A stretch of DNA of 64,000 nt from Picocystis sp. L7 (Eukaryota; Chlorophyta; Picocystophyceae; Picocystales; Picocystaceae). Of this stretch, positions 1 through 64,000 are shown one piece after another. Every line of letters starts with the position of its first letter. The stretch's first letter is position 1. Position numbers and translations under genes: made by a program. The DNA is taken from positions 1-64,000 of the forward strand of contig QXJR01000015.1 in the NCBI GenBank assembly GCA_020975725.1, read 5' to 3'. Under the pieces are notes generated by a model. It worked only from the letters and a program-made list of their open reading frames with translations. It did not search any database and had not been told where the DNA came from.

Positions 1-675
1 TAGTCGACGAGAGAGGGGAGAGTGAAGCAGCAGGCAGGGGCCTCCCTCCCTAGAAGGAGGCCCTAACAAGATGTAACACCAGTAGTGACTATATTACGGA
101 AATTTGCAGTGACACTTACAGCGAATAGCGCAAAGATCCTCCCCTTGGGAAGTGGTGACCCGCCTATGGCCTCGAGGGTCTCGACAGGATGTTCAGTCCC
201 TCCTTTCAGGACTGGGGCTCGAAAGGAATCAGCTCACGGGACCCGGGTTCACCCTCCCGTACTAATCGAGACACAAAACCGGACCCAGTCGGGGCGAATC
301 TTCTACAACCACATCTAGTGGTGGAATGCTGTGGTGACCGGATAAGGTTGGAAGCCATACGGTCCCAGGACCGTCCGATGGGGACGCGGGGACCCACGTG
401 GATCCCCAACCGCTTGTTGGGCGGATAAGAAGAGCAATTTCCACCACTCGTTCTCTACGAAGGAGGGAGAGAAAAAGGGGAGCGGCCCACTTGTTTGAAT
501 AGACGTTCGAGGAACCAACAACACGTCCATCGGTCGTTTCCTTCGCGTTTTGCTGAAGCTTGCGAGAGCAGTAAACGGCCTCGCAACTGCCTCCATCACT
601 CCCTTCGAGGGTTGCGAAGAAGAAAAAGGACAACCCCTCCTCAAGAGTCCTCGTGTATACCTTCACGGACGCTTG
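1..675. other. Non-coding region, no gene recognised
   Basis: Short ORFs overlap on both strands here and none resembles a known family. The sequence is GC-rich with simple purine tracts near the start. It may belong to the decayed retroelement that follows, but I see no LTR end or coding motif that proves it. Confidence 0.5.
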
Positions 676-1265
676 TTACCGTTGTACAACAGGCATTAGT
701 TCAATCCTAAATACCTCTCCGGGTACCCTTTCTGGGGGAGGCTCCGTCCTGGGAAGAAACACATCTTCATATCTGCAAAGCAACTCTTCGACCCTCTGTT
801 TCTGCTCCTGGCTCAACGGTACTTCATTTGACAATGTCACCTTAGACATTTCAGCTATCTCCTTCCCTTCCATCTCCAATTCCTCTAAAGACGCTCTCGG
901 CCTGATAGTGAGGAAGGTCGTCCTCACCACTTTTGTTTCTTCTGTCTCTCCGCTCGGTCCACAAAGGGAGAGGGAGGACTTATCATTGTGTGCAGCCTTC
1001 CCTTGCAGTTCATATTGCGTTCCCAAGGGGTCTTTGACGGTGATCCTGTTTGTAGGATACTCCACTTTCTCCATAAACTTCCTGCAGAACGCCGATCCCA
1101 AGATGCAATCCGAGTTGAGGTCGCCAACTCCATAGCGTACTCAACCACTCCACGGGCCCAACGTGGTGTACACATCCGCCGCCTTGACCCTGAACTCTCT
1201 GCAGCCCATGTTGCATTGAACCTCAGCCTCTCCTTGACCGGCCTCCATAGCAGCCGTCTAGGATC
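676..1265 (-). mobile_element. Old Ty3/gypsy pol fragment
   Basis: The minus strand encodes a piece matching the protease-to-RT linker of the gypsy elements in this window. It has a protease-like stretch with an ILGSAF-type motif, then a linker ending PPERVPGEVF, which corresponds to PTERVPGENF in copy 1. Only about 190 residues remain, with no RT, RNase H or integrase. It is a broken fossil, clearly older and more diverged than the element beside it. The 5' LTR of copy 1 starts directly at its edge, so copy 1 either landed in it or was joined to it later. Confidence 0.7.
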
Positions 1266-1912
1266 TGTAAGGGACTCATCGTCCCAGGCCCCCCATCGAG
1301 GAGCCTCTTTCTCCCCTTACTGTCCTCAGCCGCCCAGACAAGGGCAGGGGACTCGGATTTGCATGCTTGAATGGATGGTTGGGGTTGGGGTATTCCCTTA
1401 CAATAGGGATCCCCCCACCTGTACCAGACGGACCGGGGCGAGGTCCCCCCTCACGGGATCCTCGGTTCAGCACCGATCGGTGCCCCGACCAGGTGGAGGT
1501 TTCGACCCCCAGGTCGGCTGCCCTCCACACGATCCGGTGCTCGAAACCGGGGGATCGAATCTACTGGCTCGATCCGATCGAGGGATCGAACGGCCAGGAG
1601 CGCCCCAGCCGGATGCATCGACCAGGTCGCCGGTGCTCCACCATCCGATGGAGCACAGGAGCCGCCAGGAGATCTTGGCCCTTGGCCGTCTTGGGCGGAT
1701 AAGGCCTGGCGAGACCATCCCCCTGTGCGAGACCTCTCTAGGACCTCTCACGGGACTTTGTAATCGAACCAGAACCTTCCTGACTCCAGCTCTCAAGCGT
1801 GCTCAGGTTCTCCACGCGACCACACCAGCCACCTTGCTCCGCCTCACGAAAAGTGCTTTCATCCAAGCTTACCGCACGGTGATTTGCTGTGCGAGTAACA
1901 AGAACCACAACA
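1266..1912 (+). repeat. 5' LTR of gypsy copy 1
   Basis: A 647-bp direct repeat of 8073-8719, starting TGTAAGGGACTC and ending CCACAACA. An 84-codon minus-strand frame and a 111-codon plus-strand frame stay open in every copy of this LTR. I regard them as chance frames in GC-rich DNA. Confidence 0.95.
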
Positions 1913-1937
1913 GAGTGTACGAGTTCCGTCGATCGTG

Positions 1938-2993
1938 ATGCCCGAAGCAACCGTGGACGACACCACCTCAGTGGAAGTCCTCATGGAACGGATAAAAGAG
2001 TTGGAAGAGGAGTTGGCCAATGCTCAGCCATCTCCTGAAGACCACAATCCAAAGCATGTCCCCGCTGAATTCAGCGACATGTTCGAAGCATTACGCAAAT
2101 CTGGGGCTGTCAAGGGCATCGACTTGCCCACGCCCACGATCTTCACTGGTGAAGAACTCAAGAAAGACCCCTATGCCTTGCATAGGTGGTACAAGGAAGT
2201 GTCTTGCTGGGTAAAAGCAAGAGTTGGCAAGGACATACCACAAGCTGCCATGGCGTTGCAAACGCTTGGCGGTACGGCAAGACTGGCCATGGAGAACAGG
2301 GAGTCATCTCATCCCGGACAGTTGAAATCAATCGATGCGATCTTGCAGGCCCTCTTGGACATCTTCCAAAGATGTGATCCAGGCTCAAAGGCATACGATG
2401 AGTTCTTACGAACTCGTATGCGCCCTGAAGAAACAGCCGTTGATTTCCTCAACAGGTTGTTGTCCCTTTCTGTGGTCATCAACAGCAGCAAGGACCCAAC
2501 AGTCCACCGTATTACCGACGAAGAACTTGCTGCCCGCTTCCGTGCAGGACTGCCAGGGTGGATGATGCAACAGCTTCGCGAAAAGCATCAGTTGCTGGTC
2601 AGCCTCCATCAAGTTCCAGATGTGAGTGCATGGGGACTGGCAGGAACCGCAATGGAGATTGAACAAAACAGATCCCATAACCAGGTGACCACAAGGAAAT
2701 TCAAGAAAAAGTATGTCCCCGGACGTACGAATGCCGTTCTGGACAGCAGGGTCCAACATCACCAGCCCAACAGGCAGCAGCGCTCATCGAAGCGATTTCA
2801 AGACCTGGAGGAACAAGACAAGGATGCCATCAGGGCTCTCAAGGAAGACCTCAAGCCTTATGAACTGAAGGCCACACTGCCTTGTGGGATTCTCAAGCGA
2901 TGCCGTGAGTTGTCGGTCTGCGAATCATGCCACCGATACGGACACAACAGCAAAGGGTGCAAAGCCCGCGATGTGTTCAGTCCAAAAAACTAG
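1938..2993 (+). CDS. gag: Gag capsid/nucleocapsid protein, gypsy copy 1
   Basis: Gag packages the element RNA in virus-like particles. The ATG at 1938 (MPEATVDD) lies 25 bp after the 5' LTR and gives 351 residues. An N-terminal acidic coiled-coil-like stretch (MERIKELEEELANA) is followed by a retrotransposon Gag (capsid) region, residues about 50-230, with the motif DPYALHRWYKE. A basic region comes next, then a CCHC zinc knuckle of the form CX2CX4HX4C near the C terminus (CESCHRYGHNSKGC). The stop codon follows directly after an A-AAA-AAC slippery sequence, and pol continues in the -1 frame. Copy 3 encodes an almost identical protein, and copy 2 a diverged one with the same layout. Confidence 0.9.
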   Translation: MPEATVDDTTSVEVLMERIKELEEELANAQPSPEDHNPKHVPAEFSDMFEALRKSGAVKGIDLPTPTIFTGEELKKDPYALHRWYKEVSCWVKARVGKDIPQAAMALQTLGGTARLAMENRESSHPGQLKSIDAILQALLDIFQRCDPGSKAYDEFLRTRMRPEETAVDFLNRLLSLSVVINSSKDPTVHRITDEELAARFRAGLPGWMMQQLREKHQLLVSLHQVPDVSAWGLAGTAMEIEQNRSHNQVTTRKFKKKYVPGRTNAVLDSRVQHHQPNRQQRSSKRFQDLEEQDKDAIRALKEDLKPYELKATLPCGILKRCRELSVCESCHRYGHNSKGCKARDVFSPKN

Positions 2994-5900
2994 GCAAACT
3001 CCAGCGGTCAATGGGGCTTGACCGCATGGAGCCGGGAGCGTCAGCGAACACTCCCCCAAGTATGGATCTGCCCCCTTTGAAAGATCCAGAAACCAAGCAA
3101 ACAGATTGGCAGGCTATGCAGGAGCACGCTGTCCGTAATCGCCGACCAGGGCAGGTGCTGCCACTGCATGCCATCAACAACCTTACACCAAGAAAAGAAT
3201 TTCTCACCTCGCAGTGTTCGTTTGCCCACAGACGATCTCCGGTGAACAGTCAAGCCTACCTGGATACTCTTTCCAGTTTCTCCTTTGTGACGCCCCAGCT
3301 CTTACGAAGGATCCAAGAGTCCGATACCAGGGGCACAACCTGGAGGACAACCCAAGAATTTGTGGAATTTGGAGTTGCTGTGGGTAGCAACATCCACAAA
3401 GCACCCATCGTGAATCTGCAAATCAAGATCGACAGTTTCTGTGTGTGGCACGACTTCGGAGTGGCCCCCATACAAGAGTTCGAATGTATACTGGGCAGTG
3501 ACTTTTCGAATGCTTATCTCCAGGTGCTCAATTGGCAGCAAAGGAAAATGGTTCTGCTGGACTCAGCAGGAAAGCGCCACACCGTTCACGGGGACGGCAA
3601 GTTCATCCAGGCACGACGACTTGACTTAGTTGTCCCTGCCGCTGAAGTTCGAAAAGCCGTTCGCACACCAGGATGCCTTTACCTGATCGTACAACCGCAA
3701 GACGCTCGATGGGAGCTTGAAGCTGAAGAACAGGAGCTCCAGTTGGAAAAAAGCCAACTCAGCTCACAGGTAACACTCACAAAACAGGAACAGCAGCGAT
3801 TGCAGGATTTGCTGGACTCATATGCAGACTGCTTCCAGCCCCGGAAGGAACCACCCACTGAACGAGTCCCGGGTGAAAACTTCAGCATCCCGTTACAACC
3901 AGGAACATCACCCCAGTTCACCCAATATTACAGGCTATCGCCATCGGAGCGCGAGGAGTTACGCAAATTGCTTGCAGAATATGTGGATGCAGGAAAGATG
4001 GATATTTGTGCTGGCTCAGCATGGGGGGCGCCCGTGATCCTCGTTCCGAAGAAGGACGGTGGATGGCGCGTCGTCTTTGACTATCGTAAACTGAACAACG
4101 TTGCGATCAAAGACAGATATCCCCTACCGCGCATCGACGATTTCTTGCAAGGTCTCGGTGGATCCCAGTTCTTTTCAGCAATGGATGCATTGGATGGGTT
4201 TCACCAGCTGCCCATGAACCCAGCAGACATTGACAAGACTGCAGTACAGACCCCTTTTGGTAGCTACACCTGGAGGGTGATGCCAATGGGAATTGCAAAT
4301 GCACCTGCAGCTTTTCAAAGGATGATGAATAGAATCTTCGGTCACTTGACCTTTGCCAAGGTCTATGTGGACGATATTCTGATTCACTCCAGTAGCAAGG
4401 AAGCCCACTTCCAGCATCTGGAGGAGTTGTTGCAGGTGTGCAGGACTGCCGACATCCGCTTGAAGCGGTCAAAATGTCATTTTTTCTGTACCACTCTGGA
4501 CTGGGTAGGTTTCCGCATCGAAAACCAAGAGCTGCGATGTTCGCCCCAAAAGCTCAACAAGATACAGCATTTCCCCAAGCCAAGGACACAGAAAGAAAAT
4601 ATGGCCTTTCTTGGCCTCTGCCAGTTCTATCTCAGATTTGTGCCACACTATTCAGACATTGCAGCCCCACTTACAGAATTGAACAAGAAAAAATACGCTC
4701 ACGATTTCCAACGCTATTGGATGGAACAGCATGATCAAGCCTTCCAGCAACTCGTAAAGCATCTCACCACTGCCCCAGCACTGGTGCTGTTCAATGAGGA
4801 TCGCCCCACTCGGGTAGAGACCGATGCGTCCAGCATTGGGATGGGGGCTGTGCTGCAGCAAGAAATCGCCCCAGGCGAGTGGCGGCCAGTCGAATATTGG
4901 AGTCGCAAGTTCAATGCAGCCCAGCGTAACTATCACGCTGCGGAACGCGAGACTTGCGCTATCGTCTACGCACTGGCGCATTGGAGACATCTGCTATTTG
5001 GGTGCCCATTTACTGTCATCACCGACAACACAGCATCCAAATACTTGACAACCAAAAGTGTCCAACAGTTATCGCCACGCGATGCCCGCTGGATCGAAAA
5101 GTTAGCGTACTACGCTCCGTTCAGCGTAGAGTATCGCCCTGGAAAAGAAAATGTGGGAGCCGACTATTTCTCCCGTCATCCGGTGAACGATGCAGCAGTA
5201 CCGTTACGAACAATGACGATCCTGGACCTCTGTGCAGGAATGGGCACGACACTTCGCGCCCTCGAACTGGCCATACCTGAAGATGGAGCACTCACTATCA
5301 ATTACATTGCAGTGGAACAAGATCCAGATTGTAGAGCAGTAATTCAAAGGGTCTTCAACTCAGTACACTTGACCCGTCCTGGACTCTTCATACGGGAAGA
5401 TATATTCAGATATGGAAACGACGTGCGCACCCTTGCGCATCGCCGGAAACTTCCCACGGTGGACTTGCTGATTGCAGGAGTACCCTGCCAGCCATTCTCA
5501 CGTGCCAAGACTTCAACCACAGACCCGCCATTGGGCCTGCGTGACGCACGAGAGTTATTCACAGCCATCAGGGACATACGAACCCGTATACCAACAGAAC
5601 ACTCCTACATCGTAGAGTGTACTCCGTTCGCAGCCCACCTGCAGAATGATCTGGAGCGCATCAGCGAGTGGTTGGGAGAACCGCAGGAACACCACATGGA
5701 TGAATACTCCCCGCAGCAGCGAACAAGACTTTGCTGGACGAATCTTCCACCGCCGAAACCCGATCATGACTTGCTGTCCACAGTACCGCTTACGTGGCAG
5801 GACTGCCTGGAAGAGGGATCGACGCCCCCGCTCGATTCACGGGGCCTGCCCCGCTTAAAATGCCCAACACTCATGGCTTCCGCCAACAGTCACAGTGACC

Positions 5901-8038
5901 GTTCGCGTACCACCTGGGTAGTGGGACAAGACAATCTTCTGCGCGAACTTTCCATCCAGGAGCGCGAAAAACTGGTAGGCATGCAGCCTGAAGATACTGC
6001 AGGGCACAGAATCACACCTGCAGCAAGACGACGAATGTGCGGCAATGCGTTCCCCGTCGGCTGGCTCGCTGTCCTTATTGCAGACATGCACAAGCTGTGG
6101 AATCGTACACTGCTAGGTACCCGTAGTGCAGATAATACAACTTGTGGTTCTGTGAACGCAATACGGACGCAGCGCAGCTCGTCCAACGACAATGGGTCAG
6201 CAGCACACATCACCAACGTACCGCTGCTATCGCGTATTCGCACAGCAATCTTGCATGACAAAGACTATCAAAACAAACTGAAGCATCCACCTCCAGGTTA
6301 CATCTGCAGAGATGGCCTCTTATTCCGCGACAACGCAACATCACCACTGGGACACTATGCAGGACCAGCAATTCTCCAAGCCCCCTTGGACAACGCTCTC
6401 CGCCAAGACATGCTCCACCTGGTGCACGATCGCGCCCACTTTGGCGCCCATCGTACATATGAAGCTGCCCGCCGACACTTTTATTGGCCCGGCATGAAGG
6501 CCCACATCAAGCAGTTTGTGGCACGGTGTCCCACCTGCCAGAGGATGAAGCCTACAAACACCAGCCGTGCGCGCCCGCAGCTGCCAGAAATGAGGTATTA
6601 TCCACATCCTTTTCATACAGTAGTGCTTGATGTGGTAGAAGGCCTGCCACTCACCCCTGATCATCACAATGCAGTGATCACGGTAGTGGATCGGCTTACG
6701 AAGTTCGCTGTTTACGTTCCCATGCATACATCATGGTCAGCCACTCGTCAAGCTCGTGCCTTACTGGACAATGTGGTGTACAAGTACCACACACCCACTA
6801 TCATACATACCGATAATGGTCCAGCCTATCGGAAGCTGTTCGCTGCTTATTGCACAGCTTTGGGGTCTAGCCACAAGACAGGCACCCCTTATCATTCACA
6901 GTCTCAAGGTCCGGTCGAACGCCAACATCGCACGCTGTTGCAGACACTGCGAACGATGACCGATAAACCAGAGAATTGGGATCAGTATTTGCAGGCCGCA
7001 GCGCACGCATACAACGACAGCGTGCACTCGCTTTTGGAACGCAGCCCCTTTGAAATGCTATATGGCTGCCCTTCCCGCCTACCGTGGCACCTGCAGTTGG
7101 TGACCACTGGTACTGAAACAAGAAATCTGCTTACTTCCCCAAACAAAATGATCACTGGATTGCTTACAGCACAGAGAAAAGTATACAGTGCCATTCAAGA
7201 CTTACTGGTGGACCGCGCCAAACAACAGGCTGCCTCCACCCAACATCTTCCTGCTCGTACGTTCAAGCCTGGTGATTGGGTAAAGTTACAATACGGACTG
7301 AAGGACACGCAGGATCGCCCGAAGCTCGAACCTTACTGGGAAGGACCGTACTGCATCGATAAAGCACTTGGCAATGATGCATACAGTTTAGTGCTGCCCC
7401 CTGGCACACGCTTTCAGAACCGCTTTCACGTGGACCGCCTGCTACCATGGATTGATTCAGATCTGTCCCTCTTTCCATTGGACCATCCTATACAGCCCTT
7501 GGACAGTCTTCCCACCTCAGTGCAGGAGACAACGATGGATCGATGGCCAGTTGCACGGTACTTGGTGCGAGACTTTTCACAGTTTCCTGCAAAGGCAATA
7601 CGCTACTGGGTTCGCGGACACGATCAGCAAACTTACTGGATTGATGAAGATGCAACAATCCTGGATGAAATATTGGACTTGGAAGAAACTAATGGATGCT
7701 TGCCGGAGTGCGGCATCAGCAAACGCAATCGTCATGCAGTGGAACAACACAAGCAGGGTGCATACCTGCTTACACCGAATCCAGTACTGCAAAACACCTG
7801 GACTTGGACATCCATGCCTTACAGCACCCGTCAACGACAGCAGTGGCAGCCACCTACCAAACTTCCTGGATCAGTGGTTATGGATGCTTTTGAAGTGGAT
7901 CAAGGCGTGCAACATTATAAAGGCATCGTTCAATCGGATGGACATACCGTACTTTGGACAGACGGTTACAAGACTCGCCACACAACAACAGAGGTCAGAA
8001 GCATGCTTTACAACCCTGTTGCGGTGGCATACAGCTAG
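2927..8038 (+). CDS. pol: Pol polyprotein with C5 cytosine DNA methyltransferase domain, copy 1
   Basis: One open frame of 1703 codons overlaps the end of gag. Domains in order (numbered from 2927): a retropepsin-like protease, about residues 100-230; reverse transcriptase, about 340-530, with YVDD near 479; RNase H, about 620-750, with VETDAS near 630; C5-methyltransferase, about 763-1045; integrase zinc finger HHCC, about 1166-1205, ending CPTCQRMK; and the integrase DDE core (LDVVEG near 1234, HTDNGPAY near 1294, PVERQHRTL near 1329). A C-terminal tail follows. Methyltransferase motifs seen are I (DLCAGMGTT), IV (GVPCQPFSRA, with the catalytic Cys near 853), VI (VECTP), VIII (QQRTRLCW) and X (GNAFPVGWL). 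The domain would methylate cytosine C5 in DNA, plausibly the element's own cDNA. It looks whole. Confidence 0.92.
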   Translation: MPPIRTQQQRVQSPRCVQSKKLGKLQRSMGLDRMEPGASANTPPSMDLPPLKDPETKQTDWQAMQEHAVRNRRPGQVLPLHAINNLTPRKEFLTSQCSFAHRRSPVNSQAYLDTLSSFSFVTPQLLRRIQESDTRGTTWRTTQEFVEFGVAVGSNIHKAPIVNLQIKIDSFCVWHDFGVAPIQEFECILGSDFSNAYLQVLNWQQRKMVLLDSAGKRHTVHGDGKFIQARRLDLVVPAAEVRKAVRTPGCLYLIVQPQDARWELEAEEQELQLEKSQLSSQVTLTKQEQQRLQDLLDSYADCFQPRKEPPTERVPGENFSIPLQPGTSPQFTQYYRLSPSEREELRKLLAEYVDAGKMDICAGSAWGAPVILVPKKDGGWRVVFDYRKLNNVAIKDRYPLPRIDDFLQGLGGSQFFSAMDALDGFHQLPMNPADIDKTAVQTPFGSYTWRVMPMGIANAPAAFQRMMNRIFGHLTFAKVYVDDILIHSSSKEAHFQHLEELLQVCRTADIRLKRSKCHFFCTTLDWVGFRIENQELRCSPQKLNKIQHFPKPRTQKENMAFLGLCQFYLRFVPHYSDIAAPLTELNKKKYAHDFQRYWMEQHDQAFQQLVKHLTTAPALVLFNEDRPTRVETDASSIGMGAVLQQEIAPGEWRPVEYWSRKFNAAQRNYHAAERETCAIVYALAHWRHLLFGCPFTVITDNTASKYLTTKSVQQLSPRDARWIEKLAYYAPFSVEYRPGKENVGADYFSRHPVNDAAVPLRTMTILDLCAGMGTTLRALELAIPEDGALTINYIAVEQDPDCRAVIQRVFNSVHLTRPGLFIREDIFRYGNDVRTLAHRRKLPTVDLLIAGVPCQPFSRAKTSTTDPPLGLRDARELFTAIRDIRTRIPTEHSYIVECTPFAAHLQNDLERISEWLGEPQEHHMDEYSPQQRTRLCWTNLPPPKPDHDLLSTVPLTWQDCLEEGSTPPLDSRGLPRLKCPTLMASANSHSDRSRTTWVVGQDNLLRELSIQEREKLVGMQPEDTAGHRITPAARRRMCGNAFPVGWLAVLIADMHKLWNRTLLGTRSADNTTCGSVNAIRTQRSSSNDNGSAAHITNVPLLSRIRTAILHDKDYQNKLKHPPPGYICRDGLLFRDNATSPLGHYAGPAILQAPLDNALRQDMLHLVHDRAHFGAHRTYEAARRHFYWPGMKAHIKQFVARCPTCQRMKPTNTSRARPQLPEMRYYPHPFHTVVLDVVEGLPLTPDHHNAVITVVDRLTKFAVYVPMHTSWSATRQARALLDNVVYKYHTPTIIHTDNGPAYRKLFAAYCTALGSSHKTGTPYHSQSQGPVERQHRTLLQTLRTMTDKPENWDQYLQAAAHAYNDSVHSLLERSPFEMLYGCPSRLPWHLQLVTTGTETRNLLTSPNKMITGLLTAQRKVYSAIQDLLVDRAKQQAASTQHLPARTFKPGDWVKLQYGLKDTQDRPKLEPYWEGPYCIDKALGNDAYSLVLPPGTRFQNRFHVDRLLPWIDSDLSLFPLDHPIQPLDSLPTSVQETTMDRWPVARYLVRDFSQFPAKAIRYWVRGHDQQTYWIDEDATILDEILDLEETNGCLPECGISKRNRHAVEQHKQGAYLLTPNPVLQNTWTWTSMPYSTRQRQQWQPPTKLPGSVVMDAFEVDQGVQHYKGIVQSDGHTVLWTDGYKTRHTTTEVRSMLYNPVAVAYS
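2984..2990 (+). promoter_or_regulatory. Putative -1 ribosomal frameshift site
   Basis: In the gag frame the sequence reads CCA AAA AAC TAG. This gives the canonical slippery heptamer A-AAA-AAC immediately before the gag stop, and pol is open in the -1 frame from 2927 onward. The same heptamer in the same position occurs in copies 2 and 3. Gag-to-pol frameshifting is known in Ty3/gypsy elements; its use here is inferred. Confidence 0.75.
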
Positions 8039-8072
8039 TGTTTTCTTGCTGCTACGCAGGGAACCGGGAGAC

Positions 8073-8719
8073 TGTAAGGGACTCATCGTCCCAGGCCCCC
8101 CATCGAGGAGCCTCTTTCTCCCCTTACTATCCTCAGCCGCCCACACAAGGGCAGGGGACTCGGATTTGCATGCTTGAATGGATGGTTGGGGTTGGGGTAT
8201 TCCCTTACAGTAGGGAAACCCCCACCTGTACCAGACGGACCGGGGCGAGGTCCCCCCTCACGGGATCCTCGGTTCAGCACCGATCGGTGCCCCGACCAGG
8301 TGGAGGTTTCGACCCCCAGGTCGGCTGCCCTCCACACGATCCGGTGCTCGAAACCGGGGGATCGAATCTACTGGCTCGATCCGATCGAGGGATCGAACGG
8401 CCAGGAGCGCCCCAGCCGGATGCATCGACCAGGTCGCCGGTGCTCCACCATCCGATGGAGCACAGGAGCCGCCAGGAGATCTTGGCCCTTGGCCGTCTTG
8501 GGCGGATAAGGCCTGGCGAGACCATCCCCCTGTGCGAGACCTCTCTAGGACCTCTCACGGGACTTTGTAATCGAACCAGAACCTTCCTGACTCCAGCTCT
8601 CAAGCGTGCTCAGGTTCTCCACGCGACCACACCAGCCACCTTGCTCCGCCTCACGAAAAGTGCTTTCATCCAAGCTTACCGCACGGTGATTTGCCGTGCG
8701 AGTAACAAGAACCACAACA
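8073..8719 (+). repeat. 3' LTR of gypsy copy 1
   Basis: The 647-bp partner of 1266-1912. By eye it differs from its own 5' LTR at 6 positions but from the 5' LTR of copy 3 (59548-60194) at only 2. That hints at exchange between copies. Confidence 0.95.
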
Positions 8720-8734
8720 ACGGGGTGGCAGAGG

Positions 8735-9290
8735 ACCCCTTCCAACTGCGTCGTTTCGAGGAAAATGAATCCGAAACTCGGCAGACAGGCCTTTCGAAGC
8801 CTCCGGAGACAGGTGGAGGCCTCGTCCCGACCCTTCCTCCCATTCCGAGGCCGCGAAGGGACCTCCTGCTGCCCGACGACGCCTCGGTCCCTTGGCCGCT
8901 GGGAGGTCGTCCACCCGGAGGACCCCTTCCAATTGCGTCGTTTCGAGGAAAATGGATCCGAAACTCGGCAGACAGGCCTTTCGAAGCCTCCGGAGACAGG
9001 TGGAGGCCTCGTCCCGACCCTTCCTCCCATTCCGAGGCCGCGAAGGGACCTCCTGCTGCCCGACGACGCCTCGGTCCCTTGGCCGCTGGGAGGTCGTCCA
9101 CCCGGAGGACCCCTTCCAATTGCGTCGATTCGAGGAAAATGAATCCGAAACTCGGCAGACAGGCCTTTCGAAGCCTCCGAAGACAGGTGGAGGCCTCGTC
9201 CCGACCCTTCCTCCCATTCCGAGGCCGCGAAGGGACCTCCTGCTGCCCGACGACGCCTCGGTCCCTTGGCCGCTGGGAGGTCGTGCAGGA
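8735..9290. repeat. 187-bp tandem repeat, about three copies
   Basis: A 187-bp unit beginning accccttccaa recurs at 8735, 8922 and 9109 with only a few substitutions between copies. It ends soon after gctgggaggtcgt in the third copy. The unit is GC-rich and its length is not a multiple of three, so the long frames across it are not good protein candidates. It starts 15 bp after the 3' LTR of copy 1. Confidence 0.95.
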
Positions 9291-9941
9291 GGGAGAGGGT
9301 AGATAGCGCTGAAAACGCTGGCAGTCAGGCGTCGGGATGATTGCGTCTTGGATCCTTTATCAATCGTAGATTCAGGCATCGTGGGCGCCTGGAAGACTCG
9401 TCGGAGTGATTTTGGACGAATTGGTCGTGCGTCCGAAGGGGTCGGGGTTGTTCCGACAGCTCGTTCGCACAGTACCCGAGGGGTTCACGAAAGTAGGAAT
9501 GCCCCCCTTTTTCTCTCTGTCTTCGTCTTATTCGCGCTCCTGAATACCCCCTTTGGTTCCTTCATCGTGATTGGTCCGAAGTCGGATGTCGTCCTCGGCG
9601 GGCATGGATACTTGCTCGGGATGTCCAATGGCAAATCTTCTACCCAAGGCATTTCCTTTACAGTCCCCGCTGAGTCGCCCCAAGTATCGGGATTCCTTGC
9701 TTCTGAACCCAAATCGAGGGACAGAGCTTGGGAGGACCGCGAACTTTTGCAGCCGAACAGGGGACGGGAATCCCGGGTCTTAGTGTCGGAATTACACATT
9801 CTTACCGTACCGAGTTTCGGGGGCTTCGATACGGCTCCTCTCAAATACGGGGAAGGTGTCCCGTGGGGGCATTTTTGTCCCGTGGGGGCAGACCCCAATT
9901 CGACCCCTAATCCCTGTTTCGGCACGGGCATTTTGGCAACT
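9291..9941. other. Intergenic DNA, no gene recognised
   Basis: Long open frames cross this GC-rich stretch on both strands and continue into the neighbouring inverted repeat, but none shows a known motif. A 13-bp sequence (tcccgtgggggca) occurs twice near 9860-9890. This is the outer flank of the large inverted-repeat element. Confidence 0.5.
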
Positions 9942-10537
9942 AGGCTTGGTCCATTTTTTCGTGCTGTTTGGAAGCATCTTGGCCTGAGGGATCGTGGGGC
10001 GAACCATTCCCCAGATAGGGGTAAATGGGACATCGATCCCGTTGCTCCCCGGTCCCGTTTCGGATGGGCAAATGGGCCCCCTCTTTCTCTCCCTGTCTCT
10101 CCTCTCTCTCAAACCCACACAATCGTACAGCCGGGACATCCAGGCGACTGGACGACGTGCAGGACGAACGTCGGTGGCAGCGCGTGTCCATGCGCACCAG
10201 GGACGGAGCCAAGGAAGGTCGAAACGCGACATCCGAAGCGTGGAAACAGATGCGAAGGGAATGGAAGGAGAAAAGTGGAGAGGAAAAGAGGACGGGAGCC
10301 GCGACGCCGCGACGTGGTCGAATCTTGCCTGGACGACACTGCGAGGAGGACGAGGGGCTGGCGAAGCAAACAAGGGTGCGTCACCAGTCTTCCTGACACG
10401 CAAAAGTATCAGGAAGAATGGTCACGTAGACTAGGGGGGACTCGCGCGAAACGTGTTGACGTGATGGAAGGATGGGAGGGGAGAGCCCATCCTGGGACTG
10501 CGGATGAAAAAAAAAACTGGCAGGTTACATGATGCAT
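9942..10537 (+). repeat. Left terminal inverted repeat (596 bp)
   Basis: The outer end is aggcttggtccatttttt and the inner end is ttacatgatgcat. Coordinates pair with the right arm so that positions sum to 30457. The outer 60 bp or so also resemble a relic at 22933-22990. Confidence 0.9.
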
Positions 10538-10612
10538 AGGTTGGGCAATGGAGAAAACTGCAATATGGTACACTCTAAAATGGGTGGTATGTCTATTGAA
10601 ATTTGGGATCCA

Positions 10613-13363
10613 TCAGAGCTCCCTCAACCTTTGTTGCTTCTTGGCATTCCAATACAGAGCTTGAGCGCAAATCAAGGTAACATATCCAACTTGGGAGCTG
10701 AACATCATGCTGTTTTGCCGGCACCGAACAGAAGCATTGAATTGCTCACTTAGAGGACCATTGATGCTTTTGTTGTGTTTGGAATTGTAGTGCTCAGGAG
10801 CAGTCGTATGATTTCTGTGGTGCATTTGATCTTGATAGTAGCGAGTCCTCCCGAAAAAGGACGGCTCACGGAGGCTGGCTGCCAACTCAAGTTCCTTGCC
10901 ATTGTCATACACAATTTCTTCAGGTGCATGCTGGAAGAAGGCATAGAGGTACTCCACAATCTCAATTGTACTCTCCGCATTCTTCTCGTTGATGACATGG
11001 AACCCCACAACATTTTCACACCCTCCACAAAGGTAATAAACGAGACCAGGGGTGAAGCTGAAGCTTCTTGCATGCTCTTTCTCTGGTTCGACCGCACTAT
11101 CTCTTCCATATTGTCTCGCTGATCTTACCCGTCTTTTTCTTGGCCCCATGGCTCCTACCTTTGTCATTAAGTGTAGGTTTGAAGTACCCTCAAAAGAGTC
11201 CAAGTATGTTGAATGAGACCTACCCTCTCCAGTCTCAACAAGACGCTCTTCAACTGTGCTTCGTTCTACCCGCAGAAGCAAATACTTTAAGAAGGGGTAC
11301 AGTTGCTCTTCTTCTGTGAGCTTCATCAGAAATTGCATAGATATACCCAAGAATCTACTGCTTGAAAAAATTCTAGCAACCAATGGATCCGTGGCCTCGC
11401 ACATGGACTCCATGGCACAAATTTTCTCCAATATCTTGCGGCAATCTAGAGGTATGAGCGAGTTTAATGGGTAATGCGATCCAACGGCCATTCCTAACTC
11501 TCTGAGGTCCCTCACTAGGTGCCAAAGGTGAAATTTATCCTCCACAAGGCACCCATCCAAGAGCAATATTTGTAGTTGCCAAGGACATTGAAGTCTCAAC
11601 TCCAAAACATCTCGATGCTCAAGTCCACTAGTCGCAAGCTTCCATAGCAAATCTCTGGCCTTTTTGTGTAAGTAATTTTGCGTGAATGGCTTCACGAAGG
11701 TTGGGTTTCTGCAATTCAACCATGGTTGGTCAAATCTTGCAGCCCGCCTTTTCACGCCTAAAACCAACCCATCAATGTGAATTCTTTTGCAATTCTTGTC
11801 GTCTTGGCAAACGCATTCAAATGGGCAATACTTGTCTATGTCAATGGATGCTATCAAACCTCGCATAGCCTGGCGAAAGCTGTCTCTTGACGCCTTGATC
11901 AATAGCCTTGGGTTCAGGCCTGCAGAAGGAGATGAGTATTGACCTTGTCTCACGAGCGTTGTCAACAAGCTTATGAACGAATGTTTTGTCTCCGAGAAGG
12001 AATTCCAGCAAAGCATTAGGTCACGCACCAAATATACGTACTGATGATAGCTGACACTCTCTCGTGCACTGCTCTTGGGAACGAAAAACAAGCCACAAGC
12101 CCTCGGGTCGCAAGCACATGTAGGACAAACCCGAGCTCCTTGTAGTTGCACAATCCCGTATTGGCTCACAATTAGAAAATCATTTTTCGGCTCAAAGGAT
12201 GAGGTTTGGCACCTTGAACAAACGGTTGAGTCCATAACCTCTCCAAAGCAATTGTCCATATTCAATGCCAGGGTCTCGCGGTGCTCGCGAATGCTTTCAG
12301 CCATAACCCTACTTACTGCTTCTGTTATTTCGTGCATACCAATCGCGACCTCCGTTTGTGTTGAATAGAAAAAATTTCCAAGTTGTCTCCTTTTGAAAAT
12401 CATCTCCAGCTTTGCAAATTGTTCAACTTCATTTGCTCGTGTATCCATCGCAGGATCGTTTGGTTCATATGCGCCGTTATCTAGGAGGATGTCTGTGCAA
12501 CAACGGCTAGCACATTTTGCATGCACACATGTGCTTGTGTGCCTCTTGCAAGTCAAGCAGATCTCTTGTCCACGTGTCCCATATTGCCTTGTTAGTCCCC
12601 AAGCATGTGCGTTCTCTTTCAACCCACAACAAACTGCCTTGAATGCAAGTCCATTCTCCTCTAGCTCAAACTCGAAAGCAATGCCAGCCATCGTTCTCCA
12701 TTGCTCTAGATGTGCTTCGTCGATGGTAGACTTGCCCAAAGGTCTAGATGTCATGTCATGCACAATATCTTCTACTTCATCTATTCCTAATCCATCACTA
12801 AGCATTGTCATCGCACGTTTGAATGGAATCTCTACGTGAAGAATGCGAGGGAATACGCGCATCAAGCTCTGGGCACAAGAGCACAATTTCCCGATACCAC
12901 GGGTCGCCATGTCCATGTGTGCCCAATCGCTTCCCTGACAACCATCAACACTGCAATGGCTCATCAACATACCATCTACTTTCTTCAAGCTACACACTCC
13001 CATTGGCGACACTGTACGATTGCCCATCAAACCCACCACGACAAACACCACCTCATCCATGCCTCTATATATTGTCGCCACACCATTTGTGGAGAGATAC
13101 GATTGAAAAAAAAGTTGTGGATGCGACCATGCAGTCAAGTCATCCTCCAATTGCACATCAAGAAGCTCAATACCCACATGTTCATCTCGACTATCACTCT
13201 CGTGATCAACCACCAATTGTGTTGGAGTGGATCCTTCGGGCACATCCAAGTCCTTTTTTTCACCTTGAAGTGCCGGACTCGCATTCTTGGGTCTTTTACT
13301 TATATTGACTCTAGCAACATATCTCTTCCTTTGTGACTTCTTGAATCCAAGGTGCTTTGGCAT
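10613..13363 (-). CDS. KDZ/HMGXB3-like DDE transposase
   Basis: The open frame runs from 13486. I chose the ATG at 13363 (MPKHLGFKKSQRKRY), which begins a basic N terminus and gives 916 residues; the upstream frame adds 41 residues of less typical sequence. Cysteine clusters sit in the middle (CLTCKRHTSTCVHAKC; CPTCACDP). The C-terminal third has FTPGLVYYLCGGCENVVGF, then APEEIVYDNGKEL, REPSFF, HHRNHT and a final LSEQFNASV block. This order matches the KDZ (Kyakuja-Dileera-Zisupton) transposase core as found in HMGXB3-like proteins, with the asparagine/aspartate pair in YDN and the late SEQ.N motif. It likely catalyses excision and integration of the 10.6-kb element. The ORF looks intact. The superfamily call comes from remembered motif order, not a search. 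Confidence 0.6.
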   Translation of the reverse strand: MPKHLGFKKSQRKRYVARVNISKRPKNASPALQGEKKDLDVPEGSTPTQLVVDHESDSRDEHVGIELLDVQLEDDLTAWSHPQLFFQSYLSTNGVATIYRGMDEVVFVVVGLMGNRTVSPMGVCSLKKVDGMLMSHCSVDGCQGSDWAHMDMATRGIGKLCSCAQSLMRVFPRILHVEIPFKRAMTMLSDGLGIDEVEDIVHDMTSRPLGKSTIDEAHLEQWRTMAGIAFEFELEENGLAFKAVCCGLKENAHAWGLTRQYGTRGQEICLTCKRHTSTCVHAKCASRCCTDILLDNGAYEPNDPAMDTRANEVEQFAKLEMIFKRRQLGNFFYSTQTEVAIGMHEITEAVSRVMAESIREHRETLALNMDNCFGEVMDSTVCSRCQTSSFEPKNDFLIVSQYGIVQLQGARVCPTCACDPRACGLFFVPKSSARESVSYHQYVYLVRDLMLCWNSFSETKHSFISLLTTLVRQGQYSSPSAGLNPRLLIKASRDSFRQAMRGLIASIDIDKYCPFECVCQDDKNCKRIHIDGLVLGVKRRAARFDQPWLNCRNPTFVKPFTQNYLHKKARDLLWKLATSGLEHRDVLELRLQCPWQLQILLLDGCLVEDKFHLWHLVRDLRELGMAVGSHYPLNSLIPLDCRKILEKICAMESMCEATDPLVARIFSSSRFLGISMQFLMKLTEEEQLYPFLKYLLLRVERSTVEERLVETGEGRSHSTYLDSFEGTSNLHLMTKVGAMGPRKRRVRSARQYGRDSAVEPEKEHARSFSFTPGLVYYLCGGCENVVGFHVINEKNAESTIEIVEYLYAFFQHAPEEIVYDNGKELELAASLREPSFFGRTRYYQDQMHHRNHTTAPEHYNSKHNKSINGPLSEQFNASVRCRQNSMMFSSQVGYVTLICAQALYWNAKKQQRLREL

Positions 13364-13486
13364 GGTTGAAGGGTAGGAAGCAAACGTCTCAACCCAAGCA
13401 ATAACCCCGTTGAAGTAACCTCCTACAACAAAAGAGCAGCCAAGAATTAGTACAACACCACGCTCCTTCATTGTCAGATCTACCAC

Positions 13487-14169
13487 GCCATCCCCGTCGA
13501 ATTCTTTTCCGAATACTTTTCAATATTCATGCAACGGACTGGGCAATGTTGACCCCTTCAAGGAAGGTTACTTCCTCAAGCGCTCATCAACAACCTATGG
13601 CGTGCGGCACTCATTTGTCCCGTTCTCTCGTGCAAACTAAGGACACTGTTTGAAACTCCTCGCACTCACCGTCGTCTGTTCGTCTCAGCGCGGTATTGTG
13701 TCCGCCGTCCGCCGTCCGCCGCCCGCCGTCCGCAACCGTTGTTGTGGGACCGGAGCCGGGGTCCCGAGAGGAAACCAACGCTTTGCTACAGGGGCGGTAT
13801 CGTCCGTTCGTCGTTCCGAAAGGAGCGGGATCGCCTCGCGTCCACGTCGCGGAAACGTCGACGCACGGTGATCTTAGGCGTCGCGATCGAATGGCCTTAG
13901 TACAGTAGATCCCGTGGTGTTGTGAACGACGTGACGATGGCGTTTAGGCGCGTCTTCTGATGCGTCGACATGCTTCTGCACCGACGCATCGGAATCAAAA
14001 CGACGCGTCGGTGCAGCAGCACGCAATCGTGCACGGAACGAGACGGTCAAGCTCAGGCGAGGTTATGTAATGCCACGTAAGAACATTACACAACGTGGTT
14101 GGTTGCATACGCCTACGCCCACGGAATGCGTCGACGTCGGGCCGCAGGTACACCGACTCGGACGTGTCA
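13487..14169. other. Non-coding interior of the KDZ-like element
   Basis: No gene recognised. It contains a simple gtccgcc-type repeat near 13700-13740 and a CpG-rich hairpin at 13971-14021. Confidence 0.5.
13971..14021. repeat. CpG-rich hairpin
   Basis: A 21-bp arm (13971-13991) pairs with 14001-14021 at 19 of 21 positions around a 9-bp loop; the core is ctgcaccgacgc. It may be a structural or transposase-binding site, but its role is unknown. Confidence 0.7.
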
Positions 14170-14953
14170 CTACCGGATGGCGATCGGTGAATGGATGGAT
14201 CATGTAGGGTGGTAAGGTCCCAACTCACCACAATACATCCATACGTTCGTCTTTTGAACCAGTCTACCGGATTTGGTAATCAAGTGCCTCCGGCAATGGT
14301 TCTCCCACGAGAAAACGAGGCTTTGCCTGGAATTGGCATTGCGATTTGAAATAAGTTCTTCTTGTTCCGCGTAGGTATGGTTTTCAACGATAGGCTTCAT
14401 AGTTTCCATTCCTATTTCTACCGATTCCGCGGAAGAAAAGAGTGCTCGATAGCTTTCGTAGCCACCTCCGCATCTTTGCAAACATTTCAATCCCATGCAC
14501 CTAAATTCACGTTGATTGGCGGTGACCATGGACGATGGAAATAGGCAAGCATCTTTTCGGCAATGTCCTTGGCAGTAGCATCAAGACGCAGAAGACATTG
14601 ACGACGGGAATTCTCACGCTTCTCCGTGCTAATTCGGTCATCCTCGAAGGGAGTAAGGTATGACCGGGAATCCATCACAGTACGTCATCGAACTTCTCCG
14701 CAACTAAGTGAAGCGGAAGTTGAATCATCGAAAAACCTTCGGTCCCAAAAAAAACAAACTTGTGGGTCCACTTCGTGTGGACCCGCCCAATCAACAGAGA
14801 GGATTACGGGGAACGTGCAAGCCATTGTGCATGTCCAAGTCCAATGTCCATACTTTTTGCGTCGTCAAGAACGCCATCTTCTTCTTCCGCACACTGTCTT
14901 CTTCAAGGGAACTAAACGCCAACATGTAAGGGAAAGGATGATGTTGGTGTATG
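14170..14953 (+). repeat. Left arm of nested 784-bp inverted repeat
   Basis: It pairs with 15245-16028, with coordinates summing to 30198. Every stretch I compared, and all translated frames across it, are identical between the arms. The spacer is 291 bp (14954-15244). No known coding motif is present. Confidence 0.93.
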
Positions 14954-15244
14954 GTTGTAGAATAGGCGTGCTAAGTACCGACAATGTGACACCACATTTA
15001 TGTGAATATTTGCAGTATACGCGAGGGGAACGAAACCATAAAGGGGTTTGCAACCATAGAGGAGGTAACTCCTACATATGCAAAGATTTTAGAGCCATAC
15101 CCTTAAAAACCATACGAGTAAACCGAAATCAATACTGGTCTTCACTAAGCTTACACGAGAGCGTTCACTTGTAAAAGCTTGGTCTCTTTGTAGTGAAGGG
15201 GCTCAAGCACGGAGGAATACCATTGGAAACCCGTGGAGTGTAAA

Positions 15245-16028
15245 CATACACCAACATCATCCTTTCCCTTACATGTTGGCGTTTAGTTCCCTTGAAGAAG
15301 ACAGTGTGCGGAAGAAGAAGATGGCGTTCTTGACGACGCAAAAAGTATGGACATTGGACTTGGACATGCACAATGGCTTGCACGTTCCCCGTAATCCTCT
15401 CTGTTGATTGGGCGGGTCCACACGAAGTGGACCCACAAGTTTGTTTTTTTTGGGACCGAAGGTTTTTCGATGATTCAACTTCCGCTTCACTTAGTTGCGG
15501 AGAAGTTCGATGACGTACTGTGATGGATTCCCGGTCATACCTTACTCCCTTCGAGGATGACCGAATTAGCACGGAGAAGCGTGAGAATTCCCGTCGTCAA
15601 TGTCTTCTGCGTCTTGATGCTACTGCCAAGGACATTGCCGAAAAGATGCTTGCCTATTTCCATCGTCCATGGTCACCGCCAATCAACGTGAATTTAGGTG
15701 CATGGGATTGAAATGTTTGCAAAGATGCGGAGGTGGCTACGAAAGCTATCGAGCACTCTTTTCTTCCGCGGAATCGGTAGAAATAGGAATGGAAACTATG
15801 AAGCCTATCGTTGAAAACCATACCTACGCGGAACAAGAAGAACTTATTTCAAATCGCAATGCCAATTCCAGGCAAAGCCTCGTTTTCTCGTGGGAGAACC
15901 ATTGCCGGAGGCACTTGATTACCAAATCCGGTAGACTGGTTCAAAAGACGAACGTATGGATGTATTGTGGTGAGTTGGGACCTTACCACCCTACATGATC
16001 CATCCATTCACCGATCGCCATCCGGTAG
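15245..16028 (-). repeat. Right arm of nested 784-bp inverted repeat
   Basis: The reverse complement of 14170-14953. A 109-codon frame (15669-15998, plus strand, and its mirror in the left arm) is the longest in the arm and resembles nothing I know. Together the arms could fold into a very long hairpin RNA or cruciform. Confidence 0.93.
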
Positions 16029-18927
16029 ATGAGTTGTAAAATCTCCCATGGCACCTCATCATCGCATCCACCAAGTGTTGCCACTACGTTGCCTATTGTT
16101 GAGCAAGCTTGCCACTGATGGGCTCGTTTAGATGAATAGCACGTTGCTATCAACAATCTTAAGCAATGTTATAGGATGTTAATTCACTAGACTTAATGTG
16201 TTGGGTGAGTAGCAAAAGCTTTTTGAAAACCATGTTTCACAAGGTTGCGGAGCGTCGAGGTAGCTTCCTCTTTTTTCGTACCTCACTACTTTCATTCATT
16301 TATCTCTGGTATTATTCGCCATATCTGGCTTCTGGTTGGGGCGTAACCTTGCCGAACGTGCCTCCCTAACCCTCATGTACCTTCTCTGAAGTGTGTGTGG
16401 TTGTTGTCATACACAATTGCTCATGAGATGTGTTGGTCCATGCTAGTACTACCATTTTTAAATGCGATGCAAGGTCCACTTGGCTATCACGCGTACTTAT
16501 GAAGCGATCATGTGCTCGATTTGGAACGAGTACAAAGATGTGCACGTAAATCTCTAGTAGTCCTTGACGTGGCAACAGACTCGAAGGGTATAACAAGCCA
16601 CATTGCTTTAGCATTGACAATGAATGGCTTTTCAGGTGATCTCTCGGCTTTGAAGACATGCAACGGTAGAAAGGTAGGAGCGCTTATTGATGGGCAAGAA
16701 TTTAAGTAGTCTTTCAACGGACATGCAAGTACATGCACACATTCCGCATGGGGCCACCGTAGGTACGGCCTACTATATGAGTCATTGGCCCGATACAAAT
16801 GTAGGAACTATTGTGTTGCATATTAGTTTCATTCGTTCAATGATATTTGGCCGAGTATCACTTGATGAATTTAAACTCAGGCATTTTTCTATATCCATTG
16901 CCTTTTGTCTAGACGGCAAGCCAATGATAAAGCGATTCTCTATCACCTATCCCAAGCTCAAATCTTTGAGCAATCCTAGCGGTCACTCGCTATCCGAGTT
17001 TACATTGGATTAGGGAACCAACTACATGATTGCGTCTCTTCATCGAAGCCTTCGTGGTTGCCGAAGAAGTAATCAAATTGGTCGAAACTCCCACTGCAAT
17101 CTTGTGCCTTTTACTTCCCGGGAGACAAATTGTGGATGCTTGGTGGGGGCCAACAACGCGTCGAATAGTAACCAAAGTGTGCAAGGGCTTCCTACGAAAA
17201 AAAGAATGAAGCATGGCACCTCAAATGTGCATAGGAATGATTGTAACGCGCATCCTAGTCGGAAAGAAGGGTCCATGCCATAGATAAGGATATTGTTATA
17301 TGTACGGCTAACACGATGGCCAAAAGGCTATGCTTCCATACATCAGCGGGTGCATGGAATAGAGTTCAAGTGCGACGCATAGTACAAAAAATTTCGGAAT
17401 GAATTTGGACAACGATGAAATGAGTATTGCATGAAGAACACATACAAATAAAAATGCAATTGACTCCTTGGCCTACGTGGACAAGCGCATGCAGGCTCAC
17501 CAAAAAGTGCCGGGCATCCTTCTCCAACTTTTTCCAGCGGGCAATGGAGGGATGCATGTGCACGTATCCGTAGTTTGCGAGGACGTTCGAATCCTCGTAG
17601 AACGCCATTCATCGACTGGCGTTCCACGTGTCACGTTTTACCTGTTTGATCGAGAGAGCTTAACTTGAAACTCGGTTCCCCGTCCGTGATGCGACGTTGT
17701 TGTCCGCATCAACGGTGGGGTCCGTCGGTGTTCCCCTTCTTGCTGGTGAGGTAGATGAACGTTGTCCCTTTGTATCTCTCAAACCGCGGTTTGGATTGAC
17801 ACGTACAACCTGTCATTCAGTAGAACTTACAGTGTAATATCGTACTATGTTACTTGTACGCTTCAAAACGCTTTTGGTGAGATTTTACATGCCATAAGCA
17901 ACTGTCACTTCAAAGAAGGTACCTCATACCGTTCGATAGACACGCTTTGCCAAGTAGCTCCCCAACCACGAAATCTACCACAGCGATCAAGACGTTCAAA
18001 GAAAGAACGGAAGTTGAAAATATGGCGTGAAACAAAAAGTACAGCAAGATGCGTTGTTCATTCCGAACACGCAATTTGCCAATTGGCGTCTCAAGCACGC
18101 AAGGAAAAGCATGGTTTGTGAACGTCACGTCCCCCACCGAGGCCGAACAAAGCATGGGTCACGAGGCTACTGGTGAGGAAAGACCGTCCCAGTGAAAGAG
18201 CGTTCAAGACGATGGAGACTCATGCCAAACTCACGGGCAAGACATGACTTAGTGGCACTGGAGCACTTGGGACTCCTCCGCCCACAAAACTGCCACAAGG
18301 GTCCCCCGACCCTTGTGGGTCCTTAGCCTTGAGTCGGACAGGATGAGACTCGTTTGGTGTCATTCGACCCATATACCTTGCCCGATCGAGTGAATCATAA
18401 ACTTGGTACGAATAGAAGAAAATGTGATAGTGGCACATCAAGGGTCGATGCTTGCCACAGTTGCTTATACACATTGGGACTACCAAACCCCAGTGCAGCT
18501 TCGACTCACGGCCAATAGTCAAGCATAAAGCTCGTGGCTTAGTGCATGGTACAAAATTAGCTCCAAGGTACGAATCTTTTAGAGAAAGTCATTCTTCATG
18601 AGACGTAGGAGGTTGCCATCGATTGGCTCCACATCGTTGCAAGCAATTTCATCCACTCTGATAGAGTGGTAGAAAAAGGGATCGAATCTATAAGTCGAGG
18701 ACTTCAAAAGCCATTTCTTTTTGTGTCTTTTGAATAGCCTTTATTGGCATTCTATTGTGCAATGTAAGCTTGGAGATTGTTGTAGAAATCGCGCGAAATG
18801 CATGTGTAAACTGTGTTGAAGGATTGGGATTGAATGTGGACCGCGTCGAAGGGTCAATAGGATATCAACATGCTCTTGCTTCAATGCACCACTACATGTG
18901 TAAGGAGATCGTGAAAATCCATCCTCG
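16029..18927. other. Interior of KDZ-like element, no intact gene recognised
   Basis: Lower-GC DNA with scattered frames under 120 codons on both strands, such as 16687-17013 (+), 17762-18121 (+) and 17366-17608 (-). None shows a recognisable family motif. It may hold decayed passenger genes. Confidence 0.45.
18293..18318. repeat. Short perfect hairpin
   Basis: The 11-bp arms ccacaagggtc and gacccttgtgg flank a 4-bp loop. It lies inside the KDZ-like element; its function is unknown. Confidence 0.7.
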
Positions 18928-19848
18928 ATGGATGGTACGACGAGGGAGAGGTGTTTGTCACCGCAAGGGGTCTTCCAACTAAAAAGTATGCATAGAAAGG
19001 GCCAGACTTCCTTCTATTGCCCATCTATCTTCTCCGTGATTAGACGAAACAGATCTCGATTGGCCCCCTACGAGGTAAAAGGCTTCTTCGGTTTCGTGGT
19101 GCGGTCATCGGACTTCGACGGCATTGCAAGCAACTCCAGCGTTCGAAAAGCATCAGCGCTTTACTTGAGAACAGTGCAGACGAGAAGGAGTATGGAAGGC
19201 TACGTTGAGCCGGTGCACAACACATCGTTGGGCCTCCCATTGAGGGCCACCACCTTCTCTCACTTGGTCAATGCTTTGAAGTATCTTGAAAAGGCAAAGA
19301 AGAAAGAAGAAAGGTTACATTATGTTTTGTTGCTTTGCAAGGACAATCATTCTTCTACAGTTCACTCTGAAAGCCTAGAGCATTTGCCGATCTTAGGGTA
19401 TTGGATGAGAGAAGCACCGGACATGATCCGCACACACCTCGCCATGCAAGTCGAGATCGATGCTAGGCGGTCTCGAAATGGCACACAGAGGACCCTCAGC
19501 TTACAGCAGAATTGTGTTGCTATTAGATATGTGCAAAAAGCAATTGTATCGAACATTCCGAGAAAATCAAAGGCACTGCCCCTTGAGCACGGCGGGACTC
19601 GTCCAACCTTACTCTCCGCACGCCAACGGGATTTGTTGAGCAAGGAAGCACCATGGTGGCCATATGAAAAAGTTGGGTGGTACTCCTTCACCAAGCCAAA
19701 TGCAAATATGCAAAGGGAGGCTGCTGAGGTCTTGAGGCTGTGCATGGCCAACATGAACGAGGCACACTACCAATTCGCTCTTGCACTTTCCGTGGGAGAA
19801 GGAAATGACCATGTGTCACTTTTTATGCAAGAGCATTGGAGGAAGTAA
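18928..19848 (+). CDS. Hypothetical protein of the KDZ-like element
   Basis: The ATG at 18928 gives 306 residues. I do not recognise a family. The middle is basic and helical-looking (LEKAKKKEERLHY), and the C-terminal part has aromatic-rich blocks (EAPWWPYEKVGWYSF) that look like real protein. It stops 71 bp before the inner edge of the right terminal repeat, mirroring the transposase at the other end. That placement suggests a second gene carried by the element, possibly an accessory DNA-binding or host-interaction protein. The first 30 residues may be upstream chance sequence. Intactness cannot be judged without relatives. Confidence 0.45.
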   Translation: MDGTTRERCLSPQGVFQLKSMHRKGQTSFYCPSIFSVIRRNRSRLAPYEVKGFFGFVVRSSDFDGIASNSSVRKASALYLRTVQTRRSMEGYVEPVHNTSLGLPLRATTFSHLVNALKYLEKAKKKEERLHYVLLLCKDNHSSTVHSESLEHLPILGYWMREAPDMIRTHLAMQVEIDARRSRNGTQRTLSLQQNCVAIRYVQKAIVSNIPRKSKALPLEHGGTRPTLLSARQRDLLSKEAPWWPYEKVGWYSFTKPNANMQREAAEVLRLCMANMNEAHYQFALALSVGEGNDHVSLFMQEHWRK

Positions 19849-19919
19849 CATACCTCCTGGTAACACATGGTCATATCCTCCTCAAGCTTTGTCACCGGCA
19901 GTGTAGATTTAAGTGGAAG

Positions 19920-20515
19920 ATGCATCATGTAACCTGCCAGTTTTTTTTTTCATCTGCAGTCCCAGGATGGGCTCTCCCCTCCCATCCTTCCATCACGTCA
20001 ACACGTTTCGCGCGAGTCCCCCCTAGTCTACGTGACCATTCTTCCTGATACTTTTGCGTGTCAGGAAGACTGGTGACGCACCCTTGTTTGCTTCGCCAGC
20101 CCCTCGTCCTCCTCGCAGTGTCGTCCAGGCAAGATTCGACCACGTCGCGGCGTCGCGGCTCCCGTCCTCTTTTCCTCTCCACTTTTCTCCTTCCATTCCC
20201 TTCGCATCTGTTTCCACGCTTCGGATGTCGCGTTTCGACCTTCCTTGGCTCCGTCCCTGGTGCGCATGGACACGCGCTGCCACCGACGTTCGTCCTGCAC
20301 GTCGTCCAGTCGCCTGGATGTCCCGGCTGTACGATTGTGTGGGTTTGAGAGAGAGGAGAGACAGGGAGAGAAAGAGGGGGCCCATTTGCCCATCCGAAAC
20401 GGGACCGGGGAGCAACGGGATCGATGTCCCATTTACCCCTATCTGGGGAATGGTTCGCCCTACGATCCCTCAGGCCAAGATGCTTCCAAACAGCACGAAA
20501 AAATGGACCAAGCCT
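19920..20515 (-). repeat. Right terminal inverted repeat (596 bp)
   Basis: The reverse complement of 9942-10537, with very few differences by eye (for example a one-base change in the poly-A tract length and one in the outer 60 bp). The outer edge abuts host coding sequence at 20516. Confidence 0.9.
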
Positions 20516-22609
20516 TACTCCATTTTGGGGTACCCATGATGTATGCCTCGTGATGCACCACGCGTTTGGAGCGCTCCGTCAAGTGTGCCTGCGTAAACTC
20601 CTTGACCGCGATCTCGAAACTTCTCCAATGACCTCGATACACCTTTGCATATCCGCCCGTTCCGATGACCTCGTTCAACTTCATATCTTTCCACGCGATT
20701 TTCAGGTCCCCGATCTTTTCCTGGATGGTCAATCTCCTTTCCTGCTTGAGTACCTGGCAAGATCCAACCCGTACGTTTGAAACTGTCGCTGCAGATCCGC
20801 CCATTGCGATTTGGACATCTTGTCCAAGGAATGTCCGTGCTCGGCCAACATCTCGGCCAAATCCTTGAGGTCTTCCTTGGCATCCTCTTGGTCTTTTGCC
20901 AACGCTTTGGACGGGTCCAAAGCTTGCTTGGCAATCTGCGTCTGACCCACGGATCGTTCGGAAAAGCTGCGTGTTTGCAATTGCAACGCCAACATGAGAT
21001 CGTTGAAGCACTCGGTCAGGCTCCGCGAAATCACCTGGAACTTGGCCCCGTACCGTTCTAACTTCGACATGCTGAACACCACCGACAGCACGGATCGGTC
21101 CCGCTGGCTCCACCATTCAATCACGTGATTGGCCTCTTCAAGCACTTCCCTTAGCTGACTCAACACGGGATCCAGCATGGCCACCTGGGTCCGTTGTTGC
21201 GGATCAAGAGGTCCGGCCACGTACGCCTGAAGCGCGTTAAAAAGGGGGACCATGGCGTTGATGCGCATGGCCAACCGTTCACACCGGGCGTGGTTGGCCA
21301 CTACGCGTCGGGTCATGTTGACCACCATGGTCGCCAATCCCAAACACACGTCCAAGACAGCAATGCCGGTTTTGAACGCCGTGGCCTGAAGTGTGTGAGT
21401 GCTGCTGGATTTTTTCGGTGATTGAGACCCATTGAGTTTCGCTCGGGAGGATCCATTTTTCCTCAAGAACGGCTCTTAGCTTGAGTTGGCAGACGCATCT
21501 TTCGCGGAGGGCATCGTCGTCTTTGCCTGTTTGTGATGACAGAAAACTTACAGGATAAAGAGGAATGTCAGCCCGCCGACCGTCCCTGCCCCTGCACGTG
21601 CCATCAGTGCCATGTCCTGTCCGTTTGTGTTGCTGGACGGCAGAGATTGCGTTGGACAGGTCCCCCAAATTGGAAAGAAACTTGGCGGGGTTCCACTGCC
21701 TGTCGCAAAGTTTTCAGGTGTGGAGGTGATTTTACTCACACACCAACCACGTAGGTCTTGACCGAAGCTGCGGGCATCTTGGAACATGGACTCCATGTTG
21801 GCCACCTGGCCGGTGTCCCAGCGCCCAATGTCTTGGTTGAAGCTGCTGGCAGAATAGAACATGTAGAACATGTCGGTCACACTCCTGGTGTCCCAGCGCC
21901 CGATGTCTTGGTTGAAGCTGCTGGCAGAAAGGAACATGCTCCCCATGTCGGTCACCTGGCTGGTGTCCCAGCGCCCGATGTCTTGGTCGAAGCTGCTGGC
22001 AATATAGAACATGTAGGACATGTCGGTCACACTGCTGGTGTCCCAGCTTCCAATGTCTTGGTCGAAGCTACCGGCAAGATAGAACATATCAGCCATATTT
22101 GTCACCTGGCTGGTGTCCCAGCGCCCGATGTCTTGGTTGAAGCTGCTGGCACCCTCGAACATGCTTCTCATGTTGGTCACTTGGCTAGTGTCCCAGCTTC
22201 CAATGTCTTGTCTAAACCAACCGGCACCACGGAACATGAAACTCATGTCGGTCACACTGCTGGTGTCCCAGGTGGAGATGTCGCCATTGAAGGAGTTGGA
22301 ATAGATGTTGCCAAACAAAGAATTCATGTCCGTGATCCCGCTTGTGCAGGTGGTGGCCGCGTTGGCTGGGGTGATCTGTTCCTTCGTGCGCTTGGTGTAC
22401 ACCACGCCGGTGACTGTCCCCGTTTGCCCAAAACCTGCGGTTGGACAAAGGACCGTCACGCCGTTGTGATGCAGCATGAAGGTGGCGGACGTACCTTGCG
22501 CTGCGACGACCGTGACCACGGCGATCCACGACCACATGGTCCCTTTCCATCCCGTGCGTCCGGATGCACGGTCCCGTCCCGAATCCATCGTTGGCGTCCG
22601 TGCGTCCAT
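20516..22609 (-). pseudogene. Receptor-like kinase: DUF285 ectodomain, TM, MLKL-like helical region, truncated TKL kinase
   Basis: Exon 1 (22609-21552) starts MDARTPTM, with later in-frame ATGs at 22588 and 22537. It has a signal-like segment ([15 protein letters not shown]), an NGVTVLCP...TSGITDM module, and seven 25-residue DUF285/BspA repeats of type [16 protein letters not shown]. It ends in a hydrophobic stretch ([15 protein letters not shown]) that could span the membrane. A 90-bp GT-AG intron (21551-21462) restores frame into a basic then helical region, whose TGIAVLDVCLGLATMVVN start resembles the four-helix N-terminal region of MLKL-like TKL kinases. Near 20755 the reading frame changes, through a frameshift or an unseen mini-intron. 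The kinase follows with its glycine loop (GTGGYAKVYRGHW) and AVKEF lysine, then stops at the transposon end. The rest of the kinase is not in the window, so the gene is broken or its 3' part is displaced. Confidence 0.6.
21462..21551 (-). other. Predicted 90-bp spliceosomal intron
   Basis: On the minus strand the donor is CT|GTAAGT and the acceptor is TTGAG|GAAAAA. Removing it joins the ectodomain frame (…FLFIL) directly to the helical-region frame (KNGSSRAKL…) without a stop. Without splicing, the frame ends at the donor TAA. Confidence 0.65.
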
Positions 22610-23262
22610 CGCATCGCCCGTCGACTTGGTGTTGACTTGCGCTCTCTTCGCTTCCCGAGCGGGACGTGCGCTGGCGCTGGCGTCGGACGTTCCTTTCTCC
22701 ACACCCGGGCGATGCGTGCCAGGGTCGTCCACACCGCGTCTGACACTACGTAGTCCTCGAGGGGGTGGATAAGACCATTGTGTGGCCGTTGTGGTCTTTT
22801 GGTGAGAGTAGATGTCGGCATCTGCCCAACCGAAGACGAACCCCCGATTCCGGAAGCTTCCGGAAGCCCCGACCCCACCGAGGGACATCCCGGACAGGGT
22901 CAAGGTGAGTCAGGCTTCGTGAATTTTAATAGGACGGTTGGAAACATCCCGGCATGAGGGACTGTGGGATGGCCGATTCCCCAGATAGGCCCATCACCCC
23001 ACCGCCACTTGAGCCGTGTCCACACCCTCTATTTTGGGGGAATCCAGGGAACCGGGGGAGGATTTGCGTGTTCACACCCTCGACCTCGGGGAATGTCCGA
23101 ACCGGATTTCCGACGCGAATATTCGGATTCTATTCTTTGTTGGACGTGCGGTGGGAAGGACGACGTGACAATCGTAGCGCGGTGAAGGTGGAGCTCAGGG
23201 TTTCCATTGGGGGGGAAGTGTGAGCTAGCTAGCTTTCAAAGACGCGCTACGCTTCAGCGTGT
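22610..23262. other. Intergenic and promoter region between receptor-like gene and Harbinger-like ORF
   Basis: The receptor gene frame stays open upstream to 22903, but that part looks non-coding. No other gene is seen. A relic similar to the KDZ-like terminal repeat lies at 22933-22990. Confidence 0.5.
22933..22990 (+). repeat. Relic resembling the outer end of the 596-bp terminal repeat
   Basis: The run ggaaacatcccggcatgagg, followed by a shared attccccagatagg block, aligns with ggaagcatcttggcctgagg and its downstream sequence at 9970-10020, with roughly three quarters identity over 50 bp. It is a diverged copy of the same repeat family beside the receptor gene. Confidence 0.6.
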
Positions 23263-23268
23263 TTGAAA

Positions 23269-23834
23269 ATGGACGGACTCGACACTTCATGGCGATCGCG
23301 AGCGCCAACCGTGAACGAATCGTACGTGGCTTGGTTGCAGATACAGGAGGCTTTGGAAAAGGACGAAGAAGACAAAGAACGCAAGCGGAGGCAAAGCATG
23401 GTTGAAATGCTGCACACTCAGCAAAGGGCACTGGTCATGTGCCTTGAGGTGGTGTCCAGCGCATTCGCCAACACTACGTTGCCAAATATCTTGGAAGCCT
23501 AGGAGCGATCTTGTTGGAAGTTGGACAGGCGACAGAACAACTTCGAGGAGTTGTTTGGAAAACGAACGAACGAGGAGACGTTCAAGCGTCACATGCGTAT
23601 GACAGAAAGCAGCTTCGAAAAACTTTTGGACCTGGTTCGGGATAGGTTGCAGCCATCGCGTTTCTCGAGACTCGACTACATGTCCCCAAGGAGAATACTG
23701 ACCCTCACTGTGTTACGTCTTGCTCACGGATACACGTTTCATAGCTTAGGTCAGTTGTTTGCGATTGGGGTATCCTCTGCGCAAAAGTGCTATGCGAGAG
23801 GTATCGAGGCTGTTGCACGATGGGAGAATGCGTC
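23269..23834 (+). pseudogene. PIF/Harbinger-like transposase N-terminal half, truncated
   Basis: The frame begins MDGLDTSW at 23269 and has one TAG at 23500-23502, either a mutation or part of an unseen intron. It continues in the same frame with NNFEELFGKRTNEETFKRH, then RMTESSFEKLLDLVRDRL and RILTLTVLRLAHGYTFHSLG. This is the helix-rich N-terminal pattern of HARBI1-like/DDE_Tnp_4 proteins. The sequence is cut at 23834 by the LTR of gypsy copy 2, and the DDE half is not found on the far side (37898 onward). A plain DNA transposon remnant or a domesticated HARBI1-like gene would both fit. Confidence 0.6.
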
Positions 23835-24424
23835 TGTTGTGGTTGGATGGCTTGGGGCAGGTTGTGAAGCGACAGCAGGTCGTACAACAGCCCAAGTTTC
23901 TGGCACTTTGCGTGTGGAGAAGGTTCCACGTTGAGTTGGGAGGTGCGGAGAACCAAAGCGCACCTGGAGCTGAGATCAGGAAGGTTCTAATTCAATTACA
24001 AGATCCTGTGGGAAGCCCTAGGTGGCTTCTCACAGGGGGGTGGTGTTTCCAGGCCTTATCCACCATGAGATCTGCTCCGCAAAGATCTCTTGGTGGGTCT
24101 GGTGCCCAACCCAACGGTGAAGATCCGTTCTGTTGGGGAGCAAGGGCTGCTGGAGCCCTTCTGGCCGTCCGATCCGCCAGGGCAGAGCCTCGGGATTGGG
24201 GAACCCTCGATCGAGTACCCTTCTGTGTTGGGGCCTCGAGGTAGGGACCGATCTCTGTATAGGGACCGGGGGTTCACCCAAAATGACCGGGGGGGACTGT
24301 CTGTCTCCAATCAAGCCAGAAGGGACCACCCACGCATAAGCTAGTATAACCGAATCCTGGGGCCCTTGGTTGGGTGACCCAGGATGGAGGGGAGACCGAG
24401 GCTCCTCGTAGGGGGGCCTGGGAC
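23835..24424 (-). repeat. 3' LTR of gypsy copy 2, main part
   Basis: 590 bp of the LTR. The remaining 15 bp lie at 31120-31134 beyond the hAT insertion, and together they equal the 605 bp of the other LTR. Confidence 0.93.
24417..24424. repeat. 8-bp target duplication (left) of hAT
   Basis: cctgggac, repeated perfectly at 31112-31119. The unfilled site, with one copy, is present at 37875-37882 in the partner LTR. Confidence 0.95.
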
Positions 24425-24520
24425 CTGGGGTGGGTGCGAAAAGATTTGGGCCGGTGCGAAAAGATGGGTGCGAAATGGATCGAAGGAGGGGATTTCGCAC
24501 CGGGTGCGAAAAGGGCGAAA
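24425..24520 (+). repeat. hAT left terminal repeat and subterminal motifs
   Basis: The terminal 19 bp are followed by further gggtgcgaaaa-type motifs near 24452, 24468 and 24505. Such clustered motifs are typical transposase binding sites in hAT elements. Confidence 0.85.
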
Positions 24521-24769
24521 TTCGATTTAGTTCTTTTTTAACAAATGCGAAATTGCTTTCATGTCATTACATATTAGACACGCTTGCAGGCTTTTCATCC
24601 GCTCTAAATTCAACCCCCATAGAACAACCGTGCTTTGATTTATCATCCTAAAATATCACAAGCCCTCTACATCATTAGTAAAACAGCGGAACTGCGTTTA
24701 GGAATCTCTTCTTGGAGACCCACGAGGGCCCTTACCCATACCATGTCCACTTTGTGATGACCACTTCTG
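24521..24769. other. hAT left interior, no gene
   Basis: AT-richer spacer between the subterminal motifs and the repeat array. Nothing recognised. Confidence 0.5.
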
Positions 24770-27700
24770 CCGTTGGAACTGCTGGTGCTATAGGAACTGC
24801 CACTGTTGCTGCTGCCACTGCTGTCGTTGGAACTGCTGATGCTATGAGAACTGCCACTGTTGCCCTTGGAGCTGCTGCCACTGCTGCCGTTGGAACTGCT
24901 GGTGCTATGGGCACTGCCAGTGTTGGAACTAATGCCACTGCTGCCGTTGGAGCTGCTGCCACTGCTGCCGTTGGAACTGCTGGTGCTATGGGCACTGCCA
25001 GTGTTGGAACTAATGCCACTGCTGCCGTTGGAGCTGCTGCCACTGCTGCCGTTGGAACTGCTGGTGCTATAGGAACTGCCACTGTTGCTGCTGCCACTGC
25101 TGCCGTTGGAACTGCTGATGCTATGGGAACTGCTAGTGTTAGAACTGATGCCACTGCTGCCGTTGGAACTGCTGGTGCTATGGGCACTGCCAGTGTTGGA
25201 ACTAATGCCACTGCTGCCGTTGGAGCTGCTGCCACTGCTGCCGTTGGAACTGCTGATGCTATGGGAACTGCTAGTGTTAGAACTGATGCCACTGCTGCCG
25301 TTGGAGCTGCTGCCACTGCTGCCGTTGGAACTGCTGGTGCTATAGGAACTGCCACTGTTGCTGCTGCCACTGCTGCCGTTGGAAGTGCTGATGCTATGGG
25401 AACTGCTAGTGTTAGAACTGATGCCACTGCTGCCGTTGGAGCTGCTGCCACTGCTGCCGTTGGAACTGCTGGTGCTATAGGAACTGCCACTGTTGCTGCT
25501 GCCACTGCTGCCGTTGGAAGTGCTGATGCTATGGGAACTGCTAGTGTTAGAACTGATGCCACTGCTGCCGTTGGAACTGCTGATGCTATGGGAACTGCTA
25601 GTGTTAGAACTGATGCCACTGCTGCCGTTGGAACTGCTGATGCTATCGGAACTGCTAGTGTTAGAACTGATGCCACTGCTGCCGTTGGAACTGCTGGTGC
25701 TATGGGAACTGCCACTGTTGCTGCTGCCACTGCTGCCGTTGGAACTGCTGATGCTATGGGAACTGCTAGTGTTAGAACTGATGCCACTGCTGCCGTTGGA
25801 GCTGCTGCCACTGCTGCCGTTGGAACTGCTGGTGCTATAGGAACTGCCACTGTTGCTGCTGCCACTGCTGCCGTTGGAACTGCTGATGCTATGGGAACTG
25901 CTAGTGTTAGAACTGATGCCACTGCTGCCGTTGGAGCTGCTGCCACTGCTGCCGTTGGAACTGCTGGTGCTATAGGAACTGCCACTGTTGCTGCTGCCAC
26001 TGCTGTCGTTGGAACTGCTGATGCTATGAGAACTGCCACTGTTGCCCTTGGAGCTGCTGCCACTGCTGCCGTTGGAACTGCTGGTGCTATGGGCACTGCC
26101 AGTGTTGGAACTAATGCCACTGCTGCCGTTGGAGCTGCTGCCACTGCTGCCGTTGGAACTGCTGGTGCTATGGGCACTGCCAGTGTTGGAACTAATGCCA
26201 CTGCTGCCGTTGGAGCTGCTGCCACTGCTGCCGTTGGAACTGCTGGTGCTATAGGAACTGCCACTGTTGCTGCTGCCACTGCTGCCGTTGGAACTGCTGA
26301 TGCTATGGGAACTGCTAGTGTTAGAACTGATGCTACTGCTGCCGTTGGAGCTGCTGCCACTGCTGCCGTTGGAACTGCTGGTGCTATAGGAACTGCCACT
26401 GTTGCTGCTGCCACTGCTGCCGTTGGAACTGCTGGTGCAATGGGCACTGCCAGTGTTGGAACTAATGCCACTGCTGCCGTTGGAGCTGCTGCCACTGCTG
26501 CCGTTGGAACTGCTGGTGCTATAGGAACTGCCACTGTTGCTGCTGCCACTGCTGCCGTTGGAACTGCTGATGCTATGGGAACTGCTAGTGTTAGAACTGA
26601 TGCCACTGCTGCCATTGGAACTGCTGATGCTATGGGAACTGCTAGTGTTAGAACTGATGCCACTGCTGCCGTTGGAACTGCTGATGCTATGGGAACTGCT
26701 AGTGTTAGAACTGATGCCACTGCTGCCGTTGGAACTGATGATGCTATCGGAACTGCTAGTGTTAGAACTGATGCCACTGCTGCCGTTGGAACTGCTGATG
26801 CTATGGGAACTGCTAGTGTTAGAACTGATGCCACTGCTGCCATTGGAACTGCTGATGCTATGGGAACTGCTAGTGTTAGAACTGCTGCCACTGCTGCCGT
26901 TGGAACTGCTGGTGCTATAGGAACTGCCACTGTTGCTGCTGCCACTGCTGCCGTTGGAACTGCTGATGCTATGGGAACTGCTAGTGTTAGAACTGATGCC
27001 ACTGCTGCCGTTGGAACTGCTGGTGCTATGGGCACTGCCAGTGTTGGAACTAATGCCACTGCTGCCGTTGGAGCTGCTGCCACTGCTGCCGTTGGAACTG
27101 CTGGTGCTATGGGCACTGCCAGTGTTGGAACTAATGCCACTGCTGCCGTTGGAGCTGCTGCCACTGCTGCCGTTGGAACTGCTGGTGCTATAGGAACTGC
27201 CACTGTTGCTGCTGCCACTGCTGCCGTTGGAACTGCTGATGCTATGGGAACTGCTAGTGTTAGAACTGATGCCACTGCTGCCGTTGGAGCTGCTGCCACT
27301 GCTGCCGTTGGAACTGCTGGTGCTATAGGAACTGCCACTGTTGCTGCTGCCACTGCTGCCGTTGGAACTGCTGATGCTATGGGAACTGCTAGTGTTAGAA
27401 CTGATGCCACTGCTGCCGTTGGAGCTGCTGCCACTGCTGCCGTTGGAAGTGCTGGTGCTATAGGAACTGCCACTGTTGCTGCTGCCACTGCTGCCGTTGG
27501 AAGTGCTGATGCTATGGGAACTGCTAGTGTTAGAACTGATGCCACTGCTGCCGTTGGAACTGCTGATGCTATGGGAACTGCTAGTGTTAGAACTGATGCC
27601 ACTGCTGCCGTTGGAACTGCTGATGCTATGGGAACTGCTAGTGTTAGAACTGATGCCACTGCTGCCGTTGGAACTGATGATGCTATCGGAACTGCTAGTG

Positions 27701-28258
27701 TTAGAACTGATGCCACTGCTGCCGTTGGAACTGCTGGTGCTATGGGAACTGCCACTGTTGCTGCTGCCACTGCTGCCGTTGGAACTGCTGATGCTATGGG
27801 AACTGCTAGTGTTAGAACTGATGCCACTGCTGCCGTTGGAACTGCTGATGCTATGGGAACTGCTAGTGTTAGAACTGATGCCACTGCTGCCGTTGGAACT
27901 GCTGGTGCTATAGGAACTGCCACTGTTGCTGCTGCCACTGCTGCCGTTGGAAGTGCTGATGCTATGGGAACTGCTAGTGTTAGAACTGATGCCACTGCTG
28001 CCGTTGGAACTGCTGATGCTATGGGAACTGCTAGTGTTAGAACTGATGCCACTGCTGCCGTTGGAACTGCTGATGCTATGGGAACTGCTAGTGTTAGAAC
28101 TGATGCCACTGCTGCCGTTGGAACTGCTGATGCTATGGGAACTGCTAGTGTTAGAACTGATGCCACTGCTGCCGTTGGAACTGCTGGTGCTATGGGAACT
28201 GCCACTGTTGCTGCTGCCACTGCTGCCGTTGGAACTACTGATGCTATGGGAACTGCTA
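24770..28258. repeat. 3.5-kb complex tandem array with stop-free frames on both strands
   Basis: The array is built from three unit types: 54 bp (GTAGAIGTATVAAATAAV when read on the plus strand), 57 bp (GTADAMGTASVRTDATAAV) and 24 bp (GAAATAAV). All are multiples of three. One plus-strand frame stays open for 1213 codons and one minus-strand frame for 1200, with a third frame open in long blocks. A distinctive variant (ctgtcgttgg followed by atgagaactg) occurs at 24821 and again 1182 bp later, so large blocks were duplicated. The predicted peptides are very low in complexity (Ala, Gly, Thr, Val). It lies just 3' of the hAT transposase stop and is probably a non-coding satellite-like passenger, though a repetitive protein cannot be excluded. 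Confidence 0.9.
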
Positions 28259-28279
28259 GAACTACTGTTGTCAATTCTA

Positions 28280-30983
28280 CTAGGCGTGCGGGTGTGCCTT
28301 TTGCACCTCTGCCATCAAGGCCTTGGGATCCCAATCCGTTTCACCGCTTCTGAGTCCAAGTTGCACTGTGGAGGCTTTCGTGGGAACAGGTGCAGCGACA
28401 AAGTCCCTGCCCAGATGCACGGCAGATTGAGACCACATGAACTCCTCTCCAAGCAACACCTCCATGAAAGTTACGTTGCTCCCATCAGGCTGAAAATTGT
28501 TGCACACCACATCTTGCATGAATTCTGCAAGACGCTCCTCCCTACCCTCTTCCTCTACTGTCCGGATGGTGTCCAACGCTGCTTCAAGGCCCTCATAGTC
28601 CATGAGGGGGCCATCTGCCCCAGTTGCTACTTCTGCTTCAGCTGCTACCACTCCTCCTTCTGCTTGTGACGCTGCCAATGCCACCCTGGCCATCTGCTCA
28701 GATGTACTGACATAATTGCTGACATCTGATGATGCTGTCCCTACGAGCGGTACTGGTTGAGCAGACACAAGCTGCAGGTCTGCATTAAGAGCTTGCTTCT
28801 TCCTGTTGGGGTCCATGTCTTTGTTTTGGTAAAACAATCTGACAGTGGTCATCTGTTGCAAGGCGGTGGGGCTCAGGGAGTTGCGTGTGTCGCTTTGCAG
28901 CCAGCCCATTGTACTGAATATCCGTTCCAGTGCAGCAGAATGCGGCACAACCTGCAACAAGAGGATGGCCACATGTGCTAGTGCCGGGCACTCCCCGCTA
29001 ACTTGACGCCAATACACCTCCACATCAGCAATTGTTGTGCCGCATGAGAAGGAAGAGGTGGGCCCGACACCTGCGATGTACGCTTGTAGGTCAGCAATGA
29101 GCTTGCGAGCATCTGCCTCCGAACATTTCCTAGCGCTAGCAATCGTCAACGCCCTCTCGATTAGTTTCTCTGGCATGGTCTTCGGATCGTCGGCGACAGC
29201 CAGCAACTTATACCTTGGGTCAAGCAACAACGCCAAGCGAAGCAGCACTGCGTCCATCTCACCCACCCGTTTCTTGAAGTGTAGCACGCAACTCTCCACC
29301 AATGTAGTCGAACCATGGCGGTCATGCAGAATGGATAGCTGCTGAGCCAGGTAGAGCCAGTACCGGCAAACATCCGCTATCGTAGCTTGGTCCCGCTGCA
29401 CAGCCATCACTACCTTGCACACTGGCCGCAACAACTCGATCAACAGCTCGATCCCACTCCAAAAATCTCTGCTCTCGAGGGCCTCGTTTACGGCTGCTTG
29501 CTTGTTGGGGATGAGGTTAGGCACAAGTCTGAGGACTGCACGGAATGCTGGTTCCAAATTCAAGACCGAGGTGAGGCTGCGCTCCACAGAGGTGAACCGT
29601 GTTGCGTTGGCAGAGACCAGGCCTCCACCTTTCAATTGCTGCAGCTGCTGTTGTTCCCTCAACAACCCGAGTGCACGGTGGCTTGACCTGAAGTATGCCA
29701 CCACCTTCTGGACCCTGATGATGAGGTCCTTTGCCCAAGCAATGCTACAATAGCTGCCGAGCAGCAGTGCAAATGCATGCATCATGCAGCGGCCCTCTAG
29801 GATGTGGGTGAATCCAGGAGTCTTCACCAGCAGCTCTCTCGCTCCTTTCAGATTGGAGGCATTGTCAGTGGTGATCATAGCCACCTTGTCTGCCCCAATT
29901 TGCTGTTCAATGACTTTGTGCAGCTCATCACAAAGTTGCTGAGCTGTGTGCCTGACAGTGGACATGTGGAGCAAGGCCATGAGCTGGGTGGTGCGGTCTG
30001 GAAGGATGACGTTTACACCATACAAACTGGCCATCGAGGCATCTGACCAGCCATCAATGCTTACTGTGAGGTTGTCAGCCTGCTCAATCAACTCTTGGAT
30101 GCTCCTCTTCACGGTTGCATACTCACCCAGCAGCAACCGATCTGACAACACCTTGCGACCTGCAAAAGTATGGAGGGGAGGAGCATGATGAGTTAGTAAC
30201 CTTCTGTCCAACAAACTAGGTACACGAGGCGTAGCAGCCGCAAGCATGCAACTACGTGGGCTAGAGCAAAGAACGCTTACCTGGGGGCCTGTACATGGGC
30301 CGCAACGCGCTCAAGAAGTCCAGAAAGAACGGGGCCTCAGCCACGTTGAAAGAAATCCCACAAGCGACGAATGCCAGCAACTGCTTCCGCTCGATGGATG
30401 CCTGCAGCTGCGCTGGAAGGTTCGTGTCGACAAAGCTTCCGATGCGGGACTGCAACTTTGCTTTCTTTGCGGCCGAAGCGGCGGGCAGTGGCTCCCCTGT
30501 CTTCTTAGTCCACGCAGCGTCCTTTTTTCCAAGCGGGGTAGCCGCTTCTTCCGGATACGAAACGTACAGGAGAAACGCATCCTTCACTTCGTCCGGGACG
30601 TCCTTGCAACCACGGACCAGGTGCTTCGCGAGCGTCTCAGTCTTGGCCGCAGTCCCACATACCACTTCGTGGCAGTAGTTGCACACGTGGTCCCTACGCT
30701 TGCTTAGGCCCTTTGGATCGCCAGTCTGGGTGAAATGGGCCTTCACTGCGTTAGGTGGCCTTCCCCTTGCAGGCCCAGTCGCAACGAGGATCTTCACTTC
30801 CTCCTCGTCTTCCACCTCCCGCGTGTTGCTGTCCCAATAAGAGTCACCATTCATCACATTCAGGCCGAAACACCGCAAGCTGCACGACAATGTTCCCACT
30901 TGAAAGGTTTGTGGGGCACTCGAGCCGACTTGAGCACACCCCCTCTTGCAGATTAACACGTGCATGTTCAAGTTTTCGAACAA
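28280..30983 (-). CDS. hAT transposase, two exons, BED zinc finger
   Basis: Exon 1 is 30983-30281, the intron 30280-30160 (121 bp; CAG|GTAAGC to TTTTGCAG|GT) and exon 2 30159-28280. The joined frame gives 860 residues with no stop. M44 at 30854 (MNGDSYWD) is an alternative start. Exon 1 carries a BED-type zinc finger (HVCNYCHEVV...HLVRGC). Exon 2 has the RNase H-like core (TVSIDGWSD, then MITTDNASNLKG and RCMMHAFALL, with EPAF and related helices). The C-terminal hAT dimerisation domain reads ALERIFSTMGWLQSDTRNSL. The enzyme excises and inserts the 6.7-kb element around it, producing 8-bp duplications. Splice phase and intact domains suggest it could be functional or was until recently. Confidence 0.9.
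30160..30280 (-). other. Intron of hAT transposase
   Basis: 121 bp with GTAAGC donor and TTTTGCAG acceptor on the minus strand, phase 1. It joins ...RPMYRPP to GRKVLSDR in frame. Confidence 0.85.
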
Positions 30984-31111
30984 AAAACCCTAATTCCGCA
31001 CCTTTTCGCACTGCCCGTTTTTGACGACAACGGTGCGAAAAGGTGCGAAAAGGTGCGAAAAGGTGCGAAAAGGTGCGGTGCGAAAATAGGGTATTTTCGC
31101 ACCCACCCCTG
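30984..31111. repeat. hAT right subterminal and terminal repeats
   Basis: Four tandem ggtgcgaaaa units at about 31032-31071 are followed by ggtgcggtgcgaaaatag and the inverted terminal sequence ending at 31111. The tandem motif also occurs singly at the left end in the same plus-strand orientation. Confidence 0.85.
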
Positions 31112-31119
31112 CCTGGGAC
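31112..31119. repeat. 8-bp target duplication (right) of hAT
   Basis: cctgggac, identical to 24417-24424. Confidence 0.95.
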
Positions 31120-31134
31120 CCTGAGTCCCTTTCA
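31120..31134 (-). repeat. 3' LTR of gypsy copy 2, remaining 15 bp
   Basis: Completes the 605-bp LTR. On the minus strand it is preceded by a purine-rich tract (gggaaccgggagac), the likely polypurine tract. Confidence 0.9.
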
Positions 31135-31166
31135 GTCTCCCGGTTCCCTGCGCAGCAGGAAAAAGT

Positions 31167-34100
31167 TCAACTGTAAACTACTGCTACAGGGTTGTACAAA
31201 AGAGCCTGGAGCTCTGATGTCCTGTGTTTTGTCTTGAACCCATCAGTCCATACCACCGTGCGTCCATCGGTCTGTATGAGACCCTGATAGAACTGCACGC
31301 CCTGGTCAATCTCAAAGGCCTCCATCACTACTTGTCCAGCCAGCCTAGAAGGAGGCTTCCACTGCTGCCGCTGTCGAGTGCTGTACGGCAGAGATGACCA
31401 GGTCCATGTATTCTGCAGAATAGGATTGGGGGTCTGCATGTAGATGTCTTCTTTGTGTTGCCGGACGGCGTCCAGGTTGCGCTTGCCGATGCTGCGCTCG
31501 GGCAGGCATCCATTCGTTTCCTCCAGGTCCAATATTTCATCCAGATTCTGTGCGCTCTCGCTGACCCAGGAAGTCTGGCCATCGTGCGAGCGAGCCCAGT
31601 ACTTTACTGCACCTGCTGGAAAATCCACAAAGTCGCGCACTAGATATTGCGCAATCTGTAATTGCGTCCCGCCGAGTTCCTGCACTGAGGTGGGAAGCTG
31701 GTCCAATGGCTGCGCAGCGCGATCCATTGGGAACAGTGTCAGATCTGATTCAATCCACGGTCTGAGACGATCCACGTGGAATCGATTCTGGAAGCGAGTA
31801 CCGGGGGGCAGCTTCAGGCTATAGGCATCCTGACCCAATGCTCTGTCAATGCAGTAGGGCCCTTCCCAGTATGGATCGAGTTTGGGGCGATCCCGTGTGC
31901 TTTTTAGTCCATACTGGAGCTTGACCATATCCCCTGACTTGAATGTCCTGTTGGGGAGGTCCTGTGTCATGGTTGCCTGTTCGCGTGCGCGTTTCACCAG
32001 CAGGTCCCGTACATCATTGTACACTCTGCGCTGCTCGTGTAGCAAACCAGTGACCATCTTGTTGGGTGTAGTCAGCAGTTGCCTTGTTGGCAGGTCTGCT
32101 GTTGTGATCTGCAGATGCCACGGCAAGCGAGATGCACAGCCATATAACATCTCAAAGGGACTGCGTTGCAGCAACGGGTGCACGCTATCGTTGTATGCGT
32201 GCGCTGCAGCTTGAAGGTACTGATCCCAATTGTCGGGGCGTTCGGACGATGTGCGCAGCGTCTGTAGAAGCGTGCGATGCTGGCGTTCCACTGGTCCCTG
32301 CGACTGCGAATGGTACGGGGTACCGGTCTTGTGGCTGGCACCCAAGGCTGTATAGTACGCGCTGAACAGTTTGCGATACGCAGGCCCATTATCTGTATGA
32401 ATGATGGATGGGGTATGATACCTGTACACCACACAATCCAGCAGCGCACGGGCTTGTTTCGTTGCGGACCAGGTTGTGTGCATGGGAATGTACACAGCAA
32501 ACTTCGTAAGGCGGTCGACTACGGTGATCACTGCATTGTGGTGATCAGGAGTGACTGGCAAGCCTTCAACCACATCCACCACTACAGTATGAAATGGATG
32601 AGGATAGAACCTCATCTCTGGAAGATGAGGCCGAGCGGCGCTCTTGTTTGCTGGCTTCATTCTCTGGCAGGTAGGGCACCGTGCCACAAATTGCTTGATG
32701 TGTGTCTTCATGCCAGGCCAGATAAAGTGTCGACGAGCTGACTCGAACGTACGATGGGCTCCAAAGTGGATGCGATCGTGCACCAGGTGAAGCAGATCCT
32801 GGCGTAGCGCATTGTCTTGAGGGACGGGCAGAACCGCTGGACCTGCGTAGCGTCCAAATTCTGCAGATGCATTGTCTTGAAACAGCAGACCATTCCTGCA
32901 TGTATATCCACCAGGTGGGTGGTCCAGGTAGGTCAAGTATTGCTGGTCATTCTGAATCGCTGTACGAATGCGTGACAGTAAAGGTACACCTGATAGGTGT
33001 ACTGCCGATCCATTGTCGCTAGGAGGGGAGTGTCGTGGAGCAGCCGTTACCAAACCACTCATAGTGATGTCACTACGGGTACCGAGCAGTTTACGAATCC
33101 ATGAGTGGTACCAATCTGCTACTAGCACGGACAGCCATCCTACCGGAAAGGCGTTTCCACACATTCTTCTGCGAGCATCAGGGGTAATCTTGTACCCTGC
33201 TGTGTCATTGGGCTGCATGCCCACCAAGCGTTCGCGTTCCTGTATCGTCAATTCGCGCAGGGTCTGGTTTTGTCCCATGCCCCAAGTGGAACGCGAGCGG
33301 TCACTGTGACTGCCTGGCGATGCCATCAGAGTGGGGCATTTCAGGCGGGGCAGGCCCTGGTTATCCAACGGGGGAGTCGCCCCAGGTTCCAAGCAGTCTT
33401 GCCAGGTTAGGGGCAACCCTGACGATAGATGTTCCTGTGGTTTGGGTGGAGGCAGATCTGTCCAGCATAAGCGAGTGCGCTGCTGGGCAGAAAAGTGAGC
33501 CATGTTGTGTTCTTGTGGCTCTCCAAACCATTCATTGATGCGCTCCAGGTCATCCTGCAGATGCGGAGCGAACGGGGTACACTCTATGCTGTAGGAGTGT
33601 CCCCCTACCAGGCGGTTGCGAATCTCTCGCACCGCTGTGAACAGTTCACGCACATCGCGCAGCCCCAGAGGAGGGTCTCTGTCTGATGTGTTGGCGCGCG
33701 AAAAGGGCTGGCACGGCACGCCAGCGATCAATAGGTCCACCGGTGGCAGCAAGCGACGATGCGCTAGGGTGCGCACATCGCTGCCATAGCGAAAGATGTC
33801 TTCGCGTATGAACAGGCCAGGTCTTGAGAGGTGAACAGGATTGAACACGCGTTGTACGATTGCTGCGCAATCGGGGTCCTGCTCCACTGCAATGTAGTTG
33901 ATGGACAACTGTGCAGTTTCTGGGATGGCTTGTTCGAGGGCACGAAGGGTCGTACCCATTCCTGCACAGAGGTCCAGGACAGTAATCGTCTTGAGCGGTT
34001 TGGCTGAATCATCCACCGGGTGGCGTGAGAAGTAATCTGCGGCCACATTCTGACTTCCAGGGCGGAATTCCACGTTGAATGGGGCATAGTATGCCAGTTT

Positions 34101-36186
34101 TTCGATCCAGCGAGAGTCGCGGGGCGACAACTGCTGTACGCTCTTTGTCGTAAGGTACTTGGATGCTGTGTTATCGGTGATGACTGTAAACGGTCGGCCG
34201 AACACCAAGTGCTTCCAGTGAGCCAATGCGTAAACGATGGCACACGTTTCGCGTTCAGCAGCGTGGTAGTTTCGCTGAGCTGAATTGAACTTGCGGCTCC
34301 AGTACTCGACCGGACGCCATTCGCCCGGGGAGATTTCCTGGTGCAGTACTGCCCCCATGCCAATATTTGACGCGTCTGTCTCGATGCGGATCGCGTGATC
34401 CTCATTGTACAGCGCCAGCGCAGGAGCAGTGGTGAGCTGGGTCACCAGCAGATCAAAAGCATGGTCATGTCGATCCAACCAGTAGCGCTGAAAGTCGTGG
34501 GCGTACTTTTTCTTGTTGAGCTCAGTGAGTGGAGCTGCAGCATCTGAGTAGTGAGGTACAAACCTCAAGTAGAATTGGCATAGGCCCAGAAAGGCCATGT
34601 TTTCTTTCTGCGATCTGGGTTTGGGGAAGTGCTGGATCTTGCTGAGCTTTTGCGGTGCGCACCGCAGCTCCTGGTTCTCGATCCTGAACCCAACCCAGTC
34701 CAATTTGGTGCAAAAAATGGCACTTTGTACGTTTCAAACGTACATCTGCAGCCCTGCACACTTGGAAAAGGTCTTCAAGGTGCTGGAAGTGAGCTTCCTT
34801 GCTGGTTGAGTGAACCAGGATGTCATCCACATAGACCTTAGAAAAGGTCAAGTGTCCGAAAATCCTGTTCATCATTCTCTGGAAGGCTGCTGGGGCATTT
34901 GCTATGCCCATGGGCATTACCCTCCAGGTGTAACTCCCAAAGGGAGTCTGAACTGCTGTTTTTTGGATGTCTTCTGGGTTCATTGGCAACTGATGGAACC
35001 CGTCCAATGCGTCCAGCGCAGAAAAGTAACGGGCGCCGCCCAGCCCCTGCAGAAAGTCATCGATGCGTGGCAGAGGGTATCGATCTTTTATCGCAACATT
35101 GTTCAGCTTGCGATAATCGAACACCACTCTCCAGCCTCCATCCTTCTTGGGGACCAGGATCACTGGTGCACCCCAGGCTGAGCCTGCACAAACATCCATT
35201 TTCCCTGCATCCACATATTCACTCAGCAGCTTTCGCAACTCTTCGCGTTCTGTTGGTGACAAGCGATAGTACTGGGTGAACTGTGGTTTTGCTTCAGATT
35301 CCAGGGGGATACTGAAGTTTTCGCCGGGGACCCGTTCCGCGGGTGGACCCTTCCTTGCCTTAAAGCAGTCTGAATATTGGTCCAGGAGGTTGTCCAACCT
35401 CTGCTGTTCCGCTTCTGAGAGCGCGGCCTGCGCACTCAACTGGCTTCTGTCCTGCTGGAGCTCCTGCTCCTCTGTTTCCAATTCCCATCGCGTGTCCTGC
35501 GGTTGTACGATGAGATACAGGCAACCCGGTGTGCGCACCGCTTGCCTAACTTCAGCGGCAGGGACGATCAAGTCGAGTCGTCGTGCCTGGATGAAGTCCC
35601 CATCGCCATGTACTGTATGGCGACTTCCGGTTGCGTCTTGGAGGATCATGGTCCTTTGCTGCCAATTCAGCACCTGCAGGTAAGAGTTTGAAAAGTCACT
35701 GCCCAGGATACACTGAAAATCCTGGACAGGAGCAATACCAAAGTCATGCCAAACTCTGAAGCTGTCCATACTAAGTTCCAGGCGCACAATGGGGGCCTTG
35801 TGGGTTTCCTTCCCCACAGCCACACCAAATTCCACATACTCATCTGTGGTTTTCCAGGTGATGCCTTGTGCATCAGCCCGTTGTATCCTTTGTAACAACT
35901 GAGGTGCTACAAAGGAGAAGCTGGACAGTGTGTCCAGGTATGCTTGACTGCTCACCTTCGCTGGTCTGCGACCGAACGAGCATTGAGAGGTGAGAAACTC
36001 CTTCCTTGGAGCTGAATTATCTATTGCATGCAATGGCAGCACCTGTCCAGGTCTGCGATTCTGGACGGCCTGCAGCTGCAACGTCTGCAAATCATTCTGC
36101 TTGAGTCCTGGTTCCTTCAAGGGGGGCAGGTCCAGGTTAGGGGGAGCGTTCGCTGACGCTCCCGGCTCCATGCGGTCAACCCCCAT
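31167..36186 (-). pseudogene. pol: Pol polyprotein with C5 DNA methyltransferase, gypsy copy 2
   Basis: The layout matches copy 1: protease-like region, RT with YVDDIL, RNase H (IETDAS), C5-methyltransferase, integrase zinc finger (CPTCQRMKP), DDE core (HTDNGPAY, PVERQHRTL) and the same C-terminal tail ending YNPVAVVYS. The methyltransferase keeps DLCAGMGTTLRA, GVPCQPFSRA, IECTPF, QQRTRLCW and GNAFPVGWL despite clear divergence from copy 1 elsewhere. As it stands the pol region is broken in about one place. LTR similarity indicates a recent insertion. The methyltransferase part itself is open. Confidence 0.88.
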
Positions 36187-36203
36187 CGACCGTTGGAGCG
36201 CGT

Positions 36204-37268
36204 TCAGTTTTTTGAACTGAACACGGCACGGGCTTTACAGCCGCTGCCGCTGTGGCCATAGCGATGGCAGATATCGCACACAGAGAGTTGGCGGCATCGC
36301 TGAAGCAGGTCACCAGGGAGCTTTGCCTTCAGCTCATAGCCCTTGAGGTCCCCCTGGAGGGCCATGACCAATTCTTGGTCCCTCTCTTCCAGGTCCTTGA
36401 AGCGCTTGGACGCGCGCTGGGTCTTCACTGCCTCCTCCTTGGAGGACTTGCTGTCCTTCACAGCGCTGACGCGTCCCGCACGCTGTGGGCGTTTGGCAGC
36501 CTGTCCAGTCTGTTCACTGGAGCAGTTCTGCTCAATGTCCATGGCAGTTCCTGCTAATCCCCAGGGGCTGATGTCCGGGGTCTGGTGAAGTGTCACCAGC
36601 AGCTGATGCTTTTCGCGCATCCGCTGAATCATCCATATCGGGAGCCCTGCGCGGAAGCGTGCGGCCAGTTCCGCATCGGAAATGCGGGAGACTGTGGGAT
36701 CCTTGCTGCTGCCTATCACTACTGACAGTGACAGCAACCTGTTCAGGAAATCCATCGCTGTTTCGTCCGTTCGCATACGAGTTCTGAGGAACTCATCGTA
36801 TGCTTTTGGACCTGGGTCACATCTTTGGAAGATATTCAGCAGTGCGCTGAATATCGCATCCAAAGACTGTAGCTTTCCAGGGGCTGCTGTCTCCATGTTT
36901 TCCATTGCAAGGCGGGCTGTGCCTCCAAGTGTTTGGAGGGCCATAGCGTCCTGCGGAACGTCCTTCGCCACTCTTGCTTTGACCCAGCAAGAGGTCTCCT
37001 TATACCACCTGTGAAGGGCATAAGGATCCTTATTCAGCTCCTCCCCAGTGAAGACTGTGGGAGACGGCATTACAATGCCTTTGACTGCTCCGGACTTTCG
37101 GAGGGCTTCAAACATGTCGCTGAATTCAGCAGGTTCATGTTTGAAGTCCTCCTCTTCCTCGATGTCTTCGGGAGTGGCCAGCGACCTGGCCAAGTCCCTT
37201 TCCAGCTCCATTATCCTTTCTTCAAGGCGTGCTACTGTGGTAGCAGCCAGAACCGAATCTTCTTCCAT
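36204..37268 (-). CDS. gag: Gag protein, gypsy copy 2
   Basis: The ATG at 37268 (MEEDSVLAATTVARLEERI) lies 24 bp inside the 5' LTR boundary and gives 354 residues. It has an acidic coiled-coil-like N terminus, a capsid region with DPYALHRWYKETSCW, and a CCHC knuckle (CDICHRYGHSGSGC) near the end. It is diverged from copy 1 gag but the same length to within a few residues. A-AAA-AAC again precedes the stop. Confidence 0.88.
   Translation of the reverse strand: MEEDSVLAATTVARLEERIMELERDLARSLATPEDIEEEEDFKHEPAEFSDMFEALRKSGAVKGIVMPSPTVFTGEELNKDPYALHRWYKETSCWVKARVAKDVPQDAMALQTLGGTARLAMENMETAAPGKLQSLDAIFSALLNIFQRCDPGPKAYDEFLRTRMRTDETAMDFLNRLLSLSVVIGSSKDPTVSRISDAELAARFRAGLPIWMIQRMREKHQLLVTLHQTPDISPWGLAGTAMDIEQNCSSEQTGQAAKRPQRAGRVSAVKDSKSSKEEAVKTQRASKRFKDLEERDQELVMALQGDLKGYELKAKLPGDLLQRCRQLSVCDICHRYGHSGSGCKARAVFSSKN
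36207..36213 (-). promoter_or_regulatory. Putative -1 frameshift site, gypsy copy 2
   Basis: The minus strand reads TCA AAA AAC TGA, the same heptamer and position as in copy 1 although the surrounding codons and the stop differ. Confidence 0.7.
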
Positions 37269-37292
37269 CACGCCTGATGGACTCGTAAACTC

Positions 37293-37897
37293 TGTTGTGG
37301 TTGGATGGCTTGGGGCAGGTTGTGAAGCGACAGCAGGTCGTACAACAGCCCAAGTTTCTGGCACTTTGCGTGTGGAGAAGGTTCCACGTTGAGTTGGGAG
37401 GTGCGGAGAACCAAAGCGCACCTGGAGCTGAGATCACGAAGGTTCTAATTCAATTACAAGATCCTGTGGGAAGCCCTAGGTGGCTTCTCACAGGGGGGTG
37501 GTGTTTCCAGGCCTTATCCACCATGAGATCGGCTCCGCAAAGATCTCTTGGTGGGTCTGGTGCCCAACCCAACGGTGAAGATCCGTTCTGTTGGGGAGCA
37601 AGGGCTGCTGGAGCCCTTCTGGCCGTCCGATCCTCCAGGGCAGAGCCTCGGGATTGGGGAACCCTCGATCGAGTACCCTTCTGTGTTGGGGCCTCGAGGT
37701 AGGGACCGATCTCTGTATAGGGACCGGGGGTTCACCCAAAATGACCGGGGGGGACTGTCTGTCTCCAATCAAGCCAGAAGGGACCACCCACGCATAAGCT
37801 AGTATAACCGAATCCTGGGGCCCTTGGTTGGGTGACCCAGGATGGAGGGGAGACCGAGGCTCCTCGTAGGGGGGCCTGGGACCCAGAGTCCCTTTCA
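37293..37897 (-). repeat. 5' LTR of gypsy copy 2
   Basis: A 605-bp LTR. Its 37875-37882 segment is the natural empty site for the hAT insertion seen in the partner LTR. Confidence 0.94.
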
Positions 37898-38771
37898 ATA
37901 CGCTGCGTTGGTTGTTTGGACTAGTTCTTGCCTTGTGGGAGGGCGCGATGGTGGTCTAAACGTTTGCGGTGAGTGTTGTTGTGTTGGTGCACCGCAATAC
38001 AAGCACTCCTTACGGAACGCTTCTTTATTTTCCACACCCCCGTCATGCTTAACTCTACTACTTAACTTCAAGTTTGAAAAAGTCTAAAGCCGACTCGCCA
38101 CAATCGCAAAACCGGTCTACCTCAAACCCCTCTTGAACCGCTGCATGGATGTGTTGTTGTACTCCGAACTGAAGAGGCACGGGAGGAGGACTCGGATTTG
38201 TGAAAGCTGCCATTGTTTGGTGTGTGGTGGCCTGCGAGCAAGATAGCGGGAAGCGTGCGTGTATTATGTTGAGCGTGTGACCCAATGCGTCCTATAAACC
38301 GCCACCATGCTCACGTAGCATTTCGATTAGGCTCCGTCATCCATGTTGCCGACAAGATGCGCGGTCGCCTTGCTCGCAGAAAGACGACTTGCACGACAAG
38401 CGTCATATAGAATATAGCCCATTTTATTGGCCTTGAGCTCTACATTTTCTACTCCCTCCCCCCAATCGCAATCGCTAAGACTTTCATCCTCAACTGTTCA
38501 CCTTCTTGTCACACTGGCAGAACTTTTGCTCGTAACCTACTTCGCAACCAGTAATTCCGTTGAGTCCTTTTGGATTGAATAGCGAGCATGATCGAACAGA
38601 CATACTAGTACGAGAAAAAGTTAAGAAGCTATGAAACGTGAATAGTTCCAATGGTGCACCTCCTCCATTGGAGCAAACGCAACTTTTGCACCTGACTCGT
38701 CCACCCTGAGGTAAGCAAGTACGCCCTGCATGACTTTGCTCCTAAACTCCTGCTGGTGCTGCGGTGGCATG
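37898..38771. other. Intergenic DNA, no gene recognised
   Basis: Contains only short frames. The continuation of the interrupted Harbinger-like ORF is not seen here. The right part is the 3' flank of the antiporter gene. Confidence 0.5.
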
Positions 38772-41700
38772 TTAGTCTGCCCCTCTCGTTGCATGCTCAC
38801 TCCAAGCAACATACTGTGCCGCACCCTTGGGCAGTGGAAGGATCTTTGCTCGCGACGGCGGACCTGCAAGGACATGAGAACATGCCACAACCAATGCTCC
38901 AGCTTCTCCAGCTTCCACCTGCATCGGCTGGTGCTCGGAATTAGACTTTACAAGCAAAACAGAGCAACCTTCTGCTATCTCTTCTTCCCCCGTGAGTGAA
39001 ACCGAACCTTGAAGGAGAATGGTATGATTCTGGAATGTGGCTTGCTGCCCAGGCGACAGCTGAATGACTTCTGCATCCTCAAGGAGTGTCGAGATGATGT
39101 TAGCCAAACTGAATGCCTCGGTCTTTGCTGCTGCATCTGCATTCCCACCAGCCTCCCATCCCTGCTCCATCTTGTTGTGAACAACTTTTGACGCTCGTCT
39201 CCAGAGCTCTGACCTTGGCTGTAGCGAGGACTTCGGCTTCACTGAAGCATCAATGTCGTGTTTCATCAGGTTCACTACCTCCATAGCTGCCAATCTGTGA
39301 AGATCAGCAAGCAATTGGATCATCTGAGGATCGCCCTCTTTAGCCTTTGTTTTGAAGTCTTCAAGCACCTCCTGGCTCAGATGGAAAATAACTGTACCTT
39401 GCTGCATCGTACCTTCGCTATATATTTTACGTGTGTAGCAAGGTTGAGTAGCTGTAAGAGCAGAAATGAATCCATCAAAGGAAACGCCACTTTTGTAGAT
39501 CTTCCTGGACTGTGGCTCTTCCCAATCGTTGCGTATGAAACCTCGTAGAATGACTGAGATACCACACCCCTTGCTGTCCACCGTTGTCCCATCCACCAAC
39601 AGTTTTCCCTTTCTAAAGGATTTGAGATGCCCTCTGAAGATGAGTTCTCTGCAGAGCCAATCGTCAGAAAAACGGCAGAATCCGGGAACGCCCCTCAAAA
39701 CTCCAAGAAGGCCAGAAAGTTTCCAGTCTGGGCCTTCTACAACGACATCTTGAAGTCTGGACTCGATCAGCTGCAACATCTGTTCCATTTCGCCCTGCTT
39801 CAACATTCCACCCTCAAAGAGTTCTTCAACAAAGTTCATTTGCTGCGTCAAAACCGCTGTAGTGGCCCTGAATGTATGGATGGCTTTGGTCCTTTCTGAG
39901 GACTCCAGCTCGGCAAACTCTAAGTACCTTCTCAAACTCAACATTTCCTCGTTGACTTCGTTTTGCAGTAAAGGAACTTCTTGAAGCCACCGATTGTGAT
40001 TGCCGTGCTGGAGGGCCAAGAGGTAGTCAGAGGCTATTTCTTCGCTTAGCAAAGATCTATGATTCACAATTCCCAAGAGTGGTCGCGTTATTCTCCGTAC
40101 AAGCCACCGGCCGAATTTGAACCTCAGAATAGGCTTCAACAATCTCCGAAAAAGCATATAGAGGGAGTTTACTAACCGGATGGCCAAATTCACACTTAAC
40201 TGTGACTCTACATAGCTCCAAATCCTCAGCCTCCCACCAGCATCGAGCTGATTGTCCATGGCATAGCTTAGCCAGCGCAAACCGTCCGCAGACAAAAAGC
40301 CTTCAGTACGTTTCTTGTAAATATACCGCTTGAGTCCAGCAACCAACCTCGCCCGCATCTCGCCCAGGTGTGATTCCCGCTCCAGGGGATCGCACGTGTG
40401 TTTCAAACCATACATGTTGGGCGCCTCGAGCGATGGGAGATCTTCGTTGTCACCATCGCCAGGGTAAGGGATCGGATGCAGTTGTGCCTCTTCAGCCGCA
40501 AACTTTTGCAGGCTAGCCTCCGAGGAAATGTCCATCGGCATCTCTTGGTTGCTGGAGCTTGTCTCGTACAATCTTTCTCCGTGTGGCACTTGCCCTTGCT
40601 GAGTATCCTCCGGCCGTTCGCACAGTGGAAGCTGATGCACTCCTGCTTCAAACGTGTGCAGGAACAGGAATTCTGAAAGGCTCGAAAAGCTTCGACTGAA
40701 GCCTGTTGCCTGACTTTCTTCCAAGAAGCTCATCTCGGGCTCGTCGACAAGAGGACGCATAAGAGCTTCCTCGTCTGACGGGAGATCAGTTGTGGATGAT
40801 TTGTCAATCTCTGGGAGATTGGGTAAAGCCTTCTCGAGCACTTTTACCCAGTCGGCTTTTCTGAGGACCTCATACTTCAGCAAAGACTCCACAGCTTCGC
40901 TGGTGAACTTATGGAGCGAAACAATGGCCCTCTTGTGCAAATATGCCTGTCCAGTGGCACGTTTGGTGTGCCCTGTAAGCTTAAAGAGCCAAGGAAGTAA
41001 AGGAACGTTTATCAGTATGGTCATGAGCGTAAATCCTGCAGTCCAAACAACAATCTGCTCTCTGACCAACCCTGGTATCTGTTTCTGCAAGATGATTTCA
41101 TTTCCCAAGATCAGCGACATAGCACCTCGGAGGGCAGTGAAAGTCAAAAATACGACATCTTTGATAGACATGGCAGAGTCTGGATCCTTGGCCAAGAGCC
41201 GAGACGTCAGCCAAATGGGGCAGATGCACACGAAGCGTATGGCGAAGAGGAGTACATAGATCACTGGCAAGTACAAAATGGCTACAGTGCCATCAAAGTC
41301 TTTCTGCAACCCACTGAAGAGGATGAAGTTCATGGCAGCGATGCCCGCAAAGAAAAAGATTATGCTGTTTGCCATGTAGGCCAATAGTTCCCATGACCAG
41401 TGCCACAGGTCCTGGACTGCCGGGGAAAGCTCTGCCTTTCCAATTGCGTTCACTAGCAACCCACTCACAACCACTGCAATCGGTCCCGAAAATCCTGCTG
41501 GTCCTTGAGCCACGTAGAAGCACAAGTAGGCCATGGCCACCGACAAGGAGACTTCCGGCTTCTTCTTCAATCCCGACCTCCTCATAAGATTGAGAAGGTA
41601 TAAGAGGCCCAAACCAAACAGAACTCCCACTGCAGCACCCCCCGTTCCAAGTACAAGCATATCCTTCAAGGCTTCGGTGCAGACGAACCGAGCATCAAGT

Positions 41701-42371
41701 GGCATGTCTTTCGTAGCATACTTCAGAAACATGCTGAAGAGCACAAACCCACTCGCATCGTTCAGCAGGCTCTCCCCTTCCAGCACCACTCCTAACTCCT
41801 CCGGGGCACTTGTGGTAGCAAGGACGGAGTTGACTGCTACGGCATCAGTCATGGAGAGCGTTGCACCCATCAGCAGCCCGTGTTCCATCGTCCAACCAAA
41901 CCTTCTGAGGTCCAACAGGTACACCAGGCTAAGTGCGGTGATTCCGGTCTGCACAAAGACGAGTGCGATGGCAAAAGCGAACACCTTTCTCAGCACCTTC
42001 TTGAAGATGAAGAAGTCGAGGTTCGATGCTGATTCGAACAGTAGCGCTGGCAGGAAGATGAAGTAGAAGATCTCCGGTGGTTGGGCGCTGGTCCAGAGAA
42101 CGGTGGCGTTTCCCAACTGTTGCGTGTTGATGGTGTAGGCCAGTAGCTGGGTGGCCATGCCCGCCAGCAGCACCCACACGGCGCTGAGCTTTCCACGCAG
42201 CACGCATGCCACGGCGACGGCGATCGCAGCGAGCAAGATGGCATCCGCTCCTCCTCCGGGTACGCTGCAGAAGTTGTTGTGATCCTCGTTCACCACGCGT
42301 TGGTGGTAGGAGACGTTCCTGGCGGCACAATAGAGCAGCTCCTTGGCTTCTTCCTGTCCGCTTCCGATCAT
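38772..42371 (-). CDS. Na+/H+ antiporter, CPA1/SOS1-like, with cyclic-nucleotide-binding-like tail
   Basis: The frame is open from 42599. I prefer the ATG at 42371 (MIGSGQEEAKELL), giving 1199 residues, because the upstream 76 codons are GC-rich and low in complexity; the longer start cannot be excluded. It exchanges Na+ (or K+) for H+ across a membrane. An N-terminal domain of about 12 hydrophobic segments contains the CPA1 signatures TDAVAV (about residue 175-180 of the shorter form) and GESLLND (about 199-205), plus FTALRGAMSLILG later. A long cytosolic tail follows with a cyclic-nucleotide-binding-like domain (GFCRFSDDWLCRELIFRG, about 870-1000) and further regulatory sequence. This layout resembles plant SOS1/NHX7 and sperm NHE. 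It is intronless and divergent from the DUF285 gene at 43133. Confidence 0.85.
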   Translation of the reverse strand: MIGSGQEEAKELLYCAARNVSYHQRVVNEDHNNFCSVPGGGADAILLAAIAVAVACVLRGKLSAVWVLLAGMATQLLAYTINTQQLGNATVLWTSAQPPEIFYFIFLPALLFESASNLDFFIFKKVLRKVFAFAIALVFVQTGITALSLVYLLDLRRFGWTMEHGLLMGATLSMTDAVAVNSVLATTSAPEELGVVLEGESLLNDASGFVLFSMFLKYATKDMPLDARFVCTEALKDMLVLGTGGAAVGVLFGLGLLYLLNLMRRSGLKKKPEVSLSVAMAYLCFYVAQGPAGFSGPIAVVVSGLLVNAIGKAELSPAVQDLWHWSWELLAYMANSIIFFFAGIAAMNFILFSGLQKDFDGTVAILYLPVIYVLLFAIRFVCICPIWLTSRLLAKDPDSAMSIKDVVFLTFTALRGAMSLILGNEIILQKQIPGLVREQIVVWTAGFTLMTILINVPLLPWLFKLTGHTKRATGQAYLHKRAIVSLHKFTSEAVESLLKYEVLRKADWVKVLEKALPNLPEIDKSSTTDLPSDEEALMRPLVDEPEMSFLEESQATGFSRSFSSLSEFLFLHTFEAGVHQLPLCERPEDTQQGQVPHGERLYETSSSNQEMPMDISSEASLQKFAAEEAQLHPIPYPGDGDNEDLPSLEAPNMYGLKHTCDPLERESHLGEMRARLVAGLKRYIYKKRTEGFLSADGLRWLSYAMDNQLDAGGRLRIWSYVESQLSVNLAIRLVNSLYMLFRRLLKPILRFKFGRWLVRRITRPLLGIVNHRSLLSEEIASDYLLALQHGNHNRWLQEVPLLQNEVNEEMLSLRRYLEFAELESSERTKAIHTFRATTAVLTQQMNFVEELFEGGMLKQGEMEQMLQLIESRLQDVVVEGPDWKLSGLLGVLRGVPGFCRFSDDWLCRELIFRGHLKSFRKGKLLVDGTTVDSKGCGISVILRGFIRNDWEEPQSRKIYKSGVSFDGFISALTATQPCYTRKIYSEGTMQQGTVIFHLSQEVLEDFKTKAKEGDPQMIQLLADLHRLAAMEVVNLMKHDIDASVKPKSSLQPRSELWRRASKVVHNKMEQGWEAGGNADAAAKTEAFSLANIISTLLEDAEVIQLSPGQQATFQNHTILLQGSVSLTGEEEIAEGCSVLLVKSNSEHQPMQVEAGEAGALVVACSHVLAGPPSRAKILPLPKGAAQYVAWSEHATRGAD

Positions 42372-43132
42372 CGTCTCTTTTCCTTGCGGATCTCGGCCTT
42401 CTTGTCCGTCTTCGGTTGGGCGTTCCTTGGTTTCACGTCTCGACGTTCCTGTGGCTTGGTTTGATCGGGATCGAGGGAGGGGGGAGGATTCGGGGGACAC
42501 GTGACACGTACCGTGTCCACAAGGGGATGGATCCGAGCACCCTGCACCCTGGGTAGGTCCTTGCTTGCATACAAGAAGAGACATCCAAGCGGGGGCCATC
42601 GGTGTGGCCCATCCGCATGTGTCCTGTCCGCTTGGCCCATCAAGCTGCCTGGAACAATCTCAAACGCAACACGAACACCCGTCGTGCGATAAAAGTTCGT
42701 GAGCGAACCGGACGTGCCGACAACGATGTATGCATCCTTCTGTCCTCCCACCCAACCTTCCAATCCAGTGCTAATGCTAGCCCGCTGCCACGTGCGACCT
42801 GCAATCACAGTAGGCCCAACACGAGTGGCCCGATCCAGGAGGAGAAGAAAAGTTCCTTCGAGGTTCCCCAACCCTTTCTTCGCTCATTCCCCTAGATGCC
42901 AAGGAGCATCCTTTCCCGTTCTCATCCCCTGTGACCCCGGGATGTCCCTTTCGTGATGGAGATCGTTTCGGTCACATCTGCTGACGTGACCGTCGACAAG
43001 GGTCACCAACCTGGTGTGCGCCGAGGGTCCGCAGAATCAAAGTGTTGCGAATCGGCCTCGAGCATTCTCAATTCAAAAGTCGAGCCAACATCTGCATCCG
43101 GTCCATCTCGGCCGTAAAACCCTTGGTTCCAC
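42372..43132. other. Divergent promoter region
   Basis: About 760 bp between the antiporter start and the DUF285 gene start, GC-rich, with frames on both strands that look like chance. It probably holds both promoters. No specific motif is claimed. Confidence 0.5.
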
Positions 43133-44329
43133 ATGAAACAAACCAGCCAACGTTCGAACGGTCAGACCAACAGATCAGTGCGATTGGATGCCTTGCCAGC
43201 AGAGGTGGCCGAGGAGTTGCAGAAACTGGACACCGACCAAAGTGGAACACTCTCCATTGCAGAAATCGTGGAGAGCGTTCGGAAGAACAGGGAAGCATCC
43301 CGTCAGTTGGGTCTGGCGGTAAAGGTCATCCTCATACTTGCTGTGTTCACCCTGCTCCAAGTCGGTGCTATCGTGGGTACGGTTTGGGCGCTCCTCGTGA
43401 AAGTCAAGGACACAGATACTAGCACCAACAACGGGGAAGTGATTCTGACAGAGAAAGGCTCAGACAACTTGGTGCATACTGGTATTGCAAGCCAAGATTA
43501 CATCTTGGGCCCCGACTTGCATGACGCTGTCCTACAAGAGGCGGTGCGAGTAAGTTTTACGTCGCCCACCGGAAGTTTTGCCTCTTTCAAAGTGGTGGGA
43601 TACAGCAGGTCTGGTGACGGAACCGCCTCCAATCTAACTCTCTTGTTGAGCGAAGTGGGAGCAGTGACTTTGACGGACGGAACTCTTATTTTCAGCGAAG
43701 ACGTAGGAGGTATACTGGCATCTGCTGGATTTGTATTTCAGAACAAAAATAACATGGCTGGACGCAAGTTACTGGTGCCGTTTGAAAGGAATTCGTCGAG
43801 TGCATCGCTGAGTTCAAAATTTGTAGCCTTTGGCACCAATACCATCGATGGGCAACAAGATGAGCCCCCCTTTTATTTGGCTGAAAATGGCGTGACTGTG
43901 AAATGCCCTCATGCGGCGATTGGACAGTCTGGCATAGTTGACGGTGTTACATACACCAAGCGTCGACGATCTCAGATTTACGAGTGGAATGCCGCAACCA
44001 CTTGTACAAGTGGCATCGAGGACATGAGCGCGTTGTTCGCGCAGTTCTCGTACGAGTTTCAGGATTCTATAGCTAGTTGGGACACGAGCGATGTAACGGA
44101 TATGAGCCACTTATTTCAAATACAGATTTTTTACAATGAAGACATTCGGGCGTGGGACACAAGTAAGGTTTCAAACATGGACTACATGTTTGAGTATGCC
44201 AGATTGTTCAATCAAGATCTGGCTCATTGGTGTGTTCCACTCGTGAAAGAACGGCCGAAGAACTTCTACACCCTCCCATACTGGACGAGACAACCTCGGT
44301 GGGGTACTTGTCCAGGTCAACAAGAATAA
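43133..44329 (+). CDS. EF-hand, single-TM, DUF285 membrane protein
   Basis: The ATG at 43133 gives 398 residues. A single EF-hand-like loop (DTDQSGTLSIAE, about residues 33-44) is followed by one strong membrane segment (VKVILILAVFTLLQVGAIVG, about 64-83). A long region without known motifs comes next, then the module NGVTVKCPHAAIGQ...YTKRRRSQI...TSGIEDM, and two DUF285/BspA-type repeats (IASWDTSDVTDMSHLF, IRAWDTSKVSNMDYMF). It would sit as a type II protein with a calcium-sensing cytosolic end and a DUF285 outer domain. The NGVTV/TSGI module is shared with the receptor-like gene at 21.6-22.6 kb, so the two are paralogous in their ectodomains. Intronless. Confidence 0.75.
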   Translation: MKQTSQRSNGQTNRSVRLDALPAEVAEELQKLDTDQSGTLSIAEIVESVRKNREASRQLGLAVKVILILAVFTLLQVGAIVGTVWALLVKVKDTDTSTNNGEVILTEKGSDNLVHTGIASQDYILGPDLHDAVLQEAVRVSFTSPTGSFASFKVVGYSRSGDGTASNLTLLLSEVGAVTLTDGTLIFSEDVGGILASAGFVFQNKNNMAGRKLLVPFERNSSSASLSSKFVAFGTNTIDGQQDEPPFYLAENGVTVKCPHAAIGQSGIVDGVTYTKRRRSQIYEWNAATTCTSGIEDMSALFAQFSYEFQDSIASWDTSDVTDMSHLFQIQIFYNEDIRAWDTSKVSNMDYMFEYARLFNQDLAHWCVPLVKERPKNFYTLPYWTRQPRWGTCPGQQE

Positions 44330-46209
44330 GACAGCGAACTACTTGTTAGACTGCCTTCGTGTCGTCCTCCAATTGTCCAAGCCCAAGGATAAGACAAGTG
44401 TTAAAGAATCCCCAAGAACATATTTGGGTTGGAACTAGGTACATCATACCTTGCTTCGGAGCTTCAGGGAGATAATGAAGCGTTGTGCCAGCGAGGTTGT
44501 GAACTGCCAGAACCACAACATGGCATCAGTAGCTATTACCAAAGCCTCATTGAGCACATGCTGCGGGTGATTAAGATTGTGTTTAGCATTGATCTCACAA
44601 ATGCTCATTTAACTTAGAGATTCTCCTCTTGCGCTCTTCCAACGCTTGAGATATTTTGCTAGTTCTGTCAAAGTGGCTTTCTAGATCCCAATCCTTGGAC
44701 AAGCTCGAGATGGAAAGAACAACATTGGAATGTATTTAACAGGGACAACACTAGACTTTGTAGTTTGGGTGGTGGACAAGGAATGTTTGGATGTAAACCT
44801 TGGACTACACCGGAACTTTCAATATTATCACATTGTTGATGCTTAGTTGTGGGCAGTGCTGAGGCTCTGCTGGGTTTCTGGAGCCACAGCGGTGCTAGTT
44901 TGCCTGCTTCGTTGGAGTAGATCTTACTCGAATGTGAATGTGGTGTCAAAGAGGGGCAAGATGGTTGATCCAAATCTAAAAATATCTATCAAAACCTTGC
45001 CAACGTTTGATCTTCGACGATTGGATGTTGACAATTCATTCTAATGACAACTTCGCAAAGGACTTGCAGTGTGCTCATCAACCCAACCTTCTACTGTACC
45101 TTCCAAATCCTTTTTGTTTGTAGAGATATGAGTATGGGGCGGCGCACAATGCATTCCGAAACGCAATGGAAAGATGTACAATACTTTCAAAAGAACAGGA
45201 GCATAGCCCTCGAGTGATCTTTAAAATCTCTCTCACGAACAATTTGGTACAAATTTCAATCATTATTTGTTCTAGGGCAAGCTTCACAAGAAAAGGATAC
45301 CAGCTAAACATGGACAAAAGTGATGTCTCACATTTTGTCGAGCTTGCGTGCTCTGAAATTCATACTCACAACCTTGTCAAGGATAGCATCCCCCATGTCA
45401 TGGAGTTGAGAGACGCATGAATGTTCCAGGCGTGCGATTATGAAGTTATAACTTCTTAGTCTTCGGCAAAATTCTTCTCATGTCGGGACGTTGCCTCTTT
45501 TCATCCGGTAATCTTCCATGTGCACCGAGACGTTGTACAAATCCGCATGTGTCTTACACATAAGACAAGGAGGGTGCCATGGTCCAATATCTGGGACAAT
45601 CTTCCCACTTGGAACTTCTTTCTTGCACATCGCCCAATTTCGATCGGAGAAACGATGCCTAGACACCCAAGACATGTTTTAATCATGGGACGGAGTTCCG
45701 ATGGGCAAGTTTAGTATTGATTTTTGCGCCAACGATACACGAAGGGAGCCTTGTGGGTTTTCGGACGTGATCACGCATGGCACACCGGCGGGAGCAACGC
45801 CGGCAACGGCCACCCAACCCGCTCATCCGACCGCGCGCTTACATTGTAGCATCCGATTTTGGCGAAGAATGAGCACATGAAACCCATGAGGAGGCGTGGA
45901 GTGACACGTGGTAAGATGGCGTGGTGCTTCGCTTTATACGTTGACATATTGGGGAGCAAGATGCCATCGTTTGCTGCCACCCGTCGGGCACCTCGACATA
46001 GGAATGGCCGGTCACCGAGGAAGCGGTGCATCCCTACACGGTTGTGGAGCAATCATCGGAAAAAGAAAGCTGCATGCGGCCATGGAGGAAGGAAGGCCCA
46101 CTGGAACGGATGCCGGTAGGAACGACAACTTGGTACCTCCACCCACGGAGGTACCACCGGAGGGGGGCTTTCTTGACGTCTAGAGTCCGCAACGCTTCAC
46201 GAAGAAGGT
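44330..46209. other. Intergenic, decayed DNA
   Basis: Short frames only, none recognised. Part of a 6-kb stretch that looks like eroded transposons. Confidence 0.45.
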
Positions 46210-47595
46210 TTGGACCCACCTGGAGATGGCGTGGACGCCAACAAAACTGCTTGGATTGATTTTGGAGTGGTGTGGGAAGAGGAAGAGGCACACGTGATGG
46301 TGGACTCACGCATTGCCAAAGGAACCATGGAGAGGCAGCAAGGCCATAGTTTGCTTTCCTCGTACATTCTCAAGATTTTCCGTGACGCAGAAGTGTTGCA
46401 GGACTTCCTACGCTTCTTTCTCTACGAACTGTTGCCAAATTGGCTATGTGAAATCACTAGGCGTGGGAGCAGCAAGTACAACATACCGGGCGAGTAATTC
46501 TTGTCTTATGCGTGAGAGTGCACAACTGGTATGTTGCTGAGGGTGTTTTGGTGCTTCATGTACATGTTGTTGTAACTTGGGCACAGCAAGAAATTCTTTT
46601 GGCAGGTCATCAATGTGTAGAAGAATCCACTAGACATACAACTTAGCTTGAGCGGGCACCCCTGGAGGAGGGACTTTGATCGCATCTTTAACTCTTTGCA
46701 AGTAGTGCACCAAGGTATACTAACGAGCGAGTAGAATAAAAGTGAAGGGAGAGCAAGCGGGAGCTTGCAAAGGACCCAAGGAAACCTTGCGTACCCTGCA
46801 CGGTGATCCACATTGGGAGTTGCGCAGAATCTGGGAGGCATGGAATGCACTTGCATCTTGGCATGACACTCCCAGCTGGCTACTTGTCGTGGATGAGTCC
46901 ATGTTAAAATGGATGGGCAAGTATACCCCCTCCCGAATGTTCCTACGCATAAAGCCAGATTCCCTACAACGCGAATTGAAGACTTCGTGCGATGGGTTGA
47001 CTGGTGTGAGTTTTCGCATGGAACCTATGGAGAACATAGGATTGATGAATGGGAAGGACTTCTTCACAGAATTTGGCACAATCACGGCAATCAACCCAAG
47101 GCTCATGGAGCCTTTTTTGGGAATCGGCGTGTATGCCTCGGTAACAGCTTATTTGGATCAACGAAGTTGTGTTGTGCAGTACTGGAACGTGTCGTGTACT
47201 CTGTGTTGAATGTGACAACATCACACAGAAGATACCCAAAGGCTGCTCTTCGACGTTTGCTCACCGGCGAGCCCGATCAACCTGGACTGACTGTTTGTAT
47301 TCGAGGCAAAGCCCATGTGCGTAGGACCCGCACCAGGATCAAGACAACGGCCCATGGTGGGCTCGCTAGTATGCCAGTGTGCTTGCTGTCTTCGTGCTTT
47401 ACAATGCAGCCGGCAAGAACCATGAAACGTATGGTGAAACACCCCACGGATGCCACTCATCCACTAGCAAAGGAAATTCCAGTAGATGAGATGATGCAAT
47501 CGTACAGGTTGAAGTACGACATTGTGGACCAGCACAACCGGCTACATACAGGTAGCGTTGCATTACATGACGTTTGCAAAACGCACGACTTTTGA
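46210..47595 (+). pseudogene. piggyBac-like (PGBD) transposase, decayed
   Basis: Pieces in two plus-strand frames together follow the piggyBac transposase order. 46742-47209 has DPHWELRRIWEAWNA, then LLVVDESMLKWMGK (the first catalytic Asp region), RIKPDSLQRELKT, CDGLTGVSFRMEP and FGTITAI. The frame then switches, and 46909-47595 carries TSHRRYPKAALR, later IPVDEMMQSYRLKYDIVDQHN and HTGSVALHDVCKTHDF, matching the late 'vD.hN..R...L.LE..w.T.dw' block of oomycete-type piggyBac proteins. The stretch 46210-46497 may be its N-terminal part. At least one frameshift lies around 47100-47210 and stops separate the pieces, so it is a broken copy. Confidence 0.65.
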
Positions 47596-48790
47596 ATTCG
47601 TGAATTGAGCGAGCTCATAAGGTTGGCGGAGGTGAACACCGTCATGCTCATGCGAGCGAAGGGAACAGAGCGGGTGCGCCTGAAGCACTACACGAAGGAT
47701 CTAGCAATGGAATTGCTAGATAACCCATGAATAATGGCAGATTTAGAGACGGACAGGCAGCAAGCACTCCGTCTACATCCATTGATTGCTGCGATGGGTG
47801 ATTGGGTGGAGGAAGTGCACATTCTTTGGTGGTACTTGAAGAAGTGATGAGGACGAGTGGCGACGACACGCAAGCAAGGAAGGTAACACAGCGGCGCTCC
47901 GTCATGTGTGCAAGGAAAGCATCGGCAGCATGCCAAGCATGGCGCAAGCCAAGCAAAGGCATTGTTGCCTTCCTCCGTGGACCTTATACGGGCCGTGATT
48001 GCATCGCACAAAAAGTGGCACGGGTGCCCTCCTCGTGACAACGGAGGGTTCCACGGGGGACATGCACACACCCGCACCGGCCCTTCTCATACGACGTCGC
48101 AGGCGTACCTCCACAGAGTAATAGATTCTAACATTCACCTCCTAAGCTTTCGAATGAGCCGTGCGACGAGAAGTGGGACTGCGCGATGCGTGTACATGTA
48201 CCGCGCGAAGTTGGGCGCTATTGTCCCATGGGTCGACGAAGGGCCGGACGTACTAGGCGCTGGACGATAACACGGGGCGTCTTTCTGCACATGCGCTCGG
48301 ATGGAAGACCTTCAAGGATTTTACTACACGTCCTACAAGGCGTAAAGAATCTTGCATGGTTATGGTAGCGAACGCACGGCCAAAGTCATTGTCCCCGTTT
48401 GTTCTCTGTCGGACAATGACATTGGGATTTACTCATAGCGTGGACGATTCATTGAAAAATCATGTTAAGCTGAAGGACAGTGTTACCAACCCTGGCACGC
48501 AAATGGTTGTCTTGCCACTTCATTCTTGTTGCCCTCCTTATCAAATGATTCCTTCAAGCTTCTAAAGGAGCATGAATTGGGAAGTCCGTAGGTCCTCACG
48601 ACCTTACGTGCTTTGCGTTTCTTTGTTGCATTCGCATTTAGATGTTTCATGGACATTGAACTCGCAAGGGGAAATGTTGGTGTGCATATGCTTTACGGGG
48701 AAATCCAATGGCTCGAGGTAGAGCCCAAAGAGCATCCACGTAGTAGGTGCGAGACCTGAATTTCATCGAAAGAGTTTCGTATGAAATAAA
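47596..48790. other. Intergenic, decayed DNA
   Basis: Several frames of 60-130 codons on both strands, without recognised motifs. It may include the 3' part of the piggyBac-like element. Confidence 0.4.
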
Positions 48791-49368
48791 GTGACACGTG
48801 GTGACTGTTGGCGACAGGTCGTCGGTGGCAGTCCAACTCGTTTGGTCAGTGTGAGCGACGATTCCGTGCGCCCGCGCAAGCCTTACTCGTTTTCCTTCTT
48901 GCCAAATAGGTCTACATTTCCTCTCTTATGTCGCCTCCTAGCCTCGTATCCCGGTGCCAAGTCAAATGCTGTCGCACTCGGCACGGGACAGGCTAAGACG
49001 CCTCCTCTTCAATCCTAATTCTTTCCTCTTCTTCGATTACAAATGCAAAGGCTCACGCCTTATATAGTGCTCTCCACATCATAGGGGAGTGGGACACCAA
49101 CCCCATCAAGTGCACGAGGGACCTGCCTCGTGATGTGCACATGGGTTGCACCCCTAGGCAAGATTCCATCACGTAATGGTGCCTAAGTCGTCTTGCCCTC
49201 CCCTTCTCTCTCATATCTCGTGAGGATTTCGTCCATTACGGACCTGTAACGCTCCCTTGAGGGCCTCGCCCAAAGAGGACTCGTCCATGGGCCCTAGGGA
49301 GCTCCCCTCCACGCCCCACACCAAGGGGGGCGTCCTCGGGGACCCATACTTGCTCACGGGGCGCTACA
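48791..49368 (-). mobile_element. Probable solo LTR or LTR remnant
   Basis: Read on the minus strand it begins TGTAGCGCCCCGTGAGC at 49368. It contains CACTATATAAGGCG, a TATA-box-like site near 49058, and a GC-rich leader, as in LTR promoters. The far end is uncertain: I placed it at the TG-complement near 48791 by guess. No gag or pol flanks it. Confidence 0.35.
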
Positions 49369-50446
49369 TTCGGAGGGTTCACCCTTGAGAGTCTTGGCTT
49401 ACACTCTACAAGGTCCATTCCTTGCCTTCGGTTTGGGGTGTCTCCACTTGGACTCCAATAGTAACCCGTCGGACTAATTGTTCAAGGATATCCATAGATG
49501 CATTTTTCAAGCATGGATCCTTCAAAAAAGCGGATGCTCCATTGCAAGTCTTAAATTGGATCCTCGATCGCTTCAAAACAAGGCTGGTCTACGACCCAAC
49601 GCAACCAAGTACTCTCAAGCTTTTCAACAATGCGGAAAGATGCCCCTAAATAGACATTCATATTGAGCTGATGTTGATGGTGCTCACAGTAGAAGATCTA
49701 CGTAGACCACGTACACCGTACACAACATGATAGAAGAATCATTTCCTTTCTTCGAGTGAGGAACGTGCACTTTGCCGTTCCTAGCTTGTGTATTACTAGG
49801 ACCTTGCTTCATGGGAGGTTTATCTAGTCAGGTTTGAAACCTTGTACATATGCTTTGGCTCCCTTTTCAATGCTCGTTAACTCGATAGAATCCTCAAAGT
49901 TGCTACGTTTTTTCGCCGCTTGCATGGGTAGCACCCCCTGCTTGTGCTTTATCGAAAGGAATCGAAAGTAGGAGCGATCCCTTGAACGCAACAATGGCTT
50001 GTTGCCGGTCGACATTGCTGATTTGACTTGTTGAAAGAGGCGTTAAACCGCACACGCACACAAGAAGTAGATGTGAGGTTGAAGGAGAGATGAAAGTGTC
50101 GCAGGTGCTCCCAACGTGGCTCCCGTCCTTTGGAAAAGATCCCTACACGGTTGAATGGCAAACTCTGGGTTTTTGAGTGGACACTATTCGAATCGCATGG
50201 GTGCGGGTTTGCTTTCCAAGTGGTCCTTGTGCCATCGAGAGTAGGCGGCATATATACCCACGACCCAGAAAAACGAAAGGGTTGAGTGGAGGCCACGCCT
50301 ATTCAGGTTTCCCTCGGGGATTCCGACGGGTTGGAACGGATGAGGTCCAACCCCTACCCGGTCCACGAAGCGTCGGGAATGGCGAGGTGGAAACATCCAG
50401 ACCATCCCATCGGTCCTCGAAGGCGGAATCGAAGCGAGAAAGCGAA
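49369..50446. other. Intergenic DNA and 5' region of next gene
   Basis: No gene recognised. The frame of the next gene is open upstream to 50177, but its composition there looks non-coding. Confidence 0.45.
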
Positions 50447-51502
50447 ATGAACGGCGTACTTGGCACGTCCCTTGCAATCTGGGCGCTGTGGAGCAAGAAG
50501 ACGGTTGCCACGCTTGCGAAAGGAAGGGGGAGCCTCCCCGTACGACCGAGCGATTGGTCCTACTCGGACGTGGCCGGCGAATACGAGCAAAGCCAATGGG
50601 AACAAGGCGACATCGCCGAGATGGTGGACGAGAAAGGAAAAAGAATCGCTACATTCGTGGATGCATTGCAACTTAACCGGACCACGCTTCGAGCCATGGC
50701 CATGAACGACAGCGTCGGCGAAAATGAGGGTCCGTCCAGCAACAAGACAGAACATGTCCGAATATTTTTGAACGGGGGTCCCTTCTTGTCCATGGATGTA
50801 CGCACTTTCATGCCTCTGATTAGCAAGCAAGCCAAGAAGTTGTGCAAAGGGAAAATCAAGATGCTTGTGGAAGAAGAGTACATCCCGGGACACCATGAAC
50901 CCGGAAAACTGGTGAAAGGGCACTGGGTTCCCAAGCAGAGAGTCCCTGGATTCGTTGTTCCTCCGACTGTACTCGAAGAAAAACGCTGCTTTGAAGCCCA
51001 GTTTGAGAAGGGCGAGTGGGTTCCTGCAGAATATGTAGAGGGCCGCAAGTCCGGAGAATTCGAATTTAGAGACAGTGTCTATGAAGCTGGAGAGCTGATA
51101 GAGGGCAAAAAGGTTGAAAAGTCGACAGAAACTTTGGACAACGGTCAGCTCAAGGTCACTCCTGGTTACAGAAAAAAACCAACTTGGTCACCAGGGACTT
51201 GGATAGCAGGCTACTACAGCGAACCCAATGTAGTTGCACCACATGTACTGAAAAGCAACTACGTTGGAGGCCATTATACCAAGGGGTACTGCAAGCCTGA
51301 GGTAAAAACAAAACGTTACCGCATCCGGGACGACTACTATAGAGCAAAGTACATACCTGGACACTTCGTTCGGCCCAGCTGGTCCCCTCCAACGTATATT
51401 CCAAGGAAGTACATTTGCGTCGTGGAGCCGCAACAGGAGGCATGGCCAGAGCATAATAAGACGGCCAACCCCAAACTCCATGGATGTGGTTCGAGGTGTT
51501 GA
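50447..51502 (+). CDS. Hypothetical protein with YxPGHxxPG-type repeats
   Basis: The ATG at 50447 (MNGVLGTSLAIWAL) gives 351 residues. A short hydrophobic N terminus is followed by a basic stretch. The middle and C-terminal parts contain loosely repeated aromatic-proline-glycine motifs: EEYIPGHHEPGKLVKGHW, PKQRVPGFVVPP, GEWVPAEYVEG, SPGTWIAGYYSEP, GGHYTKGYCKP, KYIPGHFVRPSWSPPTYIP. I do not recognise the family. The pattern suggests a beta-rich structural or surface protein. It ends 37 bp from the stop of the converging CBS gene, so the two transcripts must overlap or share a very short terminator region. Intronless. Confidence 0.7.
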   Translation: MNGVLGTSLAIWALWSKKTVATLAKGRGSLPVRPSDWSYSDVAGEYEQSQWEQGDIAEMVDEKGKRIATFVDALQLNRTTLRAMAMNDSVGENEGPSSNKTEHVRIFLNGGPFLSMDVRTFMPLISKQAKKLCKGKIKMLVEEEYIPGHHEPGKLVKGHWVPKQRVPGFVVPPTVLEEKRCFEAQFEKGEWVPAEYVEGRKSGEFEFRDSVYEAGELIEGKKVEKSTETLDNGQLKVTPGYRKKPTWSPGTWIAGYYSEPNVVAPHVLKSNYVGGHYTKGYCKPEVKTKRYRIRDDYYRAKYIPGHFVRPSWSPPTYIPRKYICVVEPQQEAWPEHNKTANPKLHGCGSRC

Positions 51503-51539
51503 GCATCATCCACAGGCCACACCTTCCCACAAGGATACC

Positions 51540-52520
51540 TCAGATAAGGAGGCGCAGAATATCAGTCATTGTGACCACTCCCACTGGTGAAACTTTTCCA
51601 TCCACGATGTAGATGCGGTGTAACCTGTGCTGCACCATCCTCGACAGGAGGGTGGAGAGGCTATCGTCTTCCACGCACGTGATAGGAACCAGGGCTCTGT
51701 TCTCATGGCGTTGCAAGAACTCTATTACTGGTAGCTCCAAGTCATTCACCTGTTCTGGAAGGAACCCTCGCAGGTCGCTGGTGCTGATGTTTCCCAGCAG
51801 GGGTCCACCCACTTCCTCTACGATGGGATAGGCAGACATGTACTCCTTCAGCATCATACGGAATGCATCGATGGCTTTTGCGGACTTCGGAAGGGTCGCC
51901 ACAGGAGTGTTCCATACGGTAGCCAGTTCCAGTTCTTTGATGGGAGTGCTGGCAAGTTCTCCTAGCTCATGCACGTGTTTTTGCACGTAGCGCACAAGGT
52001 CGGTCTGTGTGAGTATGTCTCCAACCAGGCCCTGCTCGTTCAGCAGGACGGCCCTATGATTGGTCCACGGTGGTCGTTTGGTGAGGAACACATTTTGTAT
52101 CAGTTCCATCAAGCTGGGGGTCGCATCCCCGTTCCACGGCACCAGGAAGAACCCACCGTCTCTGAACCAGTTGGGGAGTTCTGCCAGCTTCTTTTGGAAG
52201 AACTTGACGGCAGTTTCGTTCTTCGCGGCTTCATTTTCGTTCTGGTCCATGTCTTCAACGAGTCCTTGCAGGATGGTTCCGACGTCAACGATTCCCACCA
52301 CGACGTAATCGTCGCCTCCTTCCGACGTGGACAGGAGCGGTGCCGACAGCACGTTCCACGCCTTGAGTTTTTCCAGGGCCTGTTGTACGGTCTCCTCCTT
52401 GTCCAGCAGCAGGAACTCCCCGTCCTGGTCCCTTCCCTTCCTCTGGCTTTCCTCTCGTGTGCGCAATGCATCCTCCACGTCGGCGTTTCGAAGCAATGCT
52501 CGACTTTGGGTTCGGTCCAT
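51540..52520 (-). CDS. CBS-domain protein, AMPK-gamma/SNF4-like
   Basis: The ATG at 52520 (MDRTQSRALLRNADVED) gives 326 residues; the frame is open further upstream but with non-coding-like sequence. Four CBS motifs appear in two pairs: VQQALEKLKAWNVLSAPLLS...VVVGIVDVGTIL, then HRAVLLNEQGLVGDILTQTDLVRYV, KAIDAFRMMLKEYMSAYPIV...NISTSDLRGFL, and LSTLLSRMVQHRLHRIYIVDG...GVVTMTDILRLLI. Tandem CBS pairs bind adenine nucleotides, as in the gamma subunit of AMPK/SnRK1 or stand-alone CBS regulators. The C terminus is exactly a CBS end. Convergent with the gene at 50447. Intronless. Confidence 0.85.
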   Translation of the reverse strand: MDRTQSRALLRNADVEDALRTREESQRKGRDQDGEFLLLDKEETVQQALEKLKAWNVLSAPLLSTSEGGDDYVVVGIVDVGTILQGLVEDMDQNENEAAKNETAVKFFQKKLAELPNWFRDGGFFLVPWNGDATPSLMELIQNVFLTKRPPWTNHRAVLLNEQGLVGDILTQTDLVRYVQKHVHELGELASTPIKELELATVWNTPVATLPKSAKAIDAFRMMLKEYMSAYPIVEEVGGPLLGNISTSDLRGFLPEQVNDLELPVIEFLQRHENRALVPITCVEDDSLSTLLSRMVQHRLHRIYIVDGKVSPVGVVTMTDILRLLI

Positions 52521-55299
52521 CGTCGACCAACCCCGTGTCCTTCCCAGTCGAACCCTCTGTCTCTCACCCCCCGATCCCAAGTGGATCATGGATCGACACG
52601 ACCCGAATCCCATCCCCAGCGACGTGGCCTCCGTTGCTACAGGGGCGGACAGAGGGTGGGGTGTGCATGGGTCGAAACCCAGGTGGACCTGCTTCTCCAT
52701 GAGCGCGCAACAACACGGAAGGTGGAATCCGAGACGAAACGCAGGACTCGAAGTTTGCACACGCCTTTGATGTTCATGCACGAAGGCCTAGCCCTGCCGA
52801 TTCCACTCCACTGGGGCTCGAACACGATTCATTCAACGACACTCACTTGGACATGGTGGAAATTGCTCGAAGACGGAGCCGACGACAATCTGACTCTCGT
52901 AGCGGATTCATGCACGAGCGAAGATGGACTGGAAGACCCTCGTAGACACGAATAGAATGTTTGTACACAAGATGTACCAGGTGCGACAATGAAAGAGTGC
53001 GCCGGCCATGCTTGTAAGTATAGCACTTGTCTTCCGGGTGAAGAAGACAAAGATTGCGTATTGTGGGAGGGTGGGAATGCTTGAAGATGCTGCGTGAATT
53101 CCATTGCTACGGCATTTGTGCGTATCACTTAGGATGGGCATCTTAAAGCTCCGAGCGTTTACGTTGATCGCGTGAGTTTTGATTCGAGAAAAAGTGGAGA
53201 CGCCAATCGTGATGACCACAAGCTCGTATCGAGCAAGGATGTACTAGTACAAGTAACGCACTCTTTTTGCAAAGACCTCGAAAACACCGATTACTAAGTG
53301 GTCGCTCGTAGCATACGGGACATTCGAGAAACTCTTTGCTAAGCTACATGTAATTTTCCGAAAGGATGTTCAAGGTTTCCACAAGTTGCAGTAAATGAGG
53401 GCAAGCCAAGACGAGCCCGTATTTCACGCGCAACGTAAAACAAAACATCATGTGTTGGAGTTTTCAGGTTTGAACGAAGGTGTTTACATTTGCAAACCGA
53501 TTCGCCTACGGCAAGGCGTATCCCAATATGTATCAACATGCGGGAGCACATAGTACCGTTCCTTCTGTCTCCACTTTTGAACAAGAAGGAGAGTGTCTCA
53601 ATTTGGACCTCGCGAAACATGATTGACCAATATTGTATCACAAATAAATTGCAATACAACGATTTGAAGAAGCGCAAAGGGCTCGGGAAGCCGATGAAGA
53701 TGCCACTATATCAACAACGTTAGTTGCATTGGCCAACGTGCACGGGTCTATAGTATTTGCCGGATAGCTTTAAGAATCAAGAACGCTCAAATCGAGTAAG
53801 AGATTGTGAAATAATTGTGCGCAGAGGTGGCAAATTTAAACAATCTACTCTTCTTTTGATTGTCCGACGCACCACATCCTAAAGAGAAGCCATGTACAAC
53901 CTCAAACACATTGTTTTTCCTCAACCTGTTGAGCCATAGAATTCGAAGTTGCCCCTTCCTAGATGGTGGTAGCCCACGACTCCATAAGCACGGATAGAAA
54001 ACATTTACTTGTCCATTCATTGGCACGCAAAGACCAATGTGGAGTGCCAACAGGTTTGGGTAAGTTGCTAGAAGAAAAAATGCGAACTCAAGATTTTCCC
54101 ACGCATGTATCATGCTCCTTGACCTTACTCTAGAAGTTGTTCATAGGTAAACATTGCAAATGCCAAGTAACCATTCTTGCTTGCAACAATAACAAGTACA
54201 AGTGCATTTAAGGAAAGTTTTCCCCCCATTCTTTTGTCAAGGACCGGTTGGTTCAAAGTATGAAGCATAGCCCTATGGAGTGAAGAGCGTTTCGAGCCCC
54301 TAGCATGTTGACAAGATCACATATCTAATCGTTTTACGTTTGTGTTGTCCATCTCAAAAATAAGTAGTGCTTCCTTCAACCCACCTTTTCAGGTTGAATG
54401 CATTCTGACATGAGATGGGACAATCGAAACTAAGCCGAGAGTGAGACCAAGCATGGTTGAAGGAACAAACTTAGCCCGCATATAAAGTCTAGTTGGTGCA
54501 CTTCGTGAGAATCAATAAAGGTATCCTCAATAAATATTTGAGGCTCCGTTCGATTGTTGGAAGGCAAGAATTTTCAAAATCTCCATGTAGAAAACTACTA
54601 AATTAATAGGATGTAGTGTTTTCGTGTATGGCGTTTGTCTTTGGTTGCATTCTGTGAGCGTCAATGTCATTGTCGATACCTGCCACAAAGCATAAAGAAT
54701 AGATGTGCCGTCTAATTAGAGAAGAAACGCTGGGATGATGTAAGAAAGAGGACGATTCTGGGCTCTTTATCTCCTATTGGGTACGAGGGGGCAATCCAGC
54801 CTGCAGACGCTCCGCCGTGTATCTAATAGGAGATTGGACCATGACAACGTTCCACAATATTGCCAATGTCGGCACTACCCCTGGAGCATCAAGACTGATA
54901 ATTGCACTTGTGCTCAGTGTGAAACTGTCTCTCAACCACAGTTCATTACTGCTCAGGCAACAAGTACTTAAGCAGCAGCGATATGTACGATTGATTGGAG
55001 AGCTTGCTCCCAACTAAATTCATCAATACCCGCCCATGGAATCTAGCTCGCACATACTTGCCCCCGAGTCTTCTCTACAGTCGTCTGCATTGGCTATGGG
55101 AAGAGGAGGTTTCCGGTATGGAATGCTCTCTGTGATTCGAGCTGGGTCCAAAAGAACGTGGAAACTGGACCAAAAGGCAGCAGCTGCATGCATACATGAA
55201 TTAACTGCTCAAACATACCTATTTCTCTAAGGAAAATGTACGCAGACGTGCCAAGTTGGTGCCGTAAGTGCCACCGGCAAAGCCTGAATTCATACTTTC
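52521..55299. other. Intergenic, no gene recognised
   Basis: The first 250 bp are GC-rich and probably hold the CBS gene promoter. The rest is lower-GC with frames under 112 codons and no known motif. Confidence 0.5.
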
Positions 55300-56400
55300 T
55301 CATTCAGATTTGCTGCCTTGGTGCACTCTTCTAGGGTCCACCACCCCAATTTCTTGAAGAGTCTGCTTCTCCCATTGATGGTGTGTCTCCATGTATCGTA
55401 TCGTTCCGGATGCAGAGCGCATCACAATGCTATAGGAGACAGCGCCATTGGCATCAAACTGAACGCCCTTCAAGAGATCACCGTTGCTAACGCCTGTGGC
55501 GGCGAAGAAAACATCCCCGCTTTTGCATAAATCTTCTATGTTGAGGATGGTGTCAAAAGTGTATCCCAACTGGATAGCTTTGTTCTTCTCTGCGTCGTCC
55601 CTTGGAGATAAACGCCCTTGAAACTTCGCTCCCATACAACGCAGAGCAGTTGCGCTAATTACACCTTCAGGAGTCCCCCCGATACCCAACATCAGATCTA
55701 CATTGGTGCTGGGAGTAGCGGCTGCCACGGATGCCTCAACATCGCCATCTGTGATCAACTTGATGCGAGCTCCTGCTTCCCTGCAGCGCTTAAGAAGCTC
55801 AGCATGCCGTGGACGATCGAGCATGACCACAGTGACATCATCTATTTCTTTCTCCAATGCAAGAGCAACACCCCTGATATTTTCCTCCACTGTGTTGCCA
55901 AGATCCACAAATTCAGCAGCCTTTTTCTGCACTGCAAGTTTATCCATGTACATGACCGGTCCAGGATCATACAAGGACCCTTCAGGGGCAATTGCAATTA
56001 CAGACAAGGCCCCGTCTCGACCAAAAGCAGTTAGTCGCGTGCCATCCAACGGATCCACAGCTACATCCATGGCATCGCCTGTGCCATCCCCAACACTTTC
56101 GCCGTTGAAAAGCATCGGGGCTTCATCCTTCTCTCCTTCGCCTATGACCACCGTTCCACGCATGGGGACGAAGCTGAGAACATGCCTCATGGCATCTACG
56201 GCAGCTTGATCAGCACCCTCCTTGTCCCCCTTTCCTAACCACCTTGCACCTGCAAGGGCCCCTGCTTCCGTGACTCGAACAAGGTCCAAGGCTAAGTTTC
56301 TGGATACGCGGCGGTAATCTGGTCCCCCAGCACGTGGTGCGTATCGCCTCTGGTCTTTGATGGGCTGGCTGCTGGCCTTGACCGAGAATCTGGTCTGCAT
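55300..56400 (-). CDS. glpX: Class II (GlpX-type) fructose-1,6-/sedoheptulose-1,7-bisphosphatase, probably plastid
   Basis: 366 residues from the ATG at 56400. It removes the 1-phosphate of fructose-1,6-bisphosphate and, in cyanobacterial-type enzymes, sedoheptulose-1,7-bisphosphate, in the Calvin cycle or gluconeogenesis. Motifs: metal site GEGEKDEAPML (about residue 90), DPLDGT of the lithium-sensitive phosphatase fold (about 117-122), and GIGGTPEGV (about 236). About 30 residues before the core (MQTRFSVKASSQPIKDQRR) are rich in Ser, Lys and Arg. The frame stays open upstream, without an ATG, through SPFLQKQPRLKAESKAPT to a stop near 56515. A transit peptide beginning in an upstream exon is therefore possible. 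The protein is otherwise full length for the family (about 330-350 residues). Confidence 0.92.
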   Translation of the reverse strand: MQTRFSVKASSQPIKDQRRYAPRAGGPDYRRVSRNLALDLVRVTEAGALAGARWLGKGDKEGADQAAVDAMRHVLSFVPMRGTVVIGEGEKDEAPMLFNGESVGDGTGDAMDVAVDPLDGTRLTAFGRDGALSVIAIAPEGSLYDPGPVMYMDKLAVQKKAAEFVDLGNTVEENIRGVALALEKEIDDVTVVMLDRPRHAELLKRCREAGARIKLITDGDVEASVAAATPSTNVDLMLGIGGTPEGVISATALRCMGAKFQGRLSPRDDAEKNKAIQLGYTFDTILNIEDLCKSGDVFFAATGVSNGDLLKGVQFDANGAVSYSIVMRSASGTIRYMETHHQWEKQTLQEIGVVDPRRVHQGSKSE

Positions 56401-59400
56401 GGTTGGGGCTTTCGATTCCGCCTTGAGTCTAGGTTGCTTCTGCAGGAATGGCGAGCTGGCTCGGGTAGGTGCCCCAAGAACACCTTCAGTTGTCGATCTT
56501 TATCCTTGTAGTGGCACTCGGAGCCTCGAGATTTGTCTTCCTTGCGCATTGTGTGGTTTTCGGTCAATCTAGGTGCACGAATAGATTTCGAGTCGTCTTT
56601 CCTGCGATCGCATTCGACCACCCTTTGTCGGCCATAAGAACATCCTTTGCTTCAAGATGGGTATTATTTCATGAATCTCCAATCGGCCGTTCTGTCGTCG
56701 AGTTCAACCGGAGACGGATGTTCGTCCTCGGCATTCGCAACTCCAACGCATTCACTTTCGCTCCCTGCTGCGCACCTGGAACGATCCACGCGTGCCGTCT
56801 CTCGGTATTGGATGAAAGTGGAGGCCTTTAGAAGTCGCAGGTAGGTCGAGCACCCTCGTTCGAAGGACGAAACGCAGATCCCGTGCGTGGATGGAAGTTC
56901 CAAAGAACGTCGATAATGACGTTCCACACGCCTTCCGACACGTGTCCCCGATCGCCCTTCCGAGACCACCTTGGAAGGGAGTTTCTTCTCGCCCGAACGA
57001 GACCGTGGACCCTAGGTGTTGCAAGGACTCGAATCGTGCAACTCGAACCGTTGTCACGTTTTCGACAAGGCGCAAAGAAAAGGGGCGAACGAATGTGCGC
57101 CGTTTGGAAGACCGCGAGTACCCTTCTTTGGAAACATGCGATCGCCGCCATTTGGTGTCCACCACTTTGTTTGCAAAATGGGAGAGGCAACAATTGAAGG
57201 CCCGCGCAAAGGACGGGGTCGATGTTGGTAGGCATGAAATGGTTTTCTGACAAATGAAGCTATGCTTTTGTACAAACTGACATGATTTTTTCATATTCGA
57301 GGCATGTCTTGCTACTTGTAGAGTCAACCGTGTTCGCTCTCCCTGCGGTTTCCCTATGACGCCCGTAAACAATCTTCCACTACGTCGCATGATGTCTCTA
57401 TGTGCAAAGCCCTTGCTCATGGTCCTAAACATTGGACACATGAGGACTCGTATAGCTAGTTCAGAGAGCTACACCGCGAGATGCCGCAGTTGTGGAACCA
57501 ATTTTTCTCGTGTAGTACCCATGGCTATGCAAGGAATAACTTCCTCTTCAAAATTTAGACCCCTTTCAATCCAATTTCTCATTTGCAGAAGGGGTGTTGC
57601 TATCCGCGATACAACACAATGATGGGCCATGGATGACGAGGAATGACAGCGGTGTAGGCCGCCGTAGAGGAGGAACTTGATTGCAAAACAAGAGAAAGGG
57701 GTTGCACACTAGGTCATATTACACTTGGAAGCTCAATACAAACATGAGCGAATGGTGCAACATCCAAGACCCAACTTAAACCACCATGTCACGTCCATGT
57801 GTTAACGGCAACGATTCTCGATGCTTGGATTGGTGTAAGCATGGGGTATATGGGCCCCACTAGTGTGTTGGGCAATGGCGAAGCAATACCGACTAGTGCT
57901 CTTGAGATTGATTGCTTGTTGCCGAGGGTTCCAACCATGAAAAGGAAATACGTGGCATCTTCGTATGATCCTAGTCTATTGATTCCACACGCCATGCTAG
58001 TATGCCAAGATTGGTAACTATGCGCTTATCATTCGCTTAGTAGCTTTATAATTTTAAAACAGAACGATCAATGCCCCGACACAACCCGGGCCTCACACTT
58101 ACACTTCGATGTGGCCAAACAAATCATTCCGTGGAGTGACGGCATATTTTTTCAAGTCAACCCGGACAACACTCCTGTGTGCCTCCCTTACACTTCCATG
58201 TAGCTAACGACATATCGGAAGCATGGTAACGAAGTGGCCCTTGGCCATTGAGAAGCCGTGTGTTTCAAAGATAATCATGCATCATTATCGTGTTTGCCTC
58301 TCACAGAATCAACCAAATGACATGGGGGATGGTCCGTCATGTTGGTGAGGCCATCCCTCTTGGGCAAGAGCACTGATCTTTGGTTTAAGGAAGGTTGGAC
58401 ATTGAACTATACTTCGATTGCATGAGCAAACAAACGTAGATGGCTTTAGCGGATGGTAAAAGAAGAGATTGGCATTTGCAAGCAATATGTAGCAAAAAGT
58501 AAATAGTACTAGGTTAAGAAAGGCGATTGATGCATTCGGACAAGTTGGGCTTAATTTTATGGTGGCATGGGAACATTAGGCAATGATGCCACATGGTGAA
58601 GGAGATTCTACTTGTTCAGTTTACAATTGGAAAGTGTAGGGGAGATCTTGTTGAAACCGTCGCACCATTAGCATCGTATGTGAAGTTTATGTTCTACTGG
58701 CCGTGTGCCGACCAACTTAGGTTGGATAGCAAGTCTTGGGCCTCTTTGCGGCACTCCTAAGCCGATGGATCTAGACACTCGAATGCAGTGGGGGTCTAGG
58801 GATGGGCTTCTTGTGAGGTAGTTTGAGCCGACCCTAGCAAAATCATGAGGTGCATTAAGCATGCGAATGGGGAGAATGACAATGGTACTATTCAAAATCA
58901 ATGAAAGGAATCTCGTGTAAGCCCCGCATTTCAACAGATTTCGCCCTTCTTTATAGATTGCTAATGTTTATCTAGGTTCCGTTGAAGGGTGTAGCACACA
59001 ACAAGCGGTAGTTGGCTTCTTGTACGCTTTTCTACGGGCATGCTCACTGGTTAGAGTGCAAAGATTTTGAAAATACATGTTCGTCCAACGTGCCAATCAA
59101 GTTCATTGCATTTCATGCACGTCATGTGATGATGAAACACGCTAGATCTACAGAAATCGGATTCTTGTGTCTAGGAACTCCTACCAAAGACCATTGGTGA
59201 AGGTCCTTGGACCTTTTGACGCCAAGGGATCAAGAATGAAGACAAATACAACGATAGAGCTCATAATTGGGCACACATATTGGTTCTCATCTTACTTTTC
59301 AACAAGGTTCTGTTCCATCAAACAGTTGAATTTCATTTGTATGACGCATCAAGAGGGTACGCCTTGGACTCCCCTTGACTCCGATTCTTCATGCAGGGAT

Positions 59401-59547
59401 CCATGACAAGCGATCCTAAGGATAAGGCATTTCTGAAAATCGCTACAGCGTGGGGAAGGAAGGAGCCCTTTCCGTTCTTGGGAGGACCGAAAGATCCCCT
59501 CATTGGTCCCCTAGGACCTCACGAAGGGGAGCGATCTCGTATGATGC
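56401..59547. other. Intergenic, no gene recognised
   Basis: 56401-57250 is GC-rich with long frames on both strands (for example 229 codons at 56752-57441, minus) but no family motif, and is probably the upstream region of the bisphosphatase gene. 57250-59547 is lower-GC, decayed DNA with only short frames. Confidence 0.45.
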
Positions 59548-60194
59548 TGTAAGGGACTCATCGTCCCAGGCCCCCCATCGAGGAGCCTCTTTCTCCCCTT
59601 ACTGTCCTCAGCCGCCCACACAAGGGCAGGGGACTCGGATTTGCATGCTTGAATGGATGGTTGGGGTTGGGGTATTCCCTTACAGTAGGGAAACCCCCAC
59701 CTGTACCAGACGGACCGGGGCGAGGTTCCCCCTCACGGGATCCTCGGTTCAGCACCGATCGGTGCCCCGACCAGGTGGAGGTTTCGACCCCCAGGTCGGC
59801 TGCCCTCCACACGATCCGGTGCTCGAAACCGGGGGATCGAATCTACTGGCTCGATCCGATCGAGGGATCGAACGGCCAGGAGCGCCCCAGCCGGATGCAT
59901 CGACCAGGTCGCCGGTGCTCCACCATCCGATGGAGCACAGGAGCCGCCAGGAGATCTTGGCCCTTGGCCGTCTTGGGCGGATAAGGCCTGGCGAGACCAT
60001 CCCCCTGTGCGAGACCTCTCTAGGACCTCTCACGGGACTTTGTAATCGAACCAGAACCTTCCTGACTCCAGCTCTCAAGCGTGCTCAGGTTCTCCACGCG
60101 ACCACACCAGCCACCTTGCTCCGCCTCACGAAAAGTGCTTTCATCCAAGCTTACCGCACGGTGATTTGCCGTGCGAGTAACAAGAACCACAACA
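59548..60194 (+). repeat. 5' LTR of gypsy copy 3
   Basis: 647 bp, with about 2 differences from the 3' LTR of copy 1. The sequence directly outside is gatgc. Confidence 0.95.
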
Positions 60195-60218
60195 GAGTGT
60201 ACGGTTCCATCGATCGTG

Positions 60219-61274
60219 ATGCCCGAAGCAACCGTGGACGACACCACCTCAGTGGAAGTCCTCATGGAACGGATAAAAGAGTTGGAAGAGGAGTTGGCCA
60301 ATGCTCAGCCATCTCCTGAAGACCACAATCCAAAGCATGTCCCAGCTGAATTCAGCGACATGTTCGAAGCATTACGCAAATCTGGGGCTGTCAAGGGCAT
60401 CGAATTGCCCACGCCCACGATCTTCACTGGTGAAGAACTCAAGAAAGACCCCTATGCCTTGCATAGGTGGTACAAGGAAGTGTCTTGCTGGGTAAAAGCA
60501 AGAGTTGGCAAGGACATACCACAAGCTGCCATGGCGTTGCAAACGCTTGGCGGTACGGCAAGACTGGCCATGGAGAACAGGGAGTCATCTCATCCCGGAC
60601 AGTTGAAATCAATCGATGCGATCTTCCAGGCCCTCTTGGACATCTTCCAAAGATGTGATCCAGGCCCAAAGGCATACGATGAGTTCTTACGAACTCGTAT
60701 GCGCCCTGAAGAAACAGCCGTTGATTTCCTCAACAGGTTGTTGTCCCTTTCTGTGGTCATCAACAGCAGCAAGGACCCAACAGTCCACCGTATTACCGAC
60801 GAAGAACTTGCTGCCCGCTTCCGTGCAGGACTGCCAGGGTGGATGATGCAACAGCTTCGCGAAAAGCATCAGTTGCTGGTCAGCCTCCATCAAGTTCCAG
60901 ATGTGAGTGCATGGGGACTGGCAGGAACCGCAATGGAGATTGAACAAAACAGATCCCATGACCAGGTGACCACAAGGAAATTCAAGAAAAAGTATGTCCC
61001 CGGACGTACGAATGCCGTTCTGGACAGCAGGGTCCAACATCACCAGCCCAACAGGCAGCAGCGCTCATCGAAGCGATTTCAAGACCTGGAGGAACAAGAC
61101 AAGGATGCCATCAGGGCTCTCCAGGAAGACCTCAAGCCTTATGAACTGAAGGCCACACTGCCTTCTGGGATTCTCAAGCGATGCCGCGAGTTGTCGGTCT
61201 GCGAATCATGCCACCGATACGGACACAACAGCAAAGGGTGCAAAGCCCGCGATGTGTTCAGTCCAAAAAACTAG
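60219..61274 (+). CDS. gag: Gag protein, gypsy copy 3
   Basis: 351 residues from the ATG at 60219, differing from copy 1 gag at only a handful of residues. Same capsid region and CCHC knuckle. The A-AAA-AAC heptamer at 61265-61271 precedes the stop. Confidence 0.9.
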   Translation: MPEATVDDTTSVEVLMERIKELEEELANAQPSPEDHNPKHVPAEFSDMFEALRKSGAVKGIELPTPTIFTGEELKKDPYALHRWYKEVSCWVKARVGKDIPQAAMALQTLGGTARLAMENRESSHPGQLKSIDAIFQALLDIFQRCDPGPKAYDEFLRTRMRPEETAVDFLNRLLSLSVVINSSKDPTVHRITDEELAARFRAGLPGWMMQQLREKHQLLVSLHQVPDVSAWGLAGTAMEIEQNRSHDQVTTRKFKKKYVPGRTNAVLDSRVQHHQPNRQQRSSKRFQDLEEQDKDAIRALQEDLKPYELKATLPSGILKRCRELSVCESCHRYGHNSKGCKARDVFSPKN

Positions 61275-64000
61275 GCAAACTCCAGCGGTCAATGGGGCTT
61301 GACCGCATGGAGCCGGGAGCGTCAGCGAACGCTCCCCCAAGTATGGATCTGCCCCCTTTGAAAGATCCAGAAACCAAGCAAACAGATTGGCAGGCTATGC
61401 AGGAGCACGCTGTCCGTAATCGCCGACCAGGGCAAGTGCTGCCACTGCATGCCATCAACAACCTTACACCAAGAAAAGAATTTCTCACCTCGCAGTGTTC
61501 GTTTGCCCACAGACGATCTCCGGTGAACAGTCAAGCCTACCTAGATACTCTATCCAGTTTCTCCTTTGTGACGCCCCAGCTCTTACGAAGGATTCAAGAG
61601 TCCGATACCAGGGGCACAACCTGGAGGACAACCCAAGAATTTGTGGAATTTGGAGTTGCTGTGGGTAGCAACATCCACAAAGCACCCATCGTGAATCTGC
61701 AAATCAAGATCGACAGTTTCTGTGTGTGGCACGACTTCGGAGTGGCCCCCATACAAGAGTTCGAATGTATACTGGGCAGTGACTTCTCGAATGCTTATCT
61801 CCAGGTGCTCAATTGGCAGCAAAGAAAAATGGTCCTGCTGGACTCAGCAGGAAAGCGCCACACCGTTCACGGGGACGGCAAGTTCATCCAGGCACGACGG
61901 CTCGACTTAGTCGTCCCTGCCGCTGAAGTTCGAAAAGCCGTTCGCACACCAGGATGCCTTTACCTGATCGTACAACCGCAAGACGCTCGATGGGAGCTTG
62001 AAGCTGAAGAACAGGAGCTCCAGTTGGAAAAAAGCCAACTCAGCTCACAGGTAACACTCACAAAACAGGAACAGCAGCGATTGCAGGATTTGCTGGACTC
62101 ATATGCAGACTGCTTCCAGCCCCGGAAGGAACCACCCACTGAACGAGTCCCGGGTGAAAACTTCAGCATCCCGTTACAACCAGGAACATCACCCCAGTTC
62201 ACCCAATATTACAGGCTATCGCCATCGGAGCGCGAGGAGTTACGCAAATTGCTTGCAGAATATGTGGATGCAGGAAAGATGGATATTTGTGCTGGCTCAG
62301 CATGGGGGGCGCCCGTGATCCTCGTTCCGAAGAAGGACGGTGGATGGCGCGTCGTCTTTGACTATCGTAAACTGAACAACGTTGCGATCAAAGACAGATA
62401 TCCCCTACCGCGCATCGACGATTTCTTGCAAGGTCTTGGTGGATCCCAGTTCTTTCCAGCAATGGATGCATTGGATGGGTTTCACCAGCTGCCCATGAAC
62501 CCAGCAGACATTGACAAGACTGCAGTACAGACCCCTTTTGGTAGCTACACCTGGAGGGTGATGCCAATGGGAATTGCAAATGCACCTGCAGCTTTTCAAA
62601 GGATGATGAATAGAATCTTCGGTCACTTGACCTTTGCCAAGGTCTATGTGGACGATATTCTGATTCACTCCAGTAGCAAGGAAGCCCACTTCCAGCATCT
62701 GGAGGAGTTGTTGCAGGTGTGCAGGACTGCCGACATCCGCTTGAAGCGGTCAAAATGTCATTTTTTCTGTACCACTCTGGACTGGGTAGGTTTCCGCATC
62801 GAAAACCAAGAGCTGCGATGTTCGCCCCAAAAGCTCAACAAGATACAGCATTTCCCCAAGCCAAGGACACAGAAAGAAAATATGGCCTTTCTTGGCCTCT
62901 GCCAGTTCTATCTCAGATTTGTGCCACACTATTCAGACATTGCAGCCCCACTTACAGAATTGAACAAGAAAAAATACGCTCACGATTTCCAACGCTATTG
63001 GATGGAACAGCATGATCAAGCCTTCCAGCAACTCGTAAAGCATCTCACCACTGCCCCAGCACTGGTGCTGTTCAATGAGGATCGCCCCACTCGGGTAGAG
63101 ACCGATGCGTCCAGCATTGGGATGGGGGCTGTGCTGCAGCAAGAAATCGCCCCAGGCGAGTGGCGGCCAGTCGAATATTGGAGTCGCAAGTTCAATGCAG
63201 CCCAGCGTAACTATCACGCTGCGGAACGCGAGACTTGCGCTATCGTCTACGCACTGGCGCATTGGAGACATCTGCTATTTGGGTGCCCATTTACTGTCAT
63301 CACCGACAACACAGCATCCAAATACTTGACAACCAAAAGTGTCCAACAGTTATCGCCACGCGATGCCCGCTGGATCGAAAAGTTAGCGTACTACGCTCCG
63401 TTCAGCGTAGAGTATCGCCCTGGAAAAGAAAATGTGGGAGCCGACTATTTCTCCCGTCATCCGGTGAACGATGCAGCAGTACCGTTACGAACAATGACGA
63501 TCCTGGACCTCTGTGCAGGAATGGGCACGACACTTCGCGCCCTCGAACTGGCCATACCTGAAGATGGAGCACTCACTATCAATTACATTGCAGTGGAACA
63601 AGATCCAGATTGTAGAGCAGTAATTCAAAGGGTCTTCAACTCAGTACACTTGACCCGTCCTGGACTCTTCATACGGGAAGATATATTCAGATATGGAAAC
63701 GACGTGCGCACCCTTGCGCATCGCCGGAAACTTCCCACGGTGGACTTGCTGATTGCAGGAGTACCCTGCCAGCCATTCTCACGTGCCAAGACTTCAACCA
63801 CAGACCCGCCATTGGGCCTGCGTGACGCACGAGAGTTATTCACAGCCATCAGGGACATACGAACCCGTATACCAACAGAACACTCCTACATCGTAGAGTG
63901 TACTCCGTTCGCAGCCCACCTGCAGAATGATCTGGAGCGCATCAGCGAGTGGTTGGGAGAACCGCAGGAACACCACATGGATGAATACTCCCCGCAGCAG
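61208..64000 (+). CDS. pol: Pol polyprotein, gypsy copy 3 (partial at window edge)
   Basis: Corresponds to 2927-5719 of copy 1 and reads through protease, RT (YVDDIL), RNase H (VETDASSIG) and the methyltransferase up to motif VI (VECTPF) and slightly beyond. It runs off the window. Nearly identical to copy 1 over the shared part. Confidence 0.88.
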   Translation, partial: MPPIRTQQQRVQSPRCVQSKKLGKLQRSMGLDRMEPGASANAPPSMDLPPLKDPETKQTDWQAMQEHAVRNRRPGQVLPLHAINNLTPRKEFLTSQCSFAHRRSPVNSQAYLDTLSSFSFVTPQLLRRIQESDTRGTTWRTTQEFVEFGVAVGSNIHKAPIVNLQIKIDSFCVWHDFGVAPIQEFECILGSDFSNAYLQVLNWQQRKMVLLDSAGKRHTVHGDGKFIQARRLDLVVPAAEVRKAVRTPGCLYLIVQPQDARWELEAEEQELQLEKSQLSSQVTLTKQEQQRLQDLLDSYADCFQPRKEPPTERVPGENFSIPLQPGTSPQFTQYYRLSPSEREELRKLLAEYVDAGKMDICAGSAWGAPVILVPKKDGGWRVVFDYRKLNNVAIKDRYPLPRIDDFLQGLGGSQFFPAMDALDGFHQLPMNPADIDKTAVQTPFGSYTWRVMPMGIANAPAAFQRMMNRIFGHLTFAKVYVDDILIHSSSKEAHFQHLEELLQVCRTADIRLKRSKCHFFCTTLDWVGFRIENQELRCSPQKLNKIQHFPKPRTQKENMAFLGLCQFYLRFVPHYSDIAAPLTELNKKKYAHDFQRYWMEQHDQAFQQLVKHLTTAPALVLFNEDRPTRVETDASSIGMGAVLQQEIAPGEWRPVEYWSRKFNAAQRNYHAAERETCAIVYALAHWRHLLFGCPFTVITDNTASKYLTTKSVQQLSPRDARWIEKLAYYAPFSVEYRPGKENVGADYFSRHPVNDAAVPLRTMTILDLCAGMGTTLRALELAIPEDGALTINYIAVEQDPDCRAVIQRVFNSVHLTRPGLFIREDIFRYGNDVRTLAHRRKLPTVDLLIAGVPCQPFSRAKTSTTDPPLGLRDARELFTAIRDIRTRIPTEHSYIVECTPFAAHLQNDLERISEWLGEPQEHHMDEYSPQQ
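61265..61271 (+). promoter_or_regulatory. Putative -1 frameshift site, gypsy copy 3
   Basis: Identical in sequence and context to the site in copy 1. Confidence 0.72.

Follow-up and report, generated by a model that had tools for sequence, protein, structure and literature searches.

A gypsy-type retrotransposon of a probable green alga with a DNMT3-like methyltransferase between RNase H and integrase

Transposon-borne de novo methylases invert the picture of methylation as a weapon of the host only, and the locus described here raises the question of whether a gypsy-type retrotransposon carries a methylase in intact form and how it might use it. The preliminary description of the window (the whole stretch of 64,000 nucleotides analyzed here) had placed a full C5-cytosine methyltransferase (MTase) between RNase H and integrase of a gypsy Pol, with motifs I, IV (PCQ), VI, VIII and X in order and the catalytic Cys kept. 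Both statements held up: the domain lies inside the single Pol frame of the first element of the window (copy 1; Table 1), and on alignment its motifs I, IV (PC), VI (Glu), VIII and X follow one another in order, including a Cys that is shared by all 39 MTases aligned. Copy 1 is a complete gypsy-type LTR element with gag and pol ORFs between two LTRs of 647 bp, and its Pol runs in the order protease-like region, RT, RNase H, C5-MTase, integrase (H2C2 and DDE core) and SH3_Tf2-1. The traits of Ty3/gypsy elements were found, namely the RT-RNase H-integrase order, an H2C2/DDE integrase, TG..CA LTRs and a short target site duplication (TSD), which measured 4 bases at seven of the eight copies with flanks read (all from the subfamily of the window copy) and was absent from the inspected flanks of copy 1. 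The active site of the protease-like region reads DTL as against DTG or DSG. A Pfam search with gag gave no match, a domain search found neither PWWP nor ADD in the Pol of copy 1, and chromodomain PF00385 was not reported for the window Pol or in the Pfam annotation of the database relatives P0001-P0018. The two LTRs of copy 1 are 99.07% identical over 648 aligned bases, and the six differences, together with the missing TSD, suggest that this copy arose through recombination between elements. The priming step is unexplained, because TGG was not found directly 3' of the 5' LTR; within the 25 bases after this LTR there was no stretch of at least 8 bases complementary to it, and no tRNA gene was found within the 64-kb window. 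Three 187-bp tandem repeats (8731-9284, 98% matching) adjoin the 3' LTR of copy 1.

Table 1. Positions of the element features in the window.
Feature	Position	Strand	Remarks
5' LTR, copy 1	1266..1912	+	647 bp, TG...CA ends
gag ORF, copy 1	1935..2993	+	352 aa, single CCHC knuckle CX2CX4HX4C
pol ORF, copy 1	2927..8038	+	1703 aa
A_AAA_AAC slippery heptamer	2984..2990	+	immediately 5' of gag stop TAG
Candidate frameshift sequence of gag-pol			CCAAAAAACTAG
C5-cytosine MTase domain, DNMT3-like	5174..6151	+	alignment, PDB profile search, model and fold comparison
Catalytic Cys codon of copy 1 MTase	5486-5488	+	
3' LTR, copy 1	8073..8719	+	pairwise LTR comparison
3' LTR, copy 3	23833..24425	-	separated from pol by ~7 kb later insertion
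Copy 3	31167..37421	-	second subfamily, pol broken across two frames
RNase H-MTase-integrase, copy 3	31167-34703	-	
RT, copy 3	34522-36186	-	
ORF at gag position, copy 3 (putative)	36204-37421	-	
5' LTR, copy 3	37291..37883	-	593 bp, 99.5% to 23833-24425
5' LTR, copy 2	59548..60194	+	647 bases identical to own 3' LTR beyond window
pol, copy 2	61181..64000	+	continues past window (match to contig position 66316)

The gag and pol ORFs of copy 1 overlap, with pol in the -1 frame relative to gag, and the heptamer at the end of gag has the A_AAA_AAC pattern of -1 frameshift sites. AAAAAAC followed at once by a gag stop (TAG, TGA or TAA) was present in 13/13 copies checked, which came from subfamilies with 57 to 100% Pol identity to copy 1. 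We infer that Gag-Pol is produced by -1 frameshifting, and since the heptamer precedes the gag stop and pol lies in the -1 frame, the MTase would be synthesized solely as a part of Gag-Pol.

The protein of copy 2 is 100% (rounded) identical to that of copy 1, and its LTRs are identical and flanked by the 4-bp TSD ATGC; hence copy 2 was inserted recently. Copy 3 shares 76% identity with copy 1 across Pol residues 512-1703. Across the assembly (20.5 Mb in 30 contigs) the PF00145 profile was found at no fewer than 121 places (123 of 177 candidates scored). Six of these rows are host genes (L001, L002, two of L003, L004 and L038), and among the remaining 115 every place whose reading frame was checked proved to be gypsy Pol. 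Protein searches returned 29 and 38 rows, corresponding to at least ~59 distinct places, with partial copies counted, after discounting seven rows common to both searches and one element that had been split. From 29 loci, 23 pol frames were inspected and 16 were without internal stop; among the seven that are interrupted, L019 and L020 have a stop within the MTase. We think it rather probable that this is an active or very recently active green-algal gypsy family, whose Gag-Pol includes an intact-looking DNMT3-like MTase between RNase H and integrase. Some further features of these loci were seen. An insertion of about 7 kb (~24426-31130), which lies at the beginning of the copy 3 3' LTR or close to it, holds a hAT-like transposase ORF (28280-30247, minus strand) and a tandem array (24761-28259) of 57-, 81- and 135-base units that is open for more than 1200 codons on both strands. 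Locus L014 (G000:C3:483329-488428) is a mosaic, with an RT at dS 0.087 to copy 1, an MTase at dS 2.2 to copy 1 and near-identical to that of L015 (dS 0.040); one subfamily supplied its 5' part and another its 3' part, a pattern that template switching or recombination would produce. Also present in this genome is another lineage of gypsy elements with MTases, distant from the first (L005, L007 and L008), whose MTases are 37-38% identical and have E-L-C-A-G-G-T-G as motif I.

To which class does the MTase belong? Among solved structures, to which both rankings refer, DNMT3 came first in the PDB profile search and in the fold comparison, and DRM2 and CMT3 were absent among the 50 VIA-align matches listed. 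Phylogenetic tests of the kind called for in the preliminary description settled part of the placement. AU tests rejected DNMT1-, DNMT2- and Dcm-like positions of the element MTases (for DNMT2-like, AU p 0.029 and 0.006, with SH values of 0.33 and 0.23 giving no rejection), while sisterhood with DNMT3/DRM (AU p 0.61 and 0.57) and with the phage-contig MTase L046 (AU p 0.28 and 0.45) fitted equally well. In trees that sampled few DNMT3 sequences, DNMT3(/DRM) and the elements were joined with UFBoot 86, and then 86 and 82 in a second tree set; within them, DNMT3A/B and the host DRM formed a cluster of their own (UFBoot 99 and 97), apart from the elements. We call the copy 1 MTase DNMT3-like on the strength of PDB profile and fold; in the AU tests a phage MTase fits as well as DNMT3/DRM does. 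By profile and fold matches it has the complete MTase fold in common with DNMT3A/3B and with the phage phrog_116 MTases; it differs from DNMT3A/3B in that no PWWP or ADD was found in Pol and in that ECT replaces ENV in motif VI. The MTase may have descended from a DNMT3/DRM-like enzyme of phages or prokaryotes instead of a host DNMT3 gene, a possibility that deserves serious consideration at somewhat less than an even chance. Such a descent would be in keeping with the match of phrog_116 to the single MTase domain (E 2.1e-22, chiefly over motifs I-IV), with the unrejected sisterhood of L046 and with the separate cluster of DNMT3A/B and host DRM. However, sisterhood with DNMT3/DRM is just as good, and DNMT3 led both structural rankings among solved structures, with few DNMT3 sequences in the tree. 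L046, from an IMG/VR contig, was the nearest of 20 loci (19 yielding an MTase ORF) in a viral-contig search. At UFBoot 97-100 its MTase groups with DNMT3/DRM and the element MTases, to the exclusion of the DNMT1/2 and Dcm-like enzymes, and it is a lead on the origin of DNMT3-like enzymes.

Conservation was followed in an alignment of 39 MTases, comprising the window copy, 15 loci of its own genome and 23 database proteins. The catalytic Cys, the Glu of motif VI and the second Arg of motif VIII are each present in 39/39, and the Asn of motif VI in 5/39. Of the pairs that were informative, L030/L035 was the least saturated; its dN/dS was lowest in RT (0.013), RNase H (0.017) and integrase (0.029), higher in the C-terminal region of integrase (0.070) and in the MTase (0.088), and highest in the linker that follows the MTase (0.190). 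Three recent pairs gave MTase values of 0.10-0.38 from few changes, so that relaxed constraint is possible there, and one further pair was saturated past estimate. This shows that the MTase is under purifying selection, though less constrained than RT and integrase; MTase and RT distances correlate with r 0.96 over 30 elements. Could the domain nevertheless be a passenger whose catalysis does not matter and which is retained because it helps in folding or binds DNA? One relative that is not among the 39, P0066, has an open Pol frame of 1520 aa with an MTase lacking PCQ, so that one lineage at least can do without catalysis, and the MTase does evolve faster than RT. Against this, Cys and Glu are kept in 39/39 MTases, from elements whose RT is as little as ~30% identical to that of the window copy, and we find the passenger explanation quite improbable.

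The same alignment bears on the target of the enzyme. The position of DNMT3A Arg836, the CpG-reading residue, is occupied by Ser in 33 of the 39 MTases, by Trp in four, and by Thr and Ala in one each, with no Arg as in DNMT3A; this assignment depends on the alignment of the TRD, and in the MTase model the corresponding region (residues 230-245) has a pLDDT <50. Given these residues a strict CpG target is unlikely, and the element MTase probably has a target context other than strict CpG. According to their titles, structure 6brr includes R836 as a studied mutant and structure 6u8w has Lys777 of DNMT3B at the Arg836 position.

How might the element use its enzyme? Judging from the anatomy, the MTase of a frameshifted Gag-Pol would be packaged in the particle with RT and integrase and so be placed at the nascent cDNA. 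Either ahead of integration or in the course of it, the enzyme could there methylate the cDNA of the element or the DNA that flanks the insertion site. The new copy would then resemble resident methylated DNA, or would quietly enter methylation maintained by the host, for which the host genes for MET1, CMT and DRM would be available. Methylation of cDNA or insertion site by the element MTase is, in our estimate, about evenly balanced between true and false. Self-methylation of cDNA was proposed for retroelement DNMTs by De Mendoza et al. (PMC5890265), in whose available sections two SymbioDIRS MTases are described as performing de novo CG methylation in yeast, and the KnitGypsy MTase as negative in yeast, a result termed inconclusive by the authors. 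We looked for CpG depletion in copy 1 and did not find it, with an observed/expected ratio of 0.755 as against 0.60-0.97 for host gene loci; CHG was not depleted in this copy either (1.21). Four other element loci had CpG ratios of 0.67-0.81, and the lowest value, 0.573, belongs to a copy-3 stretch of which half is the later insertion. Since copy 1 has no CpG footprint, the MTase may have a target other than CpG, or its activity may be weak or short-lived; alternatively, methylation may leave young copies unmutated. The missing footprint would also suit an MTase that modifies RNA (the element genome or its primer) instead of DNA, and RNA methylation is raised for SymbioLINE-Dnmt in the available part of PMC5890265. 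We consider an RNA target very improbable, since a DNMT2-like placement was rejected by the AU test, if not by SH, and since the fold comparison gave as its best matches enzymes of the DNMT3 type, which act on DNA. With a compact genome, several subfamilies with open frames, a catalysis-decayed relative and a recent insertion with identical LTRs, what the element gains from its methylase would be directly testable.

Related elements extend beyond this genome. P0001-P0018 have the same domain set and 42-93% identity over the MTase region, and P0019-P0023 are more distant (28-34%). Besides EukProt entries of the same organism, the relatives come from contigs of ENA, JGI and other sources, which we took as environmental sequence, and the known spread of MTase-bearing gypsy elements may widen through them. 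In an RT tree of 133 sequences, where MTase-less RTs had been sampled by similarity to the window RT, all 32 group members (30 MTase-bearing elements, the decayed P0066 and the truncated P0063) fell together with no MTase-less element inside, at a weak support of 0.687. This clustering favors a single old acquisition of the MTase. In a bolder version, a phage- or prokaryote-like C5-MTase, not restricted to CpG, would have been captured once, long ago, and this capture would have founded a large gypsy clade across many hosts, with the packaged MTase pre-marking cDNA in a context read by host CMT/DRM. This we regard as unlikely; if true, the element and not the host would author the initial methylation. 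In L041 (Pol residues 1818-1869) and at the C-terminus of P0017, weak Tudor/Agenet-like matches (E 2e-4 and 0.09, below curated cut-offs) are located after the integrase C-terminus and could represent a chromatin reader; such a match was not found in the window copy.

Is the element new? Among the open-access literature matches listed, PMC5890265 is the main primary report on retroelement-borne DNMTs, and its available sections cite two previous papers in which DNMTs were noted in connection with RT domains. As described there, SymbioDIRS-Dnmt3 shares a DNMT3-type MTase in Pol with the present element, but is a DIRS element with tyrosine recombinase where ours has a DDE integrase with H2C2. 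SymbioLINE-Dnmt is likewise a retrotransposon-borne C5-MTase, and unlike the present element it is a LINE with its MTase in an upstream ORF and of an orphan MTase lineage. KnitGypsy-Dnmt3 of Klebsormidium nitens shares the gypsy domain content and a DNMT3-type MTase inside the Pol ORF, and the MTase is under purifying selection in both; its repeats are DIRS-like according to the Fig. 4 legend, whereas ordinary LTRs with 4-bp TSDs are found here. PMC12344493, in its available part, repeats the K. nitens case as 'LTR Copia' where PMC5890265 says Gypsy. The available texts of PMC6338049, PMC9998398, PMC8226300 and PMC12730594 contain no gypsy DNMT case beyond PMC5890265, and no report of the present family was found in the open-access literature (a scope that leaves subscription papers, preprints and Repbase outside). 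The element is a further, differently built example of a DNMT3-type MTase in a gypsy Pol, with ordinary LTRs, and not the first.

Whether it also comes from another lineage, as had been suggested, depends on the host. Its genome encodes MET1, a chromodomain CMT, a C5-MTase with a C-terminal PWWP and a circularly permuted DRM that is colinear with structure 4onq (E 7.5e-38). Compared with named land-plant MET1 proteins, host MET1 shows 41-44% identity across 82-100% of the 946 aa queried. LHCII is of the green type, the matches listed being chlorophyll a-b binding proteins with 9vfj 'LHCI-2' on top; a secondary green alga is conceivable as well, since the search output does not give the source of 9vfj. 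We take the host to be a green alga whose DNMT set appears to be of streptophyte type. In the available sections of PMC12344493, DRM is restricted to streptophytes, 'ChloroDNMTs', often with PWWP, occur in chlorophytes and charophytes, and Prasinoderma is named only as worth study. Since the host has MET1, CMT, PWWP-DNMT and DRM, a streptophyte affinity is possible. Of the earlier suggestion, the part that stands is that the host is no dinoflagellate; its distinctness from a Klebsormidium-type streptophyte is unproved, in view of this enzyme set. Membership in the described KnitGypsy-Dnmt3 family, with a streptophyte alga related to Klebsormidium as host, would agree with the shared superfamily, DNMT type and position of the MTase inside Pol (PMC5890265, available sections), and with the host DRM, CMT and land-plant-like MET1. 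We nevertheless hold it to be doubtful, given the DIRS-like repeats described there as against ordinary LTRs with 4-bp TSDs here. Klebsormidium-named proteins were also absent among the 23 MTase matches and the best 120 of 2059 RT matches, a weak point since most rows are nameless.

Two EukProt entries labeled 'Pavlova_lutheri' match this genome, P0024 being 100% identical to host MET1 over 946 aa and P0008 to an own-genome copy. A haptophyte host, as this label would imply, is countered by the green-type LHCII, the plant-type MET1, CMT, PWWP-DNMT and DRM, and because both entries are 100% matches to a green-algal genome, they are probably mislabeled or contaminated. Klebsormidium nitens itself is probably not the host either: the MET1 cluster P0024 has EukProt as its only source, and K. 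nitens proteins are presumably present in NCBI. At 55300-56400 on the minus strand, the window further holds a host gene for a bacterial-type GlpX fructose-1,6-bisphosphatase (E 4e-133), here in a green alga.
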